A stretch of 64,000 nt of DNA from Actinomycetospora chibensis. GTDB lineage: Bacteria; Actinomycetota; Actinomycetes; Mycobacteriales; Pseudonocardiaceae. The translations under genes were made by a program, and so were the position numbers. Shown in pieces: positions 1 through 64,000 of this stretch (the stretch's first letter is position 1; the number at the start of each line of letters is the position of its first letter). The notes under the pieces are model-generated. The model saw nothing but the letters and a program-made list of their open reading frames with translations. It was not told the origin of the DNA and searched no databases. The stretch lies in NCBI RefSeq assembly GCF_028737215.1, contig NZ_JAQZAM010000024.1:1-64000 (forward strand), read 5' to 3'.

Positions 1-50
1 TCACCTTCCGCGCCACCCTGGCCTGGATCTCATGAACCACCAGACAGGCT

Positions 51-1535
51 CTAGGGACGGGCGAAGCCCTGCGCCTGGCGGGCCCAGAAGTCGCGGGCCG
101 TGTCGACGTGCGCGCGGTAGCGCAGGTAGCCGTCCGCGTAGCAGCCCCGGGCGTCCCGCGAGGGCTCGACGGTGCGCGACGGCGCGGCCCACGCGGCGGG
201 ATCGAGGTCGTCGCCGAGGGCCCGCGCGGCGGTCACGGCCGCTCCCCGCGTCCCGAGACCGGGGTCGTCGGGCACCTCCAGAGGGCGGTCGAGGACGTCG
301 GCGAAGATCTGCGCCCACGGCCCCGACTGCGACCCGCCGCCGCAGGCCACGAGCCGTCCCTGCGCGTCGGCCGACGAGGACGCGCGCTCGAAGCAGTGCT
401 TCGCGGTGTACGCGATGCCCTCGCACACGGCGCGGACGACGTCGCCGCGCCCCGTCCCCAGCGTCACGCCCTCGATCTGCCCCCGGGCCCGGGTGTCGAC
501 GAACGGCGCCCGCTCCCCGGAGGCGGCCAGGAACGGCAGCGCCGAGACGCCCCCTGCGCCCGGCCCCGTGCCCGCGAGCAGGTCCTCGAGGGCGTCGATG
601 CCGACGCCGAGGAAGTCGAGCAGCCAGTCGAGCCCCGCGGTGCCGACCATCGCCGGCATGGCCCGCAGCCAGAGCCCGTCCTGCGGGGTGCAGAGCCACA
701 TCCCGGCGGGGTCGGGGACCTCGTCCGGGTCGACGCGGTCGGTGAACACCTCGCAGGCCAGCGTCGTGCCGATGATCAGCAGACCGTCGCCCGGTGTAGA
801 GAGCCCGGCCCCTACCGCTCCGGCGGGCAGGTCGAACGGGCCCCCGGTCACCGGGGTGCCCTCGGGCAGGCCGAGGAGCTCCGCGCCGCGACGGTCCAGG
901 GTGAAGACGGTGCCCGAGGGCGCGGGTTCGGCGAGGAGCCCGCGCCGTTCGGTGAGCCCGCAGGCCGCGAGCGCGCCCTCGTCGTAGGTCCGGGAGACGA
1001 CGTCGAGGAAGGGCAGCGACGCGTCCGACGCGTCGACGGTGATCTCCCCGGTGAGGCGCTGGACCAGGGCGTCGACGCAGTAGCCGGCGACAGCGGCCCG
1101 CTCCAGCGACTCCGGCTCGTCGCGTCCGAGGGCGGTGAGCAGCGGCGCGTGGCAGCCGGGGAACAGACCCACGCCGGTGCGGCGGTAGACCTCGGCGACG
1201 GTGCCGTCGTCCTGCCAGCCGCGGACCACGTCGGCCGCCCGGTCGTCCAGCCAGGAGATCGGCGGGCGCGTCGCGGCGCCGTCGGCGTCGCGCAGCCACA
1301 GCCCGTCGCCCTGCCCGGTGAGGGCCAGGGCCCGCACGGGCTCGCCGGCGTCGGCCACCACGCGGCGCACGACGTCGACGACCGAGGAGACGACGTCCTC
1401 GAGGTCCTGCTCGACACGGCCGTCGGCGAACTGCTCGAGCCGCGACGCCTGCTCGGCCGAGGCCAGCTTGCGGCCGGCGTCGTCGTACGCGTCGGCCTTC
1501 GTCATCGACGTCCCGACGTCCACTCCGACGATCAC
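51..1535 (-). CDS. FGGY-family carbohydrate kinase
   Basis: ATP-dependent kinase of a sugar, polyol or sugar acid, 494 residues, the usual FGGY length. The N-terminal nucleotide-fold strand reads VGVDVGTSMTK. The catalytic Asp is in GGPFDLPAGAVGAG near residue 235, and the C-terminal lobe carries GGGSQSGPWAQ near residue 397. The GTG start overlaps the stop of the upstream dehydrogenase (GTGA), so the two are translationally coupled; it is third after the HAD phosphatase and dehydrogenase. The substrate cannot be read from sequence: xylulose, erythrulose and AI-2-type kinases all share this fold. The family call is secure, specificity is unknown. Confidence 0.9.
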   Translation of the reverse strand: MIVGVDVGTSMTKADAYDDAGRKLASAEQASRLEQFADGRVEQDLEDVVSSVVDVVRRVVADAGEPVRALALTGQGDGLWLRDADGAATRPPISWLDDRAADVVRGWQDDGTVAEVYRRTGVGLFPGCHAPLLTALGRDEPESLERAAVAGYCVDALVQRLTGEITVDASDASLPFLDVVSRTYDEGALAACGLTERRGLLAEPAPSGTVFTLDRRGAELLGLPEGTPVTGGPFDLPAGAVGAGLSTPGDGLLIIGTTLACEVFTDRVDPDEVPDPAGMWLCTPQDGLWLRAMPAMVGTAGLDWLLDFLGVGIDALEDLLAGTGPGAGGVSALPFLAASGERAPFVDTRARGQIEGVTLGTGRGDVVRAVCEGIAYTAKHCFERASSSADAQGRLVACGGGSQSGPWAQIFADVLDRPLEVPDDPGLGTRGAAVTAARALGDDLDPAAWAAPSRTVEPSRDARGCYADGYLRYRAHVDTARDFWARQAQGFARP

Positions 1536-2617
1536 GACGCCACCCCCTCGGTGTGTGCGCGGGCGACCTCGTTCGCCGGGTGCCACAGCGGCTCCCCGCG
1601 CAGGAACCGTGCGACCTCGCCGGCGGCGATGGACGCCGCGCGATGGGCGGTCTGCTTCGTCGCCCCGGCGAGGTGCGGGGTGGCGACGACGTTCGGCGCG
1701 TGGTGCAGGGGCCAGTCGTCGGGCGGGGGTTCGACGTCGTAGACGTCGAGCGCGAGCCCGCCGAGGCGCCCGGAGCGCAGGGCCTCGGGGAGACGACCGG
1801 AATCCATGACACCGGAGTCCAGCAGGCCGCCGCGGGCGCTGTTGACCAGGACCGCGCCCTCGGGCAGCAGGTCGAGCTCGCGGGCGCCGATCATGCCGCG
1901 GGTCTCGTCGGAGAGCCGCGCGTGCAGGCTGACCACCGACGAGGAGCGCAACAGCTCGTCGAGTTCGGCGAGACGGACGCCGTCGGTACTGGCCGTGGCC
2001 TCGTCGGTGTAGGGGTCGGCGACGAGGACGGTCGCGCCGAAGGCGCGGAGCACCCGGGCGACGAGCCGGCCGATGGCGCCGTACCCGACGAGGCCCACGG
2101 TGGCGCCGTCGAGCTCGAGGCCGGCCTCGTCGTAGGCGTAGAGGTCGCCGCGCCAGGTCCCGTCCCGCAGCTCCCGGTCGGCCAGCGGGATGCGGCGCAG
2201 CGCCGCGAGCGTCATGCCCACCGCGTACTCGGCCGCAGCCGCCGCGTTGCGCCCGGGCGCCTGGGCGACGGCGACGCCGGCCCGGTCGGCCGCGGCGAGG
2301 TCGACGTTGACCGGCCCGCCGCGGGACACCGCGACCATCTGGAGATCCGGGGCCGCGTCGAACACCCGGGACGTGAACGGCGCCATCTGCGTCAGGCACA
2401 CGCGCGCGCCGTCGAGGGCGGCGACGAGGTCGTCCTCGGTCCCCGACGCCTCCTCCACCCGGGCGCCCTCGGGCCCGACCGGGCCGAAGGGCTCGGTGGG
2501 CCAGCCGGCCGTGAGGTGGGCGATGTCGAGGTCACCGACGTCGGGTTCGCCCCGCAGGGCCTCGTCGAACAGGGCGGGGAGGACGAACCCGTCCCCCGCG
2601 GCGAGGACGCGCGTCAT
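1532..2617 (-). CDS. D-isomer-specific 2-hydroxyacid dehydrogenase
   Basis: NAD(P)-dependent oxidoreductase acting on a 2-hydroxy (or 2-keto) acid, cytoplasmic, 361 residues. It has the nucleotide-binding loop VGYGAIG near residue 177. The catalytic triad of the family is visible: Arg in NSARGG (~260), Glu in DVEPP (~294) and His in TPHLAG (~312). Its ATG overlaps the stop of the HAD gene upstream and its stop overlaps the kinase start, so the three form one tight operon. The pairing with a kinase suggests catabolism of a sugar acid or polyol. The exact substrate is not determinable. Confidence 0.9.
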   Translation of the reverse strand: MTRVLAAGDGFVLPALFDEALRGEPDVGDLDIAHLTAGWPTEPFGPVGPEGARVEEASGTEDDLVAALDGARVCLTQMAPFTSRVFDAAPDLQMVAVSRGGPVNVDLAAADRAGVAVAQAPGRNAAAAAEYAVGMTLAALRRIPLADRELRDGTWRGDLYAYDEAGLELDGATVGLVGYGAIGRLVARVLRAFGATVLVADPYTDEATASTDGVRLAELDELLRSSSVVSLHARLSDETRGMIGARELDLLPEGAVLVNSARGGLLDSGVMDSGRLPEALRSGRLGGLALDVYDVEPPPDDWPLHHAPNVVATPHLAGATKQTAHRAASIAAGEVARFLRGEPLWHPANEVARAHTEGVAS

Positions 2618-3342
2618 CGGGCGGCTCCGGTGGGGACGCCGTCGAGCAGGACGAGGATCTCGCGGTGGGCCGCGGGGACGCCGTCGGCGACCCGGGTGGC
2701 GAGCTCCATGGCGTCCGGCTTCGGCGGGTAGGTGGGGTTCGGGATCGCGATGACGGTCATGCCGGCGGCGTGGGCGGCACGGATGCCGTTGCTGGAGTCC
2801 TCGACGCCGACGCAGGCGGCCGGGTCGACACCGAGCCGTCCGGCGGCCTCGAGGTAGACGTCGGGGCTCGGCTTGCCGCGCGGGACCTCGGCGCTCGAGA
2901 CGGTGGCCGTGAACGTGGTGTCGAGCCGGTGGCGCGCGAGGACGGCGTCGAGCAGGCGGCGGGCGGCCGAGGTGGCCAGGGCGATCGGCACGCGCCCGGC
3001 GACCTCGCGCACCATGACCACCGCGCCGTCGTAGGGCTCCATCCGCCCCTGCTCGAGCGCCTCGAGCATGTCGTCGACGACGGCCCGCTCGGCCGCGGCG
3101 GCGTCACCGGTACCGGCACGGCGGGCGAGGTGGTCCGCCCACTCCGGGGCGCTCATGCCCTGGACGTGGCCGGTGTCCTCGGCGGTCCAGGTGACCCCGG
3201 ACCGGGCCGCGTAGCGGGTCCACATCTCCTCCCAGAGGTGCTCGCTCTCGAGGAGCACCCCGTCGAGGTCGAAGACCACGGCGGCCGGAGCGATCCCGTC
3301 CGCGGGGCCGGGCGCATGACCGGTCATCGTCTCTCCCCACAT
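2614..3342 (-). CDS. HAD-IA phosphatase / beta-phosphoglucomutase-like
   Basis: Small-molecule phosphatase or phosphomutase of the haloacid dehalogenase superfamily, 242 residues. Motif I is DLDGVLLESE near the N-terminus with the nucleophile Asp; later KPSPDVY and GVEDSSNGIRAA supply the lysine and acidic motifs, as in YniC/beta-PGM-like proteins. It is the first gene of the leftward sugar operon. The ATG at 3342 overlaps a repeat of the putative operator; an in-frame ATG at 3327 behind GGGGAG is an alternative, though the spacing is short. Probably dephosphorylates a sugar phosphate made by one of the two kinases here (inference). Confidence 0.87.
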   Translation of the reverse strand: MWGETMTGHAPGPADGIAPAAVVFDLDGVLLESEHLWEEMWTRYAARSGVTWTAEDTGHVQGMSAPEWADHLARRAGTGDAAAAERAVVDDMLEALEQGRMEPYDGAVVMVREVAGRVPIALATSAARRLLDAVLARHRLDTTFTATVSSAEVPRGKPSPDVYLEAAGRLGVDPAACVGVEDSSNGIRAAHAAGMTVIAIPNPTYPPKPDAMELATRVADGVPAAHREILVLLDGVPTGAAR

Positions 3343-3371
3343 CGGCTCTGGGAAATTAACATCGGCGATGT
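3339..3371. promoter_or_regulatory. Putative DeoR operator in divergent promoter
   Basis: A perfect inverted repeat ACATCG-G-CGATGT lies at 3359-3371. Its left half, ACATCGGC, recurs as a direct copy at 3339-3346, exactly 20 bp away, on the same helix face. It sits between the leftward HAD operon and the rightward DeoR gene, the expected place for an autoregulatory DeoR site. Binding is inferred. Confidence 0.5.
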
Positions 3372-3440
3372 GATCGAAGAAAGGGAAGACCGGGGACCGG
3401 GCGGACCGCTCCCGACGTGGGCTGCGGGATGCTGGGCCTC

Positions 3441-4235
3441 GTGAGCGGCCGACCGCCCGCGCCTCGCGCGGTGCACGCGAGGACCAGCCGCCAGCAGCGG
3501 ATCGTCGATCACGTGCTGGCGGCGGGGTCGGCGAGCGCGGCCGAGCTGGTCGACCTCACCGGGGTCAGCCTCATGACCGTGCACCGCGACGTCGACGACC
3601 TCGCCCGCCGCGGGCTCGTGCGGAAGTACCGGGGCGGCGTGTCGGCCCAGCCGACCTCGGTGTTCGAGGCGCACTCGGAGTACCGGCGGACCGTGCACCG
3701 TGCCGAGAAGGCGAGGATCGCCGACGCCGCGCTCGCCCTGGTGGAGCCCGGTTCCTCGATCATGGTCGACGACTCGACGACGGCGTTGGCCCTGGTCGAG
3801 CGCCTGGAGGACGTCGGTCCCCTGACCGTGGTGACGAACTACCTGCCCGCCCTGGAGATCCTCAAGGCGCTCCCCGAGGTGCGCCTGATCGCCCTCGGGG
3901 GTGACTACTCACGCACCCACGACTCGTTCGGCGGGATCGCCGCCATGGAGTCGGTCACCCGGATGTCGGTGGACGCGGCGTTCGTGTCCACGTCGTCGAT
4001 GACCGGGTCGATGACCTACCACCAGGAGCAGGACATCGTGCTGGTCAAGCGCGCGATGCTCGACGCCGCGGCACGCTCGGTGCTGCTCATGGACTCGAGC
4101 AAGATTCGGCGCCGTGCCCTGCACCAGCTCCGGCCGCTCGACGCGTTCGACGCCCTCGTGGTGGACGACGGGGTCAGCGAGGAGCTGGTGGTGGAGATGC
4201 GCGAGCACGTGGAGGTGACGGTCGCAGCACGCTGA
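3441..4235 (+). CDS. DeoR-family transcriptional regulator
   Basis: Sugar-phosphate-responsive repressor. An N-terminal winged helix (RQQRIVDHVLAAGSASAAELVDLTGVS, then VHRDVDDLARRGLVRKYRGG) is followed by the DeoR sensor domain with the phosphosugar loop VDDSTTALAL and the LLMDSSKI segment. The GTG at 3441 gives 264 residues, typical for the family; an upstream start at 3417 adds only unconserved residues. It sits between two divergent sugar gene sets and just upstream of the second kinase, so it probably controls both. The effector is likely a phosphorylated product of one kinase (family knowledge). Confidence 0.92.
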   Translation: MSGRPPAPRAVHARTSRQQRIVDHVLAAGSASAAELVDLTGVSLMTVHRDVDDLARRGLVRKYRGGVSAQPTSVFEAHSEYRRTVHRAEKARIADAALALVEPGSSIMVDDSTTALALVERLEDVGPLTVVTNYLPALEILKALPEVRLIALGGDYSRTHDSFGGIAAMESVTRMSVDAAFVSTSSMTGSMTYHQEQDIVLVKRAMLDAAARSVLLMDSSKIRRRALHQLRPLDAFDALVVDDGVSEELVVEMREHVEVTVAAR

Positions 4236-4250
4236 ACGGCCCATCCTCCT

Positions 4251-4271
4251 TGTGAAGTTCACACCGAACTT
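4251..4271. promoter_or_regulatory. Overlapping palindromes upstream of second kinase
   Basis: TGTGAA-G-TTCACA is a perfect 13-bp palindrome at 4251-4263. It overlaps a second inverted repeat, AAGTTC-N5-GAACTT (4255-4271). Both lie 40-60 bp before the kinase ATG. This is a likely repressor or activator site for the kinase-phosphatase pair and differs in sequence from the site at 3359. Confidence 0.45.
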
Positions 4272-4310
4272 GGTACATCTGACCGTGGCCGTCGAGCGTG
4301 GAGGTCCCTG

Positions 4311-5813
4311 ATGGTCCGCTGCGATCGCACGTGGCTCGGGATCGACCTCGGCACCCAGAGCGTCCGGGCCGTGGCCGTCGACGACGCCGGTGCGCTGCGG
4401 GCGGGGGCCTCGCGCCCGCTCGAGAGCCGACGCACCGTCGGGGCCGACGGGTCCGCCCGCCACGAGCAGGACCCGGGCGCCTGGTGCCGGGCCGTCGACG
4501 ACGTGCTCGCCGAGGTGGTCGCGGCGGTCGATCCCGGTTCCGTGGGCGGGCTCGCCGTGGACGGCACGTCGGGGACAGTGGTGCTCGTCGACGACGACGG
4601 CACCCCGCGCTCGGCCGGCGTGATGTACGACGACGCCCGCGGGAGCGCCCACGTCGAGCGGGTCCGCGAGGCGGGCGCCGCGGTCTGGGAGCGGCTGGGC
4701 TACCGCGTCGGCGCCACGTGGGCGCTGCCCACCGTGCTCGCGCTGCGCGACGAGCAGCCCGGCGGCAGGGTGCGCCACCAGACCGATGTGATCACCGCCC
4801 ACCTCGTCGGCCGCGACGTCCCCACCGACACGAGCACCGCGCTCAAGACCGGCTACGACGTGCTCGACGGACGGTGGCCGGCCGCGGTGCTCGCCGACCT
4901 GGGGCTCGACGTCGACGCGCTGCCCGACGTGGTCCGGCCCGGGCAGGCCCTCGGCGGCGTCGGCGCGGACGTCGCGGCGGCCACCGGGCTGCGCCCCGGC
5001 ACGCCCGTGCTCGCCGGCATGACCGACGGCTGCGCCGCCCAGCTCGGGGCCGGCGCCGTGCGTCCCGGCGACTGGAACGCGGTCCTGGGCACCACGCTGG
5101 TCCTCAAGGGCGTCACCGAGCACCTGCTGCACGACCCCACCGGCACCGTCTACTGCCACCGCGGACCCCAGGCGGGCCGGTGGCTGCCCGGCGGGGCGTC
5201 GAGCACCGGCGCCGCGATCCTGGCCGAGCTCGTCGACCCGGCGCTCTTCGAGGAGCACACCGACGCCCTGCTCGCCGACCCGCCCGTCGACCTGCCCGTC
5301 GTCTATCCCCTCTCGGGCACCGGGGAGCGCTTCCCGTTCGCCGCGCCGGACGCCCGCGGCTTCTGGCTCGACGGTGACCGTCGCCGCCCGCTCGGCGAGC
5401 TGGCCGGCGCCGTCGGGGAGCGCAGCGCGTTCGCCGCGCTCGCCGAGGGCGTCGCGTTCGTCGAGCGCCTCTGCGTCGACCACCTCGCGGCCCTCGGCGC
5501 CGACACCGGCGGCCGCCGCACGATCACCGGGGGTGCGACCCGCAACCGGTGGTGGAACCAGCGGCGCGCCGACGTCCTGTCCACGGCGCTGGAGCGCCCC
5601 GACCGGGCCGAACCCGCGGTCGGGATGGCGCTGCTCGCCCGCGCGGCGGTCGACGCCGACGGCGGCGAGCCCGATCTCGTGGCCGCCGCGGCCGCGATGG
5701 TGCACACCGCCGAGGTCGTCGAGCCCCGGGCTGACCCCGCGCTCGGCGAGCGCTACGCCGCTTTCCGCGCCGCGCTCCGGGAGCGCGGCTGGATCACGGA
5801 GGACACCGCATGA
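4311..5813 (+). CDS. FGGY-family carbohydrate kinase (second)
   Basis: A second sugar/polyol kinase of 500 residues, only distantly like the one at 51-1535. Motifs seen are LGIDLGTQSVRAV at the N-terminus, GMTDGCAAQLGAG with the catalytic Asp near residue 236, GERFPF near 338 and GGATRNRWWNQ near 405. It follows DeoR, with its own promoter-like palindromes between, and its stop overlaps the ATG of the histidine phosphatase (ATGA). The GTQSVRA N-terminus resembles xylulo-/ribulokinases, but the substrate is not identifiable. Confidence 0.9.
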   Translation: MVRCDRTWLGIDLGTQSVRAVAVDDAGALRAGASRPLESRRTVGADGSARHEQDPGAWCRAVDDVLAEVVAAVDPGSVGGLAVDGTSGTVVLVDDDGTPRSAGVMYDDARGSAHVERVREAGAAVWERLGYRVGATWALPTVLALRDEQPGGRVRHQTDVITAHLVGRDVPTDTSTALKTGYDVLDGRWPAAVLADLGLDVDALPDVVRPGQALGGVGADVAAATGLRPGTPVLAGMTDGCAAQLGAGAVRPGDWNAVLGTTLVLKGVTEHLLHDPTGTVYCHRGPQAGRWLPGGASSTGAAILAELVDPALFEEHTDALLADPPVDLPVVYPLSGTGERFPFAAPDARGFWLDGDRRRPLGELAGAVGERSAFAALAEGVAFVERLCVDHLAALGADTGGRRTITGGATRNRWWNQRRADVLSTALERPDRAEPAVGMALLARAAVDADGGEPDLVAAAAAMVHTAEVVEPRADPALGERYAAFRAALRERGWITEDTA

Positions 5814-6418
5814 CCGAGCTGGTCCTCGTCCGCCACGGCGAGACGGTCTGGCACGTCGACAACCGGTACGCGGGCCGGTCGGACGTCGAGCTCACCGAGC
5901 GGGGCCACGACCAGGCGGCGCAGCTCGCCCGCTGGGCGGCCGACGCAGGGCTCGACGCCGTCCTCACCTCGCCGCTGCGGCGTGCCCGCGAGACCGCCGT
6001 CCCGGCCGCGGAGGCGGCCGGGACAACCTGCCGCGTCGACCCGCGCCTCGTCGAGGTCGACTTCGGCACCGGCGACGGGCTCACCCGCGACGAGATGCGC
6101 AAGGCGTTCCCCGACGCCCTCGAGGCCTTCGTCGCGCGGCCGGCGAGCCACCCCCTCCCCCACGGCGAGGCCGGCGAGGCCGCCGTCGCGCGCGCCCTGC
6201 CGGTGCTCCGCGAGGCCGCCGAGCAGCACCCGGGCGGTCGGGTCCTCGTCGTCGCCCACCAGTCGTTGCTGCGTCTGCTCCTCTGCGAGCTGCTCGAGAT
6301 CCCGCTCGACCGCTACCGCACCGTCTTCCCGCGGCTCGAGAGCGCCGCCCGCACCGTCGTGCGCCTCGGCGACGAGGGCCCGCCGGCGCTGCTCGCGCTC
6401 AACGTGCGGTGCGACTGA
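5810..6418 (+). CDS. Histidine phosphatase family protein (PGM-like)
   Basis: A 202-residue histidine phosphatase related to cofactor-dependent phosphoglycerate mutase. It has the signature LVRHGE at residues 6-11, PLRRARETA with the conserved Arg, an acidic FGTGDG region, and the second catalytic His in VVAHQS near residue 148. Translationally coupled to the upstream kinase by an ATGA overlap, so it probably acts on the same sugar phosphate or on a by-product. Mirrors the HAD phosphatase on the other side of DeoR. Confidence 0.9.
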   Translation: MTELVLVRHGETVWHVDNRYAGRSDVELTERGHDQAAQLARWAADAGLDAVLTSPLRRARETAVPAAEAAGTTCRVDPRLVEVDFGTGDGLTRDEMRKAFPDALEAFVARPASHPLPHGEAGEAAVARALPVLREAAEQHPGGRVLVVAHQSLLRLLLCELLEIPLDRYRTVFPRLESAARTVVRLGDEGPPALLALNVRCD

Positions 6419-6470
6419 CGATGTCGCGCTCGGTCCGCGACCACTCACACCTGGTGATCCTGGGCCCCAC

Positions 6471-6496
6471 TTTCGTATGATGCGCGTCACACGGAA
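6471..6496. promoter_or_regulatory. Imperfect palindrome upstream of MHS transporter
   Basis: TTTCGTATGA at 6471-6480 and TCACACGGAA at 6487-6496 form an inverted repeat matching at 8 of 10 positions with a 6-bp spacer, 37 bp before the transporter ATG. The half-site resembles the TTCCG/CGGAA site before the IclR gene at 15540. No IclR gene is adjacent here. Confidence 0.35.
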
Positions 6497-6532
6497 AACG
6501 GACACCCTCCTCGCGGAAGGCCGGTTTCACCG

Positions 6533-7858
6533 ATGCAGCCTGCTCCGAGCACACGTCCCGCCCCGACCGCGAAGGAGACCCGCCGTGTCGCGGGGGCGAC
6601 CCTGATCGGCACGTCCATCGAGTGGTTCGACTTCTTCGTCTACGGCGCGGCGGCCGCGCTGGTGTTCGGCAAGCTCTTCTTCCCCACCGCGAACCCCCTC
6701 ACGGGCACCCTGCTCGCGCTGTCGACCTTCGGCGTCGGGTTCATCGCCCGCCCGTTCGGCGGCGTGATCTTCGCGCACTTCGGGGACCGGATCGGCCGCA
6801 AGTCGATGCTGGTCCTCTCGGTGGTGATGATGGGCGGCGGGACGTTCGCCGTCGGGCTGCTGCCGACCTACGAGGCGATCGGCCTCGCCGCGCCGATCAT
6901 CCTCGTGCTGCTGCGGATCGTGCAGGGCATCGGCCTCGGCGGCGAGTGGGGCGCGGCGGCGGTGATGGCGGTCGAGTACGCCCCGCCGAACCGCCGCGGG
7001 TTCTTCGGGAGCTTCCCGCAGACCGGGGTGCCGGCCGGCATGCTCCTCGCGAACCTCTCGCTGCTGATCGTCTCGGCCGTCCTGTCCGACGAGGCCTTCC
7101 TGTCCTGGGGCTGGCGAATCCCGTTCCTGGCGTCGATCGTGCTCGTCGTCGTCGGCATCGTGATCCGGCTCAAGGTGGCCGAGTCCCCGGTCTTCGAGCA
7201 GGCCCGGTCGGCCGGGAAGATCGAGCGCCAGCCGGTGATCGCCGTGCTGCGCCGCCAGCCGCTGAACGTCCTGCGCGCCGCGGGCCTGCGCTTCGCCGAG
7301 AACAGCACGTTCTACATCCACACCACGTTCGTCCTGACCTACGGCACCATCGTGCTCGGGCTGGCGCGCAGCGATCTCCTGCTCGCGGTCATCGTCTCGT
7401 CCGCGCTGGGGCTCGTCAGCATCCCGTTCTACGGCTGGGCCTGTGACAGGTACGGGCGACGGCCGGTGGTGCTCTGGGGCTCGGTGGTGCTGCTCGCCAT
7501 GAGCTGGCCGTACTTCTGGGCGCTGGACACCCGCTCGCTGTTCCTCATCGTGGTGGCGACGGTGATCGCGGTGAACATCGGCAACTCGGCGGTCTACGCG
7601 CCGCAGCCGGCCTACTTCTCCGAGCTGTTCGAGCCGGAGGTGCGCTACAGCGGGGCGTCGATCGGGGCCCAGGGCGCGAGCGTGTTCGCCGGCGGGCTGG
7701 CTCCGGTGATCGCCACCGCGCTGCTCGACGCGACCGGTGGCTGGGGCTGGATCGCGGTCTACATGTCCGCGATGGTGCTGATCACCATCGTCACGGCGCT
7801 GCTCTCGCCGGACCCGTACCTCGCGGCGCTCAAGAGGGGCGAGCCGGTCCGGGTGTGA
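6533..7858 (+). CDS. MFS transporter, metabolite:H+ symporter (MHS) family
   Basis: Proton-coupled uptake permease for an organic acid, betaine or similar metabolite; inner membrane, about 12 helices, 441 residues. Typical MHS signatures are GTSIEWFDFFVYG in the first helix, RPFGGVIFAHFGDRIGRKSML in loop 2-3, LGGEWGAA in helix 4-5 and a C-terminal FEPEVRYSGASIG. Monocistronic-looking, with its own palindrome upstream. The shikimate/citrate/proline-betaine (ProP) branch shares these motifs, so the substrate is open. Two paralogues lie at 16500 and 19320. Confidence 0.9.
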   Translation: MQPAPSTRPAPTAKETRRVAGATLIGTSIEWFDFFVYGAAAALVFGKLFFPTANPLTGTLLALSTFGVGFIARPFGGVIFAHFGDRIGRKSMLVLSVVMMGGGTFAVGLLPTYEAIGLAAPIILVLLRIVQGIGLGGEWGAAAVMAVEYAPPNRRGFFGSFPQTGVPAGMLLANLSLLIVSAVLSDEAFLSWGWRIPFLASIVLVVVGIVIRLKVAESPVFEQARSAGKIERQPVIAVLRRQPLNVLRAAGLRFAENSTFYIHTTFVLTYGTIVLGLARSDLLLAVIVSSALGLVSIPFYGWACDRYGRRPVVLWGSVVLLAMSWPYFWALDTRSLFLIVVATVIAVNIGNSAVYAPQPAYFSELFEPEVRYSGASIGAQGASVFAGGLAPVIATALLDATGGWGWIAVYMSAMVLITIVTALLSPDPYLAALKRGEPVRV

Positions 7859-7889
7859 CCCGACCGTCCGTCGGCGCCAGGATCGTCGG

Positions 7890-8609
7890 ATGACCGTCGG
7901 CCCGGCACTGCGCGGTGCGTTCATCGACGACCGGGACGGGCCGTTGCCCGCGATGCTCCTGGCCCTGACCGTGCTGGCCGGCGTGGTCGACGCCGTCAGC
8001 ATCCTCGCCCTCGACCGCGTCTTCGTGTCGTCGATGACCGGCAACCTCGTCTTCATCGGGATCGGGCTCGCCGGCGTGGAGGGGTTCTCGGTGGTGTCGC
8101 CGCTGGTGTCACTGGGCTCGTTCGTCGTGGGGGTGCTGGCCGGAGCGTGGATCTGCCGGCGCTCGGGCGGGCACCGCGGACGGGCCGTGCGCAACGTGAC
8201 GGTCTACAAGGCCGTCCTCGCCCTCCCGGTCACGGTCCTGGTGCTGGCCGTCGGCGACGTGCTCCCGGCCGGGGTCCGCACCCTGGTCATCGTGCTGCTC
8301 GCCGCCTCGATGGGCGGTCAGCTCGCCCTGATCCGCTACCTCAAGGTCCCCGACCTGCTCACCGTGGTGCTCACCCTCACGATGACGGGGGTGCTCACCG
8401 AGCGCGGCGCCGGCCGCGGCGACCCGAAGGTGATCCGCCGCGGACTCGCGCTGGTGGCCTTCACCGTCGGCGTTCTCGCCGGTGCGCTCCTCGTCCGGCT
8501 CGTCTCCGTGGGCGCCGCGCTGACCCTCGGGCTCGCGATCATCCTCGGCGTCGGGCTGACGATCCACCTGCTGTCCCGCCGCGAGGGGGCGTGGGCGACG
8601 CCGAGATAG
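7890..8609 (+). CDS. DUF1275 (YoaK) family membrane protein
   Basis: Integral membrane protein of 239 residues with about six helices. The family hallmark is the N-terminal GVVDAVSILALDRVFVSSMTGN segment, followed by LGSFVVGVLAGAW. Molecular function is not established for the family. It lies 31 bases after the MHS transporter in the same direction and may be co-transcribed. An AGGA ribosome site precedes the ATG. Confidence 0.85.
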   Translation: MTVGPALRGAFIDDRDGPLPAMLLALTVLAGVVDAVSILALDRVFVSSMTGNLVFIGIGLAGVEGFSVVSPLVSLGSFVVGVLAGAWICRRSGGHRGRAVRNVTVYKAVLALPVTVLVLAVGDVLPAGVRTLVIVLLAASMGGQLALIRYLKVPDLLTVVLTLTMTGVLTERGAGRGDPKVIRRGLALVAFTVGVLAGALLVRLVSVGAALTLGLAIILGVGLTIHLLSRREGAWATPR

Positions 8610-8613
8610 CCCA

Positions 8614-8630
8614 GCGGGACCGCATCCCGC
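8614..8630 (+). terminator. Stem-loop after DUF1275 gene
   Basis: GCGGGA-CCGCA-TCCCGC forms a perfect 6-bp stem starting 5 bases after the stop codon. No T-run follows, as is common for actinobacterial terminators. Confidence 0.4.
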
Positions 8631-8690
8631 GGCCTACCCTCGGTGTCCGTGATCCCCGCCGCCGTCCGCCCCGCGACGGCCTGAGCCCTG

Positions 8691-9884
8691 GTGCTCCGCC
8701 GCGCGCGCATCCGACCCGCCACGTCCTTCACGACGGCATCGGTGTCGCTGGTCGCGATCTGCGCCGCGGCGGGGGTCCCCGCGCCGCTCTACGTCGTCTA
8801 CCAGCAGACCTACGGGCTCTCGACGATCGCGCTCACCGGCGCGTTCGCGGTGTACATCCTCCCGCTGCTCGTCGCGCTGCTGTGCTGCGGCAGCCTCTCC
8901 GACCACCTGGGACGGCGGCGCGTCGCCGTCCCGGCGCTCCTCGTGGGGGCGGCCGCGTGCCTGGTCCTCTCGACCGTGGACGCGGCGGCACCCCTGATCA
9001 TCGGACGCGCGGCCCAGGGCCTGTCGATCGGCCTCGCCCTCAGCGCGCTCGGGGCGTTCGTCGTCGACCTCGCGCCCCCGTCGCGCCCCGGGCTGGCCGG
9101 GGCGATCACCAGCGGCGCGCCGCCCGGCGGCATCGCGATCGGCTCGCTCGCCTCGGGGGCCGCGGTGCAGCTCGCACCGGAGACCGCCCCCACCGTGTCC
9201 TTCCTGGTCACGGCGGGCCTGCTCACGGCGGGCGCCCTGGCGGTGGCGGTGCTGCCCGAGACGATCACGCGCCGTCCCGGGGCCCTGCAGTCCCTGCGAC
9301 CGGTGGTCCGTGTGCCGCCGAGCGCCCGGCCGCTGTTCCCCGCGGTGTGCCTGCTGATCTCGGCGACCTACGTCCTCGGCGGCTTCACCCAGGCGTTGGC
9401 GCCGTCGCTGTCGGTCTCGGTCCTGGGCCGCCACGACCTGTTCAGCGGCGCGCTGGCCGTGGCCGTCTACCACCTCGCCGGTCCCGTGGCGGGGCTCGCG
9501 GCGAACCGCCTGCCCCCGTCGCGCGCCCTGACCGGTGGCGCGGCCGCGCTGGTGGTCGGGATCGGGAGCTACATCGCGGCCATCGCCGTCGGGAGCTTCG
9601 CCGTGTACCTCGCGGGCGCGGTGGTCGCGGGCGCCGGCTTCGGCGTCGCGTTCGCCGGCGCGATGCGGGTCCTGCTCGACCGCAGCCCGGAGGGCGCGCA
9701 CGCCGGCACCCTCGCCGCGGTCTACCTGTTCTGCTACCTCGCGGCCGCGGTCTCGAGCCTGCTGGCCGGGGTGGCCGTCGAGATCTGGGGCCTCGCCCCG
9801 GTGGCGACGGTCCTCTGCGGCCTGGTCATCGCGATGGTCGCGGGCGGGGCGCTGGGGTCCGCGCTCCGGCTGCGGACCGCGTGA
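8691..9884 (+). CDS. MFS transporter, drug-efflux/AraJ-like
   Basis: 397-residue major facilitator with 12 predicted helices. The motif A region reads GSLSDHLGRRRVAVPALLVG between helices 2 and 3, with IGRAAQGLSIGLALSALGAFVVDLAP in helices 4-5. This is the pattern of DHA1-type exporters, unlike the MHS importer upstream. GTG start. It is followed by an XRE-cupin regulator on the same strand, which may control it. Substrate unknown. Confidence 0.85.
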   Translation: MLRRARIRPATSFTTASVSLVAICAAAGVPAPLYVVYQQTYGLSTIALTGAFAVYILPLLVALLCCGSLSDHLGRRRVAVPALLVGAAACLVLSTVDAAAPLIIGRAAQGLSIGLALSALGAFVVDLAPPSRPGLAGAITSGAPPGGIAIGSLASGAAVQLAPETAPTVSFLVTAGLLTAGALAVAVLPETITRRPGALQSLRPVVRVPPSARPLFPAVCLLISATYVLGGFTQALAPSLSVSVLGRHDLFSGALAVAVYHLAGPVAGLAANRLPPSRALTGGAAALVVGIGSYIAAIAVGSFAVYLAGAVVAGAGFGVAFAGAMRVLLDRSPEGAHAGTLAAVYLFCYLAAAVSSLLAGVAVEIWGLAPVATVLCGLVIAMVAGGALGSALRLRTA

Positions 9885-9985
9885 CACCCGGACGAGGCTC
9901 CCCGTGACGGCATACTCCTCGCAGGCACGGAGGGTCGGAGGCCGATCGACCGCGCCGGTCGCCGCACCCCGACCCGAGGAGCCCC

Positions 9986-10702
9986 ATGAGCCGCCGCGAC
10001 GTCCCGGACGGCCCGACGGTGCACGGGACGACGCAGGACCCGGCGGGCACCGCCACGGGTGACCAGGCTGTCGATCACGGCCCGGCGGCCCGCGAGGTCG
10101 ATCGCCCGGCGTCGCAGGAGGGACGGCTCGAGCGGGCGATCGGCGCGGAGGTCCGCGCCCGGCGCCGCGCCTCCGGGGCGACGCTGGCCGAGATGGCGGT
10201 GCGCACGGGCATCTCGAAGCCGATGCTCTCGAAGATCGAGCACGCGCAGATCTCGTGCAGCCTCACGACCCTCGCCCGGCTCGCCGACGCCCTCGACATC
10301 CCCGTCACCGCCTTCTTCCGGGGCGCCGACGTCGACCGCGAGGCGGTGCACACGCCGGCCGGCGCGGGCGCGCGGATCGTCGCCCGGGGCACCCGCGTCG
10401 GTCACGACTACACGCTGCTCGGCGGGCTGCGCGGGCAGCACAAGCGCATGGAGGCGCACCTCGTCACGCTCACCGAGCGCAGCGAGGTGTTCCCCCTCTT
10501 CCAGCACCCCGGCACCGAGCTGCTCTACATGCTCGAGGGCCACATGGTCTACAGCCACGGCGGCGCGAGCTACGACCTGCGTCGCGGCGACGCGCTCCAG
10601 CTCGACGGCGAGGGCGTCCACGGTCCGACCGAGCTGATCGAGCTCCCGATCCGCTTCCTGTCCGTCGTCGCCCACCCGGACACGAGCCCGCACGGCGGCT
10701 GA
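9986..10702 (+). CDS. XRE-family regulator with C-terminal cupin domain
   Basis: DNA-binding regulator of 238 residues. A helix-turn-helix (RRRASGATLAEMAVRTGISKPMLSKIEHAQ, then SLTTLARLADALDIPVTAFF) spans about residues 50-115. A small cupin sensor follows (FPLFQHPGTELLYMLEGHMVYSHGG...LQLDGEGVHGP). This architecture (PuuR/SutR-like) senses a small molecule through the cupin. The first 40 residues are low-complexity. Good GAGGAG ribosome site. Likely governs the exporter upstream or itself. Confidence 0.9.
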   Translation: MSRRDVPDGPTVHGTTQDPAGTATGDQAVDHGPAAREVDRPASQEGRLERAIGAEVRARRRASGATLAEMAVRTGISKPMLSKIEHAQISCSLTTLARLADALDIPVTAFFRGADVDREAVHTPAGAGARIVARGTRVGHDYTLLGGLRGQHKRMEAHLVTLTERSEVFPLFQHPGTELLYMLEGHMVYSHGGASYDLRRGDALQLDGEGVHGPTELIELPIRFLSVVAHPDTSPHGG

Positions 10703-10796
10703 CGGTTGTGGCCTCCGCCACGAGGTCTGGAGTGTGCCGCGGCGGCACGGTCGATGGTCAGGTGGACACCGACCGCACCCGACGGGGACGACCACC

Positions 10797-11441
10797 ATGT
10801 TCACCACGTACCGGCGACGCCGGCAGCTCTCGAAGGTCAAGCCCGGCGACGGCAGCGCGCTCCAGGACTTCCGCCTCTGGCAGATCCTGAGCCGTTCGCT
10901 GTTCGCCCTCGATCTCCTGGATGACTCCGGGCACCGCCACGTCTTCGAGGTCGACGTCCGGCACTCGGCCGACAGCACCACCGCGAGGAGCCCGGTCTCC
11001 CTCTACCGCGACGGCGTGCAGGTCGCTCGCGCGAACCTCCCCGCGACCTTCGCGGTGCCCGGCGGCGTCATCGAGGTCGCCACCAGCCAGTACGGGCTCA
11101 AGCGCATGCACCACGTCACCGAGGACGGCGCCGAGCACGTGCTGCGTCCCCACCCGAGGACCCAGGAGGGCCTGCGAGCCCGGTTCGGCGAGCGGTTCCC
11201 CCGCACCAGCACCGTGCTCGGTGCCGTGGCCGTCGTCGTCGTCCTGGCCGCGGGTGCCGTCGCGCTCCTGCGGGGCATCGACACGGTGACCCACAGCCCG
11301 GTGATCGCCCAGCACCTCGGCACGTTCACCTCGCCGATCCGCCTCTCCACCGGCGGGACCATCGCCGTGGGGCTCGCCGGGGCCCTCGCCGCCACCGAGC
11401 GCGCCCTGACGTTCCGGAGCCGGTGGCTCATCCGCCGCTGA
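10797..11441 (+). CDS. Hypothetical membrane protein
   Basis: 214 residues, not recognised. The soluble N-terminal two thirds contain FRLWQILSRSLFALDLLDDSGHRHVFEVDVRH and the repeated-looking YRDGVQVARANLPATFAVPGG, which suggest a beta-rich fold. Two hydrophobic segments follow (STVLGAVAVVVVLAAGAVALLR and TIAVGLAGALAATE), giving a protein anchored near the C-terminus. The ATG was chosen because upstream in-frame codons are not protein-like. Convergent with arr. Function unknown. Confidence 0.7.
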   Translation: MFTTYRRRRQLSKVKPGDGSALQDFRLWQILSRSLFALDLLDDSGHRHVFEVDVRHSADSTTARSPVSLYRDGVQVARANLPATFAVPGGVIEVATSQYGLKRMHHVTEDGAEHVLRPHPRTQEGLRARFGERFPRTSTVLGAVAVVVVLAAGAVALLRGIDTVTHSPVIAQHLGTFTSPIRLSTGGTIAVGLAGALAATERALTFRSRWLIRR

Positions 11442-11468
11442 ACACCCGGGCTCCTGTCTCCGGCGCGA

Positions 11469-11915
11469 TCAGTCGACGATGACGTCGGCTCCGCGACGTC
11501 GCAGGTCAGTGAGGATGTCCTTCATCGCCTGCCGCTGCTCGGCGGTGTGCCCCGTCCAGCCCTCGAGCTCGCCGACGACGCGGACGGGCTCGCGGGTCCG
11601 GTACGACCGGGTCGGATTGCCCGGCAGCTTCGTGTCGGTCACGTTCGGGTCGTCCTCGATCTCACCGGTGGGCTCGACGAGGTAGATGCGCCCGGGCCCG
11701 TCGCCGGGCGCCAGCTCGGCGCCCCAGGCTGCGGCGTCGAGCGTCGCGGTCACGTAGACGTGGTTCATGATCCGCCCCGCCTCGTAGTTCGACTCGCGGC
11801 CGGGGACCAGCAGGTCGCCGACCGCGAGGTCCGCCCTGGTCCCGTGCAGCAGGACGCCCTGCTCGTGGACCTCGAACGGGATCGGCCCGCTCCTCGTGTC
11901 CTGCTCGCCCGCCAT
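11469..11915 (-). CDS. arr: NAD(+)-rifampin ADP-ribosyltransferase
   Basis: Transfers ADP-ribose from NAD+ to the ansa-chain hydroxyl of rifamycins and so inactivates them. 148 residues, close to the ~140 usual for Arr. Family hallmarks are IPFEVHEQGVLLHGTRADL at the N-terminus, SNYEAGRIMNHVYVTATLDAA, GRIYLVEPTGEIEDDPNV and PGNPTRSYRTREPVRVVGE. It starts at an ATG with a strong GGAGGGGAG ribosome site. A rifamycin-associated element and a TATAGC -10-like box lie upstream, so rifamycin induction is expected. Monocistronic, typical of intrinsic resistance in soil actinomycetes. Confidence 0.96.
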   Translation of the reverse strand: MAGEQDTRSGPIPFEVHEQGVLLHGTRADLAVGDLLVPGRESNYEAGRIMNHVYVTATLDAAAWGAELAPGDGPGRIYLVEPTGEIEDDPNVTDTKLPGNPTRSYRTREPVRVVGELEGWTGHTAEQRQAMKDILTDLRRRGADVIVD

Positions 11916-11969
11916 GACCGCTCCCCTCCGCCGCTCCGCCTGCGGGCGGGGATTCTCCGGCGCCGGTGA

Positions 11970-12000
11970 GGGCTTGCCGCAAGCCCCGTCCCGCGCTATA
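11970..12000 (-). promoter_or_regulatory. Rifamycin-associated element (RAE) and -10 box of arr
   Basis: On the minus strand GGGGCTTGCGGCAAGCCC (11987-11970) forms an 8-bp perfect inverted repeat around one G. It matches, from memory, the RAE found before rifamycin-inactivating genes of actinomycetes (GGGGCTTGCGGCAAG...). A TATAGC box (12000-11995) lies 7 bases upstream and the arr ATG 54 bases downstream. The hairpin might also terminate the reductase gene ending at 12026. Confidence 0.75.
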
Positions 12001-12025
12001 CGTTGATCACGGCGGGAACGGCACG

Positions 12026-13015
12026 TCAGGGGCGGAAGCCGGTGTCGATGGTGAGGAGCCCGCCGACCGCGCGGGAGACGCACGCGCAGAGCCTGGTCGA
12101 CTCGTCCTGCTCCGCCGCGTCGAGGAAGACGTCGCGGTGGTCGACGACGGGGGCCTTGCCGACCACGCCGAGCACGCCGACCGTGCACAGCCCGCACTCG
12201 CCGCGCAGGCAGTCCCACACCATCTCCACCCCGGCGTCGTGCAGCGCCGCGAGCAGCGTGCGGTCGCGCGGGACGTGCACGGTCAGACCATGGTCGCGGA
12301 CCTCGACGTCGAACGCCTCGGTCGGGTGCCGTCCGGCGGTCCCGAAGGTCTCGGTCCGCAGCCGGCGCGCCGGGCGGCCCTGCTCGGCCCAGCACGCCCG
12401 CACCGCGTCGGTCAGCCGCGGCGGGCCGCAGACGTACACCTCGCCGTCGGGGTGCAGGCCTGAGATCTCGGCGGCGAGGTCGAGCCGTTCGCCGTTCTCG
12501 CCCGCCGCGGTGACCACGGCGTCGCCGAGGACCCCGCGCAGGTGGTCGACGAACGGCATCCCTGCGCGCCGACGCCCGGCGTAGGCCAGGCGCACCGGAG
12601 CCCCGGTCCGATCCTGCTGGCGGGCCAGGACCTCGGCCATGCCCACGAGCGGGGTGATGCCGATGCCGCCGGCGACGAGCAGGTAGCCGGGCCGCCGCGG
12701 GTCGAGCTCGAAGTGGCTGGTGGGGTGGCGCAGCTCGAGGCGGTCGCCCGCCGCGAGCCCGTGCACCCGGCGCGAGCCGCCGCGGCTGTCCGGCAGCAGC
12801 TTCACCGCGATCCGGTACGCGCCGTCCTCGGGCGCCGCGCCGACCACCGAGTACGACCGCACCACGGGCAGCCCGTCGATCTCCAGCGCGAGGTCCAGGT
12901 GGCTGCCCGGCGGGTAGGCGCGGGCGCCGTCGTCGGGGACGAGCTCGACCTGGCGCACCTCGTCGGCCACGGCCCGCACGGCGCGGACCCGGGCGCCGAC
13001 GAAGGTGCTGCTCAC
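12026..13015 (-). CDS. Oxygenase reductase with 2Fe-2S domain (PDR/VanB type)
   Basis: Electron-transfer partner of the Rieske oxygenase encoded just upstream, 329 residues. Order: flavin domain with RSYSVVGA, NAD domain with GGIGITPLVGM and YVCGPP, then a plant-type ferredoxin with CLRGECGLC and a fourth Cys in RLCACVS. This is the phthalate dioxygenase reductase layout. The GTG start overlaps the oxygenase stop (GTGA). It carries NADH electrons to the oxygenase and could also feed the divergent P450, which has no ferredoxin of its own nearby (inference). Confidence 0.92.
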   Translation of the reverse strand: MSSTFVGARVRAVRAVADEVRQVELVPDDGARAYPPGSHLDLALEIDGLPVVRSYSVVGAAPEDGAYRIAVKLLPDSRGGSRRVHGLAAGDRLELRHPTSHFELDPRRPGYLLVAGGIGITPLVGMAEVLARQQDRTGAPVRLAYAGRRRAGMPFVDHLRGVLGDAVVTAAGENGERLDLAAEISGLHPDGEVYVCGPPRLTDAVRACWAEQGRPARRLRTETFGTAGRHPTEAFDVEVRDHGLTVHVPRDRTLLAALHDAGVEMVWDCLRGECGLCTVGVLGVVGKAPVVDHRDVFLDAAEQDESTRLCACVSRAVGGLLTIDTGFRP

Positions 13016-14223
13016 GACCCGCTCCGGGCGCGCTCGGCCTCCGCCCGCGCCCGCGCGACCTCGCGCTCCGCGCCGTCGCCGGGGTCGGCGCGGTGGTGCT
13101 CGGCGATGTCGCGCTCGGCCCGCGCGCCTGCCTCGGCGTAGGAGTCGTCCTCGGCGGCGAGCATCAGGTCGATCATCCGGCGGGCCCACATCGCGCCGCC
13201 GTCGATGTTGAGGTTGTAGAACTCCTTGTCCGGGTGGGCGTCGATGGCCCGCTGCTGGGCGGCGAGCACCTCCTCGTCCTCGGCGAACACGCCCGAGACG
13301 CCGTCGCGCAGCAGCGTGGTGATCCGTTGGTCGCCCAGGGCGTAGTTGCGGGCAAAGGCCCAGAAGTAGTGCGTCGAGGTGGGCGACTCCGGGGTCATCG
13401 TGTTGAGCACGAACCCGTTCACGCCCTGGGAGCGGTCGCCCTCGGGTGCGCCCGTGCCGGTGGGGGCGACGCCGACGTCGATGGCGATGGTCCCGGGCGG
13501 GGTGAAGTGGATGATCTGCCAGCGGTCGACGTGGCCCGGGGTCGCGCCCCGCCACTCGAGCTGCCGCGCCCAGAACGGCGGCGCCTCCACGTCGATCATC
13601 CAGCGGGTGACGGTCACGGTGCCCTTGCCGTGGGTCACCTCGAACGGCGACTCGGCCACCGACCGGTGGCCGATGCTGCCGCCGTGCACGAACGTCTCGT
13701 GGGTGAGGTCCATGAGGTTGTCGACGATCAGCTTGTAGTTGCAGTCGACATGGATGAGCCGGCCGTCGCCGGCCCACGCGGGATCGTCGTTCCAGTGCAG
13801 GTCGGGGATCGTCGCCGGGTCGGCGTCGGCGGGGTCGCCGGTCCACACCCAGACGAAGCGGTGCCGCTCCGCCACCGGGTAGGAGCGCACGCGCGCCGAC
13901 GGGTTCACCGTCGTCTGCGAGGGCATGAACGTGCAGCGGCCGTCGGCGTCGTAGCGCAGCCCGTGGTAGCCGCACATCACCTCGTCGCCGAGGAGCTTGC
14001 CCTCGGACAGCGGCAGCAGGCGGTGCCAGCACGCGTTCTCCAGCGCGCGGGCCTCGCCCGACGGCGTCCGGAACAGCACGAGCGACGCGCCGGCCACGGT
14101 GCGCGGGAGCAGGTGGGCGCCCACCTCGACGTCGTAGGCGGCGGCGTACCAGGTGGCGCGGGGCCACTCGCGGCGGGCGAAGGTCTCGGGCGCGGCGCGC
14201 AGCGGGCTGGGGGTGGCGGTCAC
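13012..14223 (-). CDS. Rieske non-haem iron oxygenase, VanA-like
   Basis: Terminal oxygenase component, 403 residues from the GTG. The Rieske centre is C65-W-H67 and C84-GY-H87. The mononuclear iron site is in LIVDNLMDLTHETFVHGGS (Asp and two His, DxxHxxxxH). This arrangement and the matching reductase are those of vanillate O-demethylase and related dealkylating oxygenases, so O- or N-demethylation of an aromatic acid is plausible. The C-terminus is Ala/Arg/Glu-rich. It shares a 124-bp divergent promoter region with a P450. Substrate unproven. Confidence 0.88.
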   Translation of the reverse strand: MTATPSPLRAAPETFARREWPRATWYAAAYDVEVGAHLLPRTVAGASLVLFRTPSGEARALENACWHRLLPLSEGKLLGDEVMCGYHGLRYDADGRCTFMPSQTTVNPSARVRSYPVAERHRFVWVWTGDPADADPATIPDLHWNDDPAWAGDGRLIHVDCNYKLIVDNLMDLTHETFVHGGSIGHRSVAESPFEVTHGKGTVTVTRWMIDVEAPPFWARQLEWRGATPGHVDRWQIIHFTPPGTIAIDVGVAPTGTGAPEGDRSQGVNGFVLNTMTPESPTSTHYFWAFARNYALGDQRITTLLRDGVSGVFAEDEEVLAAQQRAIDAHPDKEFYNLNIDGGAMWARRMIDLMLAAEDDSYAEAGARAERDIAEHHRADPGDGAEREVARARAEAERARSGS

Positions 14224-14302
14224 GACGGCTCCTCGGTGGTGGCGGTCGTGGAGAGCGTGCGGACGCGGCGCGGCCACCCGCCACGACCCCTCCCGGCATC
14301 CG

Positions 14303-14334
14303 GGAGATCGATGTCTCCACCGCACCGCGCGGTG
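14303..14334. promoter_or_regulatory. Inverted repeats in P450/Rieske divergent promoter
   Basis: GGAGA-N6-TCTCC at 14303-14318 and the perfect 12-bp palindrome CACCGCGCGGTG at 14323-14334 lie between the divergent oxygenase and P450 genes. They are candidate sites for a shared regulator, possibly the IclR protein encoded at 15624. Confidence 0.3.
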
Positions 14335-14347
14335 GTGTCATGACGCC

Positions 14348-15526
14348 GTGGTGGAGCTCGACGTGGACCCGTTCGCCCTCGGCGTGCTCGCCGACCCGCT
14401 GCCGGTCGACGCCGCGATCCGCGAGGCGGCGCCGTTCGTGTGGCTGCCGGCACACGGCGTGTGGGCCACCGGTCGGCACGAGGAGGTGGCGGCCGCGTTC
14501 CGCGACCCGGCGACGTGGTCGTCGGCCGCGGGCACCGGGCTCAACGACATCCGGCGCGGCGAGACGTGGCGGCCGCCGAGCGTCCTGCTCGACGCCGACC
14601 CGCCCGCCCACACCCGCGCCCGGCGCGTGATGAACCGCGTGCTGCAGCCGCGGGCCCTCGCCGGGCTGGCCGAGCGCTTCGCGGCCGCGGCCGAGCAGGT
14701 CGTCGGCGATGCCCTGGCCGAGGGCGAGGTCGACGCCGCGGTCGCCGTGGCCGAGCGGTTCCCGATGACGGTCCTGCCCGACGCGGTCGGCATGGCACCC
14801 GAGGGCCGCGAGTACCTGCTGCCCTATGCCGACCTCAACTTCCAGTCGATGGGTCCGCCGGGGGTGCTGCGGGACGAGGCCGAACGTCGCGGCGAGGGCG
14901 CCCGCGAGTACGTGGCCTGGCAGATGCGCCGCGAGGCCCTGGCCCCGGACGGGATCGGGGCGGCCATCCACGCCTACGTCGACTCCGGCGACATCACCGC
15001 CGACGAGGCCGCGCTGCTGGTGCGCTCCTTCCTCTCCGCCGGGATCGACACCACGATCCTGGCCTTCGCGTCGGTGATCCACGAGCTGGCGCGGCGGCCT
15101 GCGCAGTGGGCGGCCCTGCACGACGACCCCGGCCTCGCGCGGGCGGCGTTCGAGGAGGGGTTGCGGTTCCACACGCCCAGCCCGGTGATCGGCCGCACCG
15201 CCACCCGTGAGGTCCCGATCGAGAACGGTGTCGTCTCCCCCGACACCAAGGTCCTGCTCATGCTCGGCGCCGCCAACCGGGACCCGCGGCGCTGGGACGA
15301 CCCCGACTCGTTCGACCTCCACCGACGGGCCGCCGGCCACACCGCCTTCGGTGCCGGCGTGCACAACTGCGTCGGCCAGGTGATCGCGCGGATGGAGGCC
15401 GAGGCCCTGCTCGGGACCCTCGCCCGTCGGGTCGCGCGGCTCGAGCCGGCGGGCGGGTCCACACCGCGTCTGTCGAACTGGCTGCGCGGCTTCGCGTCGG
15501 TGCCGGTCCGATTCGTGCCGGCCTGA
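14348..15526 (+). CDS. Cytochrome P450
   Basis: Haem monooxygenase of 392 residues, soluble class I type. Motifs seen are the I-helix SFLSAGIDTT, the K-helix ExxR in EEGLRF, and the haem loop FGAGVHNCVGQ with the thiolate Cys. It starts at a GTG (14348 or 14351). Divergent from the VanA-like oxygenase and followed by an IclR regulator and transporter, so it belongs to an aromatic or terpenoid catabolic set. It resembles actinobacterial CYP199/aryl-acid demethylase-type proteins in size, but I do not assign a CYP family. Confidence 0.92.
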   Translation: MVELDVDPFALGVLADPLPVDAAIREAAPFVWLPAHGVWATGRHEEVAAAFRDPATWSSAAGTGLNDIRRGETWRPPSVLLDADPPAHTRARRVMNRVLQPRALAGLAERFAAAAEQVVGDALAEGEVDAAVAVAERFPMTVLPDAVGMAPEGREYLLPYADLNFQSMGPPGVLRDEAERRGEGAREYVAWQMRREALAPDGIGAAIHAYVDSGDITADEAALLVRSFLSAGIDTTILAFASVIHELARRPAQWAALHDDPGLARAAFEEGLRFHTPSPVIGRTATREVPIENGVVSPDTKVLLMLGAANRDPRRWDDPDSFDLHRRAAGHTAFGAGVHNCVGQVIARMEAEALLGTLARRVARLEPAGGSTPRLSNWLRGFASVPVRFVPA

Positions 15527-15539
15527 GCCGCATCCACCC

Positions 15540-15554
15540 TTCCGGCATACGGAA
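15540..15554. promoter_or_regulatory. IclR-type operator candidate
   Basis: TTCCG-GCATA-CGGAA is a 15-bp interrupted palindrome 70 bp before the IclR start and 14 bp after the P450 stop. Its length and TTCCG half-site suit IclR-family operators. Confidence 0.45.
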
Positions 15555-15623
15555 ACGTGTGTTGGGCCGATCACAGAGCGTCCCCCAGACTCCGACGCGC
15601 CCTCGAGCACACCCGGAGTTGAC

Positions 15624-16463
15624 ATGGACGTCACCGACCCGGCGCCGCCCGCCACCGCGCTGGCCCCCGCGAACCTGGCGGCCGCCCGGAGCGCGAGCAC
15701 CGGCCCCGTGGTCGCCCGCGCGCTCGGGCTCCTCGCCGCGTTCTCCGACGACCGCCCGACGATGACGCTCAGCGAGCTCGCCCGCCGCGCCGAGGTGCCC
15801 CTGTCCACCGCGCACCGGCTCGTCGCGGAGCTCGAGGCCTGGGGCGCGGTCGAGCGCAACGGCGCCGGGCGCTACCAGATCGGTCTGCGGCTCTGGGAGG
15901 TCGGCGCGCTCGCGCCGCGCGGACCTGGGCTGCGCGAGCGCGCCCTGCCCTACCTCGAGGACCTCTGCCAGGTGACCCGCGAGAACGTCCAGCTGGCGGT
16001 CCGCGAGGACGACGAGGTCGTCTACGTCGAACGGCTCGCCGGCACCCGCGCGGTCGGGGTGCTCACCCGGGTCGGCGGCCGGTTCGCGCTCACCGCGACC
16101 GGCGTGGGGCTGGTGCTGCTCGCGCACGCCCCGGCCGACGTCGTCGAGCGGGTGCTCGCCGGGCCGTTCCCGCGCCACACACCGTGGACGCTCTCCGACC
16201 CGACGCGTATCCGTGAGGCGCTCGCCGCGGTCCGCGAGCGCGGCTACGCCGTCAGCGACCGTCAGGTCACCGCGGACGCCGTCTCCGTCGCCGCACCGAT
16301 CCGGGACGCCTCCGGCGAGGTCGTCGCCGCCCTGTCGGTGGTCGCGCACCGGGGCACGCCGCCGGTGTCGGTGCTCGCACCGCTGGTGCGCACCAGCGCG
16401 AGCGGCGTCTCGCACGCCCTCGCCGCCCGACCGGGTCGCCGGCCCGTGCGCACGCCCGCCTGA
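15624..16463 (+). CDS. IclR-family transcriptional regulator
   Basis: 279 residues: an N-terminal winged helix (VARALGLLAAFSDDRPTMTLSELARRAEVPLSTAHRLVAELEAWGAVER), then the IclR effector domain (LEDLCQVTRENVQLAVREDDEVVYVERL...GVGLVLLAHAP...VSVAAPIRDASGEVVAALSVVA). Such proteins sense aromatic or small carboxylic acids. GGAG precedes the ATG. It sits between the P450 and an MHS transporter on the same strand and likely controls both. Confidence 0.92.
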   Translation: MDVTDPAPPATALAPANLAAARSASTGPVVARALGLLAAFSDDRPTMTLSELARRAEVPLSTAHRLVAELEAWGAVERNGAGRYQIGLRLWEVGALAPRGPGLRERALPYLEDLCQVTRENVQLAVREDDEVVYVERLAGTRAVGVLTRVGGRFALTATGVGLVLLAHAPADVVERVLAGPFPRHTPWTLSDPTRIREALAAVRERGYAVSDRQVTADAVSVAAPIRDASGEVVAALSVVAHRGTPPVSVLAPLVRTSASGVSHALAARPGRRPVRTPA

Positions 16464-16499
16464 TCCCCCGCCCGCTCCCGACGCCCGAGGAGGGCCCCC

Positions 16500-17816
16500 G
16501 TGACCACCACCCCGTCCGACGCCGCACCACCCTCGGGGCGCGAGGTCCGCAAGGTCGCCTTCGCGAGCCTCGTGGGCACGTCCATCGAGTGGTACGACTT
16601 CTACATCTACGGCCTCGCCGCCGTCACGGTCTTCGCGCCGCAGTTCTTCCCCAACGTCTCGTCGCTCACCGGCACGCTCGCGGCGTTCGCGACGTTCGCC
16701 GTCGGGTTCCTCGCCCGCCCCATCGGCGGCGTGATCTTCGGCCACCTCGGCGACCGCATCGGTCGCAAGGCCACGCTCGTCACGACGCTGGTGACGATGG
16801 GTGTGGCCACCACGCTCATCGGTGTCCTGCCCACCTACGCGACGATCGGCGCGCTCGCCCCGATCCTGCTCGTGGTGCTGCGCCTCGTGCAGGGCTTCGC
16901 GGTGGGCGGCGAGTGGGGCGGGGCGGTGCTCATCTCGGTGGAGCACGCGCCCGAGTCCAAGCGCGGCTTCTACGGCAGCTTCCCCCAGCTCGGGGTGCCG
17001 ATCGGCCTCATCGCCTCGAACGCGATGTTCCTCGTGCTGGCCGCCACGATGTCCACCGAGGCCTTCGGCTCCTGGGGCTGGCGCATCCCGTTCCTGCTCA
17101 GCGCGCTGCTCGTCGGCGTCGGGCTCTACGTGCGGCTGCGCATCGAGGAGAGCTCGGAGTTCGTCGCGGTCAAGAAGTCCGGGTCGATGGCCCTGCCGCT
17201 GGCGTCGGTGCTGCGCCACCACTTCCCGCAGGTGCTCTGCGGGATCGCGATGTTCACCGGGATCACCGGCATCGGCTACATGGCCGCCACGTACTCCATC
17301 CAGTACGGCACCAGCTCGCTCGGGCTGCCGCGGGCCGCGCTCATCGGCATCGTCCTGGTCGTCGCCGTGCTCGAGGTGCCGATCATCCTGTGGTTCTCGG
17401 CGGCGTCCGACCGGTGGGGGCACGGCCGCACGATCCTCTTCGGGGCCCTGGCCACCGCCGTCGTCGCCGCCGCGTTCCTGCCGCTGCTCGCGAGCGGGTC
17501 GTTGATCCTCATCGCCGTCGCGGTGGCCGGCGCGCGCTGGGCGTCCGCCCCGATGTGGGGACCGTCCGGGGCCCTGGCCGCGGAGTGCTACCCCGTCGCG
17601 ATCCGCTACAGCGGCGCCTCGGTCGGCTACCAGCTCGGGTCGATCGTCGGAGGCGCGCTCGCCCCGATCATCGTCACGCTGCTGCTGGCCTCGCCCCTGG
17701 GCATCGTCGGGGCGTCGGGCTACCTCGTGATCATCACCCTGCTGACCGGGGTCGGAGCGGTCGCCGCGTCCCGGCTGATCGCCCGCGCTCCCGCCGCCGA
17801 GAGGGCCGGCGTCTGA
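16500..17816 (+). CDS. MFS transporter, MHS family
   Basis: Proton symporter of 438 residues, about 12 helices, paralogous to those at 6533 and 19320. It has GTSIEWYDFYIYG, RPIGGVIFGHLGDRIGRKATL, VGGEWGGAVL and CYPVAIRYSGASVGYQ. GTG start behind GAGGAGG. It lies 36 bases after IclR in the same direction, so IclR-transporter co-transcription is likely. The neighbouring oxygenases suggest an aromatic acid as substrate (inference). Confidence 0.9.
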   Translation: MTTTPSDAAPPSGREVRKVAFASLVGTSIEWYDFYIYGLAAVTVFAPQFFPNVSSLTGTLAAFATFAVGFLARPIGGVIFGHLGDRIGRKATLVTTLVTMGVATTLIGVLPTYATIGALAPILLVVLRLVQGFAVGGEWGGAVLISVEHAPESKRGFYGSFPQLGVPIGLIASNAMFLVLAATMSTEAFGSWGWRIPFLLSALLVGVGLYVRLRIEESSEFVAVKKSGSMALPLASVLRHHFPQVLCGIAMFTGITGIGYMAATYSIQYGTSSLGLPRAALIGIVLVVAVLEVPIILWFSAASDRWGHGRTILFGALATAVVAAAFLPLLASGSLILIAVAVAGARWASAPMWGPSGALAAECYPVAIRYSGASVGYQLGSIVGGALAPIIVTLLLASPLGIVGASGYLVIITLLTGVGAVAASRLIARAPAAERAGV

Positions 17817-17817
17817 G

Positions 17818-18681
17818 CTACAGGCCGAGCATGCGCGTCGCGTTCTCCTTGAGGATCAGCGGCCGCACCTCGTCCTTGATCTCGAGCTTCGCGAAGTCGG
17901 ACTGCCACCGGTCGGGGGTGAGGACGGGGAAGTCGGAGCCGAACAGCACCTTGCGCTTCAGCAGCGAGTTGGCCGCCTTCACCAGCTGCGGGGGGAAGTA
18001 CTTCGGCGACCAGCCGGAGAGGTCGATGTAGACGTTGGGCTTGTGCGTGGCGATCGAGATGGCCTCGTCCTGCCACGGCACCGAGGGGTGCGCGAGCACG
18101 ATCGTCAGGTACGGGAAGTCGGCGGCGACGTCGTCGATCAGCATCGGGTCGGAGTAGCGCAGCTTGATGCCCCGCCCCCCGGGCAGGCCCGCGCCGATCC
18201 CGGTCTGCCCGGTGTGGAAGAGCGCGGGCACGCCGAGCTCCTGGATCGCGTCGTAGAGCGGGTAGAAGCGCACGTCGTTCGGCTCGAACGCCTGCAGGCT
18301 GGGGTGGAACTTGAAGCCGCGCACCCCGTGCTCGTCGACGAGGCGCCGGGCCCGGGCCACCGCGGCCTTGCCGGCGTGGGGGTCCACCGAGCCGAACGGG
18401 ATGAGCACGTCGGGGTGCTCGGCGGCCTGGTCGGCGATCTCCTCGCTGGACAGCGGCGGGTGCCCGGTGCCGGCGGGCGCGTCGACGGTGAACACGACCG
18501 CGGCGGTGCGCCGGGCGCGGTAGTGCTCGGCGATGTCGGCCACGGTCGGCGTGCGGTCCTGGTCGGCCCGGAAGTACTTCGCCGACGCGTCGAGCAGCTC
18601 CTGGTCGACGGAGAAGCAGCCGTGGCTGTCCTGCTCGACGTGGACGTGCACGTCGATGGCGTCCAGCTGGTCGAGGTCCAT
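17818..18681 (-). CDS. Amidohydrolase-family (TIM-barrel) metal-dependent hydrolase
   Basis: 287-residue Amidohydrolase_2 protein, a group that includes lactonases and non-oxidative decarboxylases of aromatic acids. The metal ligands are all visible: HVH in AIDVHVHVEQ, His in LFHTGQTG, His in VLAHPSVPW and Asp in LFGSDFPVL. Convergent with the MHS transporter, with one base between the stops. It probably processes the compound imported by a flanking transporter. Hydrolase versus decarboxylase cannot be told from sequence. Confidence 0.88.
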   Translation of the reverse strand: MDLDQLDAIDVHVHVEQDSHGCFSVDQELLDASAKYFRADQDRTPTVADIAEHYRARRTAAVVFTVDAPAGTGHPPLSSEEIADQAAEHPDVLIPFGSVDPHAGKAAVARARRLVDEHGVRGFKFHPSLQAFEPNDVRFYPLYDAIQELGVPALFHTGQTGIGAGLPGGRGIKLRYSDPMLIDDVAADFPYLTIVLAHPSVPWQDEAISIATHKPNVYIDLSGWSPKYFPPQLVKAANSLLKRKVLFGSDFPVLTPDRWQSDFAKLEIKDEVRPLILKENATRMLGL

Positions 18682-18732
18682 CAGGGTGTCCTCACGGGAG
18701 GTCGGTGCCGGCCGAGGTGGCCGGCAGGGCGG

Positions 18733-19224
18733 TCAGGACGTGGTCGCGGCGGGCGGGATGCGGGGCTCGGCGAGCGCGTCGAGGCACCGCTCGAGCGCCC
18801 GCGCGAAGGACGTGGCCTCGTCGTCACCGAGCGCGGCGATCATCCGCCCCTCGACGTCGTCCACCGCCCGGTGGCACGCGAACAGGGCCTCCTCACCCCG
18901 CTCGGTGAGCCAGGCCCGCAGGATCCGGCGGTTCTCCCCGTCGACGCGACGTTCGATGAGTCCGTCACGCTCCATCGCCGTCACGAGCAGGTGCATCGCC
19001 TGGGGGGTCACGTAGTGGCGACGCGCGAGCTGCGCCGACGACAGCCCGCCCCGGCGCTCGAGCAGCGACAGCGCCGTGTACTGCTGCAGCGTCATCCCGA
19101 GCGGCCCCAGGACCTCCTCCATCCGCGACCGCTCGGCCATCTCCAGGCGCTTGACCAGGTACGTCAGGCGCTGGCCGCCGGCGACGGTCGTCCGGGTCGC
19201 GGGTTCGGTCACGCCGGGCAGCAT
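18733..19224 (-). CDS. MarR-family transcriptional regulator
   Basis: Winged-helix repressor, 163 residues from the ATG at 19224 (GTG at 19212 is an alternative). The core is LGPLGMTLQQYTALSLLERRGGLSSAQLARRHYVTPQAMHLLVTAMERDGLIERR followed by the wing and a C-terminal dimer helix. The ATG is embedded in a perfect 19-bp palindrome, so the protein probably blocks its own synthesis. Divergent from an MHS transporter whose first ATG is covered by a second copy of the site. Confidence 0.9.
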   Translation of the reverse strand: MLPGVTEPATRTTVAGGQRLTYLVKRLEMAERSRMEEVLGPLGMTLQQYTALSLLERRGGLSSAQLARRHYVTPQAMHLLVTAMERDGLIERRVDGENRRILRAWLTERGEEALFACHRAVDDVEGRMIAALGDDEATSFARALERCLDALAEPRIPPAATTS

Positions 19225-19241
19225 ATCAACAGACTTGATAT
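19223..19241. promoter_or_regulatory. MarR operator, site 1
   Basis: ATATCAA-CAGAC-TTGATAT is a perfect palindrome with 7-bp arms, overlapping the MarR start codon. Its AT-rich arms stand out from the GC-rich surroundings. Confidence 0.7.
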
Positions 19242-19278
19242 AGGGCGTGGCCTTGACCACTTTCGGGGGCGCTCTCTA

Positions 19279-19297
19279 ACGTCAAGTTCCTTGATAT
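19279..19297. promoter_or_regulatory. MarR operator, site 2
   Basis: ACGTCAA-GTTCC-TTGATAT keeps 5 of 7 arm matches of site 1 with the same 5-bp spacer, centred 56 bp away. It lies just before the transporter start at 19320 and overlaps the unused ATG at 19296. Confidence 0.6.
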
Positions 19298-19319
19298 GTC
19301 GCAGACAAGGGGCACCGCC

Positions 19320-20636
19320 ATGACTCAGACCCACCGGTCGGGGCCACAGCTCCGCCGAGCCGTGCTGTCGAGCTACCTCGGCAGCGTCATCGAGTACTAC
19401 GACTTCCTGCTCTACGCGACGGCCTCGGCGCTCGTGTTCAACAAGGTCTTCTTCTCGAACCTCGACCCGCTGGTGGGCACCGTCGCGAGCTTCGGCACCC
19501 TCGCCACCGGCTACTTCGCCCGTCCGCTGGGCGGCATCGTGTTCGGCCACTTCGGCGACCGGATCGGCCGCAAGAAGATGCTCGTGCTGAGCATGACCAT
19601 CATGGGCCTGGGCAGCACCCTGATCGGCCTCCTGCCCACCTATGCGCAGATCGGGGTGTGGGCCCCGATCCTGCTGGTGCTCCTGCGCGTCCTGCAGGGC
19701 ATCGCGATCGGGGGCGAGTGGGGCGGCGCGGTCCTGATGTCCGCCGAGCACGCCACCTCGCGGCGAGGCCTCTGGGCCAGCTTCACCAACGCGGGCGCGC
19801 CCAGCGGTCTGGTCCTCTCCAGCCTCGTGCTGGCGGCCTCGGCCTCCTTCACCGGCGAGGCCGCGTTCCTCGCCTGGGGCTGGCGCATCCCGTTCCTGCT
19901 GAGCGTCGTCCTGCTCGCCGTCGGCCTGTTCGTCCGCGCCCGCGTCGCCGAGACCCCCGTGTTCGAGGACGCCGCGCGGGAGAAGCCGGCGTCGCCGCCC
20001 CTGATGGAGGTCCTGCGGCACCACCCGCGCAACCTCCTGCTCTCCATCGGTGTCGGCTTCGCCGCGTTCGCCGTCCAGGGCACGCTCACGACGTTCGTCA
20101 TCTCCTACGCCGTGCAGGCCGGCTTCCCCCGCCCCACCGTGCTCAACGCGCTCACCCTCAGCTCGGTCGTCGCGATCTTCGGGATCGTCGGCTTCTCGGC
20201 CCTGTCCGACCGCGTCGGCCGCCGGCCGGTGGTGCTGGCCGGTGCCGCCGCGACGGGGCTGTTCGCGTTCCTGCTCTTCCCGATGATCGACAGCGGGGCG
20301 GTGCTGCTGCTGACGCTCGCGGTGGTCATCGGCCAGGGCGTCCTGCACCCCGCGATGTACGGGCCCCTCGCCGCGCTCTACGCCGAGCTCTTCTCCACCC
20401 GGTCCCGCTACACCGGCGCGTCCCTCGGTTACCAGATCGCCGGGATCGGCGCGGGGATCGCGCCCGTCGTCTTCGCCTCGGTGCTCGCCGGGGGCGGCGG
20501 TTCCGTCACCGTCGCGATCATCCTCGCCGCGTGCTGCCTGCTCACGATCGTCTGCACGGTCGCGTTGCGGGAGACGTCGTCCGACGACCTCGCCGACGAC
20601 CCGGGCGTCACCGCGGGCGCGACCGTGAACCGCTGA
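19320..20636 (+). CDS. MFS transporter, MHS family (MarR-controlled)
   Basis: 438-residue proton symporter, third MHS member of the window: GSVIEYYDFLLYA, RPLGGIVFGHFGDRIGRKKML, IGGEWGGAVLMS and FSTRSRYTGASLGYQ. I chose the ATG at 19320 because AAGGGG precedes it, while the ATG at 19296 lies inside the MarR operator. Divergent from marR, so expected to be induced by the MarR ligand, perhaps its own substrate or a metabolite of the amidohydrolase at 17818. Confidence 0.9.
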   Translation: MTQTHRSGPQLRRAVLSSYLGSVIEYYDFLLYATASALVFNKVFFSNLDPLVGTVASFGTLATGYFARPLGGIVFGHFGDRIGRKKMLVLSMTIMGLGSTLIGLLPTYAQIGVWAPILLVLLRVLQGIAIGGEWGGAVLMSAEHATSRRGLWASFTNAGAPSGLVLSSLVLAASASFTGEAAFLAWGWRIPFLLSVVLLAVGLFVRARVAETPVFEDAAREKPASPPLMEVLRHHPRNLLLSIGVGFAAFAVQGTLTTFVISYAVQAGFPRPTVLNALTLSSVVAIFGIVGFSALSDRVGRRPVVLAGAAATGLFAFLLFPMIDSGAVLLLTLAVVIGQGVLHPAMYGPLAALYAELFSTRSRYTGASLGYQIAGIGAGIAPVVFASVLAGGGGSVTVAIILAACCLLTIVCTVALRETSSDDLADDPGVTAGATVNR

Positions 20637-20819
20637 GCGCTGCTCGACGAGCGCGCGCAACGCCCGCTCGAGGAGGTTCGCGCGACCCGTGTCCACGGGG
20701 CACGGTCGGCGGCACGGTGGCGCCGCTCCCTCCGAGCCCGCCACGTCGATCTCTCGACAGTGCCGTCGGAGTGATCGGGACACCGACGAGCCGCCCGGAC
20801 TCTCACGACATCGTCGGTC

Positions 20820-21662
20820 CTAGACGCCCGTGCGCACGGAATCGTGCCACGGGATCACGAGCTTCTTCACCGTCGTGACCGCGACGTAGAGCAGGGACCC
20901 GACCACGGCGAGCAGCACGATCACCGCGAACAGCCGCGGCGCGTCGAGGGCGTTGAGGCTCGACACGACGAGGTAGCCGAGGCCCTCGCTGCCGCCGAGG
21001 TACTCCCCCACGATCGCGCCGATCACCGAGAAGACGATGGCGACCTCGGCCCCGGCGAACACGTAGGGCAGCGTCGTCGGGAGCTCCATGTTGCGGAACG
21101 TCGCCCAGCGTCCGGCGCCGAGCCCGCGCATGACGTCCCGGTGACCGCTGTCGACCGAGCGCACGCCCAACATCACGTTGAGCATGATCGGGAAGAACGC
21201 GAGCAGGGCAGCCATGACGATCTTCGAGGTCGGCCCGAAGCCGAACCAGATGACGAAGATCGGCACGAAGGCGACCTTCGGCACGACCTGCAGGGCGACC
21301 AGCGCGGGCTGCACCGCCCGCTGCAGCCAGGCGACACGGCCGAGCACCGCCCCCACGGCCACCCCCACCAGCAGGGCGATGCCGAAACCGGCGATCACCT
21401 CCAGCAGCGTGACGCCGATGTGGCCCCAGATGTCGTCGCCCGCGAGCAGGTCGCCCAGCGCGCCCGCGACGGCGGCCGGCGAGGGGAGGATGAACTCCGA
21501 GACCCCGACGACGGAGACCGTGAACTGCCAGAAGCCGAGGAGGGCGAGCAGCATGATCGGCCCCGAGACCCAGGGCAGCCGCCGCATCCAGGGCGCCTCC
21601 GTCTCGGCCGTCGGCTCGGCTGCGGACACGGCGCCGTCGGTCCTGCTCTCGATGGTCGTCAC
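20820..21662 (-). CDS. ABC transporter permease, SsuC/TauC/NitT type
   Basis: Membrane subunit of an importer, 280 residues, about six helices. The EAA-type coupling loop reads MRGLGAGRWATFRNMELPTTLPYVFAG. A short cytoplasmic N-terminus (MTTIESRTDGAVSAAEPTAETEAP) precedes the first helix. It is last in the long leftward operon, 3 bases after the ATPase stop. With the lipoprotein and ATPase it makes a complete nitrate/sulfonate/taurine-class importer. Substrate is probably the compound catabolised by the upstream enzymes (inference). Confidence 0.92.
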   Translation of the reverse strand: MTTIESRTDGAVSAAEPTAETEAPWMRRLPWVSGPIMLLALLGFWQFTVSVVGVSEFILPSPAAVAGALGDLLAGDDIWGHIGVTLLEVIAGFGIALLVGVAVGAVLGRVAWLQRAVQPALVALQVVPKVAFVPIFVIWFGFGPTSKIVMAALLAFFPIMLNVMLGVRSVDSGHRDVMRGLGAGRWATFRNMELPTTLPYVFAGAEVAIVFSVIGAIVGEYLGGSEGLGYLVVSSLNALDAPRLFAVIVLLAVVGSLLYVAVTTVKKLVIPWHDSVRTGV

Positions 21663-21665
21663 GGC

Positions 21666-22511
21666 TCAGTCCTCCTGGTCCAGTTCGCGGCGCAACGCGA
21701 CGACGAGCTCGCCGAACCCGGCGGTCGCCTCGACCTCGGCGGCCCGGGGGCGGGGCAGGTCCACCGGGGTGATCGAACGGATGCGGCCGGGTCGCGGTGT
21801 CAGCAGCACGACGCGGTCCGCGAGGAACACGGCCTCCGAGATGGAGTGCGTCACGAACACCACGGTCGCCCCGGACACGGCGTGGATCTGTTGCAGCTCG
21901 AGGTTCATCCGGTCCCGGGTCATCGCGTCGAGCGCCCCGAACGGCTCGTCCATGAGCAGCACCGACGGGTCACAGGCCAGGGCCCGGGCGATCGCCGCGC
22001 GCTGGCGCATGCCGCCCGAGAGCTCGCGGGGATAGGAGTCCTCGAAGCCGGTGAGTCCGACCGTCGCGCACAACTCGATCGCGCGGGCCCTGCGGTCCCC
22101 GCGGGACACCCCGCGCAGCTTGAGCGGCAGGGCGACATTGTCGACGACGGTGAACCAGGGGAACAGGTTCGCCTCCTGGAAGACCAGGCCGAACTCGGCG
22201 AACACGGCGTCGTCGCGGCGTCCGCCCACCCACGCGGAGCGCCCGCCGGCCTCGACCGTGCCCCTGGTGGGGGCGAGCAGCCCCGAGAGCACCCGCAGCA
22301 GGGTCGTCTTCCCACAGCCCGAGCGCCCGACCAGGGAGACGAACTCCCCGGCGCCGATGTCGAGGTCGATGCCCGAGAGGGCGTGCACCTCCCCGCGGCG
22401 GGTCGGGTAGACCTTGTCGACGCCCGCGACGCGCAGGCCGACGGCGCGCCCCGGATCGGGGGGTGCCACCGGAGCGGGCTCCGACCGCCGGACCACGGTC
22501 TCCTGGGTCAT
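21666..22511 (-). CDS. ABC transporter ATP-binding protein, SsuB/TauB type
   Basis: 281-residue ATPase driving the importer. Walker A is GRSGCGKTT, the Q-loop lies in FQEANLF, the signature is ELSGGMRQR, Walker B is LLMDEPFGALD, and the H-loop His is in VFVTHS. The ATG at 22511 was chosen for its GGAG ribosome site; in-frame upstream starts would overlap the preceding gene. Belongs to the NitT/TauT ATPase subfamily. Confidence 0.95.
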   Translation of the reverse strand: MTQETVVRRSEPAPVAPPDPGRAVGLRVAGVDKVYPTRRGEVHALSGIDLDIGAGEFVSLVGRSGCGKTTLLRVLSGLLAPTRGTVEAGGRSAWVGGRRDDAVFAEFGLVFQEANLFPWFTVVDNVALPLKLRGVSRGDRRARAIELCATVGLTGFEDSYPRELSGGMRQRAAIARALACDPSVLLMDEPFGALDAMTRDRMNLELQQIHAVSGATVVFVTHSISEAVFLADRVVLLTPRPGRIRSITPVDLPRPRAAEVEATAGFGELVVALRRELDQED

Positions 22512-22549
22512 GGTTGCTCCTGTCCTCGCGGTGCTCATGGGGCCGGCCC

Positions 22550-23596
22550 TCAGGAGGTCCCGGCCGGCGGGATCCCCGTGTCCAGCCACTGCGCCGGGTC
22601 CAGGCCCGGGGGCAGCTGGCCGATGCCCGTGATCTCGTCGTAGGTCTGCCGCCAGCGCTGCGGGGAGATCCCTACCGGGGTCTCGCCCGCGGTGTAGGAG
22701 TCGACGTAGCCCGCGAGCGCCAGTCGTGCCGTCTCCGGGTCGCCCAGCGCCGGCACCCGGTACTTCGACGAGATCGCGGCCATCGTGGCCCGGAAACCGT
22801 TCGCCTCGTCGGCCGCGATGAACCGGACGGCGTCGTCGATGGCGGCCATGTAGCGCCGCAGCTTGTCGCGCTCCGCCGGGTCCTGCGCGGTCGCCCGCGA
22901 AGTGGCGTAGACCTGCGCGCCCGCCGTGATCGCGTCGTTGGGATCGAAGATCACGGCCTGAGGCCGGGTGCGCTGCAGCTGCACCGAGGTGTCCAGCGAG
23001 ACGATGTAGGCGTCGATGCGCCCGGCGGTCAGCAGGTCGAACACCCCGGGGGCGAGCCCGACGACCTGGCGGCGGACCTCGGCGGGCGGCACCCCCGCCG
23101 AGCCGGCGACGAGGTCGAGGGTGATGGAGCTGGTGCCGCCCTCCGACGGGGTGCCGACGAGCTTGCCGCGGAACTGCCCCGCCTGGGTGATCGGGTCGTC
23201 GGCCGCGGAGACCATGCGGATGGTGCCGCGGTGGATGACCTCGCCGAAGGCGACCAGCGGGGCGTTCCTGTTGCCGGCCGCGATCATCGTCTCGATGTCG
23301 CCGATGCGGGTCACCTCGGCCGATCCGGCGAGCACGGTCTGGATGGCGGGTGCCGAGCCCTGGGTGGTCTCGAAGGTCACGTCGAGTCCCCGCGCGGCGA
23401 AGAACCCCTGCGTGTCCGCGATCAGCTCCGCGGAGTAGGACAGCGACTCCAGCGGCAGGATGTTGAGGAACGTCATGCGCTGGCGGCCGTCGTCGGTGGT
23501 GTCGCCGCCGCCGCAGGCGGTGACCACCGCGCAGGCGGCGAGCACCACGGCGAGCAGCCGCAGCAGCCGTCCTCGTCGGACTCGGATGGGGGTCAT
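22550..23596 (-). CDS. ABC transporter substrate-binding lipoprotein, SsuA/NMT1-like
   Basis: Extracytoplasmic binding protein of 348 residues. The signal peptide ends in a lipobox (ACAVVTAC, Cys followed by GGGD). The mature part has the NMT1/SsuA-like fold signatures LNILPLESLSYSAELIADTQGFFAARGLDVTFE and the ligand-loop region GTPSEGGTSSITLD. The ATG overlaps the stop of the preceding amidohydrolase (ATGA). It sets importer specificity; the ligand is unknown, and the fold covers sulfonates, pyrimidine precursors and aromatic acids. Confidence 0.92.
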   Translation of the reverse strand: MTPIRVRRGRLLRLLAVVLAACAVVTACGGGDTTDDGRQRMTFLNILPLESLSYSAELIADTQGFFAARGLDVTFETTQGSAPAIQTVLAGSAEVTRIGDIETMIAAGNRNAPLVAFGEVIHRGTIRMVSAADDPITQAGQFRGKLVGTPSEGGTSSITLDLVAGSAGVPPAEVRRQVVGLAPGVFDLLTAGRIDAYIVSLDTSVQLQRTRPQAVIFDPNDAITAGAQVYATSRATAQDPAERDKLRRYMAAIDDAVRFIAADEANGFRATMAAISSKYRVPALGDPETARLALAGYVDSYTAGETPVGISPQRWRQTYDEITGIGQLPPGLDPAQWLDTGIPPAGTS

Positions 23597-24705
23597 CGGG
23601 GAGCCTCCTCGCGACGGTGCGGGGTCGTGGACGAGCGGGTCCGGGGCGGTCGGGCCGGCGAACCCCGGTCGAGCAGGAAGGTCCTCGCGGTCCCGCCGAG
23701 GACGGCGGCCCGGTCGGCCGGGCCGAGGGCGGCCAGCAGGCGCTCCGTGCCGTCGCCGTGGACGTGGGGGTGATCGCCCGCGTAGAGGACGAGCGAGGCC
23801 GGGTCGAGGATCTCGAGGGCCTCGACGAGCTCGTCGGGGTCGGCCGGCAGGTGGGCCGGGGTCGAGGTGAGGCGGACCTGCTCGCGCAGGTACTCCGAGG
23901 GCGGGCGGGTCACCCAGGGGACCTCGCGCCAGATGCCCTTCCACTCCTTGTCCAGGCGCCAGAGCAGCGGTGGCAGCCAGGAGAAGCCACACTCGGCGAC
24001 GACGACGCGCAGCGCCGGGAGCCGGCCCAGCACCCCCTCGACGACGAGGCTGGTCAGCTGCCCCTGCGCGATCTGCCCCTGGGCCAGGTAGTCCTGCAGG
24101 TAGGTGTGGGTGAACCCGGTGGTGGTCGCGGCGGAGCCGGCCCGGCCCCAGGCGTGCAGCCCGACGACGAGGTCGTGCTCGGCGATCGCCTCGAACACCG
24201 GCAGGAACCGTCGGTGCCCGTAGCGGTGGTCGTGCCCGCGTACGGGCAGCATGACCTGCACGAACCGGGGGTCGCCGGCCCGGCGATCGATCTCCTCGAC
24301 GGCGGCCTCCGGATCGCCGGACGGGACGGCGATGCTGCCGCGCAGCCGGGGGTCGTGGTCGAGGAACGTCGCGGTGACCCAGTCGTTGAGGGCCCGGCAC
24401 AGCGCCGCGTCGTAGTAGGGGTTGCGGCTGACGTCGAACGCGGAGGTCGCACTCAGGACCGCCACGTCGACGGGCGTCCCGCCGGGGGCGGGTGCGTCGA
24501 GCACCTGAGTACGCAGGGTCTCCACGTCCGCCGGCGCCGGGACCGTCGCGGCGCCCGGCGGGTAGGCGCCGGCCTGGGTCGGGTCCAGGCGCAGGGCGGC
24601 GCCCTCGACGTAGTCGCGCCAGTAGGCGGGCAGGTACGGGACGAGGTCGGCCAGGGACGCCGGGGCGACGTGGGTGTCGGCGTCGACCGCTCCCCCGGCG
24701 CTCAC
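23593..24705 (-). CDS. Amidohydrolase-family protein (operon copy 2)
   Basis: 370-residue TIM-barrel Amidohydrolase_2 protein. Metal-site landmarks are DADTHV near the N-terminus (the DxH form of the first motif), GLHAWGRAG, VVAECGFSWLPPLLWRLD, and the C-terminal AGDHPHVHGD with the catalytic Asp. Only moderately similar to its upstream neighbour, so the two are not a recent duplication. The GTG start overlaps the neighbour's stop. The C-terminal 30 residues are Arg/Pro-rich. Possibly a decarboxylase or ring-opening hydrolase (family inference). Confidence 0.85.
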   Translation of the reverse strand: MSAGGAVDADTHVAPASLADLVPYLPAYWRDYVEGAALRLDPTQAGAYPPGAATVPAPADVETLRTQVLDAPAPGGTPVDVAVLSATSAFDVSRNPYYDAALCRALNDWVTATFLDHDPRLRGSIAVPSGDPEAAVEEIDRRAGDPRFVQVMLPVRGHDHRYGHRRFLPVFEAIAEHDLVVGLHAWGRAGSAATTTGFTHTYLQDYLAQGQIAQGQLTSLVVEGVLGRLPALRVVVAECGFSWLPPLLWRLDKEWKGIWREVPWVTRPPSEYLREQVRLTSTPAHLPADPDELVEALEILDPASLVLYAGDHPHVHGDGTERLLAALGPADRAAVLGGTARTFLLDRGSPARPPRTRSSTTPHRREEAPR

Positions 24706-25835
24706 GGGGTGTCCCCGGGCAGCTCGACGCCGTAGAGCGCGGCCGCGTTGCGGGCCATGATCGGGCGCCGGACGTCGGCGGGGAGCACCCGCAGGGCGGT
24801 CACCGGGTCGTCGAAGTCCCAGTGCGGGTAGTCCGAGGCGAACAGGATCCGGTCGGTGAGGCCTGCGTGGCGCAGCGTCGTCGCGAGGTGCGCGAGGTTC
24901 TCCGGCTCGTCGATCGGCTGGGTGGTGAACCAGCAGCGCTCGCGGACGATCTCCGACGGCGGGCGGTGCAGCGCCGGCACGTCGTCGCGGAACACGGACC
25001 ACCCCGCGTCGAGGCCCCACAGCAGCGACGGCAGCCAGGTGATCCCGCCCTCGACGAGCACCAGCCGCAGGTCCGGGAGCTCGTCGAACACCCCGCCGGC
25101 GACCAGCGAGGTCAGCGCCATGGCCATCGCGTTGCCGTACCAGCCGTGCTGCTCGAGGTAGAACGACGGCCAGCCGTCGCCGCGGTGACCCTCGGTCCCG
25201 CCGAGGTGCATCCCGATCGGCAGCCCGGCCGCGGCGGCCGCGGCGTAGATCGGCCGGTACTTGGCGTCGGCGACGGGAAGGTGCGTGCCGCTGGGGAAGA
25301 GCACCTGGACGAAGCGGGGGTCGCCGGACCGCCGCTCGATCTCGGCGACGGCGTGCTCGGGCGACTCGTGGGGGATGCAGATGCTGGCGCGCAGGCGGGG
25401 CTCGGGGTCGAGGAAGTCCGCGACCTGGATGTCGTTGAGCGCGCGACACAGGGCGGCGGCGTACGCGGGCTCCTCGGCGCCCCAGGTGTGCCCCTGCAAC
25501 GGGATCAGCACGCCGGCGACCAGGTCGTAGGGGTCGAGCAGCTGCTCGCGCAGCAGCCCCAGGTCGCTGCCGGGCGGGCCCGACGGCGGGTGGGCGTCGG
25601 CGCGCATGCCGCCGTTGCGCACCCGCGGGTAGATCGCGGGGGGCGGGGCCCCGCGCACCCCGAAGCGCTCGTAGCGCCGCCGCCAGGGCGCGGGCAGCTC
25701 GACGGCCAGCCGCGCCGGGACCACCGCGGGATGGATGTCCGCGTCGACGACGGGGGTGCGGGGGCGGCGGCCCGCGGGTCGGGGCGTTCCACTGGTCGTC
25801 CGGGCGGCGGCTTCGGACGCGGAGACGGTGGTCAT
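24702..25835 (-). CDS. Amidohydrolase-family protein (operon copy 1)
   Basis: 377-residue Amidohydrolase_2 protein. Landmarks are VVDADIHP (DxH form), GMHLGGTEGHRGDGW, LVEGGITWLPSLLWGLDAGW and LFASDYPHWDFDDP with the catalytic Asp. The SDYPHWD and WLPSLLWxLD segments are typical of the ACMSD/orsellinate-decarboxylase-like branch. The stop overlaps the next gene and the ATG overlaps the Rieske ferredoxin stop. Two such enzymes in succession suggest consecutive steps or two heteromeric subunits. Confidence 0.87.
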   Translation of the reverse strand: MTTVSASEAAARTTSGTPRPAGRRPRTPVVDADIHPAVVPARLAVELPAPWRRRYERFGVRGAPPPAIYPRVRNGGMRADAHPPSGPPGSDLGLLREQLLDPYDLVAGVLIPLQGHTWGAEEPAYAAALCRALNDIQVADFLDPEPRLRASICIPHESPEHAVAEIERRSGDPRFVQVLFPSGTHLPVADAKYRPIYAAAAAAGLPIGMHLGGTEGHRGDGWPSFYLEQHGWYGNAMAMALTSLVAGGVFDELPDLRLVLVEGGITWLPSLLWGLDAGWSVFRDDVPALHRPPSEIVRERCWFTTQPIDEPENLAHLATTLRHAGLTDRILFASDYPHWDFDDPVTALRVLPADVRRPIMARNAAALYGVELPGDTP

Positions 25836-26287
25836 GCGGTCTCCTCCGGGTCGGTGGGGCGACGTGCGGCGGTGTCGACGACGACCACGCGGTCCTCGAC
25901 GGTCACCGCGTAGGTGTCGGCGACGTAGGGCCCGGCGACGCGCCCGGTGGCCGGGTCGACGGCGACGACCTCAGTGGCGTAGCTGCGCACCGGGGCCTCG
26001 CCGGGACCGAAGTAGGACCGGCCGGTGGTGACGTCGTACTCCCAGCCGTGCCAGGGACAGGCGACGAACACCCGGTCGGGGTCGAGCGCGACCTCGCCGG
26101 GCGCGCCGGCCACGGCGAGCGGCGCGGCGCGGCCCCGGCACAGCGGCCCGCCCTGGTGCGGGCAGTGGTCGGCGAGCGCGTGGTACTCGTCGCCCACCCG
26201 GAAGATCCCGATCGAGCGCCGGCCCACCTGCACCACCCGGTGCTCGCCCGGCGCGAGCTCGTCGGCGCCCATCACCGCGACCTTCAT
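25832..26287 (-). CDS. Rieske 2Fe-2S ferredoxin
   Basis: Small electron carrier of 151 residues. The cluster ligands are C-P-H in DHCPHQGGPL and CPWHGWEYD. Domain flanks are GEHRVVQVGRRSIGIFRVGDEYHALAD and VRSYATEVVAVD, as in NirD/dioxygenase ferredoxins, with an insertion of about 20 residues between the two ligand pairs. No Rieske oxygenase is in this operon, so its partner may be the FAD oxidoreductase at 28020 or an oxygenase elsewhere. ATGA overlap with the AcnX small subunit gene upstream. Confidence 0.88.
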   Translation of the reverse strand: MKVAVMGADELAPGEHRVVQVGRRSIGIFRVGDEYHALADHCPHQGGPLCRGRAAPLAVAGAPGEVALDPDRVFVACPWHGWEYDVTTGRSYFGPGEAPVRSYATEVVAVDPATGRVAGPYVADTYAVTVEDRVVVVDTAARRPTDPEETA

Positions 26288-26730
26288 CGCTCCCCCTCGC
26301 GCTCCAGGAGCTCGACGACCCCCGCGGTCGCGTCGAGCCGGACCCGGTCACCGGTGCGCAGCACGGCGACCGGGTCGTCGTCGAGGTCGGCGAGAGCAGG
26401 CACGCGGGTGACGACGGCGCCGAGGGCGGCCTTCGTCGTGGTGACCGCGAAGACCATCCCGATCGGCGCGGTCCCGAGCAGCCGCGTGGTCTGGAAGAAG
26501 CCCGACCAGCCGGAGGAACCCTTGGCGCCGGGGAAGACGAGGATCCGGCCGGTGAAGCAGACCCCGGCCAGCGGGTGACGCGCCTCGGTGATCGTCCCGG
26601 TGGCCGGGTCGATGCCGCCCCAGCCCGAGATCGTCTCCGGCGAGACGAGCACCTCGCCGGTGACCACGCCGGGCACGACGGCCCGGCCGCGCAGCACCAC
26701 CCGGGCCGGGGCCGGTCGCAGGCCCGTCAC
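26284..26730 (-). CDS. Aconitase X swivel-domain (small) subunit
   Basis: 148-residue DUF126 protein, the swivelling domain that partners aconitase X. Family marks are VVLRGRAVVPGVVTGEVLVSPETISGWGGIDPATGTI and GRILVFPGAKGSSGWSGFFQTTRL. The GTG start overlaps the stop of the large subunit. In the split type of AcnX the two chains form one Fe-S hydro-lyase active site; known members dehydrate mevalonate 5-phosphate (archaea) or cis-3-hydroxyproline (bacteria). Reaction here unknown. Confidence 0.9.
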   Translation of the reverse strand: MTGLRPAPARVVLRGRAVVPGVVTGEVLVSPETISGWGGIDPATGTITEARHPLAGVCFTGRILVFPGAKGSSGWSGFFQTTRLLGTAPIGMVFAVTTTKAALGAVVTRVPALADLDDDPVAVLRTGDRVRLDATAGVVELLEREGER

Positions 26731-28007
26731 GAGAGCTCTCCGCGCCAGCGGCCGGTGACCGCGGCGTCGACGCACTCGGCCGTGGTGCCGAACCAGGCCT
26801 GGATGCCGAGGATGGCGGGCAGGTAGTGCGCCTGCTTGGCCGAGTCGGTGGCGAACACCCGGGTGCCGACGGGCGCGGCGCGCGACATGGCCGGGCAGGA
26901 GTCGGTGAGCACCCGCCCGCCGGCGGCCTCGATGACGGCGGTGTGGCCGGAGCGCTCGGCGACCACCGCGAGCGCCCGCGGCGCCATGATCCAGAGCTGG
27001 GTGCCGTCGGCCAGGCGACGGCCGTCGAGGGCGCGGGCGACGTCGTGGATCTGCTCGAGCGACGCGTGCGGGCAGCCGAGCAGCACGAAGTCGACGTCGG
27101 TGTCGCTGCCCTGGTCGTTGAGCCGGTCGTAGGCGGCCCGCTTCTCGGCCTCGCCGAACACGACCGGCTCGGGCACCCGGCGCTCGCCGAACGCCGCGGC
27201 CACCGTCGGGGCCTCGGGGGTGACGCCGACGATATGGTACATCTCGACCCCGCCCGACGAGGCCGCGGCGGCGCCGAAGTGCTTGAGGTCGGTGAGATCG
27301 GGCAGCGCGTGGTCGCCGACGATCACCGGGCGGGCCTCCTGCACGACGTCGCCGACGGCGTAGCCGAGCAGCCCCCAGTCCCGGAACTCCGAGACCGGCG
27401 TGTCCACCCGCACCAGGTGCGTGCCGAGTCGGTGGGCGTCGTGGTGGTTGCCCCAGCACGGGATGCGCCCGGTGAGGCTCGCGGCGCCGGTGGAGGCGCC
27501 GCCCTCGCAGTTGGTGCGGGCCCCGAGCACGCTGTTGGCGTAGACGACGGCCGAGGACTCCATCCACGCGCAGTGCTCGCCGCGCACCGGGAGATTGCCC
27601 ACCTGGTACGGCGTGCAGGTCGCGAGCACCGACACCCCGCGGGCGCCGACGAAGGCCTCGCCATCGGTCTGGAGCTCCACGAACTCCGGCGGGTAGGGCA
27701 CCGTGCCCACCGAGTCCGGCCCGAAGCCCTGCTGCAGCTGACAGGTCGGCACGGCCATCGGCGGGATCGGCAGCGTCTCGTCCGCGTCGAGGTTGATGAT
27801 CGAGAACGCGCGGTCCCAGCCGCCCTCGGCGACCAGCCGTGCCTTGACCGGCGAGGGCTGGGTGGTGGTGCCGGCGACGTTGCGGACGGTGCAGAGACGC
27901 TCGGCGTCGAGGGCCTGCCCGTAGCGCACCAGGAGGTCCATCGCGGCCGCCACCGCGGGGCCCTCCGCGCCGTCGCGCATGCGCTGCTCGTCGTCGGTGA
28001 GGATCAT
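26727..28007 (-). CDS. Aconitase X catalytic (large) subunit
   Basis: 426-residue DUF521 protein, the Fe-S catalytic chain of aconitase X. It opens with LTDDEQRMRDGAEGPAVAAAMDLLVRYGQALDAERL, typical of the family. Cys-bearing loops follow: ARTNCEGGASTGAASLTGRIPCWG, LLGCPHASLEQI and LTDSCPAM. It starts 12 bases after the FAD oxidoreductase stop and overlaps the small-subunit gene. Catalyses a dehydration; candidates are a hydroxyproline-like amino acid or a hydroxy-acid intermediate. Reaction not determinable. Confidence 0.92.
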   Translation of the reverse strand: MILTDDEQRMRDGAEGPAVAAAMDLLVRYGQALDAERLCTVRNVAGTTTQPSPVKARLVAEGGWDRAFSIINLDADETLPIPPMAVPTCQLQQGFGPDSVGTVPYPPEFVELQTDGEAFVGARGVSVLATCTPYQVGNLPVRGEHCAWMESSAVVYANSVLGARTNCEGGASTGAASLTGRIPCWGNHHDAHRLGTHLVRVDTPVSEFRDWGLLGYAVGDVVQEARPVIVGDHALPDLTDLKHFGAAAASSGGVEMYHIVGVTPEAPTVAAAFGERRVPEPVVFGEAEKRAAYDRLNDQGSDTDVDFVLLGCPHASLEQIHDVARALDGRRLADGTQLWIMAPRALAVVAERSGHTAVIEAAGGRVLTDSCPAMSRAAPVGTRVFATDSAKQAHYLPAILGIQAWFGTTAECVDAAVTGRWRGELS

Positions 28008-28019
28008 CGCCAGGCCCGT

Positions 28020-29336
28020 TCAGTCATCGAGGTTCTCCCGGATGCGGTCGCCGAGCTCCGCGGCCCGGCCCGCGTGCACCGCGTGCACGCTGCCGTCGGA
28101 GCCCGCCATGTCGAGGGCGTGCGCGGCGGCGTGGCCCATCGCGGCGCAGGGCCCCATCACGCGCACGCTCGACAGCGCGGCCGCGTCGCCGTCCACGCAG
28201 CGACCGGCGACGAGCAGGTTCGCGACCCCGGGCGGCGCCATCGAGCGCAGCGGCACGTAGTGCAGGTGGTCGCCGCCGAAGGTCTCCCAGACATAGCCGT
28301 CCGGGGTGTCGTGCAGCTCGATGGGCCAGGCCGTGCGGGCGACGGCGTCCGGGAAGCGGGTCCCCGCCCGGACCTCGTCGACGGTGAGCTGGTGGACGGC
28401 CTGCACCCAGCGGGTCTGGCGGCGGCCGGGCAGCCCGTAGGAGCGCACGACGGCCTTGCCGAAGACCTCGGGGAACTCGGCCCGCAGGAACTCGACGACC
28501 CGGTCGGCCTGGGCCTTGCCCTCCAGCTGGGCCTCGGACGCGGCGATCGGGTCGAGGGGCGCCTCGATGTGGGTCATGTTCAGCACGGCGGTGCCGCGGC
28601 CGGGGAAGAAGAACGCGAGCCCGTCGTGGCGGCGCAGCCCGTACTCGGCGGCCTTCGCGCCGACCCGGGCGGAGAGGTCCGCGGGGTCGGGCGGCTCCGA
28701 CTCGTCGAGGTGCTCGACGACGAGCTGCTGGCTGCCGTAGATCTCCCGGTCGGGCAGGCGGCAGGGCAGCCCCGCCGCCCAGCACAGGGCGGCGTCGCCG
28801 CTCGCGTCGACGAAGCCGTGGGCGCGCACGTCGACGGGCCCGTAACGGGTGGCGAAGCGGGCGCCGACGACGCGGTCGCCCTCGCGATCGACCCCGGCGA
28901 GCGACGCCCCGGTGAGCACCTTGATCCCGTGCGCCCGGACGGTGTCCTCCACCCACCGGCCCAGGCGGACCTCGTCGTAGCCGACGGTCGTCGTGTGGCC
29001 GACGCGGTAGAACAGGTCCCCGCTCGCGCCGAGGTCGGCGAAGATGTCCTCGAGGAGCCCGTAGGTCAGCCGGCGGTGCTGCGGCGCGTTGCCGAAGACA
29101 CCGCAGAACAGGCCGATCAGCGAGTTCACCATCTGACCGCCGAGCACCGGCAGCGAGTCGACGAGGACGACCTCACGGCCGAGCTTCGCCGACTCCACCG
29201 CCGCCGACAGTCCGGCGATCCCGGCTCCGACGACACAGACGTCGGCACGCACCCGGTGATCGGCCGGATCGGCGGGATGGGCCGGCCCCTCTCGCACCAC
29301 TGTGCGGACCGGGAGGTCGGTGAGCGGGTGCGGCAT
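28020..29336 (-). CDS. FAD-dependent oxidoreductase
   Basis: 438-residue flavoprotein of the FAD_oxidored type. The dinucleotide loop is CVVGAGIAGLSAAVES near residue 35, then VVLVDSLPVLGGQMVNSLIGLFCG, and GFVDASGDAALCWAAGLP in the second FAD motif. The ATG at 29336 was preferred over one 45 bases upstream because residues before it are unconserved. It is the first enzyme of the operon, downstream of LysR. It may oxidise the imported substrate or generate the hydroxy-acid used by aconitase X (inference). Confidence 0.87.
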   Translation of the reverse strand: MPHPLTDLPVRTVVREGPAHPADPADHRVRADVCVVGAGIAGLSAAVESAKLGREVVLVDSLPVLGGQMVNSLIGLFCGVFGNAPQHRRLTYGLLEDIFADLGASGDLFYRVGHTTTVGYDEVRLGRWVEDTVRAHGIKVLTGASLAGVDREGDRVVGARFATRYGPVDVRAHGFVDASGDAALCWAAGLPCRLPDREIYGSQQLVVEHLDESEPPDPADLSARVGAKAAEYGLRRHDGLAFFFPGRGTAVLNMTHIEAPLDPIAASEAQLEGKAQADRVVEFLRAEFPEVFGKAVVRSYGLPGRRQTRWVQAVHQLTVDEVRAGTRFPDAVARTAWPIELHDTPDGYVWETFGGDHLHYVPLRSMAPPGVANLLVAGRCVDGDAAALSSVRVMGPCAAMGHAAAHALDMAGSDGSVHAVHAGRAAELGDRIRENLDD

Positions 29337-29384
29337 GTCACGCACGTTAAGCAGTGCTCTGGACCACACGGAAATAGACAACCG

Positions 29385-29396
29385 GCCTGCGCAGGC
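29385..29396. promoter_or_regulatory. Palindrome before FAD/AcnX operon
   Basis: GCCTGCGCAGGC is a perfect 12-bp palindrome about 50 bp before the FAD oxidoreductase ATG, in the short gap after lysR. It may be the LysR recall or activation site. Confidence 0.3.
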
Positions 29397-29428
29397 ATCA
29401 ACCGCGTCGATACCCGCAGGTCAGGGAC

Positions 29429-30382
29429 TCACAGCTCCGCCGACAGCTCCACGAGCAAGGACCGCAGCCAGCGGTGCGCAGGGTCGTTGTCGAGGTCGGC
29501 GTGCCACCAGAACCGCTCGCAGATCGTGCCCGCGCCGTCCTCGCCGTCGCCGCCGGGGCACTCGCGGACGACCAGCCCGAGGCCGGCGGCGACGTCGCGG
29601 GCGAGCCGTTCCTGCACCAGCGCGACCCGGTCGGTGCCGGCGACGAGGTGGGGTACGGCGAGGTAGCTCTCCACCCGCACGCGGGTGTCAGGTTCGACGC
29701 CGAGCCGGGTGAACTGGCGGGTGATGGGCGCCGCGGCGGAGAACCCACGCTCCGGGGCGAAGGGCACGACCCACGGCATCACGGCCAGCCGGGCCGGGGT
29801 CAGCTCCTGGTGCGCGGCGGGGTTCGCGGCGTCCAGCAGGAGCACCCAGCGGTCGGTGAAGAGGTCGACCGAGCGCAGGTCCGGGCGGTCGAAGCGCGCG
29901 GCGGGCGGCGCGATCATGCCGTCGATCAGCCTGATCGTCTCGCCGATGTCGGCGGAGAACGACTCGCGCACCAGCCGCAGGCGCAGCTCCACCCCGGGCG
30001 CGCGCCGGGCGAGCGCCGCGGACAGCGCGGTCCCGAGGACGGCGACGGTGTAGTCGGCGATGAGCAGGCTGAAGCCCCGGCGCGAGGCCCGGGGATCGAA
30101 GTGGTGCCCGGTCCCGAACAGGCGCTCCGCCGCCGCGCAGACCCCCTCGACCTGATCGGCGAGCTGGACCGCGAGCGGCGTGAGGACGTAGCCGCCCGCG
30201 TGCCGCGTGAGCAGCTCGTCGTCGAAGTGGCGACGGAGCCGGGACAGCGCGGCGCTGGCCGCCGGCTGGGAGACCCCGATGCGGGCGGCGGCCCGCGTGA
30301 CGTTCCGTTCGCGCAGCAGCTCCCGCAACGACACCAGCAGGTTGAGGTCGAGGTTGGCCAGGTGGGTCGACGGTGCCCGCAC
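29429..30382 (-). CDS. LysR-family transcriptional regulator
   Basis: 317 residues with a GTG start: winged HTH (LDLNLLVSLRELLRERNVTRAAARIGVSQPAASAALSRLRRHFDDELLTR), then a periplasmic-binding-like effector domain. It resembles the NodD/NahR-like branch (LDLNLLVxLxxLLxExxVTRAA). It is encoded upstream of and in the same direction as the FAD/AcnX operon, unlike the usual divergent layout, and probably controls it. Confidence 0.9.
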   Translation of the reverse strand: MRAPSTHLANLDLNLLVSLRELLRERNVTRAAARIGVSQPAASAALSRLRRHFDDELLTRHAGGYVLTPLAVQLADQVEGVCAAAERLFGTGHHFDPRASRRGFSLLIADYTVAVLGTALSAALARRAPGVELRLRLVRESFSADIGETIRLIDGMIAPPAARFDRPDLRSVDLFTDRWVLLLDAANPAAHQELTPARLAVMPWVVPFAPERGFSAAAPITRQFTRLGVEPDTRVRVESYLAVPHLVAGTDRVALVQERLARDVAAGLGLVVRECPGGDGEDGAGTICERFWWHADLDNDPAHRWLRSLLVELSAEL

Positions 30383-30490
30383 GGCGTGGAGCCTGACCGG
30401 CGACGGCAGCCGGCGTCCAGGTCCGGCGTCCAGGGCCGGCGGTCAGGGTCGCCGGGCCCGGACGGCGAGAGACCCGGCCCGCGCCGCGTT

Positions 30491-30574
30491 GATCACCGGG
30501 CGACGGGCCCGTGATCGCTCCGGGTGCTCCGGCGACCTCGTGTACCGGGGTCGTGGGAGCACCGGGGGCGATCA
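30491..30574. terminator. Nested hairpins after small membrane gene
   Basis: A 19-bp inverted repeat with two mismatches (30512-30530 and 30556-30574, 25-nt loop) starts 18 bases beyond the stop of the gene at 30592. It overlaps a second hairpin whose arms are GATCAC (30491) and GTGATC (30511). There is no T-run. It could be a terminator or a repeat-type element. Confidence 0.4.
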
Positions 30575-30591
30575 TGCCCCGGCCGGCGCGG

Positions 30592-30831
30592 TCAGAGCAC
30601 GGCCACCAGGGCCACGAGCCCGACGGCGACCATCAGCGTGAGGCGGACGACCCACGTCAGCAGGGCCGCCGAGGACTCGAGGCGCGTGGCGACGAGGATC
30701 GGGTCCTGCGTGCCCGCCGGCGCCGGCGCCGGCTGCGGCGCGACCCGCGGCTCGCCGGTCCGCAGACGCGGCAGGGCGATCTCGGTGGCCGTGTCCATGT
30801 CCCGGTGGGTGTCGGGCACGTGCGCGATCAT
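30592..30831 (-). CDS. Small single-helix membrane protein
   Basis: 79 residues, not recognised. A polar, Pro-rich N-terminal part (RVAPQPAPAPAGTQDP) is followed by one C-terminal hydrophobic helix (LTWVVRLTLMVAVGLVALVAVL), so it is tail-anchored. The ATG has a strong GGGGAGAG ribosome site, which supports it being a gene. It stands alone between lysR and the DoxX-like gene. Confidence 0.55.
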   Translation of the reverse strand: MIAHVPDTHRDMDTATEIALPRLRTGEPRVAPQPAPAPAGTQDPILVATRLESSAALLTWVVRLTLMVAVGLVALVAVL

Positions 30832-31022
30832 GGTGGCTCTCCCCGCGGAGTCGTCGATCTCGTCACCCGGCAGTTCGAGGCCCCGGGGCCGGACGTTATC
30901 GGATCTCCGACCGTGTCCGCCGTTCGTGTCGCGACACGCTGCCGATCGAAATGACGGAGCCGCACGTCGTCGGCGGGCGGCTCGACACGGACCGGGGCCC
31001 GCCGGCCGGAGGCGCCGGGGAC

Positions 31023-31376
31023 TCACGGACCGAACGACACGACGGTGACCGCGACGCAGGCGACCAGCATGCCGCTCGCGTTGAGGAACAGGTTGCGGCC
31101 GAGGTCCCGCGCCCGGAGGTGCATCGTGATCACGACGACGAAGTAGGCGATCAGACAGACGCACACGAGGAGGCCGAGCCAGGGCATGACGAACCCGGCG
31201 AGCAGCCCGAGCGCCGCCGCGGTCTTCAACGGCGTGAGCACCGGCCACCAGCGGCGGGGGAAGCCGACGTCGGTGAGGCAGCGGGCGACGAACGCCACCG
31301 GACGCCGGCAGAGTACGGCGTCGCCGAACTGGATCAGGGCGAGGACCACGACGGGCCACGCAGGGTCAGGGGTCAT
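31023..31376 (-). CDS. DoxX-like small membrane protein
   Basis: 117 residues with four hydrophobic segments and the arrangement RWWPVLTPLKTAAALGLLAGFVMPWLG, typical of DoxX/DoxX_2 proteins, whose biochemical role is poorly defined. The ATG has a GGGGGG ribosome site and overlaps the apparent stop of the alpha/beta hydrolase upstream. It belongs to the TetR - hydrolase - DoxX operon. Confidence 0.75.
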   Translation of the reverse strand: MTPDPAWPVVVLALIQFGDAVLCRRPVAFVARCLTDVGFPRRWWPVLTPLKTAAALGLLAGFVMPWLGLLVCVCLIAYFVVVITMHLRARDLGRNLFLNASGMLVACVAVTVVSFGP

Positions 31377-32257
31377 CGTGACCCCCCAGCAGGAAGTCGA
31401 CCTCGTCGGCCAGCAACCGAACACGCAGCGCGGGGTCGGCGTAGAAGTCGAAGTGAGTGTTCGAAGGAGCGGCTGCGTCCCCGCACTGCGCGGCGTGCGA
31501 GCTCGCGGGCCGACGCGGGCGGGACCTCGGTGTCGCGTTCGGCGACGCAGACCAGCAGCGGAGCGCCGAGTCGGGCGGCGTCCTCGGCGGGCCGGTAGCG
31601 CATCATCGAGAAGAGGCCGCGGGCGGCGACCCGGTTCGTCCAGGTCGGCGAGGAGACCTCAACCCGGCGGAGGTGGCTCTGCGCCTCGGGCGTGGCCACG
31701 ACCGCGGCCCGTCCGGGGCGAGCGATCAACGGGATCGTGCGTGGCCGCACGCCGAGCAGCCCGCGCACCACGTCGTCGACGATCGCGGCCACGAGCCGGG
31801 CGGTGTCGGCGCGGCTCCGCCCGGTCACACGTCGGGGGAAGCCGTTGAACGGGACCTCGGCGACCACCCGCTCGACCGTCCCGGCGGCGGCGACCGAGAT
31901 CGCGAGGGCGCCGCCGAGCGAGATGCCCCAGAGCGAGACCCGGTGGGGGTCGACGTCGTCGCGCGCGCGGACGTGCTCGAGCGCCGCGCGGAGGTCCTCC
32001 TGCTCGGCCGCCACGTCGACGACCTGGCGTGGGGTCCCCCCGCTCGCGCCGAACCCGCGGTAGTCGAGCGCAGCGGCGACGATCCCGGCTCGCGCGAAGC
32101 CCCGGGCGATCTCCACCAGGCGGTCGGCGGTGCCCCCGAAGCCAGGGGCGAGCACGACCGCGGGCCCCGGTCGGCCGCGCGGCTGCGGCAGCGCTACCCG
32201 CAGCGAGCACGAGGCGTCGCGGACGGGAACACCGTCGCGCTCCTCGACGACGTCCAT
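31366..32257 (-). CDS. Alpha/beta hydrolase, probable C-terminal frameshift
   Basis: Esterase/hydrolase of the X-Pro/acetylxylan-esterase-like group. Seen are VVLAPGFGGTADR, LDYRGFGASGG, the nucleophile elbow WGISLGGA and the acid loop LLVCVAERDTEVPP. Read straight through, the frame ends at 31373 in non-conserved Arg-rich sequence and lacks the catalytic His. The adjacent frame holds HFDFYADPALRVRLLADEVD at 31455-31396 and ends at 31366, exactly the expected His-containing ending. A one-base indel near 31460-31500, real or a sequencing error, would explain this. The ATG overlaps the tetR stop. Confidence 0.75.
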
Positions 32258-32841
32258 CACGCGCTCCCCTCCAGGGGTCCGGTGAGCTGGCGCTGCACGG
32301 TGGGACCGACCAGGTCGACGAGCTGCTCGGGCGGGGCGTCGACGAGCTCGGCGAGCCCCAGTACGGAGCGGCAGAGCAGCAGGCCCAGCAGCTGGGTGGT
32401 CACGAGGGCGGCCCGGATGCCGCGCTCGGCGGGGACGTCGACCACCACCGCCAGCGCGTCGGTGACCTGGCTGGCGAAGACCTCGCGAGCCCGCGCGGCG
32501 ATCCGCTGGTCGTGCACCGCGGCCCGGAGCAGGTGCAGCATCGCGAGCCCCTCCTCGTCCGGCGCCCACCGCAGGAGGAATTGGCGCACGAGCAGCGCCC
32601 CCACCTCGTCGCGGTCGCAGGCGGCGAGGTCCGGGATGCGGAGGTCGACGTCGGTGACCGCGGCGAAGAGGCCGTCCTTGGATCCGAAGTAGCGCATGAC
32701 GAGCGCCGGGTCGATGCCGGCGTCGGCCGCGACGGCCCGCACCGTGGTGGCGTCGTAGCCGTCCGTGGCGAAGCGCCGGGTCGCCGCTGCGTGGATGCGC
32801 GCCCGCGTGTCCGGCGCCGAGCGGCGATGTCGCTCTGCCAC
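32257..32841 (-). CDS. TetR-family transcriptional regulator
   Basis: 194 residues. The N-terminal HTH is TRARIHAAATRRFATDGYDATTVRAVAADAGIDPALVMRYFGSKDGLFAAV. The C-terminal ligand domain is of the TetR_C type found in many actinobacterial regulators (RWAPDEEGLAMLHLLRAAVHDQ). First gene of an operon with the hydrolase and DoxX protein, and divergent from an HxlR regulator across a palindrome. Confidence 0.92.
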   Translation of the reverse strand: MAERHRRSAPDTRARIHAAATRRFATDGYDATTVRAVAADAGIDPALVMRYFGSKDGLFAAVTDVDLRIPDLAACDRDEVGALLVRQFLLRWAPDEEGLAMLHLLRAAVHDQRIAARAREVFASQVTDALAVVVDVPAERGIRAALVTTQLLGLLLCRSVLGLAELVDAPPEQLVDLVGPTVQRQLTGPLEGSA

Positions 32842-32882
32842 GTCGTCTCCCTTGTCGCGGGGATGGCCCGGGGATAGTGTAT

Positions 32883-32897
32883 GTCAACAGCGTTGAC
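32883..32897. promoter_or_regulatory. Operator palindrome between tetR and hxlR
   Basis: GTCAAC-AGC-GTTGAC is a perfect 15-bp palindrome between the divergent regulators, 42 bp from the TetR start and 37 bp from the HxlR start. A TetR or HxlR site. Confidence 0.5.
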
Positions 32898-32933
32898 TTG
32901 CGCTCGCACCGAGCTCGGGAAGAGGTGTGGTGG

Positions 32934-33563
32934 ATGTCCGCCCGCGATGCGACCCAGCGGCGACGACGGGCGGCGGAGGTCTACCTCGCCGAGCTCGCCG
33001 AGTGCCCCGGTCACCAGGTCCTGGCCCTCCTCGGCGGTCGGTGGACCACGCTCGTGGTGGAGGCCCTCGCCGACGGGCCGGTGCGTCACGGCGCGCTCGA
33101 GCGCCGTCTCGCGGGGATCACGCGCAAGGTGCTCGCCGAGACCCTGCGGCGGCTGCGCCGGGACGGTCTGGTCGAACGCCGCAGCATCCTCGCCGCCCCG
33201 GTGAGCGTCGACTACCGGCTGACGCCCCTCGGACGGCGGTTCCTCGCCCTGCAACAGGAGGTGCTGGTCTGGGCGGAGCGGCACGCCGGCGAGGTCGCGG
33301 CGGCGCGTGCGGCCTGGGACGCGAGGGGCGACGCGGACGGCGGGACGCCCCCGGAACGGTCATGGGCACAGGACCACCCGCCCGTCGAGCCCGCCCGCCT
33401 CGAGCAGCCGGTGGGCGTCGGCGGCCCTCGCGAGGGGCAGGACCTCGGTCACGCGGGGCGTCAGGCGGCCGAGATCCGCGATCCGGCTCAGACCCGCGAG
33501 CGCGCGGCCGTCGGCCGCCACCTCGTGGACCACGACGCGCGTGCCGCGGATCGGGGGCGGTGA
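32934..33563 (+). CDS. HxlR-family transcriptional regulator
   Basis: The HxlR winged helix occupies roughly residues 20-110 (CPGHQVLALLGGRWTTLVVEALADGPVRHGALERRLAGITRKVLAETLRRLRRDGLVERR...VDYRLTPLGRRFLAL) and begins with the characteristic Cys. Such proteins sense redox or electrophiles. After about residue 130 the frame runs on for 75 low-information residues, overlapping the 3' end of the convergent oxidoreductase by 204 bp; that tail is doubtful. The ATG at 32934 was preferred to one at 32877, which precedes the operator. Confidence 0.82.
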   Translation: MSARDATQRRRRAAEVYLAELAECPGHQVLALLGGRWTTLVVEALADGPVRHGALERRLAGITRKVLAETLRRLRRDGLVERRSILAAPVSVDYRLTPLGRRFLALQQEVLVWAERHAGEVAAARAAWDARGDADGGTPPERSWAQDHPPVEPARLEQPVGVGGPREGQDLGHAGRQAAEIRDPAQTRERAAVGRHLVDHDARAADRGR

Positions 33564-34301
33564 GAACGGGCGGACCAGCGTGACGAACGTGCCGCCCGAG
33601 CGGAGTGCCTCGTGGGCGCCGATCCCGGTCAGGGCGGTGTCGACGACGGCGTCGACACCGCCGCGCCACCGCCTCCTGACCTCGACACCGAGCCGCCCGG
33701 GCTCGTCGGGCACCACGATCACGTCCTGCGCGCCGAGCGCGCGCGCACGCGCCTCCTGACCGGCCCGCACGGCCGCGACGGCGCTGATGCCGCGGTCCCG
33801 GGCGAGCTCGAGGACGAACCCGCCGACCGCGCCCGCGGCTCCGGTGACCAGCACGGTGTCCCCGGTCCGCGCGCGGGCGCCCTCGAGGGCGCCGGAGGCG
33901 GTCAGGCCGCACAGCGGCAGGGCCGCCCGCTCCTCCCACGACCAGTCGCGGGGTGCCGGCGCGAGGGCCGACTCGTCGACGGTGACCGTCTCCGCCTGCG
34001 CGCCGGGCTGCACGAGGACGTCCCGGAGCCCGATCACCGCCTCCCCCACCGCCACCGTCTCGACCGCCGGCCCCACCGCGTCGACCTCGCCGGCCAGATC
34101 CCAGCCCAGTCCCAGCCGTGGCGCGGAGCTCACGAGGCCCGCCGCGCCGAGGCGGCCGGAGCGCGTGGACAGGTCGATGGGGTTCACCGCCGAGGCGGCC
34201 ACGCGGACCCGGACGTCGTGCGCACCGAGCTCCGGTTCGGGCAGGTCGGCGATCTCGAGGACCTCGGGCCCGCCGTGGGCCTTGACGACGAGGGAGAGCA
34301 T
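33360..34301 (-). CDS. Zinc-less MDR oxidoreductase (quinone reductase-like)
   Basis: 313-residue NADPH-dependent medium-chain reductase. GroES-like N-terminal domain (VKAHGGPEVLEIADLPEPELGAHDVRVRVAASAVNPIDLSTRSG), Rossmann loop VTGAAGAVGGFVLELA, and no catalytic zinc cysteines. Similar enzymes reduce quinones or enones. Convergent with hxlR, a pairing often seen where HxlR senses electrophiles. Its 3' end lies antisense to the HxlR tail. Confidence 0.88.
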   Translation of the reverse strand: MLSLVVKAHGGPEVLEIADLPEPELGAHDVRVRVAASAVNPIDLSTRSGRLGAAGLVSSAPRLGLGWDLAGEVDAVGPAVETVAVGEAVIGLRDVLVQPGAQAETVTVDESALAPAPRDWSWEERAALPLCGLTASGALEGARARTGDTVLVTGAAGAVGGFVLELARDRGISAVAAVRAGQEARARALGAQDVIVVPDEPGRLGVEVRRRWRGGVDAVVDTALTGIGAHEALRSGGTFVTLVRPFSPPPIRGTRVVVHEVAADGRALAGLSRIADLGRLTPRVTEVLPLARAADAHRLLEAGGLDGRVVLCP

Positions 34302-34462
34302 GCGTTCCACGCTAGGCAGCGACCGGCCGCGACGGCAGAGCGCACGTCGAGGTGCCGTGGTCACGTGGAGGTGACCTCCGATCGCGAGGCCACGAGGGTC
34401 AGACGCGAGGTGAGGCTGCGCCGCTCCCGCGGCGGTCGAACGGTCGGGTTCGACGCCGAGGC

Positions 34463-35230
34463 CTACTCGGTCGACAGCTCGCCGACGGTCTCGTCGAGCA
34501 GGTCGAGCACCGCCCGCCACGCCCGGACGGTGTGGGCGGGGTGGTACGCCACCCCGGGCACGGTCGCCGTCGGGTGGGTGGTGCCCCCGGTCGGAGAACC
34601 GTCGGGGTGGGTCGGCGCGGCCCAGAACGCGTGCTGGGCCCCGCCGTAGACGTGCACGCGCCAGTCGACTTCGGCGTCCTGCAGTGCCGCGCCGAATGCC
34701 AGGACCTGATCAGGCGTGCACAGCGGGTCCTCCGAGCCGGTGGCGAGCAGAAAGGTGGCCCCGACCGCGGTCCAGTCCTCGGCGCGGGCGGGCGGCAGGC
34801 CGGGATGGACGACGGCGACACCGCGGAACGGCACCCCCGCACGGGCGAGCTCGAGGACGACGGATCCGCCCGCGCCGTAACCGAGGGCGGCGAGGCGGCC
34901 CGGGTCGGCGTCGGGCTCGGCGAGCAGGACGTCGAGGGCCGCCCGGCCGATGGCCCGCATCCGGTCGAGGTCGCCGATCAGCGGCAGGACCCGGGCCAGC
35001 ATCTCCTCCGGAGCGCCGCCGAACCACCGACCGCCGTGGTAGTCCATCGCCAGGGCCAGGTAACCCCGCTCGGCGAGGTGGTCGGCGCGGCGGCGCTGGA
35101 AGTCGTCGAGACCGATCCCGTCGTGGCCGATCAGCACCGCCGGCCACGGTCCCGCACCCTCGGGCCGTGCCATGTGCCCGACCATCACCAGACCGTCGGC
35201 GTCGTACATGACCTCGCGCGTGGCGACCAT
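34463..35230 (-). CDS. Dienelactone-hydrolase-like protein lacking the nucleophile Cys
   Basis: 255-residue DLH-family alpha/beta protein. The acid and His of the triad are present (GSEDPLCTPDQ and GGAQHAFW), as is GLDDFQRRRADHLAERGYLALAMDYHGG. At the nucleophile elbow, where the family has GYCxGG, this protein reads GYGAGG (near residue 117). The bases give GGC, so Gly replaces Cys. It may be a non-hydrolytic or altered enzyme. It stands alone, upstream of the oxidoreductase on the same strand. Confidence 0.85.
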   Translation of the reverse strand: MVATREVMYDADGLVMVGHMARPEGAGPWPAVLIGHDGIGLDDFQRRRADHLAERGYLALAMDYHGGRWFGGAPEEMLARVLPLIGDLDRMRAIGRAALDVLLAEPDADPGRLAALGYGAGGSVVLELARAGVPFRGVAVVHPGLPPARAEDWTAVGATFLLATGSEDPLCTPDQVLAFGAALQDAEVDWRVHVYGGAQHAFWAAPTHPDGSPTGGTTHPTATVPGVAYHPAHTVRAWRAVLDLLDETVGELSTE

Positions 35231-35460
35231 GCGCCGACGCTAGCCAGCGTGCCGCGCTCGGCGGCGAGGGTTCGCTCTCGGCCGAACACGCCGGCGCAGC
35301 TCACGGCGGATCGAGAGCCGGGAAGCGGTGCGCTCAGCGCGGCGGTGCCCGCGGGCCGGACCCGGACTTCATCCCGGGGGGAGGGACGGCGTCCGGGCCC
35401 GGCGCTGTTGATGGTGGCACCTCGGGCACGCCGTGGGCGACACCCGCGCCTCGGGCTCTC

Positions 35461-35910
35461 TCAGCGGGGCACCGAGGGTGAAGCCGAGCCCGTCGTCGCC
35501 GAGCGAGGCCACGAGCCTCGCATCGACTCGCGAGCACTCGTCTTCTTGCTGTGCAGCAGCGCCGCCTCGATGCCGCGACGGACATGCTCAGGCGCCTCGA
35601 CGTCCATGACGATGCGGTGGAACGGACGCCCCGAGAGATAGACGACCACGACATGGGCGCCCTGACGAACGCCCCAGAGCTGTCGGCGTTCACCGACTCC
35701 CCAGGAGCCCGCACGGAGCCTCCGGGGCCACCAGGAGCCGGGGCACGGAAACCGGGGGCTCGAGGCGACGGCGTCGCCCCGCGTCATCACCCGCGTCCCG
35801 ATGATCCGCTCGAAGGGCACGTCGAGTCCCCGCGAGCCCGCGGCGAGCCGATCGGTCCCGGTGAACCGGACGCGGAGCCCGGTCGGTCGGACGACGAGGT
35901 CAATGGCCAT
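35461..35910 (-). CDS. Hypothetical protein, PH-like fold suspected
   Basis: 149 residues. Segments such as LRVRFTGTDRLAAGSRGLDVPFERIIGTRVMTRGDA, PGSWWPRRLRAGSWG, RRQLWGVRQGAHVVVVYLSGRPFHRIVMDVEAPEHV recall a family of small actinobacterial proteins with a bacterial PH-like beta sandwich; function unknown. Residues after about 120 (KKTSARESMRG...) are low-complexity and may reflect a displaced stop. Confidence 0.6.
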   Translation of the reverse strand: MAIDLVVRPTGLRVRFTGTDRLAAGSRGLDVPFERIIGTRVMTRGDAVASSPRFPCPGSWWPRRLRAGSWGVGERRQLWGVRQGAHVVVVYLSGRPFHRIVMDVEAPEHVRRGIEAALLHSKKTSARESMRGSWPRSATTGSASPSVPR

Positions 35911-36164
35911 CGGCCCTCAGCTCTGGACGAGAGCAGGCGAGCGCCCGCCCTAGCGGCGCCACCCCCAGGGGCTGGAGGGCGACCAGGATCGTCACCCTGT
36001 CGCCGGCGGACACCCCGGAGTTACCGGTGTGGAGCCCCCGCGGCCCGAGTTGGTTCCCGCGCCGGTGTCCCTGTCGTCAACCGGAGGTACCAGCACGTCC
36101 GACTGTCGGGCCTCGAGAGTGCATCGGAGGTGTCTCCTCCTGACCTCGAGCGACGTCCGGTGTC

Positions 36165-36418
36165 TCAGGGCTCGGCGAGCAACGGCAGTACGTGCCCTCG
36201 GAAGAACGCGGCGTCGGCCGGGTTCGACAGCGTCCCCGCGCCCGCTTCCCGCGGCACCCACCGGGCCTCCGGGTTGGCCGGATCGCGAGGCTGCAGAGTG
36301 GCCTCGGGGCTTCGACGTGACCCTTGGGCAACGACCACGTCCGCGCCCGTTGACGGACGACCACCACCCGGCCGTGGGGATCGACGATCACTCCACCCGC
36401 GGCGTGGCTCCGAAGCAC
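36165..36418 (-). pseudogene. NUDIX hydrolase remnant, NUDIX box deleted
   Basis: The GTG-started frame encodes a clear NUDIX N-terminus (SHAAGGVIVDPHGRVVVVRQ, TWSLPKGHVE) that stops resembling the family right where the NUDIX box (Gx5Ex7REUxEExGU) should be. The following bases, in another frame, read DPANPEARWVPREAG and NPADAAFFRGHVLPLL, the typical NUDIX C-terminus, ending at 36165. The middle, including the metal-binding Glu residues, is missing. An inactivated gene. Confidence 0.7.
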
Positions 36419-36449
36419 GGTGGGAGTGTGCCCGGTCGAGCCTCCGGGC

Positions 36450-36959
36450 TCAGTGCAGCGCAGCCTTGAGCGCGACGATGGTGGAACCGACGAGGATCGA
36501 CGCGACGGTCCAGGCCACCCGGACGACCGGTCGACGGTGCGTGGCGCGCCCGGCCAGGGCGCTGCAGACTGCGAGCGCCGCGACCCCGACCCACAGCGTG
36601 ATGTCGATGCGGGTGGAGAGGTCGATGCGCAGCAGGGCCAGCACCAGCAGGACGACGCCGGCCACGAGCCCCGGAACGGCAGCCCAGGCGCTCCTCTGCA
36701 GGGCGGCGCGCAGCTCGTGCGCCAACCGCGCCGCGACGCCCGTGTACGCGCGGCCCACCACCTCGGTGTACGCCTCGGCCAGGAAGATCACGATGCCCGT
36801 GCCCGCCACGGTCAACGCCGTCACCCACGGCCCCGGCTCGTGGTCGCCGAGGTAGGCGAGCACCGACACGGCGATCACGGTGCCGTAGATCGCGGCACGG
36901 ACCCGGGTGGCGGCGTGCTCGTCCGACCTCGCCGGCGTCGTGGCGGTGCGTTCGACCAT
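36450..36959 (-). CDS. Membrane protein, about five helices
   Basis: 169 residues from the ATG at 36959; upstream in-frame residues are Pro/Arg-rich and dropped. The short polar N-terminus (VERTATTPARSDEHAATRVR) is followed by hydrophobic segments (AIYGTVIAVSVLAYLGD, VTALTVAGTGIVIFLAEAYTEVVG, WAAVPGLVAGVVLLVLALL, ITLWVGVAALAVCSALAG, VAWTVASILVGSTIVAL). Actinobacterial homologues are, to my knowledge, uncharacterised. Divergent from the alkylsulfatase. Confidence 0.7.
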   Translation of the reverse strand: MVERTATTPARSDEHAATRVRAAIYGTVIAVSVLAYLGDHEPGPWVTALTVAGTGIVIFLAEAYTEVVGRAYTGVAARLAHELRAALQRSAWAAVPGLVAGVVLLVLALLRIDLSTRIDITLWVGVAALAVCSALAGRATHRRPVVRVAWTVASILVGSTIVALKAALH

Positions 36960-36993
36960 GACGGAAGGGTAGGGCGGCCGGCGTCGGATAGGG

Positions 36994-37020
36994 GTCCCCC
37001 GCGGGGGATGAGCGGGGGAC
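36994..37020. promoter_or_regulatory. Palindrome in alkylsulfatase upstream region
   Basis: TCCCCCGCGGGGGA (36995-37008) is a perfect palindrome. GTCCCCCGC at 36994 also pairs with GCGGGGGAC at 37012-37020 as a 9-bp stem with a 9-nt loop. It lies between the divergent membrane protein and alkylsulfatase genes. Confidence 0.3.
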
Positions 37021-37138
37021 GCACCGTCGGGCGTGCCACTCATCCCGCGCGGGTGAACCGGATCGCGGCCCGGGTTCCTAGCGTCGTCGGCAGTCGGCCC
37101 GCCCCGAGCACCGTCACCTGCCTCAGGAGCTCTGCATC

Positions 37139-38959
37139 ATGCTGATGAAGGACGAGTCGCGCGGCGGCGACGTCTCGGACCGGCGGGATCTCGCCGACGC
37201 CGACCGCGGCCTCATCGGGACCCTCGAGCCGATGGTCATCACGGCCGCGGACGGCCGCGTCGTGTGGGACATGGACCAGTGGTCCTTCCTCGACGCCGAG
37301 TGTCCGGACACCGTCGAGCCCAGCCTCTGGCGGCAGGCTCAGCTCACCGCGAAGCACGGGCTCTACGAGGTCAGCGAGGGCATCTACCAGGTCCGCGGCT
37401 TCGACATGTCCAACATGACCCTCATCGAGGGCGACCGCGGCGTCATCGTGATCGACCCCCTGATCTCGGCCGAGACGGCGGCCGCCGCGCTGGCGCTCTA
37501 CCGACGGCACCGCGGCGACCGGCCCGTGTCCGCGGTGATCTACACCCACGCCCACCTCGACCACTTCGGCGGCGTGCTCGGGGTGGTCGACGCCGCCACC
37601 GACGTCCCGATCATCGCCCCCGAGCACTTCCTCGAGCACGCGGTGTCGGAGAACGTCTACGCCGGGGTCGCGATGCTGCGCCGCAGCTACTACTACGCCG
37701 CGGTCCACCTCGCGAAGAGCCCGACCGGCACCGTGGGCATCGGCCTCGGCGCGGGCGGGTCGACCGGGACCCCCGGACTGATCGCTCCCACCCTCGAGAT
37801 CACGCACACCGGCCAGGAGGAGACGGTCGACGGCGTGCGGATGGTCTTCCAGATGACCCCGGGCACCGAGTGCCCCGCCGAGATGAACCTCGCGTTCCCC
37901 GACAGGCGGGCGCTGTGCATGGCGGAGAACGCCACCCACAACCTCCACAACCTGCTGACGCTGCGAGGTGCGCAGGTGCGCGACCCCCGCATCTGGTCGC
38001 GCTACCTGGCCGAGGCGATCGACCTCTTCGCCCGCGACAGCGACGTCGTGTTCGCCTCGCACCACTGGCCGACCTGGGGGACCGAGGACATCGTCGGCTA
38101 CCTGACCCAGCAACGGGACCTCTACGCCTACCTGCACGACCAGACCCTGCGGCTGATCAACAAGGGCTACGTCGCCGCGGAGATCGCCGAGATGATCGAG
38201 ATGCCACCGGCCCTGGAGAAGGCCTGGCACACCCACGGCTACTACGGGTCGGTCAACCACAACGTCAAGGCGATCTACCAGCGCTATCTCGGGTGGTACG
38301 ACGCGAACCCGGCCCACCTCTGGCAGCACCCGCCCGAGGCGGCGGGGAAGCGCTACGTCGCGGCGCTGGGCGGCCAGGAAGCCACCGTCGCCGCCGCCCG
38401 CGGGTTCGGCGCCGACGGCGACCTGCGCTTCGCCGCCGAGCTCGCCAGCCATGCCGTCTTCGCCGATCCGGACGACCGGGCGGCGCGGGAGGTGCTGGCC
38501 GAGGTCCTGGAGCAGCTCGGCTACGGGGCCGAGAACGCCACGTGGCGCAACGCCTACCTCACGGGCGCTCGCGAGCTCCGCGCGACGTCGATCGAGCACA
38601 CAGAGCTCGACTCGTCAGGGATGGCGCCGGCCCTGACCGTCACCCAGCTGTTCGACTCCGTGGCCATCCGCGTCGTCGGGGAGAAGGCCTGGGAGGAGGG
38701 GTTCGCGATCGCCTGGACCCTGAGCGACACCGGCGAGCACTTCCACATGGAGTTGAGCAACGGCGCGCTCATCCACCACCCCACGGCCGGGACGCGGGAC
38801 GCGGACCTGACCGTGACGCTGACGCGGCCGCAGCTGCTCGCCCTGCTCTCCTCCGGCGCCACCGACGGCGTCGAGCTGGCCGGGGACGCGGGCGTCCTCG
38901 CACGCCTGAACGCGTTGACCGACGCGCCGGACCCCGACTTCGCCGTCGTCACGCCCTAG
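37139..38959 (+). CDS. Alkylsulfatase, metallo-beta-lactamase fold (SdsA1-like)
   Basis: Hydrolyses primary or secondary alkyl sulfates to alcohol and sulfate. 606 residues, close to characterised enzymes. Binuclear zinc ligands are in THAHLDHFGG, TECPAEMN, MAENATHNLHN and FASHHWPTWG. A dimerisation domain (about 400-480) and a C-terminal SCP-2-like domain (LTVTQLFDSVAIRV...LTVTLTRPQLLALL) follow the catalytic part. AGGAG precedes the ATG. No signal peptide, so a cytoplasmic enzyme. Monocistronic; convergent with the betaine operon. Confidence 0.92.
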   Translation: MLMKDESRGGDVSDRRDLADADRGLIGTLEPMVITAADGRVVWDMDQWSFLDAECPDTVEPSLWRQAQLTAKHGLYEVSEGIYQVRGFDMSNMTLIEGDRGVIVIDPLISAETAAAALALYRRHRGDRPVSAVIYTHAHLDHFGGVLGVVDAATDVPIIAPEHFLEHAVSENVYAGVAMLRRSYYYAAVHLAKSPTGTVGIGLGAGGSTGTPGLIAPTLEITHTGQEETVDGVRMVFQMTPGTECPAEMNLAFPDRRALCMAENATHNLHNLLTLRGAQVRDPRIWSRYLAEAIDLFARDSDVVFASHHWPTWGTEDIVGYLTQQRDLYAYLHDQTLRLINKGYVAAEIAEMIEMPPALEKAWHTHGYYGSVNHNVKAIYQRYLGWYDANPAHLWQHPPEAAGKRYVAALGGQEATVAAARGFGADGDLRFAAELASHAVFADPDDRAAREVLAEVLEQLGYGAENATWRNAYLTGARELRATSIEHTELDSSGMAPALTVTQLFDSVAIRVVGEKAWEEGFAIAWTLSDTGEHFHMELSNGALIHHPTAGTRDADLTVTLTRPQLLALLSSGATDGVELAGDAGVLARLNALTDAPDPDFAVVTP

Positions 38960-38980
38960 TCCGGACGTCGGGACGCCCGC

Positions 38981-39008
38981 TCAGCTCCAGGGGGTCAGCT
39001 CCAGGGGA
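38981..39008. repeat. 14-bp tandem duplication over a stop codon
   Basis: TCAGCTCCAGGGGG is followed directly by TCAGCTCCAGGGGA (13 of 14 identical). The second copy encodes the end and stop of the FAD oxidoreductase on the minus strand; the first copy repeats that ending just downstream. Confidence 0.7.
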
Positions 39009-40332
39009 AGGGCGAGTGGCTGGTGGGATGCAGTTCGCCACGCTCGTAGCGGGCGAGGCGGAAGGGCTCGAGCAGCTCCTGGGGCTCGCCGAGCAGCTCG
39101 CGGGCCACGAGGGCGCCGACACCGATCATCTTGTAGCCGTGGTTGGAGTCCGCGATGACGTAGGCGTTCTCCCGGAACGTGTCGAACACCGGGAAGCTGT
39201 CCGGGGTGAAGGCCCCGATCCCGCCCGAGGGCTCCTTGCGGTAGATGTCGCGACGGCCTTCGAAGCGCTTGTGGCAGGCGGCCAGCGCGGAGGTCCACAT
39301 GCGGACGAAGTCCTCGCCGACGACGAACTCCGGGCTCGCCGTCCCGTACGGGTCGACGGCGACGGAGTCGGCCGGACGCCCGATCGGCTCGGGTGAGGCG
39401 CCACCCTGCACGCCGCCGAAGTGGAAGTCGGGCTTGTAGTAGATGCCCCAGATCCGGTCGGTGATCAGCGTGCCGTCGACGTCGTCGTAGAGCGGCGCGT
39501 CGGAGTCGACGTGGATCACCGGGGGGAACTCGCCCCGGTTGTCCATGAACTCCTGGGGGTCGACGTCGAGAATCCCCTCCTGCAGCGCCCAGTAGGTCCA
39601 CATGGGCGCGTCGGGGACGACACGTCCGTCGGGTGTGCGGACCGTGACCGTACTCGGCAGGTCGAGCATCGCCCACAGGTCCCGGACCCACGGGCCGGCG
39701 GCGGCGACCACGTGCTCGCACGCGATCACGCCGGCGTCGGTCTCGACCGCAGCGACCCGGCCGCCCTCGAGCCGCATGCCGGTGACGGTCACGCCGGTCG
39801 CGATGCGCACCCCGGCGTCGCGCACCTTCTCCGCCAGGCCCCGCAGGGACGCCACGTTGTTGGCGTAGCCCCCGCGCTTCTCGTGGAGGATCACCGAGAC
39901 GCCGGGCGCCTGCCAGTCGGAGAACATCTCGTGCATGTACTCGTGGCAGGCGTCGACGCCCTCGACGAGCACGGACTCGTAGCCGATCGCCTGCTGCTCG
40001 GCGTGGATCTGCACCACGTCGTCGCGCATGGCGTCGGGAGCGGCCTGGATGTAGCCGACCCCGTGGTACGAGAACGCCTCCGGGTCGGACTCCCACACGT
40101 CCACCGAGTGCGCCATGAGCCGGCGCATCGCGGGCTGGAAGTAGTTGTTGCGGATCACCCCGCACGCCACGCCCGAGGCGCCCGCGCCGATGCCGGTCTT
40201 GTCGACGACCAGGACGTCGCCGCCGTCACCGAGGCCGCGCTCCGCCAGCTCCGTGGCGAGGTGCCACGCGGTCGACAGTCCGTGGATCCCGGCGCCGACG
40301 ATCACGTACCGGGCGTTCGAGGGGACGTTCAT
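38995..40332 (-). CDS. DAO-family FAD oxidoreductase (amine/sarcosine oxidase-like)
   Basis: 445-residue flavoprotein of the D-amino-acid oxidase/sarcosine oxidase fold. FAD loop YVIVGAGIHGLSTAWHLA; GVACGVIRNNYFQPAMRRLM follows the GTGIGAGASG segment; C-terminal DSFPVFDTFRENAYVIADSNHGYKMIGVGALVARELLGE. Such enzymes oxidatively remove N-methyl groups or oxidise secondary amines. It is last in the five-gene operon, 31 bases after the epimerase-like gene, with GGGAGAG before the ATG. Expected role: oxidation of an N-methylated or cyclic amino acid (inference). Confidence 0.87.
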   Translation of the reverse strand: MNVPSNARYVIVGAGIHGLSTAWHLATELAERGLGDGGDVLVVDKTGIGAGASGVACGVIRNNYFQPAMRRLMAHSVDVWESDPEAFSYHGVGYIQAAPDAMRDDVVQIHAEQQAIGYESVLVEGVDACHEYMHEMFSDWQAPGVSVILHEKRGGYANNVASLRGLAEKVRDAGVRIATGVTVTGMRLEGGRVAAVETDAGVIACEHVVAAAGPWVRDLWAMLDLPSTVTVRTPDGRVVPDAPMWTYWALQEGILDVDPQEFMDNRGEFPPVIHVDSDAPLYDDVDGTLITDRIWGIYYKPDFHFGGVQGGASPEPIGRPADSVAVDPYGTASPEFVVGEDFVRMWTSALAACHKRFEGRRDIYRKEPSGGIGAFTPDSFPVFDTFRENAYVIADSNHGYKMIGVGALVARELLGEPQELLEPFRLARYERGELHPTSHSPFPWS

Positions 40333-40363
40333 CGTTCTCTCCCGTGGTGGAGCGGTTGTGGTG

Positions 40364-41467
40364 TCACGCGAAGGAGGCGACGGGCGCGCCGAAGACGCCC
40401 TCGTCGGGGACGACGCCGAGCCCTGGACCGGTCGGCACCGAGATGCGTCCCTTCTCGACCCGCACCGGGTTCGTCGAGTCGTCGTGGCCGTCCATGAACG
40501 GCTCGGCCAGCCAGACGCCCTCGAGCAGGCGCGGGTGGACCGTGGCCCCGAGGTGCGCGCAGGCGGCCGCGATGATGTCGCCGCCCCAGGAGTCGTCGCA
40601 GGTGTGGGGCAGGGAGCGTGCCTCGCAGAGATCCCGCACGGTGGCCATCGCGCCGAGACCGCCGAGGCGCGTGACCTTCAGGCCGAACCCGTCGCACACC
40701 CCGAGCGAGATCGCCCGGAGCACGTGGCCCACCGACTCCGTGTTCTCGTCGAGGTAGACCGCGTGGTGCAGCTGCCCGCGGATCGCCGCGATCTCCTCCA
40801 TGGTGTTGCAGGGCTGCTCGAGCACGAGGGGGATGTCGGCGCACTCCCGGCTGAGCCGGAGGGCGTCCCGGGAGGTCAGCGCTCGGTTGGCGTCGACGGC
40901 CAGGCGTGTTAAGCCCGTCGCCTCCCACACCTTCCGGACCGTCTCGATGTCGACGTCGACCGGCCGTCCGCCGATCTTGACCTGGAGGCGGGGATAGCCC
41001 TCGGCGATCTTCTCCGCGGCGGTGCGGGCGACATCGTCCGGCTCGCCGACGGTCAGCGAGTAGTAGGCGTCCACCCGGTCGCTCGTCGCGCCGCCGAGGA
41101 GGTCGCACACCCGCAGGCCGTGCGCCTTCCCGAGGAGGTCGTGCACCGCGATGTCGATCGCCGCCTTCGCGTAGGCGTGGCCGTTCAGTAGCCCGTGCAG
41201 CGCCCGCTGGATCGCCAGCGGACCCGTCGCGGGACGTCCGATCAGCCCGGGCGCCATCTGCTGCAGCGCCGCGCGTGCTCCCAGGGCGTGGGACGGCGCG
41301 TAGGTGGGGCCCACCGGGCACGTCTCCCCCCAGCCGGAGACGCCCGTGTCCGACACGATCTCCACGATCGTCGAGTCCATCGCCGTGTACGCGCCCTCGG
41401 ACATGCGGTAGACCGCGCCGCTCAGCGGACGATCCTTCTGGTACACGTGGACCTCGGCGATGCGCAT
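40364..41467 (-). CDS. Enolase-superfamily epimerase/dehydratase, hydroxyproline-betaine epimerase-like
   Basis: 367-residue mandelate racemase/muconate lactonising enzyme family protein. Catalytic lysines are in LQVKIGG and LKVTRLGG; metal ligands are Asp in AVDANR, Glu in VLEQPCNT and Asp in YLDENTE. The segments [60 protein letters not shown] and [21 protein letters not shown] closely follow, from memory, 4-hydroxyproline betaine 2-epimerase (HpbD) and the related cis-3-hydroxyproline dehydratases. Its place between Rieske and FAD demethylase-type enzymes supports a betaine role. Confidence 0.9.
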
Positions 41468-41470
41468 GGC

Positions 41471-42406
41471 TCAGAGATCCAGCTCCAGGCGCGGGCAGCC
41501 GCGCTCCGCCCGGGAGACGCAGATGAACAGCGTGTTCTGGTCCGCCTTCTCCTCGTCTGTGAGCAGCGAGTCGCAGTGCTCGGCCCGACCGGACAGCAGC
41601 GGCGTCTCGCAGGTGCCGCAGGTGCCCTCCCGGCACGACCAGAGGGCAGGGATCCCGACTTCCTCGGCGACGGTCAGGATGCTGCGGTCCGGGGGCACGG
41701 TGGCGGTGATGCCGCTGGTCAGGAACGCGACCTCGAAGCCCTCGCTGCCGGTGCCCTCGACCGCCTTCGGAACGAAGCGCTCGACGCGCAGGCTCCCCGG
41801 GCGCCAACCGGTCAGGAGGGACTCGACGGCGTCGAGCATCGGGGCCGGTCCGCAGGCGTAGACGAGCGTGTCGGGGCGAGGAACGGCGAGGAGCCCCACC
41901 AGGTCGAGGAGGCCGACCTCGTCCTGCGGCGCGAGCACGACGCGGTCGCCGTACGCGACGAGCTCCTCGCGGAAGGCCATCGAGCTGCGGGCTCGTCCGC
42001 CGTAGAGGAGCGTCCAGTCGGCGCCCGCCGCCTCGGCGGCGGCGACCATCGGCAGGATCGGGGTGATCCCGATGCCGCCGGCCACGAACACGTAGTGCGG
42101 CGCGGGTTCCAGCGCGAAGTGGTTGCGCGGCTCGCCGACCTCGACGATGTCACCGTCGTGGAGCTTGTCGAACACGTGCTCCGAGCCCCCGCGGCTCTCC
42201 GGTTCGCGGAGCACGCCGAGGCGCCACCGCTGCCGGTCGCCCGGGTCGGAGCACAGGGAGTACTGACGGACGAGGTCGTCGGCGAGGGTCACGTCGACGT
42301 GCGCACCCGGCGCCCAGGCCGGGAGCTCGCCGCCGTCGGCCCGCCCGAGGGTGAGGGAGACGACGCCGTCGGCCTCGTCGCGGCGCTCATGGATCATGAG
42401 GTCCAT
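41471..42406 (-). CDS. Oxygenase reductase with 2Fe-2S domain (PDR type)
   Basis: 311-residue electron donor for the Rieske oxygenase of this operon. Flavin-binding RQYSLCSD, NAD domain GGIGITPILPM and YACGPAPM, C-terminal ferredoxin CREGTCGTC plus Cys in LFICVSRAE. The same class of reductase accompanies stachydrine and carnitine-type demethylases/oxygenases. 3 bases before the epimerase-like gene and 15 after the FAD gene: a single transcript. Paralogous to the reductase at 12026. Confidence 0.92.
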   Translation of the reverse strand: MDLMIHERRDEADGVVSLTLGRADGGELPAWAPGAHVDVTLADDLVRQYSLCSDPGDRQRWRLGVLREPESRGGSEHVFDKLHDGDIVEVGEPRNHFALEPAPHYVFVAGGIGITPILPMVAAAEAAGADWTLLYGGRARSSMAFREELVAYGDRVVLAPQDEVGLLDLVGLLAVPRPDTLVYACGPAPMLDAVESLLTGWRPGSLRVERFVPKAVEGTGSEGFEVAFLTSGITATVPPDRSILTVAEEVGIPALWSCREGTCGTCETPLLSGRAEHCDSLLTDEEKADQNTLFICVSRAERGCPRLELDL

Positions 42407-42421
42407 CGCGGGTCTCCGTCC

Positions 42422-43612
42422 TCAGCGCATCTGGCCGGCGCCGACGTAGGGGTGGGGGCTCCGGAGCAGGTCGCCCTCGGCGAAGCGGGAGAGCCGGAAG
42501 TCCCGGGCGGGGATGTCGGCGTCGGAGCTCGTGCCGTCGGTGACGAGGTCGGCGACGAGCCGCCCGACGGCCGGCGAGATCTTGTAGCCGTGCCCCGAGA
42601 AGCCGGCGGCGACGACGAGCCCGGCCAGCGGAGCCCTCGAGATGACGGGGTTGAAGTCGGGCGTGACGTCGTAGCACCCGGCGTAGCTCCCGGCGATCGC
42701 CGGATCGGCCAGACCGGGCAGGCGGTCACCGACCTTCTCGACGGTCAGGTCGACGAACGACGTGCTCGCCTGGTTCGAGTACCGGTCGGGGTCGGCCGGC
42801 TCGAGGACCGACAGGTCGGAGTTGCCGAAGAGCAGCGTGCCGGCTCCTTCGGGGCGGATGTACTGCAGCGAGACCAGGTCGGAGAACACCGGGACGGGGC
42901 CGAGCTCCTGGCCCGGGTCGACGAGCACGATCTGCTCGCGGTGCGGGGTGATCGGCAGCTCGATGCCGTGCGCGGCGAGCAGCCCGACCGACCACGGGCC
43001 CGCGGCGAGCACCACGTGCCCGGTCGCGATGGCGGTGCCGTCGGCGAGATCGACGCCGGTGACGCGGTCGCCGGACGTGCGGATCCCGGTGGCGGTGATC
43101 CCCTGCCGCAAGCGCGCCCCGGCGCGGCGCGCGGCGCCCGCGAAGGCCTGCGCGGTCTGGTAGGCGTCGCCGTATCCGCCGCGCTCCTCCCACGCGAACG
43201 CCGCGAAGGGCTCGAGGTCGGCGACGGGCCAGAGCTTGCGCACGTCGGTGTGGTCGATGTCCTCGGTGCGGACGCCGACGGCGCGCTGGTCGGCGACCGA
43301 GGCGTGCAGGGCGTCGACGTTCTCGGGTCCGACCCCCACCACGTAACCGGTCCGGTGGAAGCCGACGTCCGCCCCGAGGACGTCCTCGGCGTTCTCGAAC
43401 GTCTCCAGGCTGCGGGTGGCCATCGCCGCGAGCGATGAGACCCCGTAGTGGCAGCGCACGACGCCCGACGACTTGCCCGTGCCGCCGGAGCCCACGGTGT
43501 CGCGTTCGACGATGGTGATGTCGGTGATGCCGCGCCGGGTCAGGGCCCAGGCGGCGGCGCAGCCCTCGAGGCCGCCACCGATGATGACGACGTCGGCCAC
43601 GTCCGCAGTCAC
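42422..43612 (-). CDS. DAO-family FAD oxidoreductase (second in operon)
   Basis: 396-residue flavoprotein with VVIIGGGLEGCAAAWALTRRGI at the N-terminus, GGTGKSSGVVRCHYG, and C-terminal CYDVTPDFNPVISRAPLAGLVVAAGFSGHGYKISPAVGRL, the pattern of sarcosine oxidase beta/dimethylglycine oxidase-like enzymes. GTG start with a GGGAG site. Distinct from the flavoprotein at 38995. It probably oxidises an N-methyl intermediate made by the Rieske enzyme (inference). Confidence 0.88.
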   Translation of the reverse strand: MTADVADVVIIGGGLEGCAAAWALTRRGITDITIVERDTVGSGGTGKSSGVVRCHYGVSSLAAMATRSLETFENAEDVLGADVGFHRTGYVVGVGPENVDALHASVADQRAVGVRTEDIDHTDVRKLWPVADLEPFAAFAWEERGGYGDAYQTAQAFAGAARRAGARLRQGITATGIRTSGDRVTGVDLADGTAIATGHVVLAAGPWSVGLLAAHGIELPITPHREQIVLVDPGQELGPVPVFSDLVSLQYIRPEGAGTLLFGNSDLSVLEPADPDRYSNQASTSFVDLTVEKVGDRLPGLADPAIAGSYAGCYDVTPDFNPVISRAPLAGLVVAAGFSGHGYKISPAVGRLVADLVTDGTSSDADIPARDFRLSRFAEGDLLRSPHPYVGAGQMR

Positions 43613-43655
43613 GATGGTTCTCCCTGCTGTGTGGCGTGGTGTGCCGGGCGGTCGG

Positions 43656-44990
43656 TCACGGGTCGGGGAACATGCGCGTCGTCGTCTGGCCGGGCTCGAG
43701 GGCGTCGCCGCCGGGGACACGCTCGATGCCGACGATCTTGTCGATGACCATGTTCTGGAATCGGTGCAGCGGCTCCTCGAAGCGGAAGCACATCCGCCCG
43801 CCGCGGTAGGCCGGGTTCTCGAGGCCCTCCTGGACGCGCTCGACGATCTCGAGGTCCTGGCGGTTGACGAGGTCCCAGAACTTCGCGAGCTGCTCGATCC
43901 CGTCCTCGGCGGTGTCGTCCCCACCCGCCGCGTCGAGGGACTCGGGGTGCGCCAGCAGGACGGCGGTCTCGACGGTGCGGTTCGCCGCGACGGGGCGGTT
44001 GAACAGCACGAACGCGTGGTTGGGCAGCACGACCAGCGCGGTGCCGGGGAACAGCCACACGAACCGCCCGCTGTCGGCGTCCTCCGGCCCCAACGTGCTC
44101 AGGGCCTCGAGCCCGTCCCAGCCGCCGGCCTCGGTGTTGCGCGACACCGGCGTGGTGCACATGCCCGTGTACAGGCCGGGGCCCTGCCACCGGTAGTGGT
44201 CGGAGAACTTGGAGACCTGGTTGAGCTCGGGGTGGACCCAGGGCAGGTGGTAGTACTCCATGAAGTTCTCGCCGATGAGCTTGTAGTTCGCCGCGACGTC
44301 GTAGGTGCTGGTCCGCTGCGTGACCCATTCGTCGAGCCGGTACCCGGCGAAACGCTCGGGCAGGTCACCGAGCTGGGTGGACAACGGGGCCGGGTCGGGC
44401 GAGAGGTTGACGAAGATGAACAGGCCCCACGAGTCGACGGCGACGTCGAGCAGGCCGTAGTCGGCGCGGTCGAAGCCCTTCGCCACCGACGTTTCGAAGA
44501 TCGGCTCCTGGCCCGCGGGGACGTCGGAGTCCTCGAACAGCGGCGTCCCGAGGCACGTTCCGTCGGTGTCGTAGGTCCAGTTGTGGTACGGGCAGCGGAT
44601 GCGCCCGCGCTTGCCGACCTCGCGGGCGTCGCCGTCGAGGAGCTTCGTCGCGCGGTGGCGGCAGAGGTTGTGGAAGGCGCGCAGGGCGCCGTGCCGGTTG
44701 CGGGTGACGAAGATCGACCGGCCGGCGACCTCGACGACGATGCAGGCGCCGGGCTTCGCGACGTCGCTGGTGATGCCGACCGCGACCCAGCTGGTGGCGA
44801 ACAGCCGCTGCTGCTCGAGCGCGAAGAACTCCGGCGACGTGTAGGCGTCGGGCAGCAGCGTCGACGCGAGCTCGACGGGCAGGCGGGTGGGCCCGTAGGT
44901 GCCCTCGTGGGTGAACAGCGCCGGATCGACGGGGCGCGCCGGCAGCGCGGCGTACGGATCGACGGCTGCGCTCGTGGTGTCGCTCGTCAT
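43656..44990 (-). CDS. Rieske non-haem iron oxygenase, betaine demethylase/choline monooxygenase-like
   Basis: 444-residue oxygenase alpha subunit, first gene of the operon. Rieske ligands are C110-R-H112 and C133-PY-H136. The iron site is in GENFMEYYHLPWVHPEL (two His). The ENFxExYH motif and CPYHNWTYDTDG are those of the choline monooxygenase/stachydrine demethylase/CntA branch acting on quaternary ammonium compounds, rather than ring-hydroxylating enzymes. Followed by its reductase two genes on. Expected to demethylate or cleave a betaine. Confidence 0.9.
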   Translation of the reverse strand: MTSDTTSAAVDPYAALPARPVDPALFTHEGTYGPTRLPVELASTLLPDAYTSPEFFALEQQRLFATSWVAVGITSDVAKPGACIVVEVAGRSIFVTRNRHGALRAFHNLCRHRATKLLDGDAREVGKRGRIRCPYHNWTYDTDGTCLGTPLFEDSDVPAGQEPIFETSVAKGFDRADYGLLDVAVDSWGLFIFVNLSPDPAPLSTQLGDLPERFAGYRLDEWVTQRTSTYDVAANYKLIGENFMEYYHLPWVHPELNQVSKFSDHYRWQGPGLYTGMCTTPVSRNTEAGGWDGLEALSTLGPEDADSGRFVWLFPGTALVVLPNHAFVLFNRPVAANRTVETAVLLAHPESLDAAGGDDTAEDGIEQLAKFWDLVNRQDLEIVERVQEGLENPAYRGGRMCFRFEEPLHRFQNMVIDKIVGIERVPGGDALEPGQTTTRMFPDP

Positions 44991-45117
44991 GGCTGTCGGG
45001 CTCCTCTCGGGCGTGCTCGGGCCGTGGTGGAGCACCGGTGAGGCCGTCGGGGCCCGGGGTGCTCCTGCAGTGTCGGCGTCGAAATTCGTCCGCGTCCATC
45101 GAAACGTCGAACCTATG

Positions 45118-45140
45118 ATCTTGTACGTTGAGTACATGAT
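45118..45140. promoter_or_regulatory. LysR-type operator of betaine operon
   Basis: ATCTTGTAC (45118-45126), spacer GTTGA, then GTACATGAT (45132-45140): arms match at 8 of 9 positions. The repeat covers the lysR start codon and lies 128 bp from the Rieske gene start, suited to autorepression and divergent activation. Confidence 0.6.
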
Positions 45141-46065
45141 TGATCGGCGGTTGCGGGTGCTCCAGGCGATCGCGCGACACGGCACCGTCACCGCCGCCGC
45201 GGAGGTCTGCCGGCTCACGCCCTCGGCGGTGTCGCACCAGATGCAGGCCCTCGCGCGCGAGCTCGACATCGCGCTCCTCGAGCCGATCGGACGCAACGTG
45301 CGGCTCACCCCCGCCGCCCACACGCTGCTCGCCCACGGCGAGACCCTCACCGCCGCGTGGGAGCAGGCGCGCGCCGATCTCGCCGCGCACCGCGCGGGCG
45401 CCGTCGGCGGGACGCTGCGCTTCGCGGCGTTCTCCTCGGCCGCCGCGGTCGTCGTCCCCCGCGCACTCGAGCACCTGCGGACCGAGCACCCTGCGCTGCG
45501 CGTGTTCCTGCGCGAGAGCGAGCCCGGGCGGTCGTTCGACCTGCTGGCCGCCGACGAGGCCGACCTCGCCGTCATCGTGGCGACGCCGAGCATCCCGCCG
45601 GCCTCCGATGCCGCCTTCGAGCAGCACTCGCTGTTCGACGAACCCCTCGACATCCTCGTCGGCCCCGACCACCCCCTGGTCGGCCGCCGCGGCGTCGTCG
45701 CCCTCCGCGATCTCGCCGGCGACCCGTGGATCTGCGGCAACGTCGGCCGCGCCTACCACCAGCTCGTCACGCTCGCCTGCACCGCGGCCGGCTTCGCGCC
45801 CGACATCGCCCACTACGCCGACGAGTGGGACACCGGCGCCGCGCTCGTCGCCCGCGGCTTCGGCGTCGCCCTGGTCCCGCGCCTCGCCGACCTCCCCGCG
45901 CACCACGACACCCGGCGCATCCCGATCACCACCGATCCGGTGCCGACCCGACGCGTCATCGCCGCCGTTCGTGCCGGGTCACAGGACCAGCCGACGATCG
46001 CCGCCGGGCTCGACGCCCTGCGGCACGTGACGGAGACGGGGCTGCCGGCGCTGGGACGGTCGTGA
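45136..46065 (+). CDS. LysR-family transcriptional regulator
   Basis: 309 residues. HTH in RRLRVLQAIARHGTVTAAAEVCRLTPSAVSHQMQALARELDIALLEPIGRNVRLTPAA; effector domain LRFAAFSSAAAVVVPRALEHLRTEHPALRVFLRESEPG with a GFGVALVPRLADLP C-terminus. Divergent from the betaine-type operon, with a palindrome over its start codon; probably its activator with the substrate as inducer. The ATG at 45136 fixes the conserved family N-terminus. Confidence 0.93.
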   Translation: MIDRRLRVLQAIARHGTVTAAAEVCRLTPSAVSHQMQALARELDIALLEPIGRNVRLTPAAHTLLAHGETLTAAWEQARADLAAHRAGAVGGTLRFAAFSSAAAVVVPRALEHLRTEHPALRVFLRESEPGRSFDLLAADEADLAVIVATPSIPPASDAAFEQHSLFDEPLDILVGPDHPLVGRRGVVALRDLAGDPWICGNVGRAYHQLVTLACTAAGFAPDIAHYADEWDTGAALVARGFGVALVPRLADLPAHHDTRRIPITTDPVPTRRVIAAVRAGSQDQPTIAAGLDALRHVTETGLPALGRS

Positions 46066-46143
46066 CCGGGACTGACGGGCGCGGATCCCGCTGACGGGAT
46101 CAGTGCCGACCGAGCTCATCGGTCCGTTCGTAGGCTGCTCGGC

Positions 46144-46386
46144 ATGCGCATGCTCCATCTCCGAGTCAGCGTCACCGATCTGGAGCGCTCGCTGGCCTTC
46201 GACACCGCCCTCGGCTACGCCGAGCTCGGCCGCGTCCCCGACACCCCGTTCGGCAGCCTCACCATGCTCGCGCTGCCTGACGACCCGTACGTCAGCCTCG
46301 AGCTCGTCCACGACCCCACCCGGCCCGTGACCAGGACCGACATCGCCTGGAACTCCGGCTCGCCGTGCGCGATCCATCTGGCGTAG
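46144..46386 (+). pseudogene. Truncated VOC/glyoxalase-fold protein
   Basis: 80 residues. MRMLHLRVSVTDLERSLAFDTALGYAELGRVPDTPFGSLTMLALPDDPYVSLELVHDP is the first half of a VOC/glyoxalase-type domain (normally 120 or more residues). After that the sequence loses all resemblance and stops. No continuation was found in the other frames up to 46545. Likely a decayed gene, though the short product could still be made. Confidence 0.6.
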
Positions 46387-46544
46387 GCCCGCGCGACCTG
46401 CTCTGCTTCGAGCACCAACCCACTCCGGCACGGGGTGACCGCCGTGGTCACCTGTGCGGCCGAGGCAGCGCGAGCTCATCGTCGTCACCTCGCTCTGCCC
46501 TGGCTCGAATCCGGAGCGACCCTCGGCACCTCCGGATGCACCGT

Positions 46545-47756
<1,212 letters not shown>

Positions 47757-48068
47757 GCCGTCAGACCTCCCCCGGATCGCGCAGCGGGGCCACCCTCCCC
47801 CGTCCCGGCGCGCCGAGATAGCCCCGCACGGCGAATCGGTCGACCTTTCTCGCCAGATCACAGATCCATTACGGCAGTTGCGGGAACGATCGCTCGGCGA
47901 TTGGCGTCAGAGCAGGCTCAGATGTGCTCCGAGGGCTGAATGAATTGTTCCCGCGTCGTCCTCGACCGGTCACACCCCGGACCCGACGCCCGGCCCCTCG
48001 GTGTCGAGATGCGGCCGGCTCGTTCGTCGAGGAGGTGAGGCGGCACGACGACCCGGAGGGAGCCGACC
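47757..48068. other. Intergenic, no gene supported
   Basis: 312 bases between the repeat-rich protein and a small ORF gene. A relatively AT-rich patch around 47860-47880 (CAGATCACAGATCCATTACG) could hold the promoter of the leftward gene. Short frames here lack family features. Confidence 0.4.
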
Positions 48069-48302
48069 ATGACCACGACGACCTGCCACCCGCTCAGCCA
48101 TCGGGAACGCGCCATCCTGCGCGCGGTCGCGGCCGGCCGTTGTCGGCTTTCCCCCGAGATCGGAGCACCCCTGCTCGTCGACGGCGTCTACTGCAGCGAC
48201 CAGCTCGTCGGCCTCCGTCTGGCAACCGCCGGCCTCATCCGTGACGGCCGGAGAACGCCGACGATCACCGAGACCGGGAGAGCCGCCTTGGCAGCCGCCT
48301 GA
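48069..48302 (+). CDS. Small hypothetical protein
   Basis: 77 residues. LSHRERAILRAVAAGRCRLSPEIGAPLLVDGVYCSDQLVGLRLATAGLIR...PTITETGRAALAAA suggests a compact winged-helix-like fold (helix, helix, then TxxGxxxL as in PadR/MarR-type ends), but no family is assigned. A strong GGAGGGAG ribosome site supports expression. Similar small proteins are common in actinomycetes. Confidence 0.6.
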   Translation: MTTTTCHPLSHRERAILRAVAAGRCRLSPEIGAPLLVDGVYCSDQLVGLRLATAGLIRDGRRTPTITETGRAALAAA

Positions 48303-48683
48303 CCACGCCGACGGCCGGCGAGGCGTCACCTGGTCTCGATCTTTCGTGGGGTCTTTCCGCCCGGCAGGCCGTACTGTCCGAGAGATCGGCGGTTGATGCC
48401 ACAGCTGGCCACCAGCACGAACTCTTGTGTTCGTGTCCTGCCCGCGCTGCTGGACGCCCGCTCTGACGAGTCCCTCGGTGTCCTGCGACACGGGTCCCGC
48501 TTGGACCGAGACCCCGTCCGAGGTGCCGCCCATGTCGACGTGTTCCCTGCGCAGGGCCGACCGCCGCGCCGAGCCCCGCCCTGGGTGGCGCCGTGGCGTG
48601 CGAGGCATCGAACGCCCCGTCGTGAGTAGCCGACGATTCTGACCCGGTCCGATCGGCGCAGGCGGACCGCCCACCGGGTCAGG
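48303..48683. other. Intergenic, no gene supported
   Basis: 381 bases. A small inverted repeat GTGTC-CTGC-GACAC occurs at 48478-48491. Frames on either strand are short and Arg-rich and show no family motif. Confidence 0.4.
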
Positions 48684-50431
48684 GTGACGGTGCTCCTGGC
48701 GGTGCTGCTGTGCCTGGTCGCCGCCACGGGGGGCAGTGGGACGGCCGTGGGGCCACCACCGCCGTGGGGCCCCGTGGACCCGACCCTCGTCGGAGTCCTG
48801 ACGCCCCTCCACGGCACGCGAACGATCACCGGATGCTCGCCCGAGCCCGGCCTCTGTTCGGTGCACCTGCGGGCCCCGGACGGGCCCACGGCCGGAACCG
48901 CCGTACGCCTTGCCACCCAGCCCGGTGAGCGCTTCTTCGGCATGGGCGAACGCTTCGGATCGCTCGACCTCAACGGGCAGGTCCTGTCGAACCGGGCGCA
49001 CGACGGGATGGGCCACGAGACCGGAACCAGTTACTCGCCGACGCCGTTCCTGCTCTCCAGCCGCGGCTACGGCCTGCAGGTCGGCACCAGCGCCGACCTG
49101 ACCGTGGACCTCACCACCCCCGGCGAGATCACCATCGACATCGCCGAGCGCGGCACCGTGATCGACGTGCTGACCGGGCCCGGCCCCGCCGCCGTCCTGG
49201 CCCGCCGCGCGGAGCTGACCGGGCTGCCGCCGGTGCCCCCCGACTGGGGCCTCGGGGTGTGGAAGAGCCTGATCGGGGGGGCCGGCCGAGGTCCTGGCGG
49301 ACACCGACCGCCTCCTGGCTGACGGTGTGCCCCTCGACGCCGTCTGGATCTATGACCTCACCGACCCGATCTCCGGTCTCGGGTGGCCCTGGCCGATCTA
49401 CCGGCCCGTTCCGATCGGGCGTTATCCGGACCCCACCGCGCTGATCGCCGAGCTGCATCGCCGCGGGCTCCGGGTCCTGGGGTACCTCAGCCCCTTCCTC
49501 GTGCCCGGAAGTCCGAGCTTCGGAGAGGCCGCCGCCCGGGGCTACCTGGTGCGCAACCAGGACGGCTCGGTGTTCACCGAACCCTGGATGTACGCCGACC
49601 ACAGGGCCTACCTGGACTTCACCAACCCCGCGGCGACCGAGTGGTGGCAGGACCGTCTGCGCTACGCGATCGGCGTGCTCGGCTTCGACGGCGCCATGCA
49701 GGACTATGGAGACCAGGCGCCGATGGCTGCCCGCTACGCGGACGGCACCCCCGGCAGCCTGATGCGCAACGCCTACCCGGTGCTCTACGCCGCGGCCGCC
49801 CGGCAGGCCGTCCAGTCCGTGAAGCCGGACGAGACCGTGCTGTTCGCACGCTCCGGCTACACCGGGTCCCAGGCCGCGGTCACCGGCCGCTTCACCGGAG
49901 ACCAGACGCGCGACTGGGACCCGCGAACCGGCCTGCCCTCCGTCCTCGCCGGGATGCTCAACGGAAGCATCTCCGGATGGCCCTACTGGGGCCCCGACAT
50001 CGGCGGCTTCATGACCGGCGACGAGCACCACGGCGAGCGCGACCGTGAGCTCTGGAACCGCTGGGTCCAGCTCGGAGCGCTCTCCCCGACCATGCGCGAC
50101 ATGCTCGGTGCCCAGGCCGACCCCGTCGAGGCGCAGTCCGACCCGGCGACCCCTCTGGCTCGAGGACCCCTCCGACACCACCACGTGGACGATCGAGAAC
50201 CAGTACCTGCTCGGCCCCGACGTCCTCGTCGCCCCCGTGCTGACCGCCGGAACCACCCGCACCTCGGTCTACCTACCTGCCGGACGCTGGCGGGACTACT
50301 GGACAGGTCACGAACACCCGGGCCGCACCTGGATCACCGTCGACGCCCCCACCCACCACATCCCGCTCCTCACCCGAGCCGGATCACGCATCACCCTGCC
50401 GCCACCCGCCGACCTCGGCCTCCCGGGCTGA
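48684..50431 (+). pseudogene. GH31 glycosidase, two frameshifts
   Basis: Secreted family 31 alpha-glycosidase in three frames. Part 1 (48684-49277): signal-like LLAVLLCLVAATGG, then GERFFGMGERFGSLDLNG and PPDWGLGVWKSL. The frame shifts at a run of seven G (49275-49281); with six G it continues GPAEVLADTDRLLADGVPLDAVWIYD. Part 2 holds the nucleophile region GFDGAMQDYGD and acid/base FTGDQTRDW. A second shift near 50155 leads to LWLEDPSDTTTWTIENQYLLGPDVLVAPV and the C-terminal beta domain, ending at 50431. All catalytic parts remain; disrupted or a sequencing artefact. Confidence 0.85.
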
Positions 50432-50494
50432 ACCCGCGCCGGAGGCCCGGTCGTGCGCGTGGTCAGAGCCGGATCCCGCGGTCATCCTGTCGGG

Positions 50495-51979
50495 ATGCGT
50501 CACGCGGTCCGCAGGCTGACGGCCACGGCGTGCTGCGTTGCGGTCGTGATCCTCGCGTCGGCCGTGACCGTCGACGCGGCCCCGTCCCGGGCGGCGCCCG
50601 ATCCGGCGGTCCTCGACCGCGTCCTCGCCGACGCGTGGGCCGCGACCGGTCTGCCCGGGATGGCCGCCGCGGTCACCCACGGGCCCGACGTCGTCCACCT
50701 CGCGGGCTTCGGGACGGACGGGCGCGGCGGACCGGTCACGCCGGGCACGCGGTTCCGGATCGCCTCGTTGTCCAAGTCGTTCACCGCCACCGCGGTCCTG
50801 CAGCTCGCGGCCGCCCACCGCATCGATCTCGACGCACCCGTGCGGCGCTACCTGCCCGGCTTCGCCACGGGCGATCCCGGCGCCTCGACCCGCATCTCCG
50901 TGCGCCACCTGCTGAACCAGACAAGCGGGATCGCCGACACCGGCTTCCCCGCGATCACGGCCGACGACCAGGACCTCGAGCAGCGGGTGACGAGCCTGCG
51001 TACCGCGCGACCCGAGAGTGAGCCCGGGACCGAGTTCCACTACTCGGACCTCAACTACCAGGTGCTCGCGCGCGTGGTCGAGGTCGTGGCGGGCGAGCCG
51101 TGGGCGCAGTACCTCTCCCGGCAGGTGTTCGCGCCCCTGGGAATGACGCGGACCTTCGCGACGGCGACCGCCTCCGAGGCCGGGCCGCAGGCGCCCGACC
51201 TCGCCGACGGCCACGTGCTGGTGTTCGACGGACCCGTCGCCCGGGCCGAGCTCGACGGGACGGTCGCGGGCTCGACCGGGGTCGTGTCGACCGCGGAGGA
51301 CATGGCGCGATGGCTGGTCGCGCAGTCGACCGCCGGTGGCGGGCTCCTGCCACCCGAGGGGCTCGCCCTCCTGCAGTCCCCGCCGCCGGGCGTCGCCGGC
51401 GGGTACGGCATGGGCTGGCAGGTCGTCACGCGAGAGGAGGGGCCGCGTCGGATCGAGCACACCGGGGTGCTCTCGACCTTCTCGGCCGTGCAGGTCCTGC
51501 TGCCCGAGAGCGGGTACGCCTTCGCCCTCCTCTTCAACGGCAACAGCGCCCTGGCCGACACGGCCGGTGTCACCTCCGCGCTGGCAACACTGCTGAGCGG
51601 GAACGGTGAGGCGGGGACGCCCCGCAGCACCGCCCTCGTGTCCGCCGTGCTCGGTGGCGCGTGCGTCCTCGTGCTCGGGGCTCGGACGTGGGCCTTCGTC
51701 CGCCTCGGGCGGTGGCGGCGGCGACGGGCCGGTCGGCCGTGGTGGGCGATCGTGCCCGGCATCGCCTGGCTGGTTCTCCCCGCCGTCCTGCTCGCCGGGC
51801 TCGTCCCGCTCGTCAGTGCCACGACGGGCCGGGTCTTCACGTTCTGGCAGCTGAGCCTCGCGATGCCCGACGTCGTGGTCCTGCTCGGGGTCGCGGCGCT
51901 CACCGGGGTCGCGCTCGCCGTCGCGCGAGTCGCCGTCCTGGTGGCGGACCGCCGGTCCGGAGCGCGGACAACTCGCTGA
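50495..51979 (+). CDS. Serine hydrolase (beta-lactamase/DD-peptidase fold) with C-terminal helices
   Basis: 494 residues. A signal peptide (LTATACCVAVVILASAVTVDAA), then a class C beta-lactamase-like domain: SxxK motif in IASLSKSF, YSDLNY in place of YxN, and IEHTGVLSTF near the third motif. After about residue 365 come four hydrophobic segments (e.g. VSAVLGGACVLVLGARTW, IAWLVLPAVLLAGLVPLV), so the catalytic domain is outside and membrane-tethered. Likely an esterase or peptidase rather than antibiotic resistance. ATG at 50495 chosen for the signal peptide. Confidence 0.88.
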   Translation: MRHAVRRLTATACCVAVVILASAVTVDAAPSRAAPDPAVLDRVLADAWAATGLPGMAAAVTHGPDVVHLAGFGTDGRGGPVTPGTRFRIASLSKSFTATAVLQLAAAHRIDLDAPVRRYLPGFATGDPGASTRISVRHLLNQTSGIADTGFPAITADDQDLEQRVTSLRTARPESEPGTEFHYSDLNYQVLARVVEVVAGEPWAQYLSRQVFAPLGMTRTFATATASEAGPQAPDLADGHVLVFDGPVARAELDGTVAGSTGVVSTAEDMARWLVAQSTAGGGLLPPEGLALLQSPPPGVAGGYGMGWQVVTREEGPRRIEHTGVLSTFSAVQVLLPESGYAFALLFNGNSALADTAGVTSALATLLSGNGEAGTPRSTALVSAVLGGACVLVLGARTWAFVRLGRWRRRRAGRPWWAIVPGIAWLVLPAVLLAGLVPLVSATTGRVFTFWQLSLAMPDVVVLLGVAALTGVALAVARVAVLVADRRSGARTTR

Positions 51980-52058
51980 CGTCAGGAGGCGACCCGTGCT
52001 CGATCGGCCCCCCGCGGTCGCGCATCGACGTCGACCGCCCGAGCTCCGGACTGTTCTT

Positions 52059-52538
52059 CTAGGCAGTGGTCGGCTCGGGGACGATCGTGACCGGGCACGT
52101 CGCGTGCAGGACGCAGCCCAGACCCACCGACCCGAGCACGAGGCTGCCGAACCCCCGGCGTCCGCGGTGCCCCACGACGAGCTCGTCGGCGCCGCGGGCG
52201 ACGTCCACCAGCTCCTCCGCCGGCCGGCCAGGCCGCGCCTCGACGGTGACCTCGGGCAGCGTGAACTCGGTGGCCATCGCCGGGGTCACCTCATCGACCA
52301 CGCCCTGGGCGAGCTCGAGTCCCCTCTGGTGCAGGGTCTCGGCGTCCGGGATCGACAGGTCCCCCATCGCGCCCCAGCTCATCGCCGCCCACATCTCCGG
52401 CGGCTCGTAGACGGCCACCACCTGCACCCGGGCGTGACGGCGGACCGCCGACCGGATCGCCTCCTTCAGGGCGTACCGCGACCCCGCCGACCCGTCGACA
52501 CCGCAGACGACCACATCCTGCGCCGCGTCCTCCGTCAT
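52059..52538 (-). CDS. Universal stress protein, single UspA domain
   Basis: 159 residues. N-terminal VVVCGVDGSAGSRYALKEAI and the nucleotide-binding GHRGRRGFGSLVLGSVG with CPVTIVP at the end are the full UspA pattern, so ATP binding is expected. In actinobacteria such proteins are commonly induced by hypoxia or dormancy. A GGGCC-GAAG-GTCCC palindrome lies 100 bp upstream. Confidence 0.93.
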   Translation of the reverse strand: MTEDAAQDVVVCGVDGSAGSRYALKEAIRSAVRRHARVQVVAVYEPPEMWAAMSWGAMGDLSIPDAETLHQRGLELAQGVVDEVTPAMATEFTLPEVTVEARPGRPAEELVDVARGADELVVGHRGRRGFGSLVLGSVGLGCVLHATCPVTIVPEPTTA

Positions 52539-53012
52539 GACCGCTCCCCTCCTCGCTGCACGCCGTGTGGCCCCGACCCTGAAGCACCGCCCTGCGTTAC
52601 GGCAGTGCCGAACGGCTCCGGCCCGGTGGCCCGCCCCGGGCCGAAGGTCCCGCGTCGCCGGGCGCCGGGCACCGCCGGTCCGGGGTGGTTCGGCCCTGCC
52701 CCCGCGCCGCTCATCGGGACGACCCTCAGGACGTGCGCAAGGAGACGACCGGCTCTGGATCGCGGTGGCCCCGGCCGTCGTGCGCAGCGCGCAGCTCCGC
52801 GAGTCGGCGACCACGGCGTGATCAGGACAAGGAGTCGGTGTCGTCGGCGAGGTCGTGGGCGCGGGCGATCCTGGCAGCGACCACTGAGGTGCGGCTGAGC
52901 TCCCCCGACGTGTCGCACGTTCGTTCCGCCGGCGCCGCTGGCGTGTGACGGCGAGCCAGGTCGAGCTCGGCGGTTGGTCCGACCGAGCACCGGGCGGTGC
53001 TGCCGACGAGGG
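52539..53012. other. Intergenic between usp and merR, no gene supported
   Basis: 474 bases. Holds a TGTGGCCCCGACCCT element at 52566 and the palindrome at 52638. A short leftward frame ending at 52822 (ELSRTSVVAARIARAHDLADDT) looks slightly protein-like but is not recognised. Confidence 0.4.
52638..52651. promoter_or_regulatory. DosR/DevR-box-like palindrome upstream of usp
   Basis: GGGCC-GAAG-GTCCC, 14 bp, 100 bp before the universal stress protein start. It recalls the core of the mycobacterial dormancy box (GGGAC-N4-GTCCC). Confidence 0.5.
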
Positions 53013-53393
53013 TCAGGCGGGTCGGCGACGACCGTCGGTTTCCGCCTGGTGCTGCTCGTTGCATGCGATCAGGTCGTCGAGCGCCCGGCGCGCAGCAGCA
53101 AGCGCGGCCATCGTCGCGGTGATGCGGTCGCGTTCACGGCGCATGACCGCGTGAGCCTCCTCGACAGACCGGGCGGACGGCGTATCGACGCACGGCATCA
53201 CCTCGGCGATCGTGCGGCTCGAGAGTCCCGCGCCGAACAGGGCCCGCAGCAGCTCCACCCGCTGCAGGTCGTCCGAACCGTAGGTGCGCTGACCGCCTTC
53301 GGTGCGCACACTCGCCAGGAGGCCCTGCTGCTCGTAGTAGCGCAGCATCCGAACACTGGTGCCCGTGCGTCGTGCCAGCTCACCGATGCGCAT
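53013..53393 (-). CDS. MerR-family transcriptional regulator
   Basis: 126 residues: HTH MRIGELARRTGTSVRMLRYYEQQGLLASVRTEGGQRTYGSDDLQRVELLRALFGAGLSSRTIAEVMPCVDTPS, then a coiled-coil dimer helix (HAVMRRERDRITATMAALAAARRALDDLI). This is the short MerR type lacking a large ligand domain. It lies downstream of and co-directional with the quinone reductase-like gene; a 16-bp palindrome before that gene may be its target. Confidence 0.92.
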   Translation of the reverse strand: MRIGELARRTGTSVRMLRYYEQQGLLASVRTEGGQRTYGSDDLQRVELLRALFGAGLSSRTIAEVMPCVDTPSARSVEEAHAVMRRERDRITATMAALAAARRALDDLIACNEQHQAETDGRRRPA

Positions 53394-53432
53394 CCGACCG
53401 CCCGCCCTCTCCCGCCGCTGCCCGGCCGGTGT

Positions 53433-54383
53433 TCACGGGGAAGGTATCTCGCTCAGCTCGAGGACGGTCTTGCCGATGGAGTGGGCGCTCTCGACATCGG
53501 CGAGGGCCTTGGCCGCGTGCTCCAGGGGATGGACGGCGGTGATGTGGGGGTCCAGGACGCCCTGGAGCATCAGCTCGGCCACTCTTTCCAGCGTCGGGCG
53601 GTCGGTGTGACGGTCCACCGCGGCCCCGCCGATCTCTGTCACCGAGACGTCGCCGATGGAGATCACCCGTGACGGCTCGAGAGCCAGGGGCGCCACGGCA
53701 CGCAGGGAGACACCACCGACCGTGTCGACAATGCCGTCGAAGCCGTCGGGGACCAGAGCCCGCAGGCTGCCCTCGACCTGACCCTCCGTGTAGTCGACGA
53801 ACGCCGCGCCCGTCGAGGCGGCGATGTCCCGCTTCGACGTGCTCGCGGTTCCGACGACGTCGAGGCCGCGGGCGCGGGCGAGCTGAGCCGTGGCCACGCC
53901 GACGCCGCCGCCGATGCCGTTGACGAGCAGCCGCGCACCCGAGGGGAGGCCCAGCTGGTCGAGCGCGTCGAGCGCGGTGGTTCCCGCCACCGGGATCGTC
54001 GCCGCCCAGGCATCGGACAGCCCGGCCGGGGTGCGGGCCGTGGCCGACCCGAGCAGCACCGTGCGGTGGGCGTACGTGCCGGCACCGGTCAGCGCGAACC
54101 CGAACACCCGATCGCCGACGACGAGGCCCGCCACGTCGGCACCGATGGCGGTGACGATCCCTGCGGCCTCCATCCCGAGAACCTGGGGGAAGGGCAAGCC
54201 CCCGTTGAGCCCCGGGATCGCCCCGGCCCGCAGCATGTAGTCGATCGGGTTGACCCCGGCCGCGGTGACGGCGACCGCCACCTCGTGCGGTGCCGGTCGA
54301 GGATCAGGTCGGTCGAAGAACTCCTGAACCTCCGGCCCACCGAACGCCCGGTACCCGAATGCGAGACCCACAGCGACTCCCAT
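53433..54383 (-). CDS. Zinc-less MDR NADP-dependent oxidoreductase
   Basis: 316 residues. GroES-like part (YRAFGGPEVQEFFDRPDPRPAPHEVAVAVTAAGVNPIDYMLRAGAIPG), Rossmann loop VNGIGGGVGVATAQLA, C-terminal HPLEHAAKALADVESAHSIGKTVLEL. No zinc ligands. Resembles quinone oxidoreductases. Heads a two-gene operon with merR, which likely senses the same electrophile. Confidence 0.9.
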   Translation of the reverse strand: MGVAVGLAFGYRAFGGPEVQEFFDRPDPRPAPHEVAVAVTAAGVNPIDYMLRAGAIPGLNGGLPFPQVLGMEAAGIVTAIGADVAGLVVGDRVFGFALTGAGTYAHRTVLLGSATARTPAGLSDAWAATIPVAGTTALDALDQLGLPSGARLLVNGIGGGVGVATAQLARARGLDVVGTASTSKRDIAASTGAAFVDYTEGQVEGSLRALVPDGFDGIVDTVGGVSLRAVAPLALEPSRVISIGDVSVTEIGGAAVDRHTDRPTLERVAELMLQGVLDPHITAVHPLEHAAKALADVESAHSIGKTVLELSEIPSP

Positions 54384-54443
54384 CGTCGTCGACCGGTCCC
54401 CGGGGACCTGGTGGCCTCGGCGAACCGATGGCGACGTTAGGAC

Positions 54444-54459
54444 CTGACATCGATGTCAG
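54444..54459. promoter_or_regulatory. Perfect 16-bp palindrome, MerR-site candidate
   Basis: CTGACATCGATGTCAG, 61 bp before the reductase start. MerR proteins bind such dyads within promoters; the arms are relatively AT-rich for this genome. Confidence 0.55.
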
Positions 54460-54481
54460 AGTCCACCGTCTGTGAGAGCAC

Positions 54482-54622
54482 TCACGGCACCGCGACGCCT
54501 AGGGGCAGGACGTGGTGCAGCGTCACGAGGACGACCACGGTCAGGGTCGCCCGCATGGCGACGGCGACTACCCGCCCTCGTGGCGGCGGGGTGGCGAGAT
54601 CGGCGACCATCGACCTGCTCAT
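54482..54622 (-). CDS. Possible 46-residue membrane peptide
   Basis: MSRSMVADLATPPPRGRVVAVAM followed by one hydrophobic helix (ATLTVVVLVTLHHVLPLGVAV). No ribosome site of note and no family. It may be a real small protein or the N-terminus of a decayed membrane gene. The rest of the 54460-54791 gap shows nothing else. Confidence 0.3.
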   Translation of the reverse strand: MSRSMVADLATPPPRGRVVAVAMRATLTVVVLVTLHHVLPLGVAVP

Positions 54623-54791
54623 CGCCGAGTCCCGACGATGGCCACCAGGAATGCGCGGTGAGGCGGCACATCGGCGGCGCCGCCCACACCGCGCCCGCCG
54701 CGCCTTCCCGACCAGCGTGGCCGCGTCGGCCGTGCTGGGGCTCGAGGACGTCACGATGATCGGGAAGGCAGGCCCGCCACGGGTGCCGTCC

Positions 54792-55262
54792 TCACCAATC
54801 GGTCCGCTGACCCCAGGTGGCGACCAGGGCGTAGAGCACGACCACGTCGAGCACGATCGCGAGGATCCCCCAGAGCGGATAGGCCGGCAGCCACGCGAAC
54901 TGCACCAGCATGTTGATCGTCACGAACACGATCCCGGCGACGCGCGCCCAGCTCGAGGCGGTGCCCAGCAGGCCGAACCCGGTCGCCAGCACCAGGGCGC
55001 CGAGGATGATGTGCACCCAGCCCCACCCGGTGAGGCTGAAGGTCAGCACCGCCCCGCCGGCCGTGACGTAGTAGTTCGGCGTCAACAGGGCGACGAAGCC
55101 CTCGATCACGCCGAACCCGCCGATCACCACCATGATCACGCCGGCGAACCGCACCCAGCCCATTCCCGTGTCGGCGTCCTCCACCGGCGCCGCCTCGTAC
55201 GACGATCGCGGCGGTGGGCTGGACTGACGATTCGTCGCTGTCGGTGTGCGCTGTTCGGTCAT
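54792..55262 (-). CDS. DUF7144-type membrane protein, four helices
   Basis: 156 residues. A 35-residue polar N-terminus, then WVRFAGVIMVVIGGFGVIEGFVALLTPNYYVT, GWGWVHIILGALVLATGFGLLG, WARVAGIVFVTINMLVQFAWLPAYPLWGILAIVLDVVVLYAL. This is the common actinobacterial four-helix family; role unknown, often beside stress genes. Strong GGAGGA site. Preceded by a GGGCC-GGAA-GGCCC palindrome. Confidence 0.85.
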   Translation of the reverse strand: MTEQRTPTATNRQSSPPPRSSYEAAPVEDADTGMGWVRFAGVIMVVIGGFGVIEGFVALLTPNYYVTAGGAVLTFSLTGWGWVHIILGALVLATGFGLLGTASSWARVAGIVFVTINMLVQFAWLPAYPLWGILAIVLDVVVLYALVATWGQRTDW

Positions 55263-55351
55263 GTCTTCCTCCAGGTGAACTGCCCTGTGGCCCCGGCCCT
55301 CGACCGCGGTCCACACCACTGACGGTCGACCCGCCTCGGCATGCGCATGCA

Positions 55352-55365
55352 GGGCCGGAAGGCCC
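55352..55365. promoter_or_regulatory. DosR/DevR-box-like palindrome upstream of DUF7144 gene
   Basis: GGGCC-GGAA-GGCCC, perfect 5-bp arms, 90 bp before the start at 55262; same geometry as the site before usp. Confidence 0.5.
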
Positions 55366-55453
55366 GAGAGACGTGGCTCAACAGCCTGGGCCCGTGACAC
55401 GGCTCCCGTATCGGCACCCGGCCCCGGGACCGCTCGACAGCCCGCCCGGATCG

Positions 55454-56671
55454 CTACGGGGCCGGGGCGGTCGCCACATCGGCCTCGGGACGGTGCCCGT
55501 TGCCGGCATGCTTCCGCCGGTCCTTCTTGTCCGTCTTCTCCTTGGGGGTCGAGGGCTCGGCGCCCAACAGGGCCTCGACCCACCCCGCGCGGGGGTCGGA
55601 GTCCACGAGGACGGCCTTGACCAGCAGCGTCATCGGGATCGCCAGCAGCGCGCCCAGCGGCCCGAGGATCCACGCCCAGAACAGCAGCGCCAGGAACGTC
55701 ACCGTGGCCGAGAGGCCCACCGAGTCTCCGATGAATCGCGGCTGGACCAGCGACTGGATCACCAGGTTGAGCACGCAGTAGACGACCACCACCGCGAGGG
55801 CGAGCTGCCAACCACCCGTGAGCAGAGCCAGGAGGGCCGGGGGCACCAGCCCGATGATGAACCCGACGTTGGGGATGAAGTTGGTGAGGAAGGCCAGCAC
55901 GCCCCAGAGCACGGCCAGCGGAATTCCCATGATGGCCAGCGCGGCAGTGTCGAGCACCGCGACGATCAGGCCGAACACCGCGGTGACCACCAGGTAGCTG
56001 CGCGTGCCGTGGACGAATCCCTCGAGCGCGGTGACGATGTGCGGGCGATCCTGGGAGATCATGTTCATCCGCCGGTTGGTGCCGCCGGACTCCGCGGTCA
56101 GGAACAGCATCAGCGCCAGGATGAACACCAGGCTGCTCAGCAGCGAGCCCACGTTCGCGAGCACGGCGCCGATCTGGTCGGCGAACTTGCTCAGGTTCGC
56201 CGAGTTCGCGGTGCTCGAGGACTGGCCGGGGGTGATGCCCACCTTCTGCAGCGCCGCGGTCACGGAGTTGACCAACTGCTGGGACTTGCCCGAGTTCTCG
56301 GCCAGCAGCGCGCTGAGCTGGCTGGCCGAGGCGGCCAGGAACGCGACCAGGACCAGCACCGACCCGTAGATGACGACGATGAGCGAGAGGACCGTGGCCC
56401 AGGCGGGCCACCCCTTGCCCTGCAGCCACGTCTTGATCGGGTAGACCGCGACCACGATCACCAGGGCCAGCAGCAACGGCCCGATCAGCCACGAGACCCA
56501 GAACAACCCGGCCACGGTCACCACCACCGCCGCCGCCCCCAGCAGGATCACCACACCCCGCGGCAGCGCCGCTCCTCCCGAGGCCCCCACCGCGGACCCG
56601 TCCGCCGCTGCCCTGCCGGGCGCCTCCCCCGGGGATCCACCCACTGCGAGCCGACCGTCGCCGTCATCCAT
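55454..56671 (-). CDS. AI-2E family transporter
   Basis: 405-residue membrane protein of the AI-2E/PerM family with about eight helices. Typical pieces are WLIGPLLLALVIVVAVYPIKTWLQ, a periplasmic coiled segment, FLTNFIPNVGFIIGLVPPALLALL and FIGDSVGLSATVTFLALLFWAWILGPLGALLAIPMTLL. Members move small molecules or ions, though substrates are mostly unproven. The Gly/Ala-rich N-terminus and charged C-terminus are variable. Confidence 0.9.
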   Translation of the reverse strand: MDDGDGRLAVGGSPGEAPGRAAADGSAVGASGGAALPRGVVILLGAAAVVVTVAGLFWVSWLIGPLLLALVIVVAVYPIKTWLQGKGWPAWATVLSLIVVIYGSVLVLVAFLAASASQLSALLAENSGKSQQLVNSVTAALQKVGITPGQSSSTANSANLSKFADQIGAVLANVGSLLSSLVFILALMLFLTAESGGTNRRMNMISQDRPHIVTALEGFVHGTRSYLVVTAVFGLIVAVLDTAALAIMGIPLAVLWGVLAFLTNFIPNVGFIIGLVPPALLALLTGGWQLALAVVVVYCVLNLVIQSLVQPRFIGDSVGLSATVTFLALLFWAWILGPLGALLAIPMTLLVKAVLVDSDPRAGWVEALLGAEPSTPKEKTDKKDRRKHAGNGHRPEADVATAPAP

Positions 56672-57025
56672 GGCTACTCACTCCTCGCTCCGACGGGCCA
56701 CCCCTGCCGGCCGCGGCGCGGCTCAAACGGCATGTCGGACCCGGGGTCTCCGGGCTCGAGGGCGGGTGACGAACCGACGGTTGCGTCCCCGGTCCCGGGC
56801 GGCTCCCACCAGGCATCCAGCCCTGCCGTCGGGGATTCAGAGGACAACAGGCCCCGCGCTCAGGTCGAACGTCCCGGCCGGACCGTCGGGTCCGGCCCCG
56901 TCGTGCCAGGCCTGACGCCGCCGAGCACCGACCCCGACCGCGAGGGACCTGCACGGCCGACGACCGGGGCCGTTCGTCCGTGCGCAGGGCCGGGCCCGAC
57001 CTCCGAGCCTGGCTCCGGACGGTGA
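56672..57025. other. Intergenic, no intact gene
   Basis: 354 bases, upstream of the AI-2E gene and before the DUF1269 remnant. Very GC-rich with several short GGGCC/GGCCC runs but no exact 14-bp stress palindrome; no protein-like frame. Confidence 0.4.
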
Positions 57026-57183
57026 CCGGTCGCCGACAAGGTGGCGGAGGCCTTCCACGGCACCGAGGCCGAGCTGCTCACCACCAACCTCTCCGGCGAC
57101 CAGGAGACTGGGCTACGCGAGATGTTCACCGAAGCGGACACCGGCTCCGACACCGGTGCCGGCACGCGAGCGACGATCAGCTG
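57026..57183 (+). pseudogene. DUF1269 membrane protein remnant (C-terminus only)
   Basis: The frame after a TGA at 57023 reads PVADKVAEAFHGTEAELLTTNLSGDQETGLREMFTE, then a Ser/Asp/Thr tail ending at 57183. It matches the C-terminal 35-40 residues of DUF1269 proteins, which normally follow a Gly-rich membrane segment; none is present upstream. A short GTG-started product is possible but probably not functional. Confidence 0.5.
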
Positions 57184-57197
57184 ACGGGAGGCTTGTT

Positions 57198-58229
57198 TCA
57201 GCGCCGGCGGGTGAGCGCGCCGGCCACGGCGCCGAGCATGGCGCCGGCTCCGAGCAGGACGGCCGTCGTCCGCGACGACGGCAGTCCTCCCAGCATGATC
57301 GCCGGCCGAACGATCACGGGCGCGGGCTCTCGGATGTGCTCGGTCTCGTTCTCGGGCAACGTCGCCGCCCACGCGGTCACGAAGAGGACCAGCCGGGCGA
57401 CGACGTTGGTGAACACGAGCAGGCCGAGAATCGGGCCGAACGCGACCCCGGCCGGCGAGGTCGTGACGACGGCGAGGTAGACGGTCATGACCTGCTGGAG
57501 CACTGCCAGGGCGACGGCGCCGAGCGCCGCCGCCCGCACCGCGCTTCGCACGGTCACCGGTTCCCGCGGGAGCCGAGCGACCACCCAGACCAGCACGATC
57601 CAGTTCGCGAGGAGGGCCAGGACCACCCCGACCAGGACGACCAGGAACTCGGTCCACCAGGTGGGTCCGAGTCCGAGCAGCTCGATCACCGTGCCGGACA
57701 TGCCCGTGCCGATCGCCGTGACCGCGAACGAGACGAGCAGGGCGAACGCGAGGCCGATCATCGCCAGCAGGTCCATGCCGTAGCGCTTGACCAGGGGCAC
57801 CGTCGGCTCGCGTTGATCCCACTGCTGGGACAGCGCCTCCCGCAGGTTGACCGTCCACCCCAGACCGGCGATCAGCCCGAAGGCCAGACCGAGGACGCCC
57901 ACCGCATCGCGCTGCCCGATCGCGGTGTCGATGATCGCATTCACCGTGGGAGCCAGCGTGTCCGGCAGCGAGGTCGTGATGGCCTCCCGCAGCTCCGCGA
58001 GCAACTGGGGGTTGCTCGCGAGGACGTACCCGGCGGCGGCGAAGGCCATCATCAGGACCGGGACCAGGGCCAGCACGCTGAAGTAGGTGATGGCGGCCGC
58101 GTAGTGGTCGCCGTGCTTGTCGACATACCGGGTGCCGGCCCGGACCAGGTGGTCCAGCCAACGATGGCGCGCTCGCAGCACCTCGAACCGACCAAGCTCG
58201 GTCGGGGTCGCATCCTCCGCCGTCGTCAT
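57198..58229 (-). CDS. YihY/BrkB family membrane protein
   Basis: 343 residues, about six helices. RWLDHLVRAGTRYVDKHGDHYAAAITYFSVLALVPVLMMAFAAAGYVL is the family start, followed by GLAFGLIAGLGWTVNLREALSQQWD and a C-terminal tail. Formerly called ribonuclease BN; actual role unclear, probably envelope-related transport. Shares its upstream region with the lipid kinase. Confidence 0.9.
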   Translation of the reverse strand: MTTAEDATPTELGRFEVLRARHRWLDHLVRAGTRYVDKHGDHYAAAITYFSVLALVPVLMMAFAAAGYVLASNPQLLAELREAITTSLPDTLAPTVNAIIDTAIGQRDAVGVLGLAFGLIAGLGWTVNLREALSQQWDQREPTVPLVKRYGMDLLAMIGLAFALLVSFAVTAIGTGMSGTVIELLGLGPTWWTEFLVVLVGVVLALLANWIVLVWVVARLPREPVTVRSAVRAAALGAVALAVLQQVMTVYLAVVTTSPAGVAFGPILGLLVFTNVVARLVLFVTAWAATLPENETEHIREPAPVIVRPAIMLGGLPSSRTTAVLLGAGAMLGAVAGALTRRR

Positions 58230-58345
58230 GATGATCTCCTCGGTCGGCCGTGCTCACGGTCGCCAGCGCGCCCCCGGCACCGAGGCCGTGCTCAGCAGGA
58301 CAGGCGGGTACGCGACCCGGCAGAGCCGAACGCCCCCGGGCCGAC

Positions 58346-58399
58346 GGGCCAAGGTCCCGGCCGGGACCTCGGGGGCCACGAGCCCGGGACCTTGTGCCC
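58346..58399. promoter_or_regulatory. DosR/DevR-box-like sites in yihY/lipid-kinase promoter
   Basis: GGGAC-CTTG-TGCCC (58386-58399) and GGGCC-AAG-GTCCC (58346-58358, spacer one base short) lie in the 316-bp divergent region 58230-58545, which holds no gene. They repeat the pattern seen before usp and the DUF7144 gene. Confidence 0.45.
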
Positions 58400-58545
58400 T
58401 CCTCCGTCGGTGCGGGTTCCCGCTCACATGGGCCCGATCCGGTCCCCGCGAGGTCATCAGGCCCGGCCGGGGCGACGACCTCGGCGTCGAGCCGTCGCGC
58501 CCGCGGCCTGATGTCCGCCACTCCCCCACCCGGCAGGACATCATC

Positions 58546-60009
58546 ATGAGCATCGACGGGCCCTCCGCCGCATCGCCCACATCGCCGCCGGCACCCGTCC
58601 GTCCCGGCCGGCGCGTGGCGGCCGGGGCGGCATTGCTGGCGGCGCTCGCCGCCCTGGCGGTCGTGGTCGTGCGCCTGCTCGACGCACCGTTGCTGCTCGC
58701 GGCGGGGGTGCTGATGGTCGTTGTCGCCGTGCTGGCGGGGTGGTCGGCGCTGATCCACCGTGGCGCCCGGCGGTGGCTGGGTATCGCGATCGCGGCGGTC
58801 GCGGTGGTGGCGCTCGTGGTCGTACTCGATCCTCGGTCGCTGGTGCGGATCGCCGTGGTGATCGGTCTGCTGGCCGTCGCGATCGCCACCGCCCGCTACT
58901 CCCTGGGCGACCAGGCGGCGGACCCACCGTCGATGCGGCGCCGGGTCGGGCCCGCCACGCACGGCGTACTGCTCATGAATCCGCGGTCGGGAGGCGGCAA
59001 GGTCGGGCGGTTCCACCTCGAGGAGGAAGCCCGCCGTCGGGGGATCACGCCGATCGTGCTGCACCCCGGCGACGACCTGCGCGCCCTGGCCGAACACGCC
59101 GTCGCGGGCGGCGCCGACGTCCTCGGGATGGCCGGCGGCGACGGATCGCAGGCCCTGGTCGCCGACGTCGCGCGTCGCCACGACGTGGCGCTGGTCTGCG
59201 TCCCGGCGGGCACCCGCAACCACTTCGCCCTCGATCTCGGCCTGGACCGCGACGACGTCACCGCCGCCCTCGACGCGTTCGGGGACGCGGTCGAGCGCCG
59301 CATCGACCTCGCGACCGTCGACGACCGCGTCTTCGTCAACAACGCCTCGCTCGGCGTCTACGCCACCGTCGTCCAGTCCGACGCCTACCGCGACGCGAAG
59401 CTCGCGACCGCCGCCGGGATGCTGCCCGACCTCCTCGGACCCGACGCCACCGGCTTCGATCTCCGGTTCACCGGTCCGGACGGCACCCGGGAGACCACCG
59501 CCGACCTCGTGCTGGTCTCCAACAACGTCTACCGCCTCGAGCGGCTCAGCGGCCTGGGAACCCGAGATCGGCTCGACGCGGGCGTGCTCGGTGTGGTCAC
59601 CCTCAGGGTCGACCGCACCGGCGACGTGCGGGCCCTGCTGGCCGCCGAGGCCGGCGGCCAGCTCAGCCGCTACCGAGGCTTCCGGCAGTGGACCGCCCGC
59701 GAGTTCGTCATCGACTCGGGCGAGGCGTCGGTCGCCGTCGGTGTCGACGGGGAAGCGCTCCGGCTCGAGCCGCCCCTGCGCTTCGCGTCGCTCCCGGCCG
59801 CGCTGCGCGTCCGCACCCCGTCCACCGCGCGCACCGCCGCCTCCCGTCCCGCCGGCCCGGCCGCAGCAACCAGCGCCCTGCTCCAGGTCCTGCTCGGGCG
59901 CCCGTCCGAACACGGGCCCGCCGACGCTCACCGGTCGAGCATCGTGCCCGAACCGTCCATGGACACCGGCGAAACGCGCGATGCTCCAGGTCGCGGCCCC
60001 GGTGGCTGA
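58546..60009 (+). CDS. Diacylglycerol kinase-family lipid kinase with membrane N-terminus
   Basis: 487 residues. Four hydrophobic segments occupy about 25-125 (e.g. AAGAALLAALAALAVVVVRLLD). The DAGK catalytic domain follows: GVLLMNPRSGGGKVGRFHLEEEARRRGI, the GGDGS nucleotide motif in GMAGGDGSQALVADVA, then PAGTRNHFALDLGLDRDD and FVNNASLGVYA. The last 60 residues are low-complexity. A membrane-anchored lipid or sphingosine-type kinase; substrate unknown. Confidence 0.9.
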   Translation: MSIDGPSAASPTSPPAPVRPGRRVAAGAALLAALAALAVVVVRLLDAPLLLAAGVLMVVVAVLAGWSALIHRGARRWLGIAIAAVAVVALVVVLDPRSLVRIAVVIGLLAVAIATARYSLGDQAADPPSMRRRVGPATHGVLLMNPRSGGGKVGRFHLEEEARRRGITPIVLHPGDDLRALAEHAVAGGADVLGMAGGDGSQALVADVARRHDVALVCVPAGTRNHFALDLGLDRDDVTAALDAFGDAVERRIDLATVDDRVFVNNASLGVYATVVQSDAYRDAKLATAAGMLPDLLGPDATGFDLRFTGPDGTRETTADLVLVSNNVYRLERLSGLGTRDRLDAGVLGVVTLRVDRTGDVRALLAAEAGGQLSRYRGFRQWTAREFVIDSGEASVAVGVDGEALRLEPPLRFASLPAALRVRTPSTARTAASRPAGPAAATSALLQVLLGRPSEHGPADAHRSSIVPEPSMDTGETRDAPGRGPGG

Positions 60010-60114
60010 TCGCCCGAGTCACGCCCCCGATCGTCAGCGGGTCGCGACCGCGTGGGCACCGACCTGAAGGAATCGAGGACCCACTCGGTACGGGCCGTGA
60101 CCCAGCGGCGCGAT

Positions 60115-61536
60115 TCAGCGTTGATGGCGCCAGGGGCCGGTGATGGCGTAGCAGATGCCGGGGTCGTAGAGGTTGGCGAACAGGATGCGCTTGTCGCGGG
60201 AGTAGACCGGGCCGGCCATCTCGTTGGTGTTGAGGTCGTTGCGGGCGATCGGGTAGGTCTGCCCGCCCGCCGTGGCCCCGACGAGGTGCTGCACGCCCTC
60301 GCCGTCCTCGGCGAGGATGACCCCGCCCCAAGGAGACACGGTGATGTTGTCCGGCCCGTCGTAGTTCGTGCCGTCCTGGTCGGGGCTCGGATTGACCCCG
60401 AAGCGCAGCGTGAGCGTCAGCGTCTGGCGGCGGGGGTCGTGGAACCACACCTGCCCGTCGTGGGGTACCGGGCTCTCGGCGCGCGCGAAGCTCGTCACGA
60501 CGTACGCGCCGCCGTCGCCCCACCAGCAACCCTCGAGCTTGCGCCCGCGGGTGACCTGCGGAGGGTTGAGCTGGAGGCGGGTCGGGACGACCCGGGCATC
60601 GCGGTCGGGCACGGTGGTCCAGCTGACCTGGTAGGTCGTGCCGACCTCGACCGCCCGCGACAGGTCGTCGATCGGCGTCCCCGCCGCGTCGGTGCACCGC
60701 ATCGCCTCGTACGCCCCGTCGGTCGGGCCGAGGCGGCGCAGGGCGCCCTTGCCGCCGCGGAAGCCCCGCGGCGGGGTCCAGCGGTAGAGCAGGCCGTTGG
60801 GCGCCGCGGCGTCCTCGGTGAGGTACATGGTGCTGTTCCCGGGATCCACCGCGACGGCCTCGTGGGCGAAGCGCCCGAGGGCCCTGATGGGCTGCGGGTC
60901 CCGGTTGGCGCCGCGGTCCTCGGGGTCGACCTCGAACACATAACCGTGGTCCTTGGTGTAGCCGTTGACCCCGGCGAGGTCCTCGGTCTCCTCGCACGAC
61001 AGCCACGTCTGCCACGGCGTGACGCCGCCGGCGCAGTTGGTCGACGTCCCGGCCAGCGACACGTACTCGCCCAGGCGGCGGCCGTCGCGGTCGACGCTGA
61101 TCGTCGTGGTGCCGCCGGGCGCCTGCGGGTCGTAGGTGAACTCCGGCGGCGTCGGCACGACCAGCGGTCCGGCCGCGGCGCGCGCCCCGCGCAACTCGTG
61201 GTTCTGCACGAGCACCGTGCCGTTGCCGCGAGCGGGGAACGCGCCCATGCCGTCGCTGTTGGTGGGGCTGGGCTCGCCGGAGTCGAGGCGGGTCACCCCG
61301 GCCTCCGAGACGATCTCGTACCGAAAGCCCCGGGGCAGAGCCAGGCGCCCGGCCGGGTCGGGCACGACCGGGCCGTAGCCCGGGCCTCCCGGCCCGCCCG
61401 GCCCCGGGGCGGCGCCCGCGTTGGGCGCGGCGAACAGGCCCTCCGCGCTGCCCAGCAGAGCCACACCGCCGGCGAGTACCGCGGAACGGGACAGGAAGCT
61501 GCGGCGGGACAGGCCGCCGGCGAGACCGTCGGACAT
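60115..61536 (-). CDS. Tat-secreted DUF839/PhoX-like protein
   Basis: 473 residues. The twin-arginine signal is LSRRSFLSRSAVLAGGVALLG. The body shows the DUF839/PhoX beta-propeller marks NHELRG, CAGGVTPWQTWLSCEET, GRFAHEAVAVDP, YLTEDAAAPNGLLYRW and SPWGGVILAEDGEG. PhoX-type enzymes are Ca/Fe alkaline phosphatases; the CEET and EDAA loops supply metal ligands in that family. ATG at 61536 gives a normal Tat signal, with AGAGGA before it. Monocistronic. Confidence 0.87.
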   Translation of the reverse strand: MSDGLAGGLSRRSFLSRSAVLAGGVALLGSAEGLFAAPNAGAAPGPGGPGGPGYGPVVPDPAGRLALPRGFRYEIVSEAGVTRLDSGEPSPTNSDGMGAFPARGNGTVLVQNHELRGARAAAGPLVVPTPPEFTYDPQAPGGTTTISVDRDGRRLGEYVSLAGTSTNCAGGVTPWQTWLSCEETEDLAGVNGYTKDHGYVFEVDPEDRGANRDPQPIRALGRFAHEAVAVDPGNSTMYLTEDAAAPNGLLYRWTPPRGFRGGKGALRRLGPTDGAYEAMRCTDAAGTPIDDLSRAVEVGTTYQVSWTTVPDRDARVVPTRLQLNPPQVTRGRKLEGCWWGDGGAYVVTSFARAESPVPHDGQVWFHDPRRQTLTLTLRFGVNPSPDQDGTNYDGPDNITVSPWGGVILAEDGEGVQHLVGATAGGQTYPIARNDLNTNEMAGPVYSRDKRILFANLYDPGICYAITGPWRHQR

Positions 61537-61822
61537 GCGTGGTGGTTCCTCTCGACGAGGCGACGTCGTCACCCCGACGGATGACGACCCTCACGACGCT
61601 GCCCCACCGACGTGGCCATCAGCTGAACGACACGCGGCAAGCAGATCGGTAATCCCTCGGTCCTGCGGTGCCTCCCGCCCGGTCAGCTCGGACGGTGCCG
61701 GAGGATCGCGGCGGGGTCTCTCACACCTCTCGGAAACCCGGGTATCTCGGAAACGGAGTCCTGGATGATGACCCACGATCCTCGAGCGTGACCTCGGCAC
61801 GGGGACCGTTCGACGTGCACCT

Positions 61823-62074
61823 TCACGGCGACGAGGGACTTCGATCCACGCCGATGATGTCTTCCACTCGGCCGAGTAGACGAACGAGTTGGTGGTAGCT
61901 GGTCTCCCCGAGACGTGCTCGGATGTCATCCTCCAGCTCGCTCACGCGAGCACACGACGCCGCCAGCACGGCCAGCCCTTCAGACGTCAGTCGCACGGGG
62001 GCAAGCCGCCCGGTCCTGCTCGCCGAGCCCCGCCGAGGGGCGGGAGTCGCGACCACCTGATCGATGGCTACGAA
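61823..62074 (-). pseudogene. MarR-family C-terminal remnant
   Basis: The frame ending at 61823 reads RLAPVRLTSEGLAVLAASCARVSELEDDIRARLGETSYHQLVRLLGRVEDIIG, the MarR wing-plus-dimer-helix ending. Upstream there is no recognisable helix-turn-helix; instead unrelated Arg-rich sequence. Probably a 5'-truncated gene next to the methyltransferase. Confidence 0.5.
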
Positions 62075-62229
62075 GCACGGGACGACGTTGGGCAGGTCTG
62101 CTCCGTCGTGCCATCGCCGAGACCGGTGTCCCCCGGACCTCCCCTCGACACACCAGGAGGCCCGACGGGTGCGCGGCACCTGACTCGGCCCACGAGTCAG
62201 TGCCCGAGCAGAGGCATCCTCGCCGCGGG

Positions 62230-63348
62230 CTACGGCCTCAGCTCGTAGACGTGGTTGACCTCGGTGGAGGTGGCCAGGTGGGCGTCCCGGAAGCCCGCCT
62301 CGCGCGCGAGCTCGCAGGTCCGCCTCGGCCCGGCCTGGTTGCCCAGGCCGGCGGCAGGCGGGGCCGAGAGCCCGCTGGGCAGGCATACGAACAGCGACGC
62401 GCCGAGCAGCAGCCGCCCGAGTGGGTTGAGCACCTCAGGGACGTGATCCCAGCTCATGGGTTCCACCAACATGACCGACCCGCCCTCGGCCAGGGCTGCG
62501 CGGGCGGCGCGCAGCGCCCCGACCGGGTCGGGCATGTCGTGCAGACAGTCGAAGAAGGTGACCAGGTCGTACTGCCCGGTCAACTCGGTCGCGGGAGCCA
62601 CGCGGAAGCTGATGCGATCAGCGACCCCGGCCGACTCGGCCCGGTCGCGGGCCAGCTCGACGGACTCGGGGTGGTAGTCCAGACCGACCAGTCTGGCCCG
62701 CGGATACGCCGCCGCAAGGATGACGGTCGAGGAACCCAGCCCGCACCCGACGTCGGCAACCGTCCCGCCGGCCACCAGTCGCTCCTCGATCCCGGTCAAG
62801 GCCGGGATCCAGGAGCCGGTCAGGTTCGCGAGGTAGCCCGGTCGGAAGAAGCGCTCGGTGCCGAGGAACATGTCCTCGTGCTGCTCGTGCCAGCCGATTC
62901 CCTCACCGGTGCGGAACGACTCGGTGAGCCGGTCCAGCATGCGCGTGGCGGCGGTGAGGTTCTGGAGTGCACCTGCCACGTACGCCGGGCTGTCGGGGTT
63001 GGTGAACACCTCGGCCTGTTCCGGGGAGAGCCGGTAGCGCGCCGAGGGTGCCGACTCGTCCATGTCGCTGCCGTCGTAGGTGATGTACCCGGCGGCGGCC
63101 ATGGCCAGGAGCCACTCCCTCAGGTACCGCTCGGAGAGCCCCGTCTCGGCGGCGAGCTGCTCGGCGGTCACCGGCTCGAGCCCCGCCAACGCGTCGAACA
63201 GGCCCAACCGATCACCGAGGAGACCCAGTGGGACGACCAGCGCGGCGCCCGCGTCGGTGATGATCTGACCGACCAGCGCCTCCAGCACTGTCGGGTCGAT
63301 CGGCGACCGGGTGGCCACGGGTGCCGCTGTCGGCGTGGTCGAGGTCAT
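62230..63348 (-). CDS. Class I SAM-dependent methyltransferase with winged-helix N-terminus
   Basis: 372 residues. The N-terminal dimerisation/winged-helix part (GDRLGLFDALAGLEPVTAEQLAAETGLSERYLREWLLAMAAAGYI) precedes the Rossmann methyltransferase domain: motif I VADVGCGLGSSTVILAA, acidic LVGLDYHPESVELAR, motif FFDCLHDMPDPVGALRAARAAL. Similar actinobacterial proteins methylate small molecules; substrate unknown. ATG at 63348 behind an AGGAG-like site. Confidence 0.88.
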   Translation of the reverse strand: MTSTTPTAAPVATRSPIDPTVLEALVGQIITDAGAALVVPLGLLGDRLGLFDALAGLEPVTAEQLAAETGLSERYLREWLLAMAAAGYITYDGSDMDESAPSARYRLSPEQAEVFTNPDSPAYVAGALQNLTAATRMLDRLTESFRTGEGIGWHEQHEDMFLGTERFFRPGYLANLTGSWIPALTGIEERLVAGGTVADVGCGLGSSTVILAAAYPRARLVGLDYHPESVELARDRAESAGVADRISFRVAPATELTGQYDLVTFFDCLHDMPDPVGALRAARAALAEGGSVMLVEPMSWDHVPEVLNPLGRLLLGASLFVCLPSGLSAPPAAGLGNQAGPRRTCELAREAGFRDAHLATSTEVNHVYELRP

Positions 63349-63471
63349 CGTCGGGCTCCTTCCACCGTGAGAAGCACTCAGTGCACTCGCCCTCGCCGTG
63401 GAGGTGAATACGGAGGAGTCCGTAGACCCTGGAGTGACCGGGGTCTGCTCCGTGAGGGCGAAGAACCGGAA

Positions 63472-63627
63472 ATGGTCGGGCACGAGCAGGTCACCGAGAA
63501 GCTCGCCGAGCTCAACGACGCCGGGATGCAGGGCATGATCTTCGGGCTCATCGACTACAACGAGGAGCTCACGTACTTCGACGAGAACGTCATGCCGCTG
63601 CTCAAGCAGGCGGGTCTGCGTCACTGA
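63472..63627 (+). pseudogene. Luciferase-like monooxygenase C-terminal remnant
   Basis: The frame reads MVGHEQVTEKLAELNDAGMQGMIFGLIDYNEELTYFDENVMPLLKQAGLRH, the last 50 residues typical of LLM-class flavin monooxygenases (VGxPEQVAExL...PLLxxAGLR). The ~300-residue TIM barrel that should precede it is absent; the methyltransferase promoter lies there instead. A truncated relic. Confidence 0.65.
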
Positions 63628-63755
63628 GCGGCGGGCGGGGCCGCCAGGGGGTGGCGCGGATGGCAGCCGTGCCACCCCCAGCACGGCCCACCTCGCGGAT
63701 GAGTGGCGGACGGGGCCGGACGGATGTCGCGGGGCGGGAGTCGCTTCCCCGACGG

Positions 63756-64000
63756 TCACACCGCCCGCTCAGCCGAGGGGCGCACCGATCCGTCAGCATC
63801 GAGTGAGATGACCGTCGCCGTGCCTCTGCGCTGGTCCAGCACGTAGGCGTGACGACCATCGGCGCTGAACCGGATCCCGGTAGGCGCGGGGACCGGGGCG
63901 ACCGACGTCGACCCGTCGGCGAGGTCGATGAACATGATCTCCCCGTCGTCGTACGTCTCGCCGTAGCCGAAGACGTAGCCGAAGCGGCCGTCCGGGGTGA
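63756..64000 (-). CDS. Beta-propeller (YncE-like) protein, 3' end only
   Basis: The C-terminal 81 residues of a gene entering from the right edge: TPDGRFGYVFGYGETYDDGEIMFIDLADGSTSVAPVPAPTGIRFSADGRHAYVLDQRRGTATVISLDADGSVRP. The xPDGRxxYV...xFSADGRHAYVLD repeats mark a seven-bladed YncE/lactonase-type propeller. The start and any signal lie outside the window. Confidence 0.75.
   Translation of the reverse strand, partial: TPDGRFGYVFGYGETYDDGEIMFIDLADGSTSVAPVPAPTGIRFSADGRHAYVLDQRRGTATVISLDADGSVRPSAERAV

Follow-up and report, generated by a model that had tools for sequence, protein, structure and literature searches.

The operon lies in a window of 64,000 nucleotides, i.e. the whole stretch of DNA analysed, from Actinomycetospora chibensis and consists of a gene for a LysR-family regulator followed by nine genes on the same strand (Table 1). 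All ten genes were confirmed in the places given in a preliminary description of this DNA, which had also reported their common direction and many ATGA/GTGA overlaps. Such 4-bp overlaps occur at five of the eight junctions within the nine-gene run, among them the boundary between the gene for the small subunit of aconitase X (AcnX) and the Rieske gene, and the Rieske gene also overlaps the H2 gene by 4 bp. The remaining three junctions are gaps of 12 bp (FAD enzyme/AcnX large subunit), 11 or 38 bp, depending on the start codon (binding protein/ATPase), and 3 bp (ATPase/permease). GC3 ranges from 0.93 to 0.98 in seven of the ten genes, each scored as its own ORF; the other three, for H1, the binding protein and the AcnX small subunit, are embedded in longer ORFs.

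Assignment of the ten proteins with Pfam bore out the earlier inventory of a split AcnX, two Amidohydrolase_2 proteins, an FAD oxidoreductase, a Rieske protein and a NitT-type importer, supporting the view of an uptake-and-degradation operon built on a split AcnX. The AF2 model of the binding protein (pLDDT 88) has its top fold matches among ThiY-type proteins (3ix1, 4nmy), Thi5 and also SsuA folds, none of which names a ligand, and fold searches with the model of the FAD enzyme (pLDDT 93) returned generic flavoprotein folds only.

Table 1. Genes of the operon, listed from the regulator to the permease
Feature	Position	Strand	Assignment
LysR-family regulator	29429..30382	-	Pfam HTH_1 and LysR_substrate; first gene, ahead of the nine
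FAD-dependent oxidoreductase	28020..29336	-	FAD_oxidored PF12831, E 2.7e-73
AcnX large subunit (AcnL; domains 1-3)	26727..28007	-	PF04412, E 1.1e-110, 370.6 bits; alignments with PDB 7cnr/7cnp
AcnX small subunit (AcnS; swivel domain 4)	26284..26730	-	PF01989, E 6.4e-22, 77.6 bits; alignment with 7cnr_B/7cnp
Putative AibG-like small Rieske ferredoxin	25832..26287	-	PF00355, E 1.8e-15; motif CPH...CPWH
H2, putative AibH2-like catalytic subunit of an amidohydrolase-fold dinuclear oxygenase	24702..25835	-	Amidohydro_2 PF04909; 6m1w_B, E 2.5e-80
H1, putative AibH1-like partner subunit	23593..24705	-	Amidohydro_2 PF04909; 6m1w_A, E 2.4e-55; GTG start inside a GTGA overlap
NMT1/SsuA-type substrate-binding protein	22550..23596	-	PF09084, E 5.3e-24
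NitT/TauT-family ABC ATPase	21666..22538 (start 22538 or 22511)	-	PF00005, E 2e-33
NitT/TauT-family ABC permease	20820..21662	-	PF00528, E 4e-29

The amidohydrolase pair and the Rieske protein

As judged from their sequences, the twin Amidohydro_2 proteins are most likely an AibH1H2-type dinuclear oxygenase. The top PDB match of H2 is AibH2 (274 bits), chain B of 6m1w being identified as AibH2 by the numbering of its ligands and because it groups with 8fum/8fun, and that of H1 is AibH1. The dinuclear metal ligands of AibH2 are D25, H27, H211, E265, D337 and H340 (PMC7782822); all six, together with D342, are retained in 19 of 19 H2 sequences, that of the window among them, and the H1 of the window retains D, H, H, E and D of the mononuclear site. 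The contig of one locus, L003, ends within the operon, and the H1 row of this locus in the residue alignment is a cross-hit to H2.

The preliminary description had regarded the two proteins as ACMSD-like. Ordinary decarboxylases or hydrolases of this kind, acting after AcnX, would fit the common Pfam family PF04909 and the weak matches of H2 to ACMSD (E 1.9e-8) and 5-carboxyvanillate decarboxylase (E 2.3e-11), both mononuclear members, and of H1 to ACMSD (E 5e-4). However, these scores lie tens of orders of magnitude below those for AibH1H2, the set of dinuclear ligands is complete and the Rieske gene overlaps the H2 gene, so that we rejected this assignment as very improbable.

A small Rieske gene next to a PF04909 gene is the published hallmark of such oxygenases (PMC10811679, PMC10401708). 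In the operon the Rieske protein carries a CxH-xn-CxxH motif and its gene adjoins that for H2; given the match of H1/H2 to AibH1H2, it is most likely their AibG-type electron donor. Thus, the Rieske ferredoxin, earlier described as lacking an oxygenase, does not stand alone, the oxygenase most likely being the amidohydrolase pair itself, for which an O2-dependent hydroxylation with an Fe/Fe or Mn/Fe cofactor is predicted. Misannotation of this kind is likely to form a class, since paired "amidohydrolases" with a lone Rieske gene as neighbour may be better read as oxygenases.

The closest known counterpart in these features is the aib cluster of Rhodococcus wratislaviensis (AibH1H2-AibG-AibF), which also contains paired H1/H2 proteins of PF04909 with the same ligand sets, an adjacent small Rieske gene, a LysR regulator and a transporter (PMC7782822, PMC10401708). 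An FAD oxidoreductase, AibN, to which no function has been assigned, is likewise encoded there. In contrast to the aib cluster, the operon has no AibF-type reductase, encodes a split AcnX instead and has an ABC importer in place of an amino acid permease. Moreover, the Aib-specific genes for a serine hydroxymethyltransferase-like protein, alanine dehydrogenase and aldehyde dehydrogenase (gene list in PMC7782822) have no counterpart among the ten operon proteins, nor do the downstream Aib catabolic genes whose products oxidise methylserine and decarboxylate Amma. SfbO (8sm6), the candidates 8sm7-8sm9 and PtmU3 share the fold and the ligand set with H2, and the SfbO type also has a Rieske neighbour (PMC10811679); H2 is nearer to AibH2 than to 8sm7 (236 bits), 8sm6 (191 bits) or PtmU3 (65 bits).

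Residues and type of the AcnX

Both AcnX subunits scored above the cut-offs of their Pfam families. The Fe-S cysteines of the large subunit are C131, C312 and C371, and the small subunit carries the catalytic Ser72 within a K-G-S-S-G-W motif. Across 91 AcnX pairs, which are not all independent and include two identical rows, the base Ser, the three cysteines and the Glu, Ser, Lys and Tyr residues are present in every case, the cysteines matching C110, C283 and C342 of TkAcnX both in the residue table and in the profile alignment. By its cysteines and catalytic residues the split AcnX would be of the archaeal 4Fe-4S type.

Nevertheless, the residues speak against both characterised roles, in agreement with the earlier suggestion that this AcnX acts in neither hydroxyproline nor mevalonate metabolism. 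With the archaeal phosphomevalonate dehydratase of type IIb (TkAcnX, PMC8184944; ApPMDh, PMC10040528) the AcnX of the operon shares the split subunits, the three cysteines and the catalytic Ser, Glu, Lys and Tyr; it differs in being bacterial and located among catabolic genes, and in having Trp for Leu27 and Gly for Val64 of the small subunit. As all 91 pairs have Trp/Phe and Gly at these two phosphomevalonate-side positions, phosphomevalonate dehydratase activity was rejected. LhpI, the cis-3-hydroxyproline dehydratase (PMC5144071), has the superfamily, the catalytic base and the ring-packing Trp35 in common with the AcnX of the operon, which, unlike LhpI, consists of two polypeptides, has Ala for C510 and Cys for S449 and lacks Thr72 and Asp203.

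A role as cis-3-hydroxyproline dehydratase in hydroxyproline catabolism has in its favour that this is the sole bacterial AcnX function named in the papers found, and that an enolase-family protein 10-12 kb away (40364-41467) scores as the same activity (270 bits, under the cut-off of 500). The AcnX large subunit stays below the cut-off of the corresponding NCBIfam equivalog (220.6 bits against 700, the latter set for the fused protein). However, the amine-binding Thr is replaced by Gly in 91/91 pairs, the amine-binding Asp is absent from all 89 pairs that cover the position, and the cysteine set is that of the other type, the position of C510 being Ala or Ser throughout (91/91). Moreover, none of the ten operon proteins was assigned by Pfam to a proline racemase or hydroxyproline dehydrogenase family, the FAD protein belonging to PF12831. 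We thus rejected this role, which is highly improbable. Since the two amine-binding residues are missing while the ring-packing Trp is retained (83/91 pairs), we infer that the substrate may be a β-hydroxy acid without an amine. For bacterial AcnX of types IIc-f, functions were unknown as of 2023 according to PMC10040528.

Distribution of the AcnX and oxygenase genes

Of 391 confirmed AcnX loci, the best 80 were compared in their neighbourhoods by tblastn with a fixed protein panel; absences are weak evidence where contig ends cut a locus (e.g. L009, L051, L063, L081, L189). Among these 80 loci, an FAD oxidoreductase lies beside AcnX in 72, only seven of them with an oxygenase, and the FAD enzyme was therefore rejected as ferredoxin reductase of the oxygenase. 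LysR relatives precede many of the AcnX-FAD operons. An IlvD/EDD dehydratase is found in 56 of the best 80 loci, a VanA-type oxygenase in three and a TauD-type oxygenase in six. The operon of the window has no IlvD/EDD dehydratase, and its genome holds no close copy (best 40%). Mutual exclusion of IlvD and the oxygenase, suggested by the counts in the best 80 of 391 loci (0/7 versus 56/73, Fisher 1e-4), was dropped, as one genome, G002, has both in one operon, with VanA and a reductase directly after the importer; three operons (L183, L184, L186) have neither.

The full gene order was found in the window and in six other examined loci (L002, L004, L005, L126, L182, L185), of which L126 additionally contains IlvD, while L003 is broken off by a contig end; all full-order loci belong to Actinomycetospora, Pseudonocardia or other genomes of the same family. 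The AcnX of Actinomycetospora callitridis is 98% identical to that of the window. The oxygenase adjoins AcnX in two further, separate groups (L012 with L023, and L072), and the gene arrangement differs among the three groups. The check proposed earlier, conservation of the neighbourhood beyond close relatives, thus has a mixed outcome: the full order stays within the family, but the FAD-AcnX pair is widespread and the oxygenase recurs beside AcnX in the two further groups. On the AcnX tree the presence of the oxygenase changes at least three times, and losses may be among these changes; a second tree was made by a quick method, leaving out L135 and the incomplete L190. Of 390 genomes of the family scored for AcnX, 40 were positive, nine of these with an oxygenase beside it.

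At the level of the order, 397 genomes (that of the window included) comprise 11 with AcnX, 10 with H2 and six with both (Fisher p 1.8e-8, ignoring kinship), and six of the seven genomes with a close H2 (>400 bits) also have AcnX. Ten of the 12 places of H2 in this sample are not beside AcnX. Conversely, 34 of 50 AcnX-bearing genomes have no H2 at E 1e-60; these 50, mostly isolates, stem from the best 80 AcnX loci and include five carriers of the joint oxygenase-AcnX arrangement, L012 and L023 being among the 30 omitted. The H2 places of this search were retrieved in part, as 12 stretches. In 22 stretches chosen for lying away from AcnX, so that its absence is by choice, H2 is accompanied by a related LysR (10), a related binding protein (7), an OFR-type reductase (6) and an α/β-hydrolase (7).

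Individual loci show how the parts can be separated. Genome G663, inside the clade of the window, has LysR, FAD enzyme, AcnX and importer together (L183), the importer being 69-84% identical, and lacks Rieske, H2 and H1; importer and AcnX can therefore work without the oxygenase. In L116, H2 and H1 occur with a 73-88% identical importer and without AcnX, and in L168 the binding protein is 68% identical. These two loci suggest that importer and oxygenase belong together as a unit. This view was given up because L183 pairs the same importer with AcnX in the absence of the oxygenase and because other oxygenase loci (L012, L023, L119, L120, L169-L171) have binding proteins of only 35-42% identity.

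A possible route of breakdown and its alternatives

Taken together, the operon may serve the import of a small organic acid, its hydroxylation and its subsequent FAD- and AcnX-dependent breakdown, to which we assign a probability of about 0.5, lowered from 0.6 because L183 was found. The NitT-type importer would take up the acid, H1/H2, supplied with electrons by the Rieske protein, would use O2 to hydroxylate an unactivated C-H bond, and the hydroxy acid would likely be handed to the FAD enzyme and AcnX for oxidation and dehydration. FAD enzyme and AcnX probably form the core and the oxygenase an optional front end, since the core often occurs where no oxygenase is present, and several lineages have an oxygenase next to it. 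No published description of the LysR-FAD-AcnX-Rieske-H2-H1-importer combination was found in our literature searches, which agrees with the earlier suspicion of an undescribed pathway.

Oxygenase and FAD-AcnX might also act in distinct pathways, having no more in common than the operon, the type of regulator, the importer and the ecological niche. Most AcnX loci (73 of the best 80 of 391) do without the oxygenase, most H2 places in the order sample lie elsewhere, the 22 stretches away from AcnX show the neighbours listed above, and G663 keeps the operon without the oxygenase. Yet the genes form a single interleaved operon with an overlap across the AcnS-Rieske boundary, the two are joined in three groups with differing arrangements, and they co-occur at the genome level even where their loci lie apart, so that we consider separate pathways unlikely. 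Alternatively, the oxygenase could hydroxylate next to N or O and thus free, by oxidative dealkylation, the acid for FAD enzyme and AcnX, without itself supplying the hydroxyl lost in the AcnX step. VanA-type and TauD-type oxygenases, classes known for dealkylation, occur in other AcnX loci, among them that of G002, and dealkylation would account for the oxygenase being dispensable in G663; SfbO, a relative of H2, N-dealkylates PIPES (PMC10811679). However, the closest PDB relative of the window's H2 is AibH2, a plain C-H hydroxylase, and the two anion-binding arginines of SfbO, which bind sulfate, are not retained in H2 but align, as read by eye, with His and Tyr. Dealkylation is thus possible, if somewhat doubtful.

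Within the proposed import-and-hydroxylation route, we tentatively speculate, while rather doubting it, that the very β-hydroxyl removed by the 4Fe-4S AcnX, of an unassigned bacterial type, is put in place by a heteromeric monooxygenase of amidohydrolase fold with a Mn/Fe or diiron centre. If true, O2 would in effect serve to desaturate an inert acid, this group of AcnX would gain its first role in a pathway, and an oxygenase of this kind would for the first time be coupled to an Fe-S dehydratase. Among 555 AibH2-like proteins found in 2023, the neighbourhoods hold few co-occurring genes that hint at function (PMC10401708). The recurring link between AcnX and oxygenase gives each family a testable partner, i.e. 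the product of one enzyme is a candidate precursor of the substrate of the other.

As to the electron supply, no Fer2/flavin reductase of the AibF type is encoded among the ten operon proteins, and the closest genomic relatives of the reductase seen beside other such oxygenases lie outside the operon, one of them, at 41471-42406, being a possible partner of the oxygenase. This gene is part of a separate cluster with DAO-type and enolase-family genes.

The amidohydrolases as probable oxygenase subunits

The operon, located in a 6.18-Mb assembly, is real and coherent; its ten genes share one strand and 4-bp overlaps are found at 5/8 junctions of the nine structural genes. The AcnX of Actinomycetospora callitridis (locus L002) is 98% identical to the window copy, which is the only one in its own genome (Pfam AcnX search, E 0.001). 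The operon was, however, misread in its most interesting part, as the Rieske ferredoxin had been described as lacking an oxygenase. The α-aminoisobutyrate (alpha-aminoisobutyrate) monooxygenase is a three-component system, in which a Rieske ferredoxin (AibG) and a flavin reductase (AibF) supply the hydroxylase AibH1H2 (PMC7782822), which requires manganese and contains a Mn/Fe site (PMC10401708). The top PDB match of H2, one of the two amidohydrolases, is AibH2 (6m1w_B; E 2.5e-80, 274 bits), AibH1 being far weaker (1.5e-40), and that of the other, H1, is AibH1 (6m1w_A; E 2.4e-55 vs 5.3e-39 for AibH2). As both 6m1w chains are titled 'Amidohydrolase' in the match table, the subunit names are our assignment, chain B being taken as AibH2 because its length and ligand numbering fit and because it groups with 8fum and 8fun, the structures named in papers as AibH1H2.

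The six dinuclear-site ligands and Asp342 are present in 19/19 H2 sequences, the window among them, and the mononuclear-site set is kept in the window H1 (among the 19 H1 rows there are sporadic deviations, and the L003 row is a cross-hit to H2). H2 is overlapped by the gene of a small Rieske protein carrying CPH...CPWH, and a PF04909 gene adjoined by a small Rieske gene is the signature by which the oxygenase class was discovered (PMC10811679). Based on these matches, the kept ligands and the gene overlap, there is a strong sequence-based case that the amidohydrolases are oxygenase subunits, and the Rieske ferredoxin would most likely find its oxygenase next door, in H1/H2. SfbO has two sulfate-binding arginines, whereas H2 carries His and Tyr there (alignment judged by eye); thus, a sulfonate is not suggested as substrate. 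Fold searches with structural models predict a ThiY/Thi5-like fold for the binding protein and a generic flavoprotein fold for the FAD enzyme. The operon combines a known oxygenase class with a known dehydratase superfamily, and searches of open-licence papers on AcnX or DUF521 and on AibH2-type oxygenases yielded no account of this combination. Elsewhere in the window lies a reductase that shares 57% identity with the reductase found next to AibH1H2-like oxygenases standing alone, and a separate cluster contains a VanA-type oxygenase.

Coordinates of the operon and of further genes in the window and in compared loci
Feature	Position	Strand	Context
LysR, FAD_oxidored, AcnX large, AcnX small, Rieske, Amidohydro_2 x2, NMT1-type binding protein, ABC ATPase, ABC permease	30382 -> 20820		same-strand run of ten genes
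H2	24702-25835		operon
H1	23593-24705		operon
VanA-type Rieske oxygenase	13012-14325	-	cluster 12029-18681
Fer2 reductase	12029-13000	-	with VanA-type oxygenase, cluster 12029-18681
IclR regulator, BhcR/PcaR-related	15624-16463	+	cluster 12029-18681
MFS carrier	16500-17816	+	cluster 12029-18681
Third, single Amidohydro_2 protein	17818-18681	-	cluster 12029-18681
Reductase	41471-42406		window
IlvD/EDD	L126 7563-9260		same operon as oxygenase in genome G002
Genes by standalone H2-H1 pair	L118 4606-13309

AcnX active site and neighbourhoods

AcnX relatives were aligned to AtAcnX and TkAcnX, with active-site residues from PMC8184944. The base Ser and the active-site Glu, Ser, Lys and Tyr are kept in 91/91 relatives, as are three cysteines of archaeal type, shared with TkAcnX and ApPMDh, which in the latter hold 4Fe-4S (PMC10040528). 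In AtAcnX a Thr and an Asp bind the amine of cis-3-hydroxyproline, whereas the window AcnX has neither: Gly replaces the Thr in 91/91, and the Asp position is occupied by Ala, Cys, Val or Thr in all 89 relatives covering it (the AtAcnX profile alignment may slip by one residue in this loop, but the window has no Asp in either register). The Trp packing against the hydroxyproline ring is kept in 83/91 and is Phe in 8/91. From these residues we infer a β-hydroxy acid that lacks an amine, and may be cyclic, as the substrate. The group is of an unassigned kind; it may belong to AcnX types IIc-f, for which no function is known according to the introduction of PMC10040528.

Among the best 80 of 391 AcnX relatives (one-per-species genomes, tblastn with a fixed panel), the small subunit is encoded in 80/80 loci, an FAD_oxidored protein in 72, an IlvD/EDD dehydratase (PF00920) in 56, TauD in six and a VanA-type Rieske oxygenase in three; transporters are NitT ABC (21), TctC (15), two MFS types (10 and 8), Liv ABC (7) and TRAP (6). 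The Rieske-H2-H1 module occurs in 7/80, H1 being cut off in L003. Thus, the recurrent unit is FAD enzyme plus AcnX, mostly with IlvD, and a varying organic-acid importer. The window operon contains no IlvD, the closest copy in its genome being 40% identical. L126, from the related genome G002, has the window gene order, but an IlvD lies between the FAD and AcnX genes and the operon ends in a VanA-type oxygenase and its reductase; this IlvD shares ~74% identity with its counterparts in AcnX operons of Amycolatopsis and Pseudonocardia, which suggests that IlvD was lost in the window's lineage or regained in G002. Microbacteriaceae AcnX loci (L026, L028, L042, L045-L047, L050) encode a UGSC-family protein, a ~370-aa partner (no Pfam match at 1e-8) and an AMP-binding ligase, several also MaoC and SDR proteins. 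In Alphaproteobacteria (L057, L058, L060, L072) the FAD-AcnX core is accompanied by a TAXI-TRAP transporter and a dioxygenase of TauD type; in L072, TauD occurs together with an H1-H2-Rieske module.

Linkage of oxygenase and AcnX

AcnX occurs in 40/390 family genomes and, with the surroundings of all 40 inspected, some of them on a named copy of the contig in question, the oxygenase adjoins it in nine, i.e. the window, G017/L002, G002/L126, G008/L004, G004/L182, G695/L003, G697/L005, G660/L185 and G750/L023 (genome/locus); L002, L004, L005, L182 and L185 have the full window gene order. On AcnX trees, well-supported branches alone imply three or more changes in the presence of the oxygenase, and gene arrangement differs in each of the three groups with both (window clade, L012+L023, alphaproteobacterial L072). 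Most simply these changes are gains; losses are also possible, and one is likely in G663, inside the window clade, where LysR-FAD-AcnL-AcnS is followed directly by the importer, with no Rieske, H2 or H1 gene (L183). This locus is a natural oxygenase-free variant of the window operon.

Among 397 genomes of the order, that of the window included, AcnX is found in 11, H2 in 10 and both in six (Fisher p 1.8e-8, kinship ignored), at separate places in four of these six; of genomes whose H2 scores above 400 bits and so belongs to the closer group, 6/7 have AcnX (kinship ignored). H2 is encoded in 16/50 named AcnX genomes searched, 14/16 Pseudonocardiaceae and 2/34 others as judged by record title (kinship ignored). 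Around H2 places away from AcnX, 22 chosen stretches contain H1 (22), a Rieske gene (21), a related LysR (10), a related binding protein (7), an α/β-hydrolase (7; two checked by Pfam) and an OFR-type reductase (6; one checked by Pfam).

The importer occurs with the oxygenase and without AcnX in L116, and the reverse holds for L183; it is therefore uninformative on which step comes first. As the hydroxyl made by a hydroxylase is what a dehydratase takes away, and as the FAD-AcnX core is far more widespread, we infer that the oxygenase is an optional front end of this core, i.e. it would hydroxylate first and the core would act afterwards. By the standalone H2-H1 pair of L118 lie genes for an NDMA-type alcohol dehydrogenase, a second ADH-like protein, a P450 similar to pentalenolactone synthase and a fused PcaIJ-type CoA transferase.
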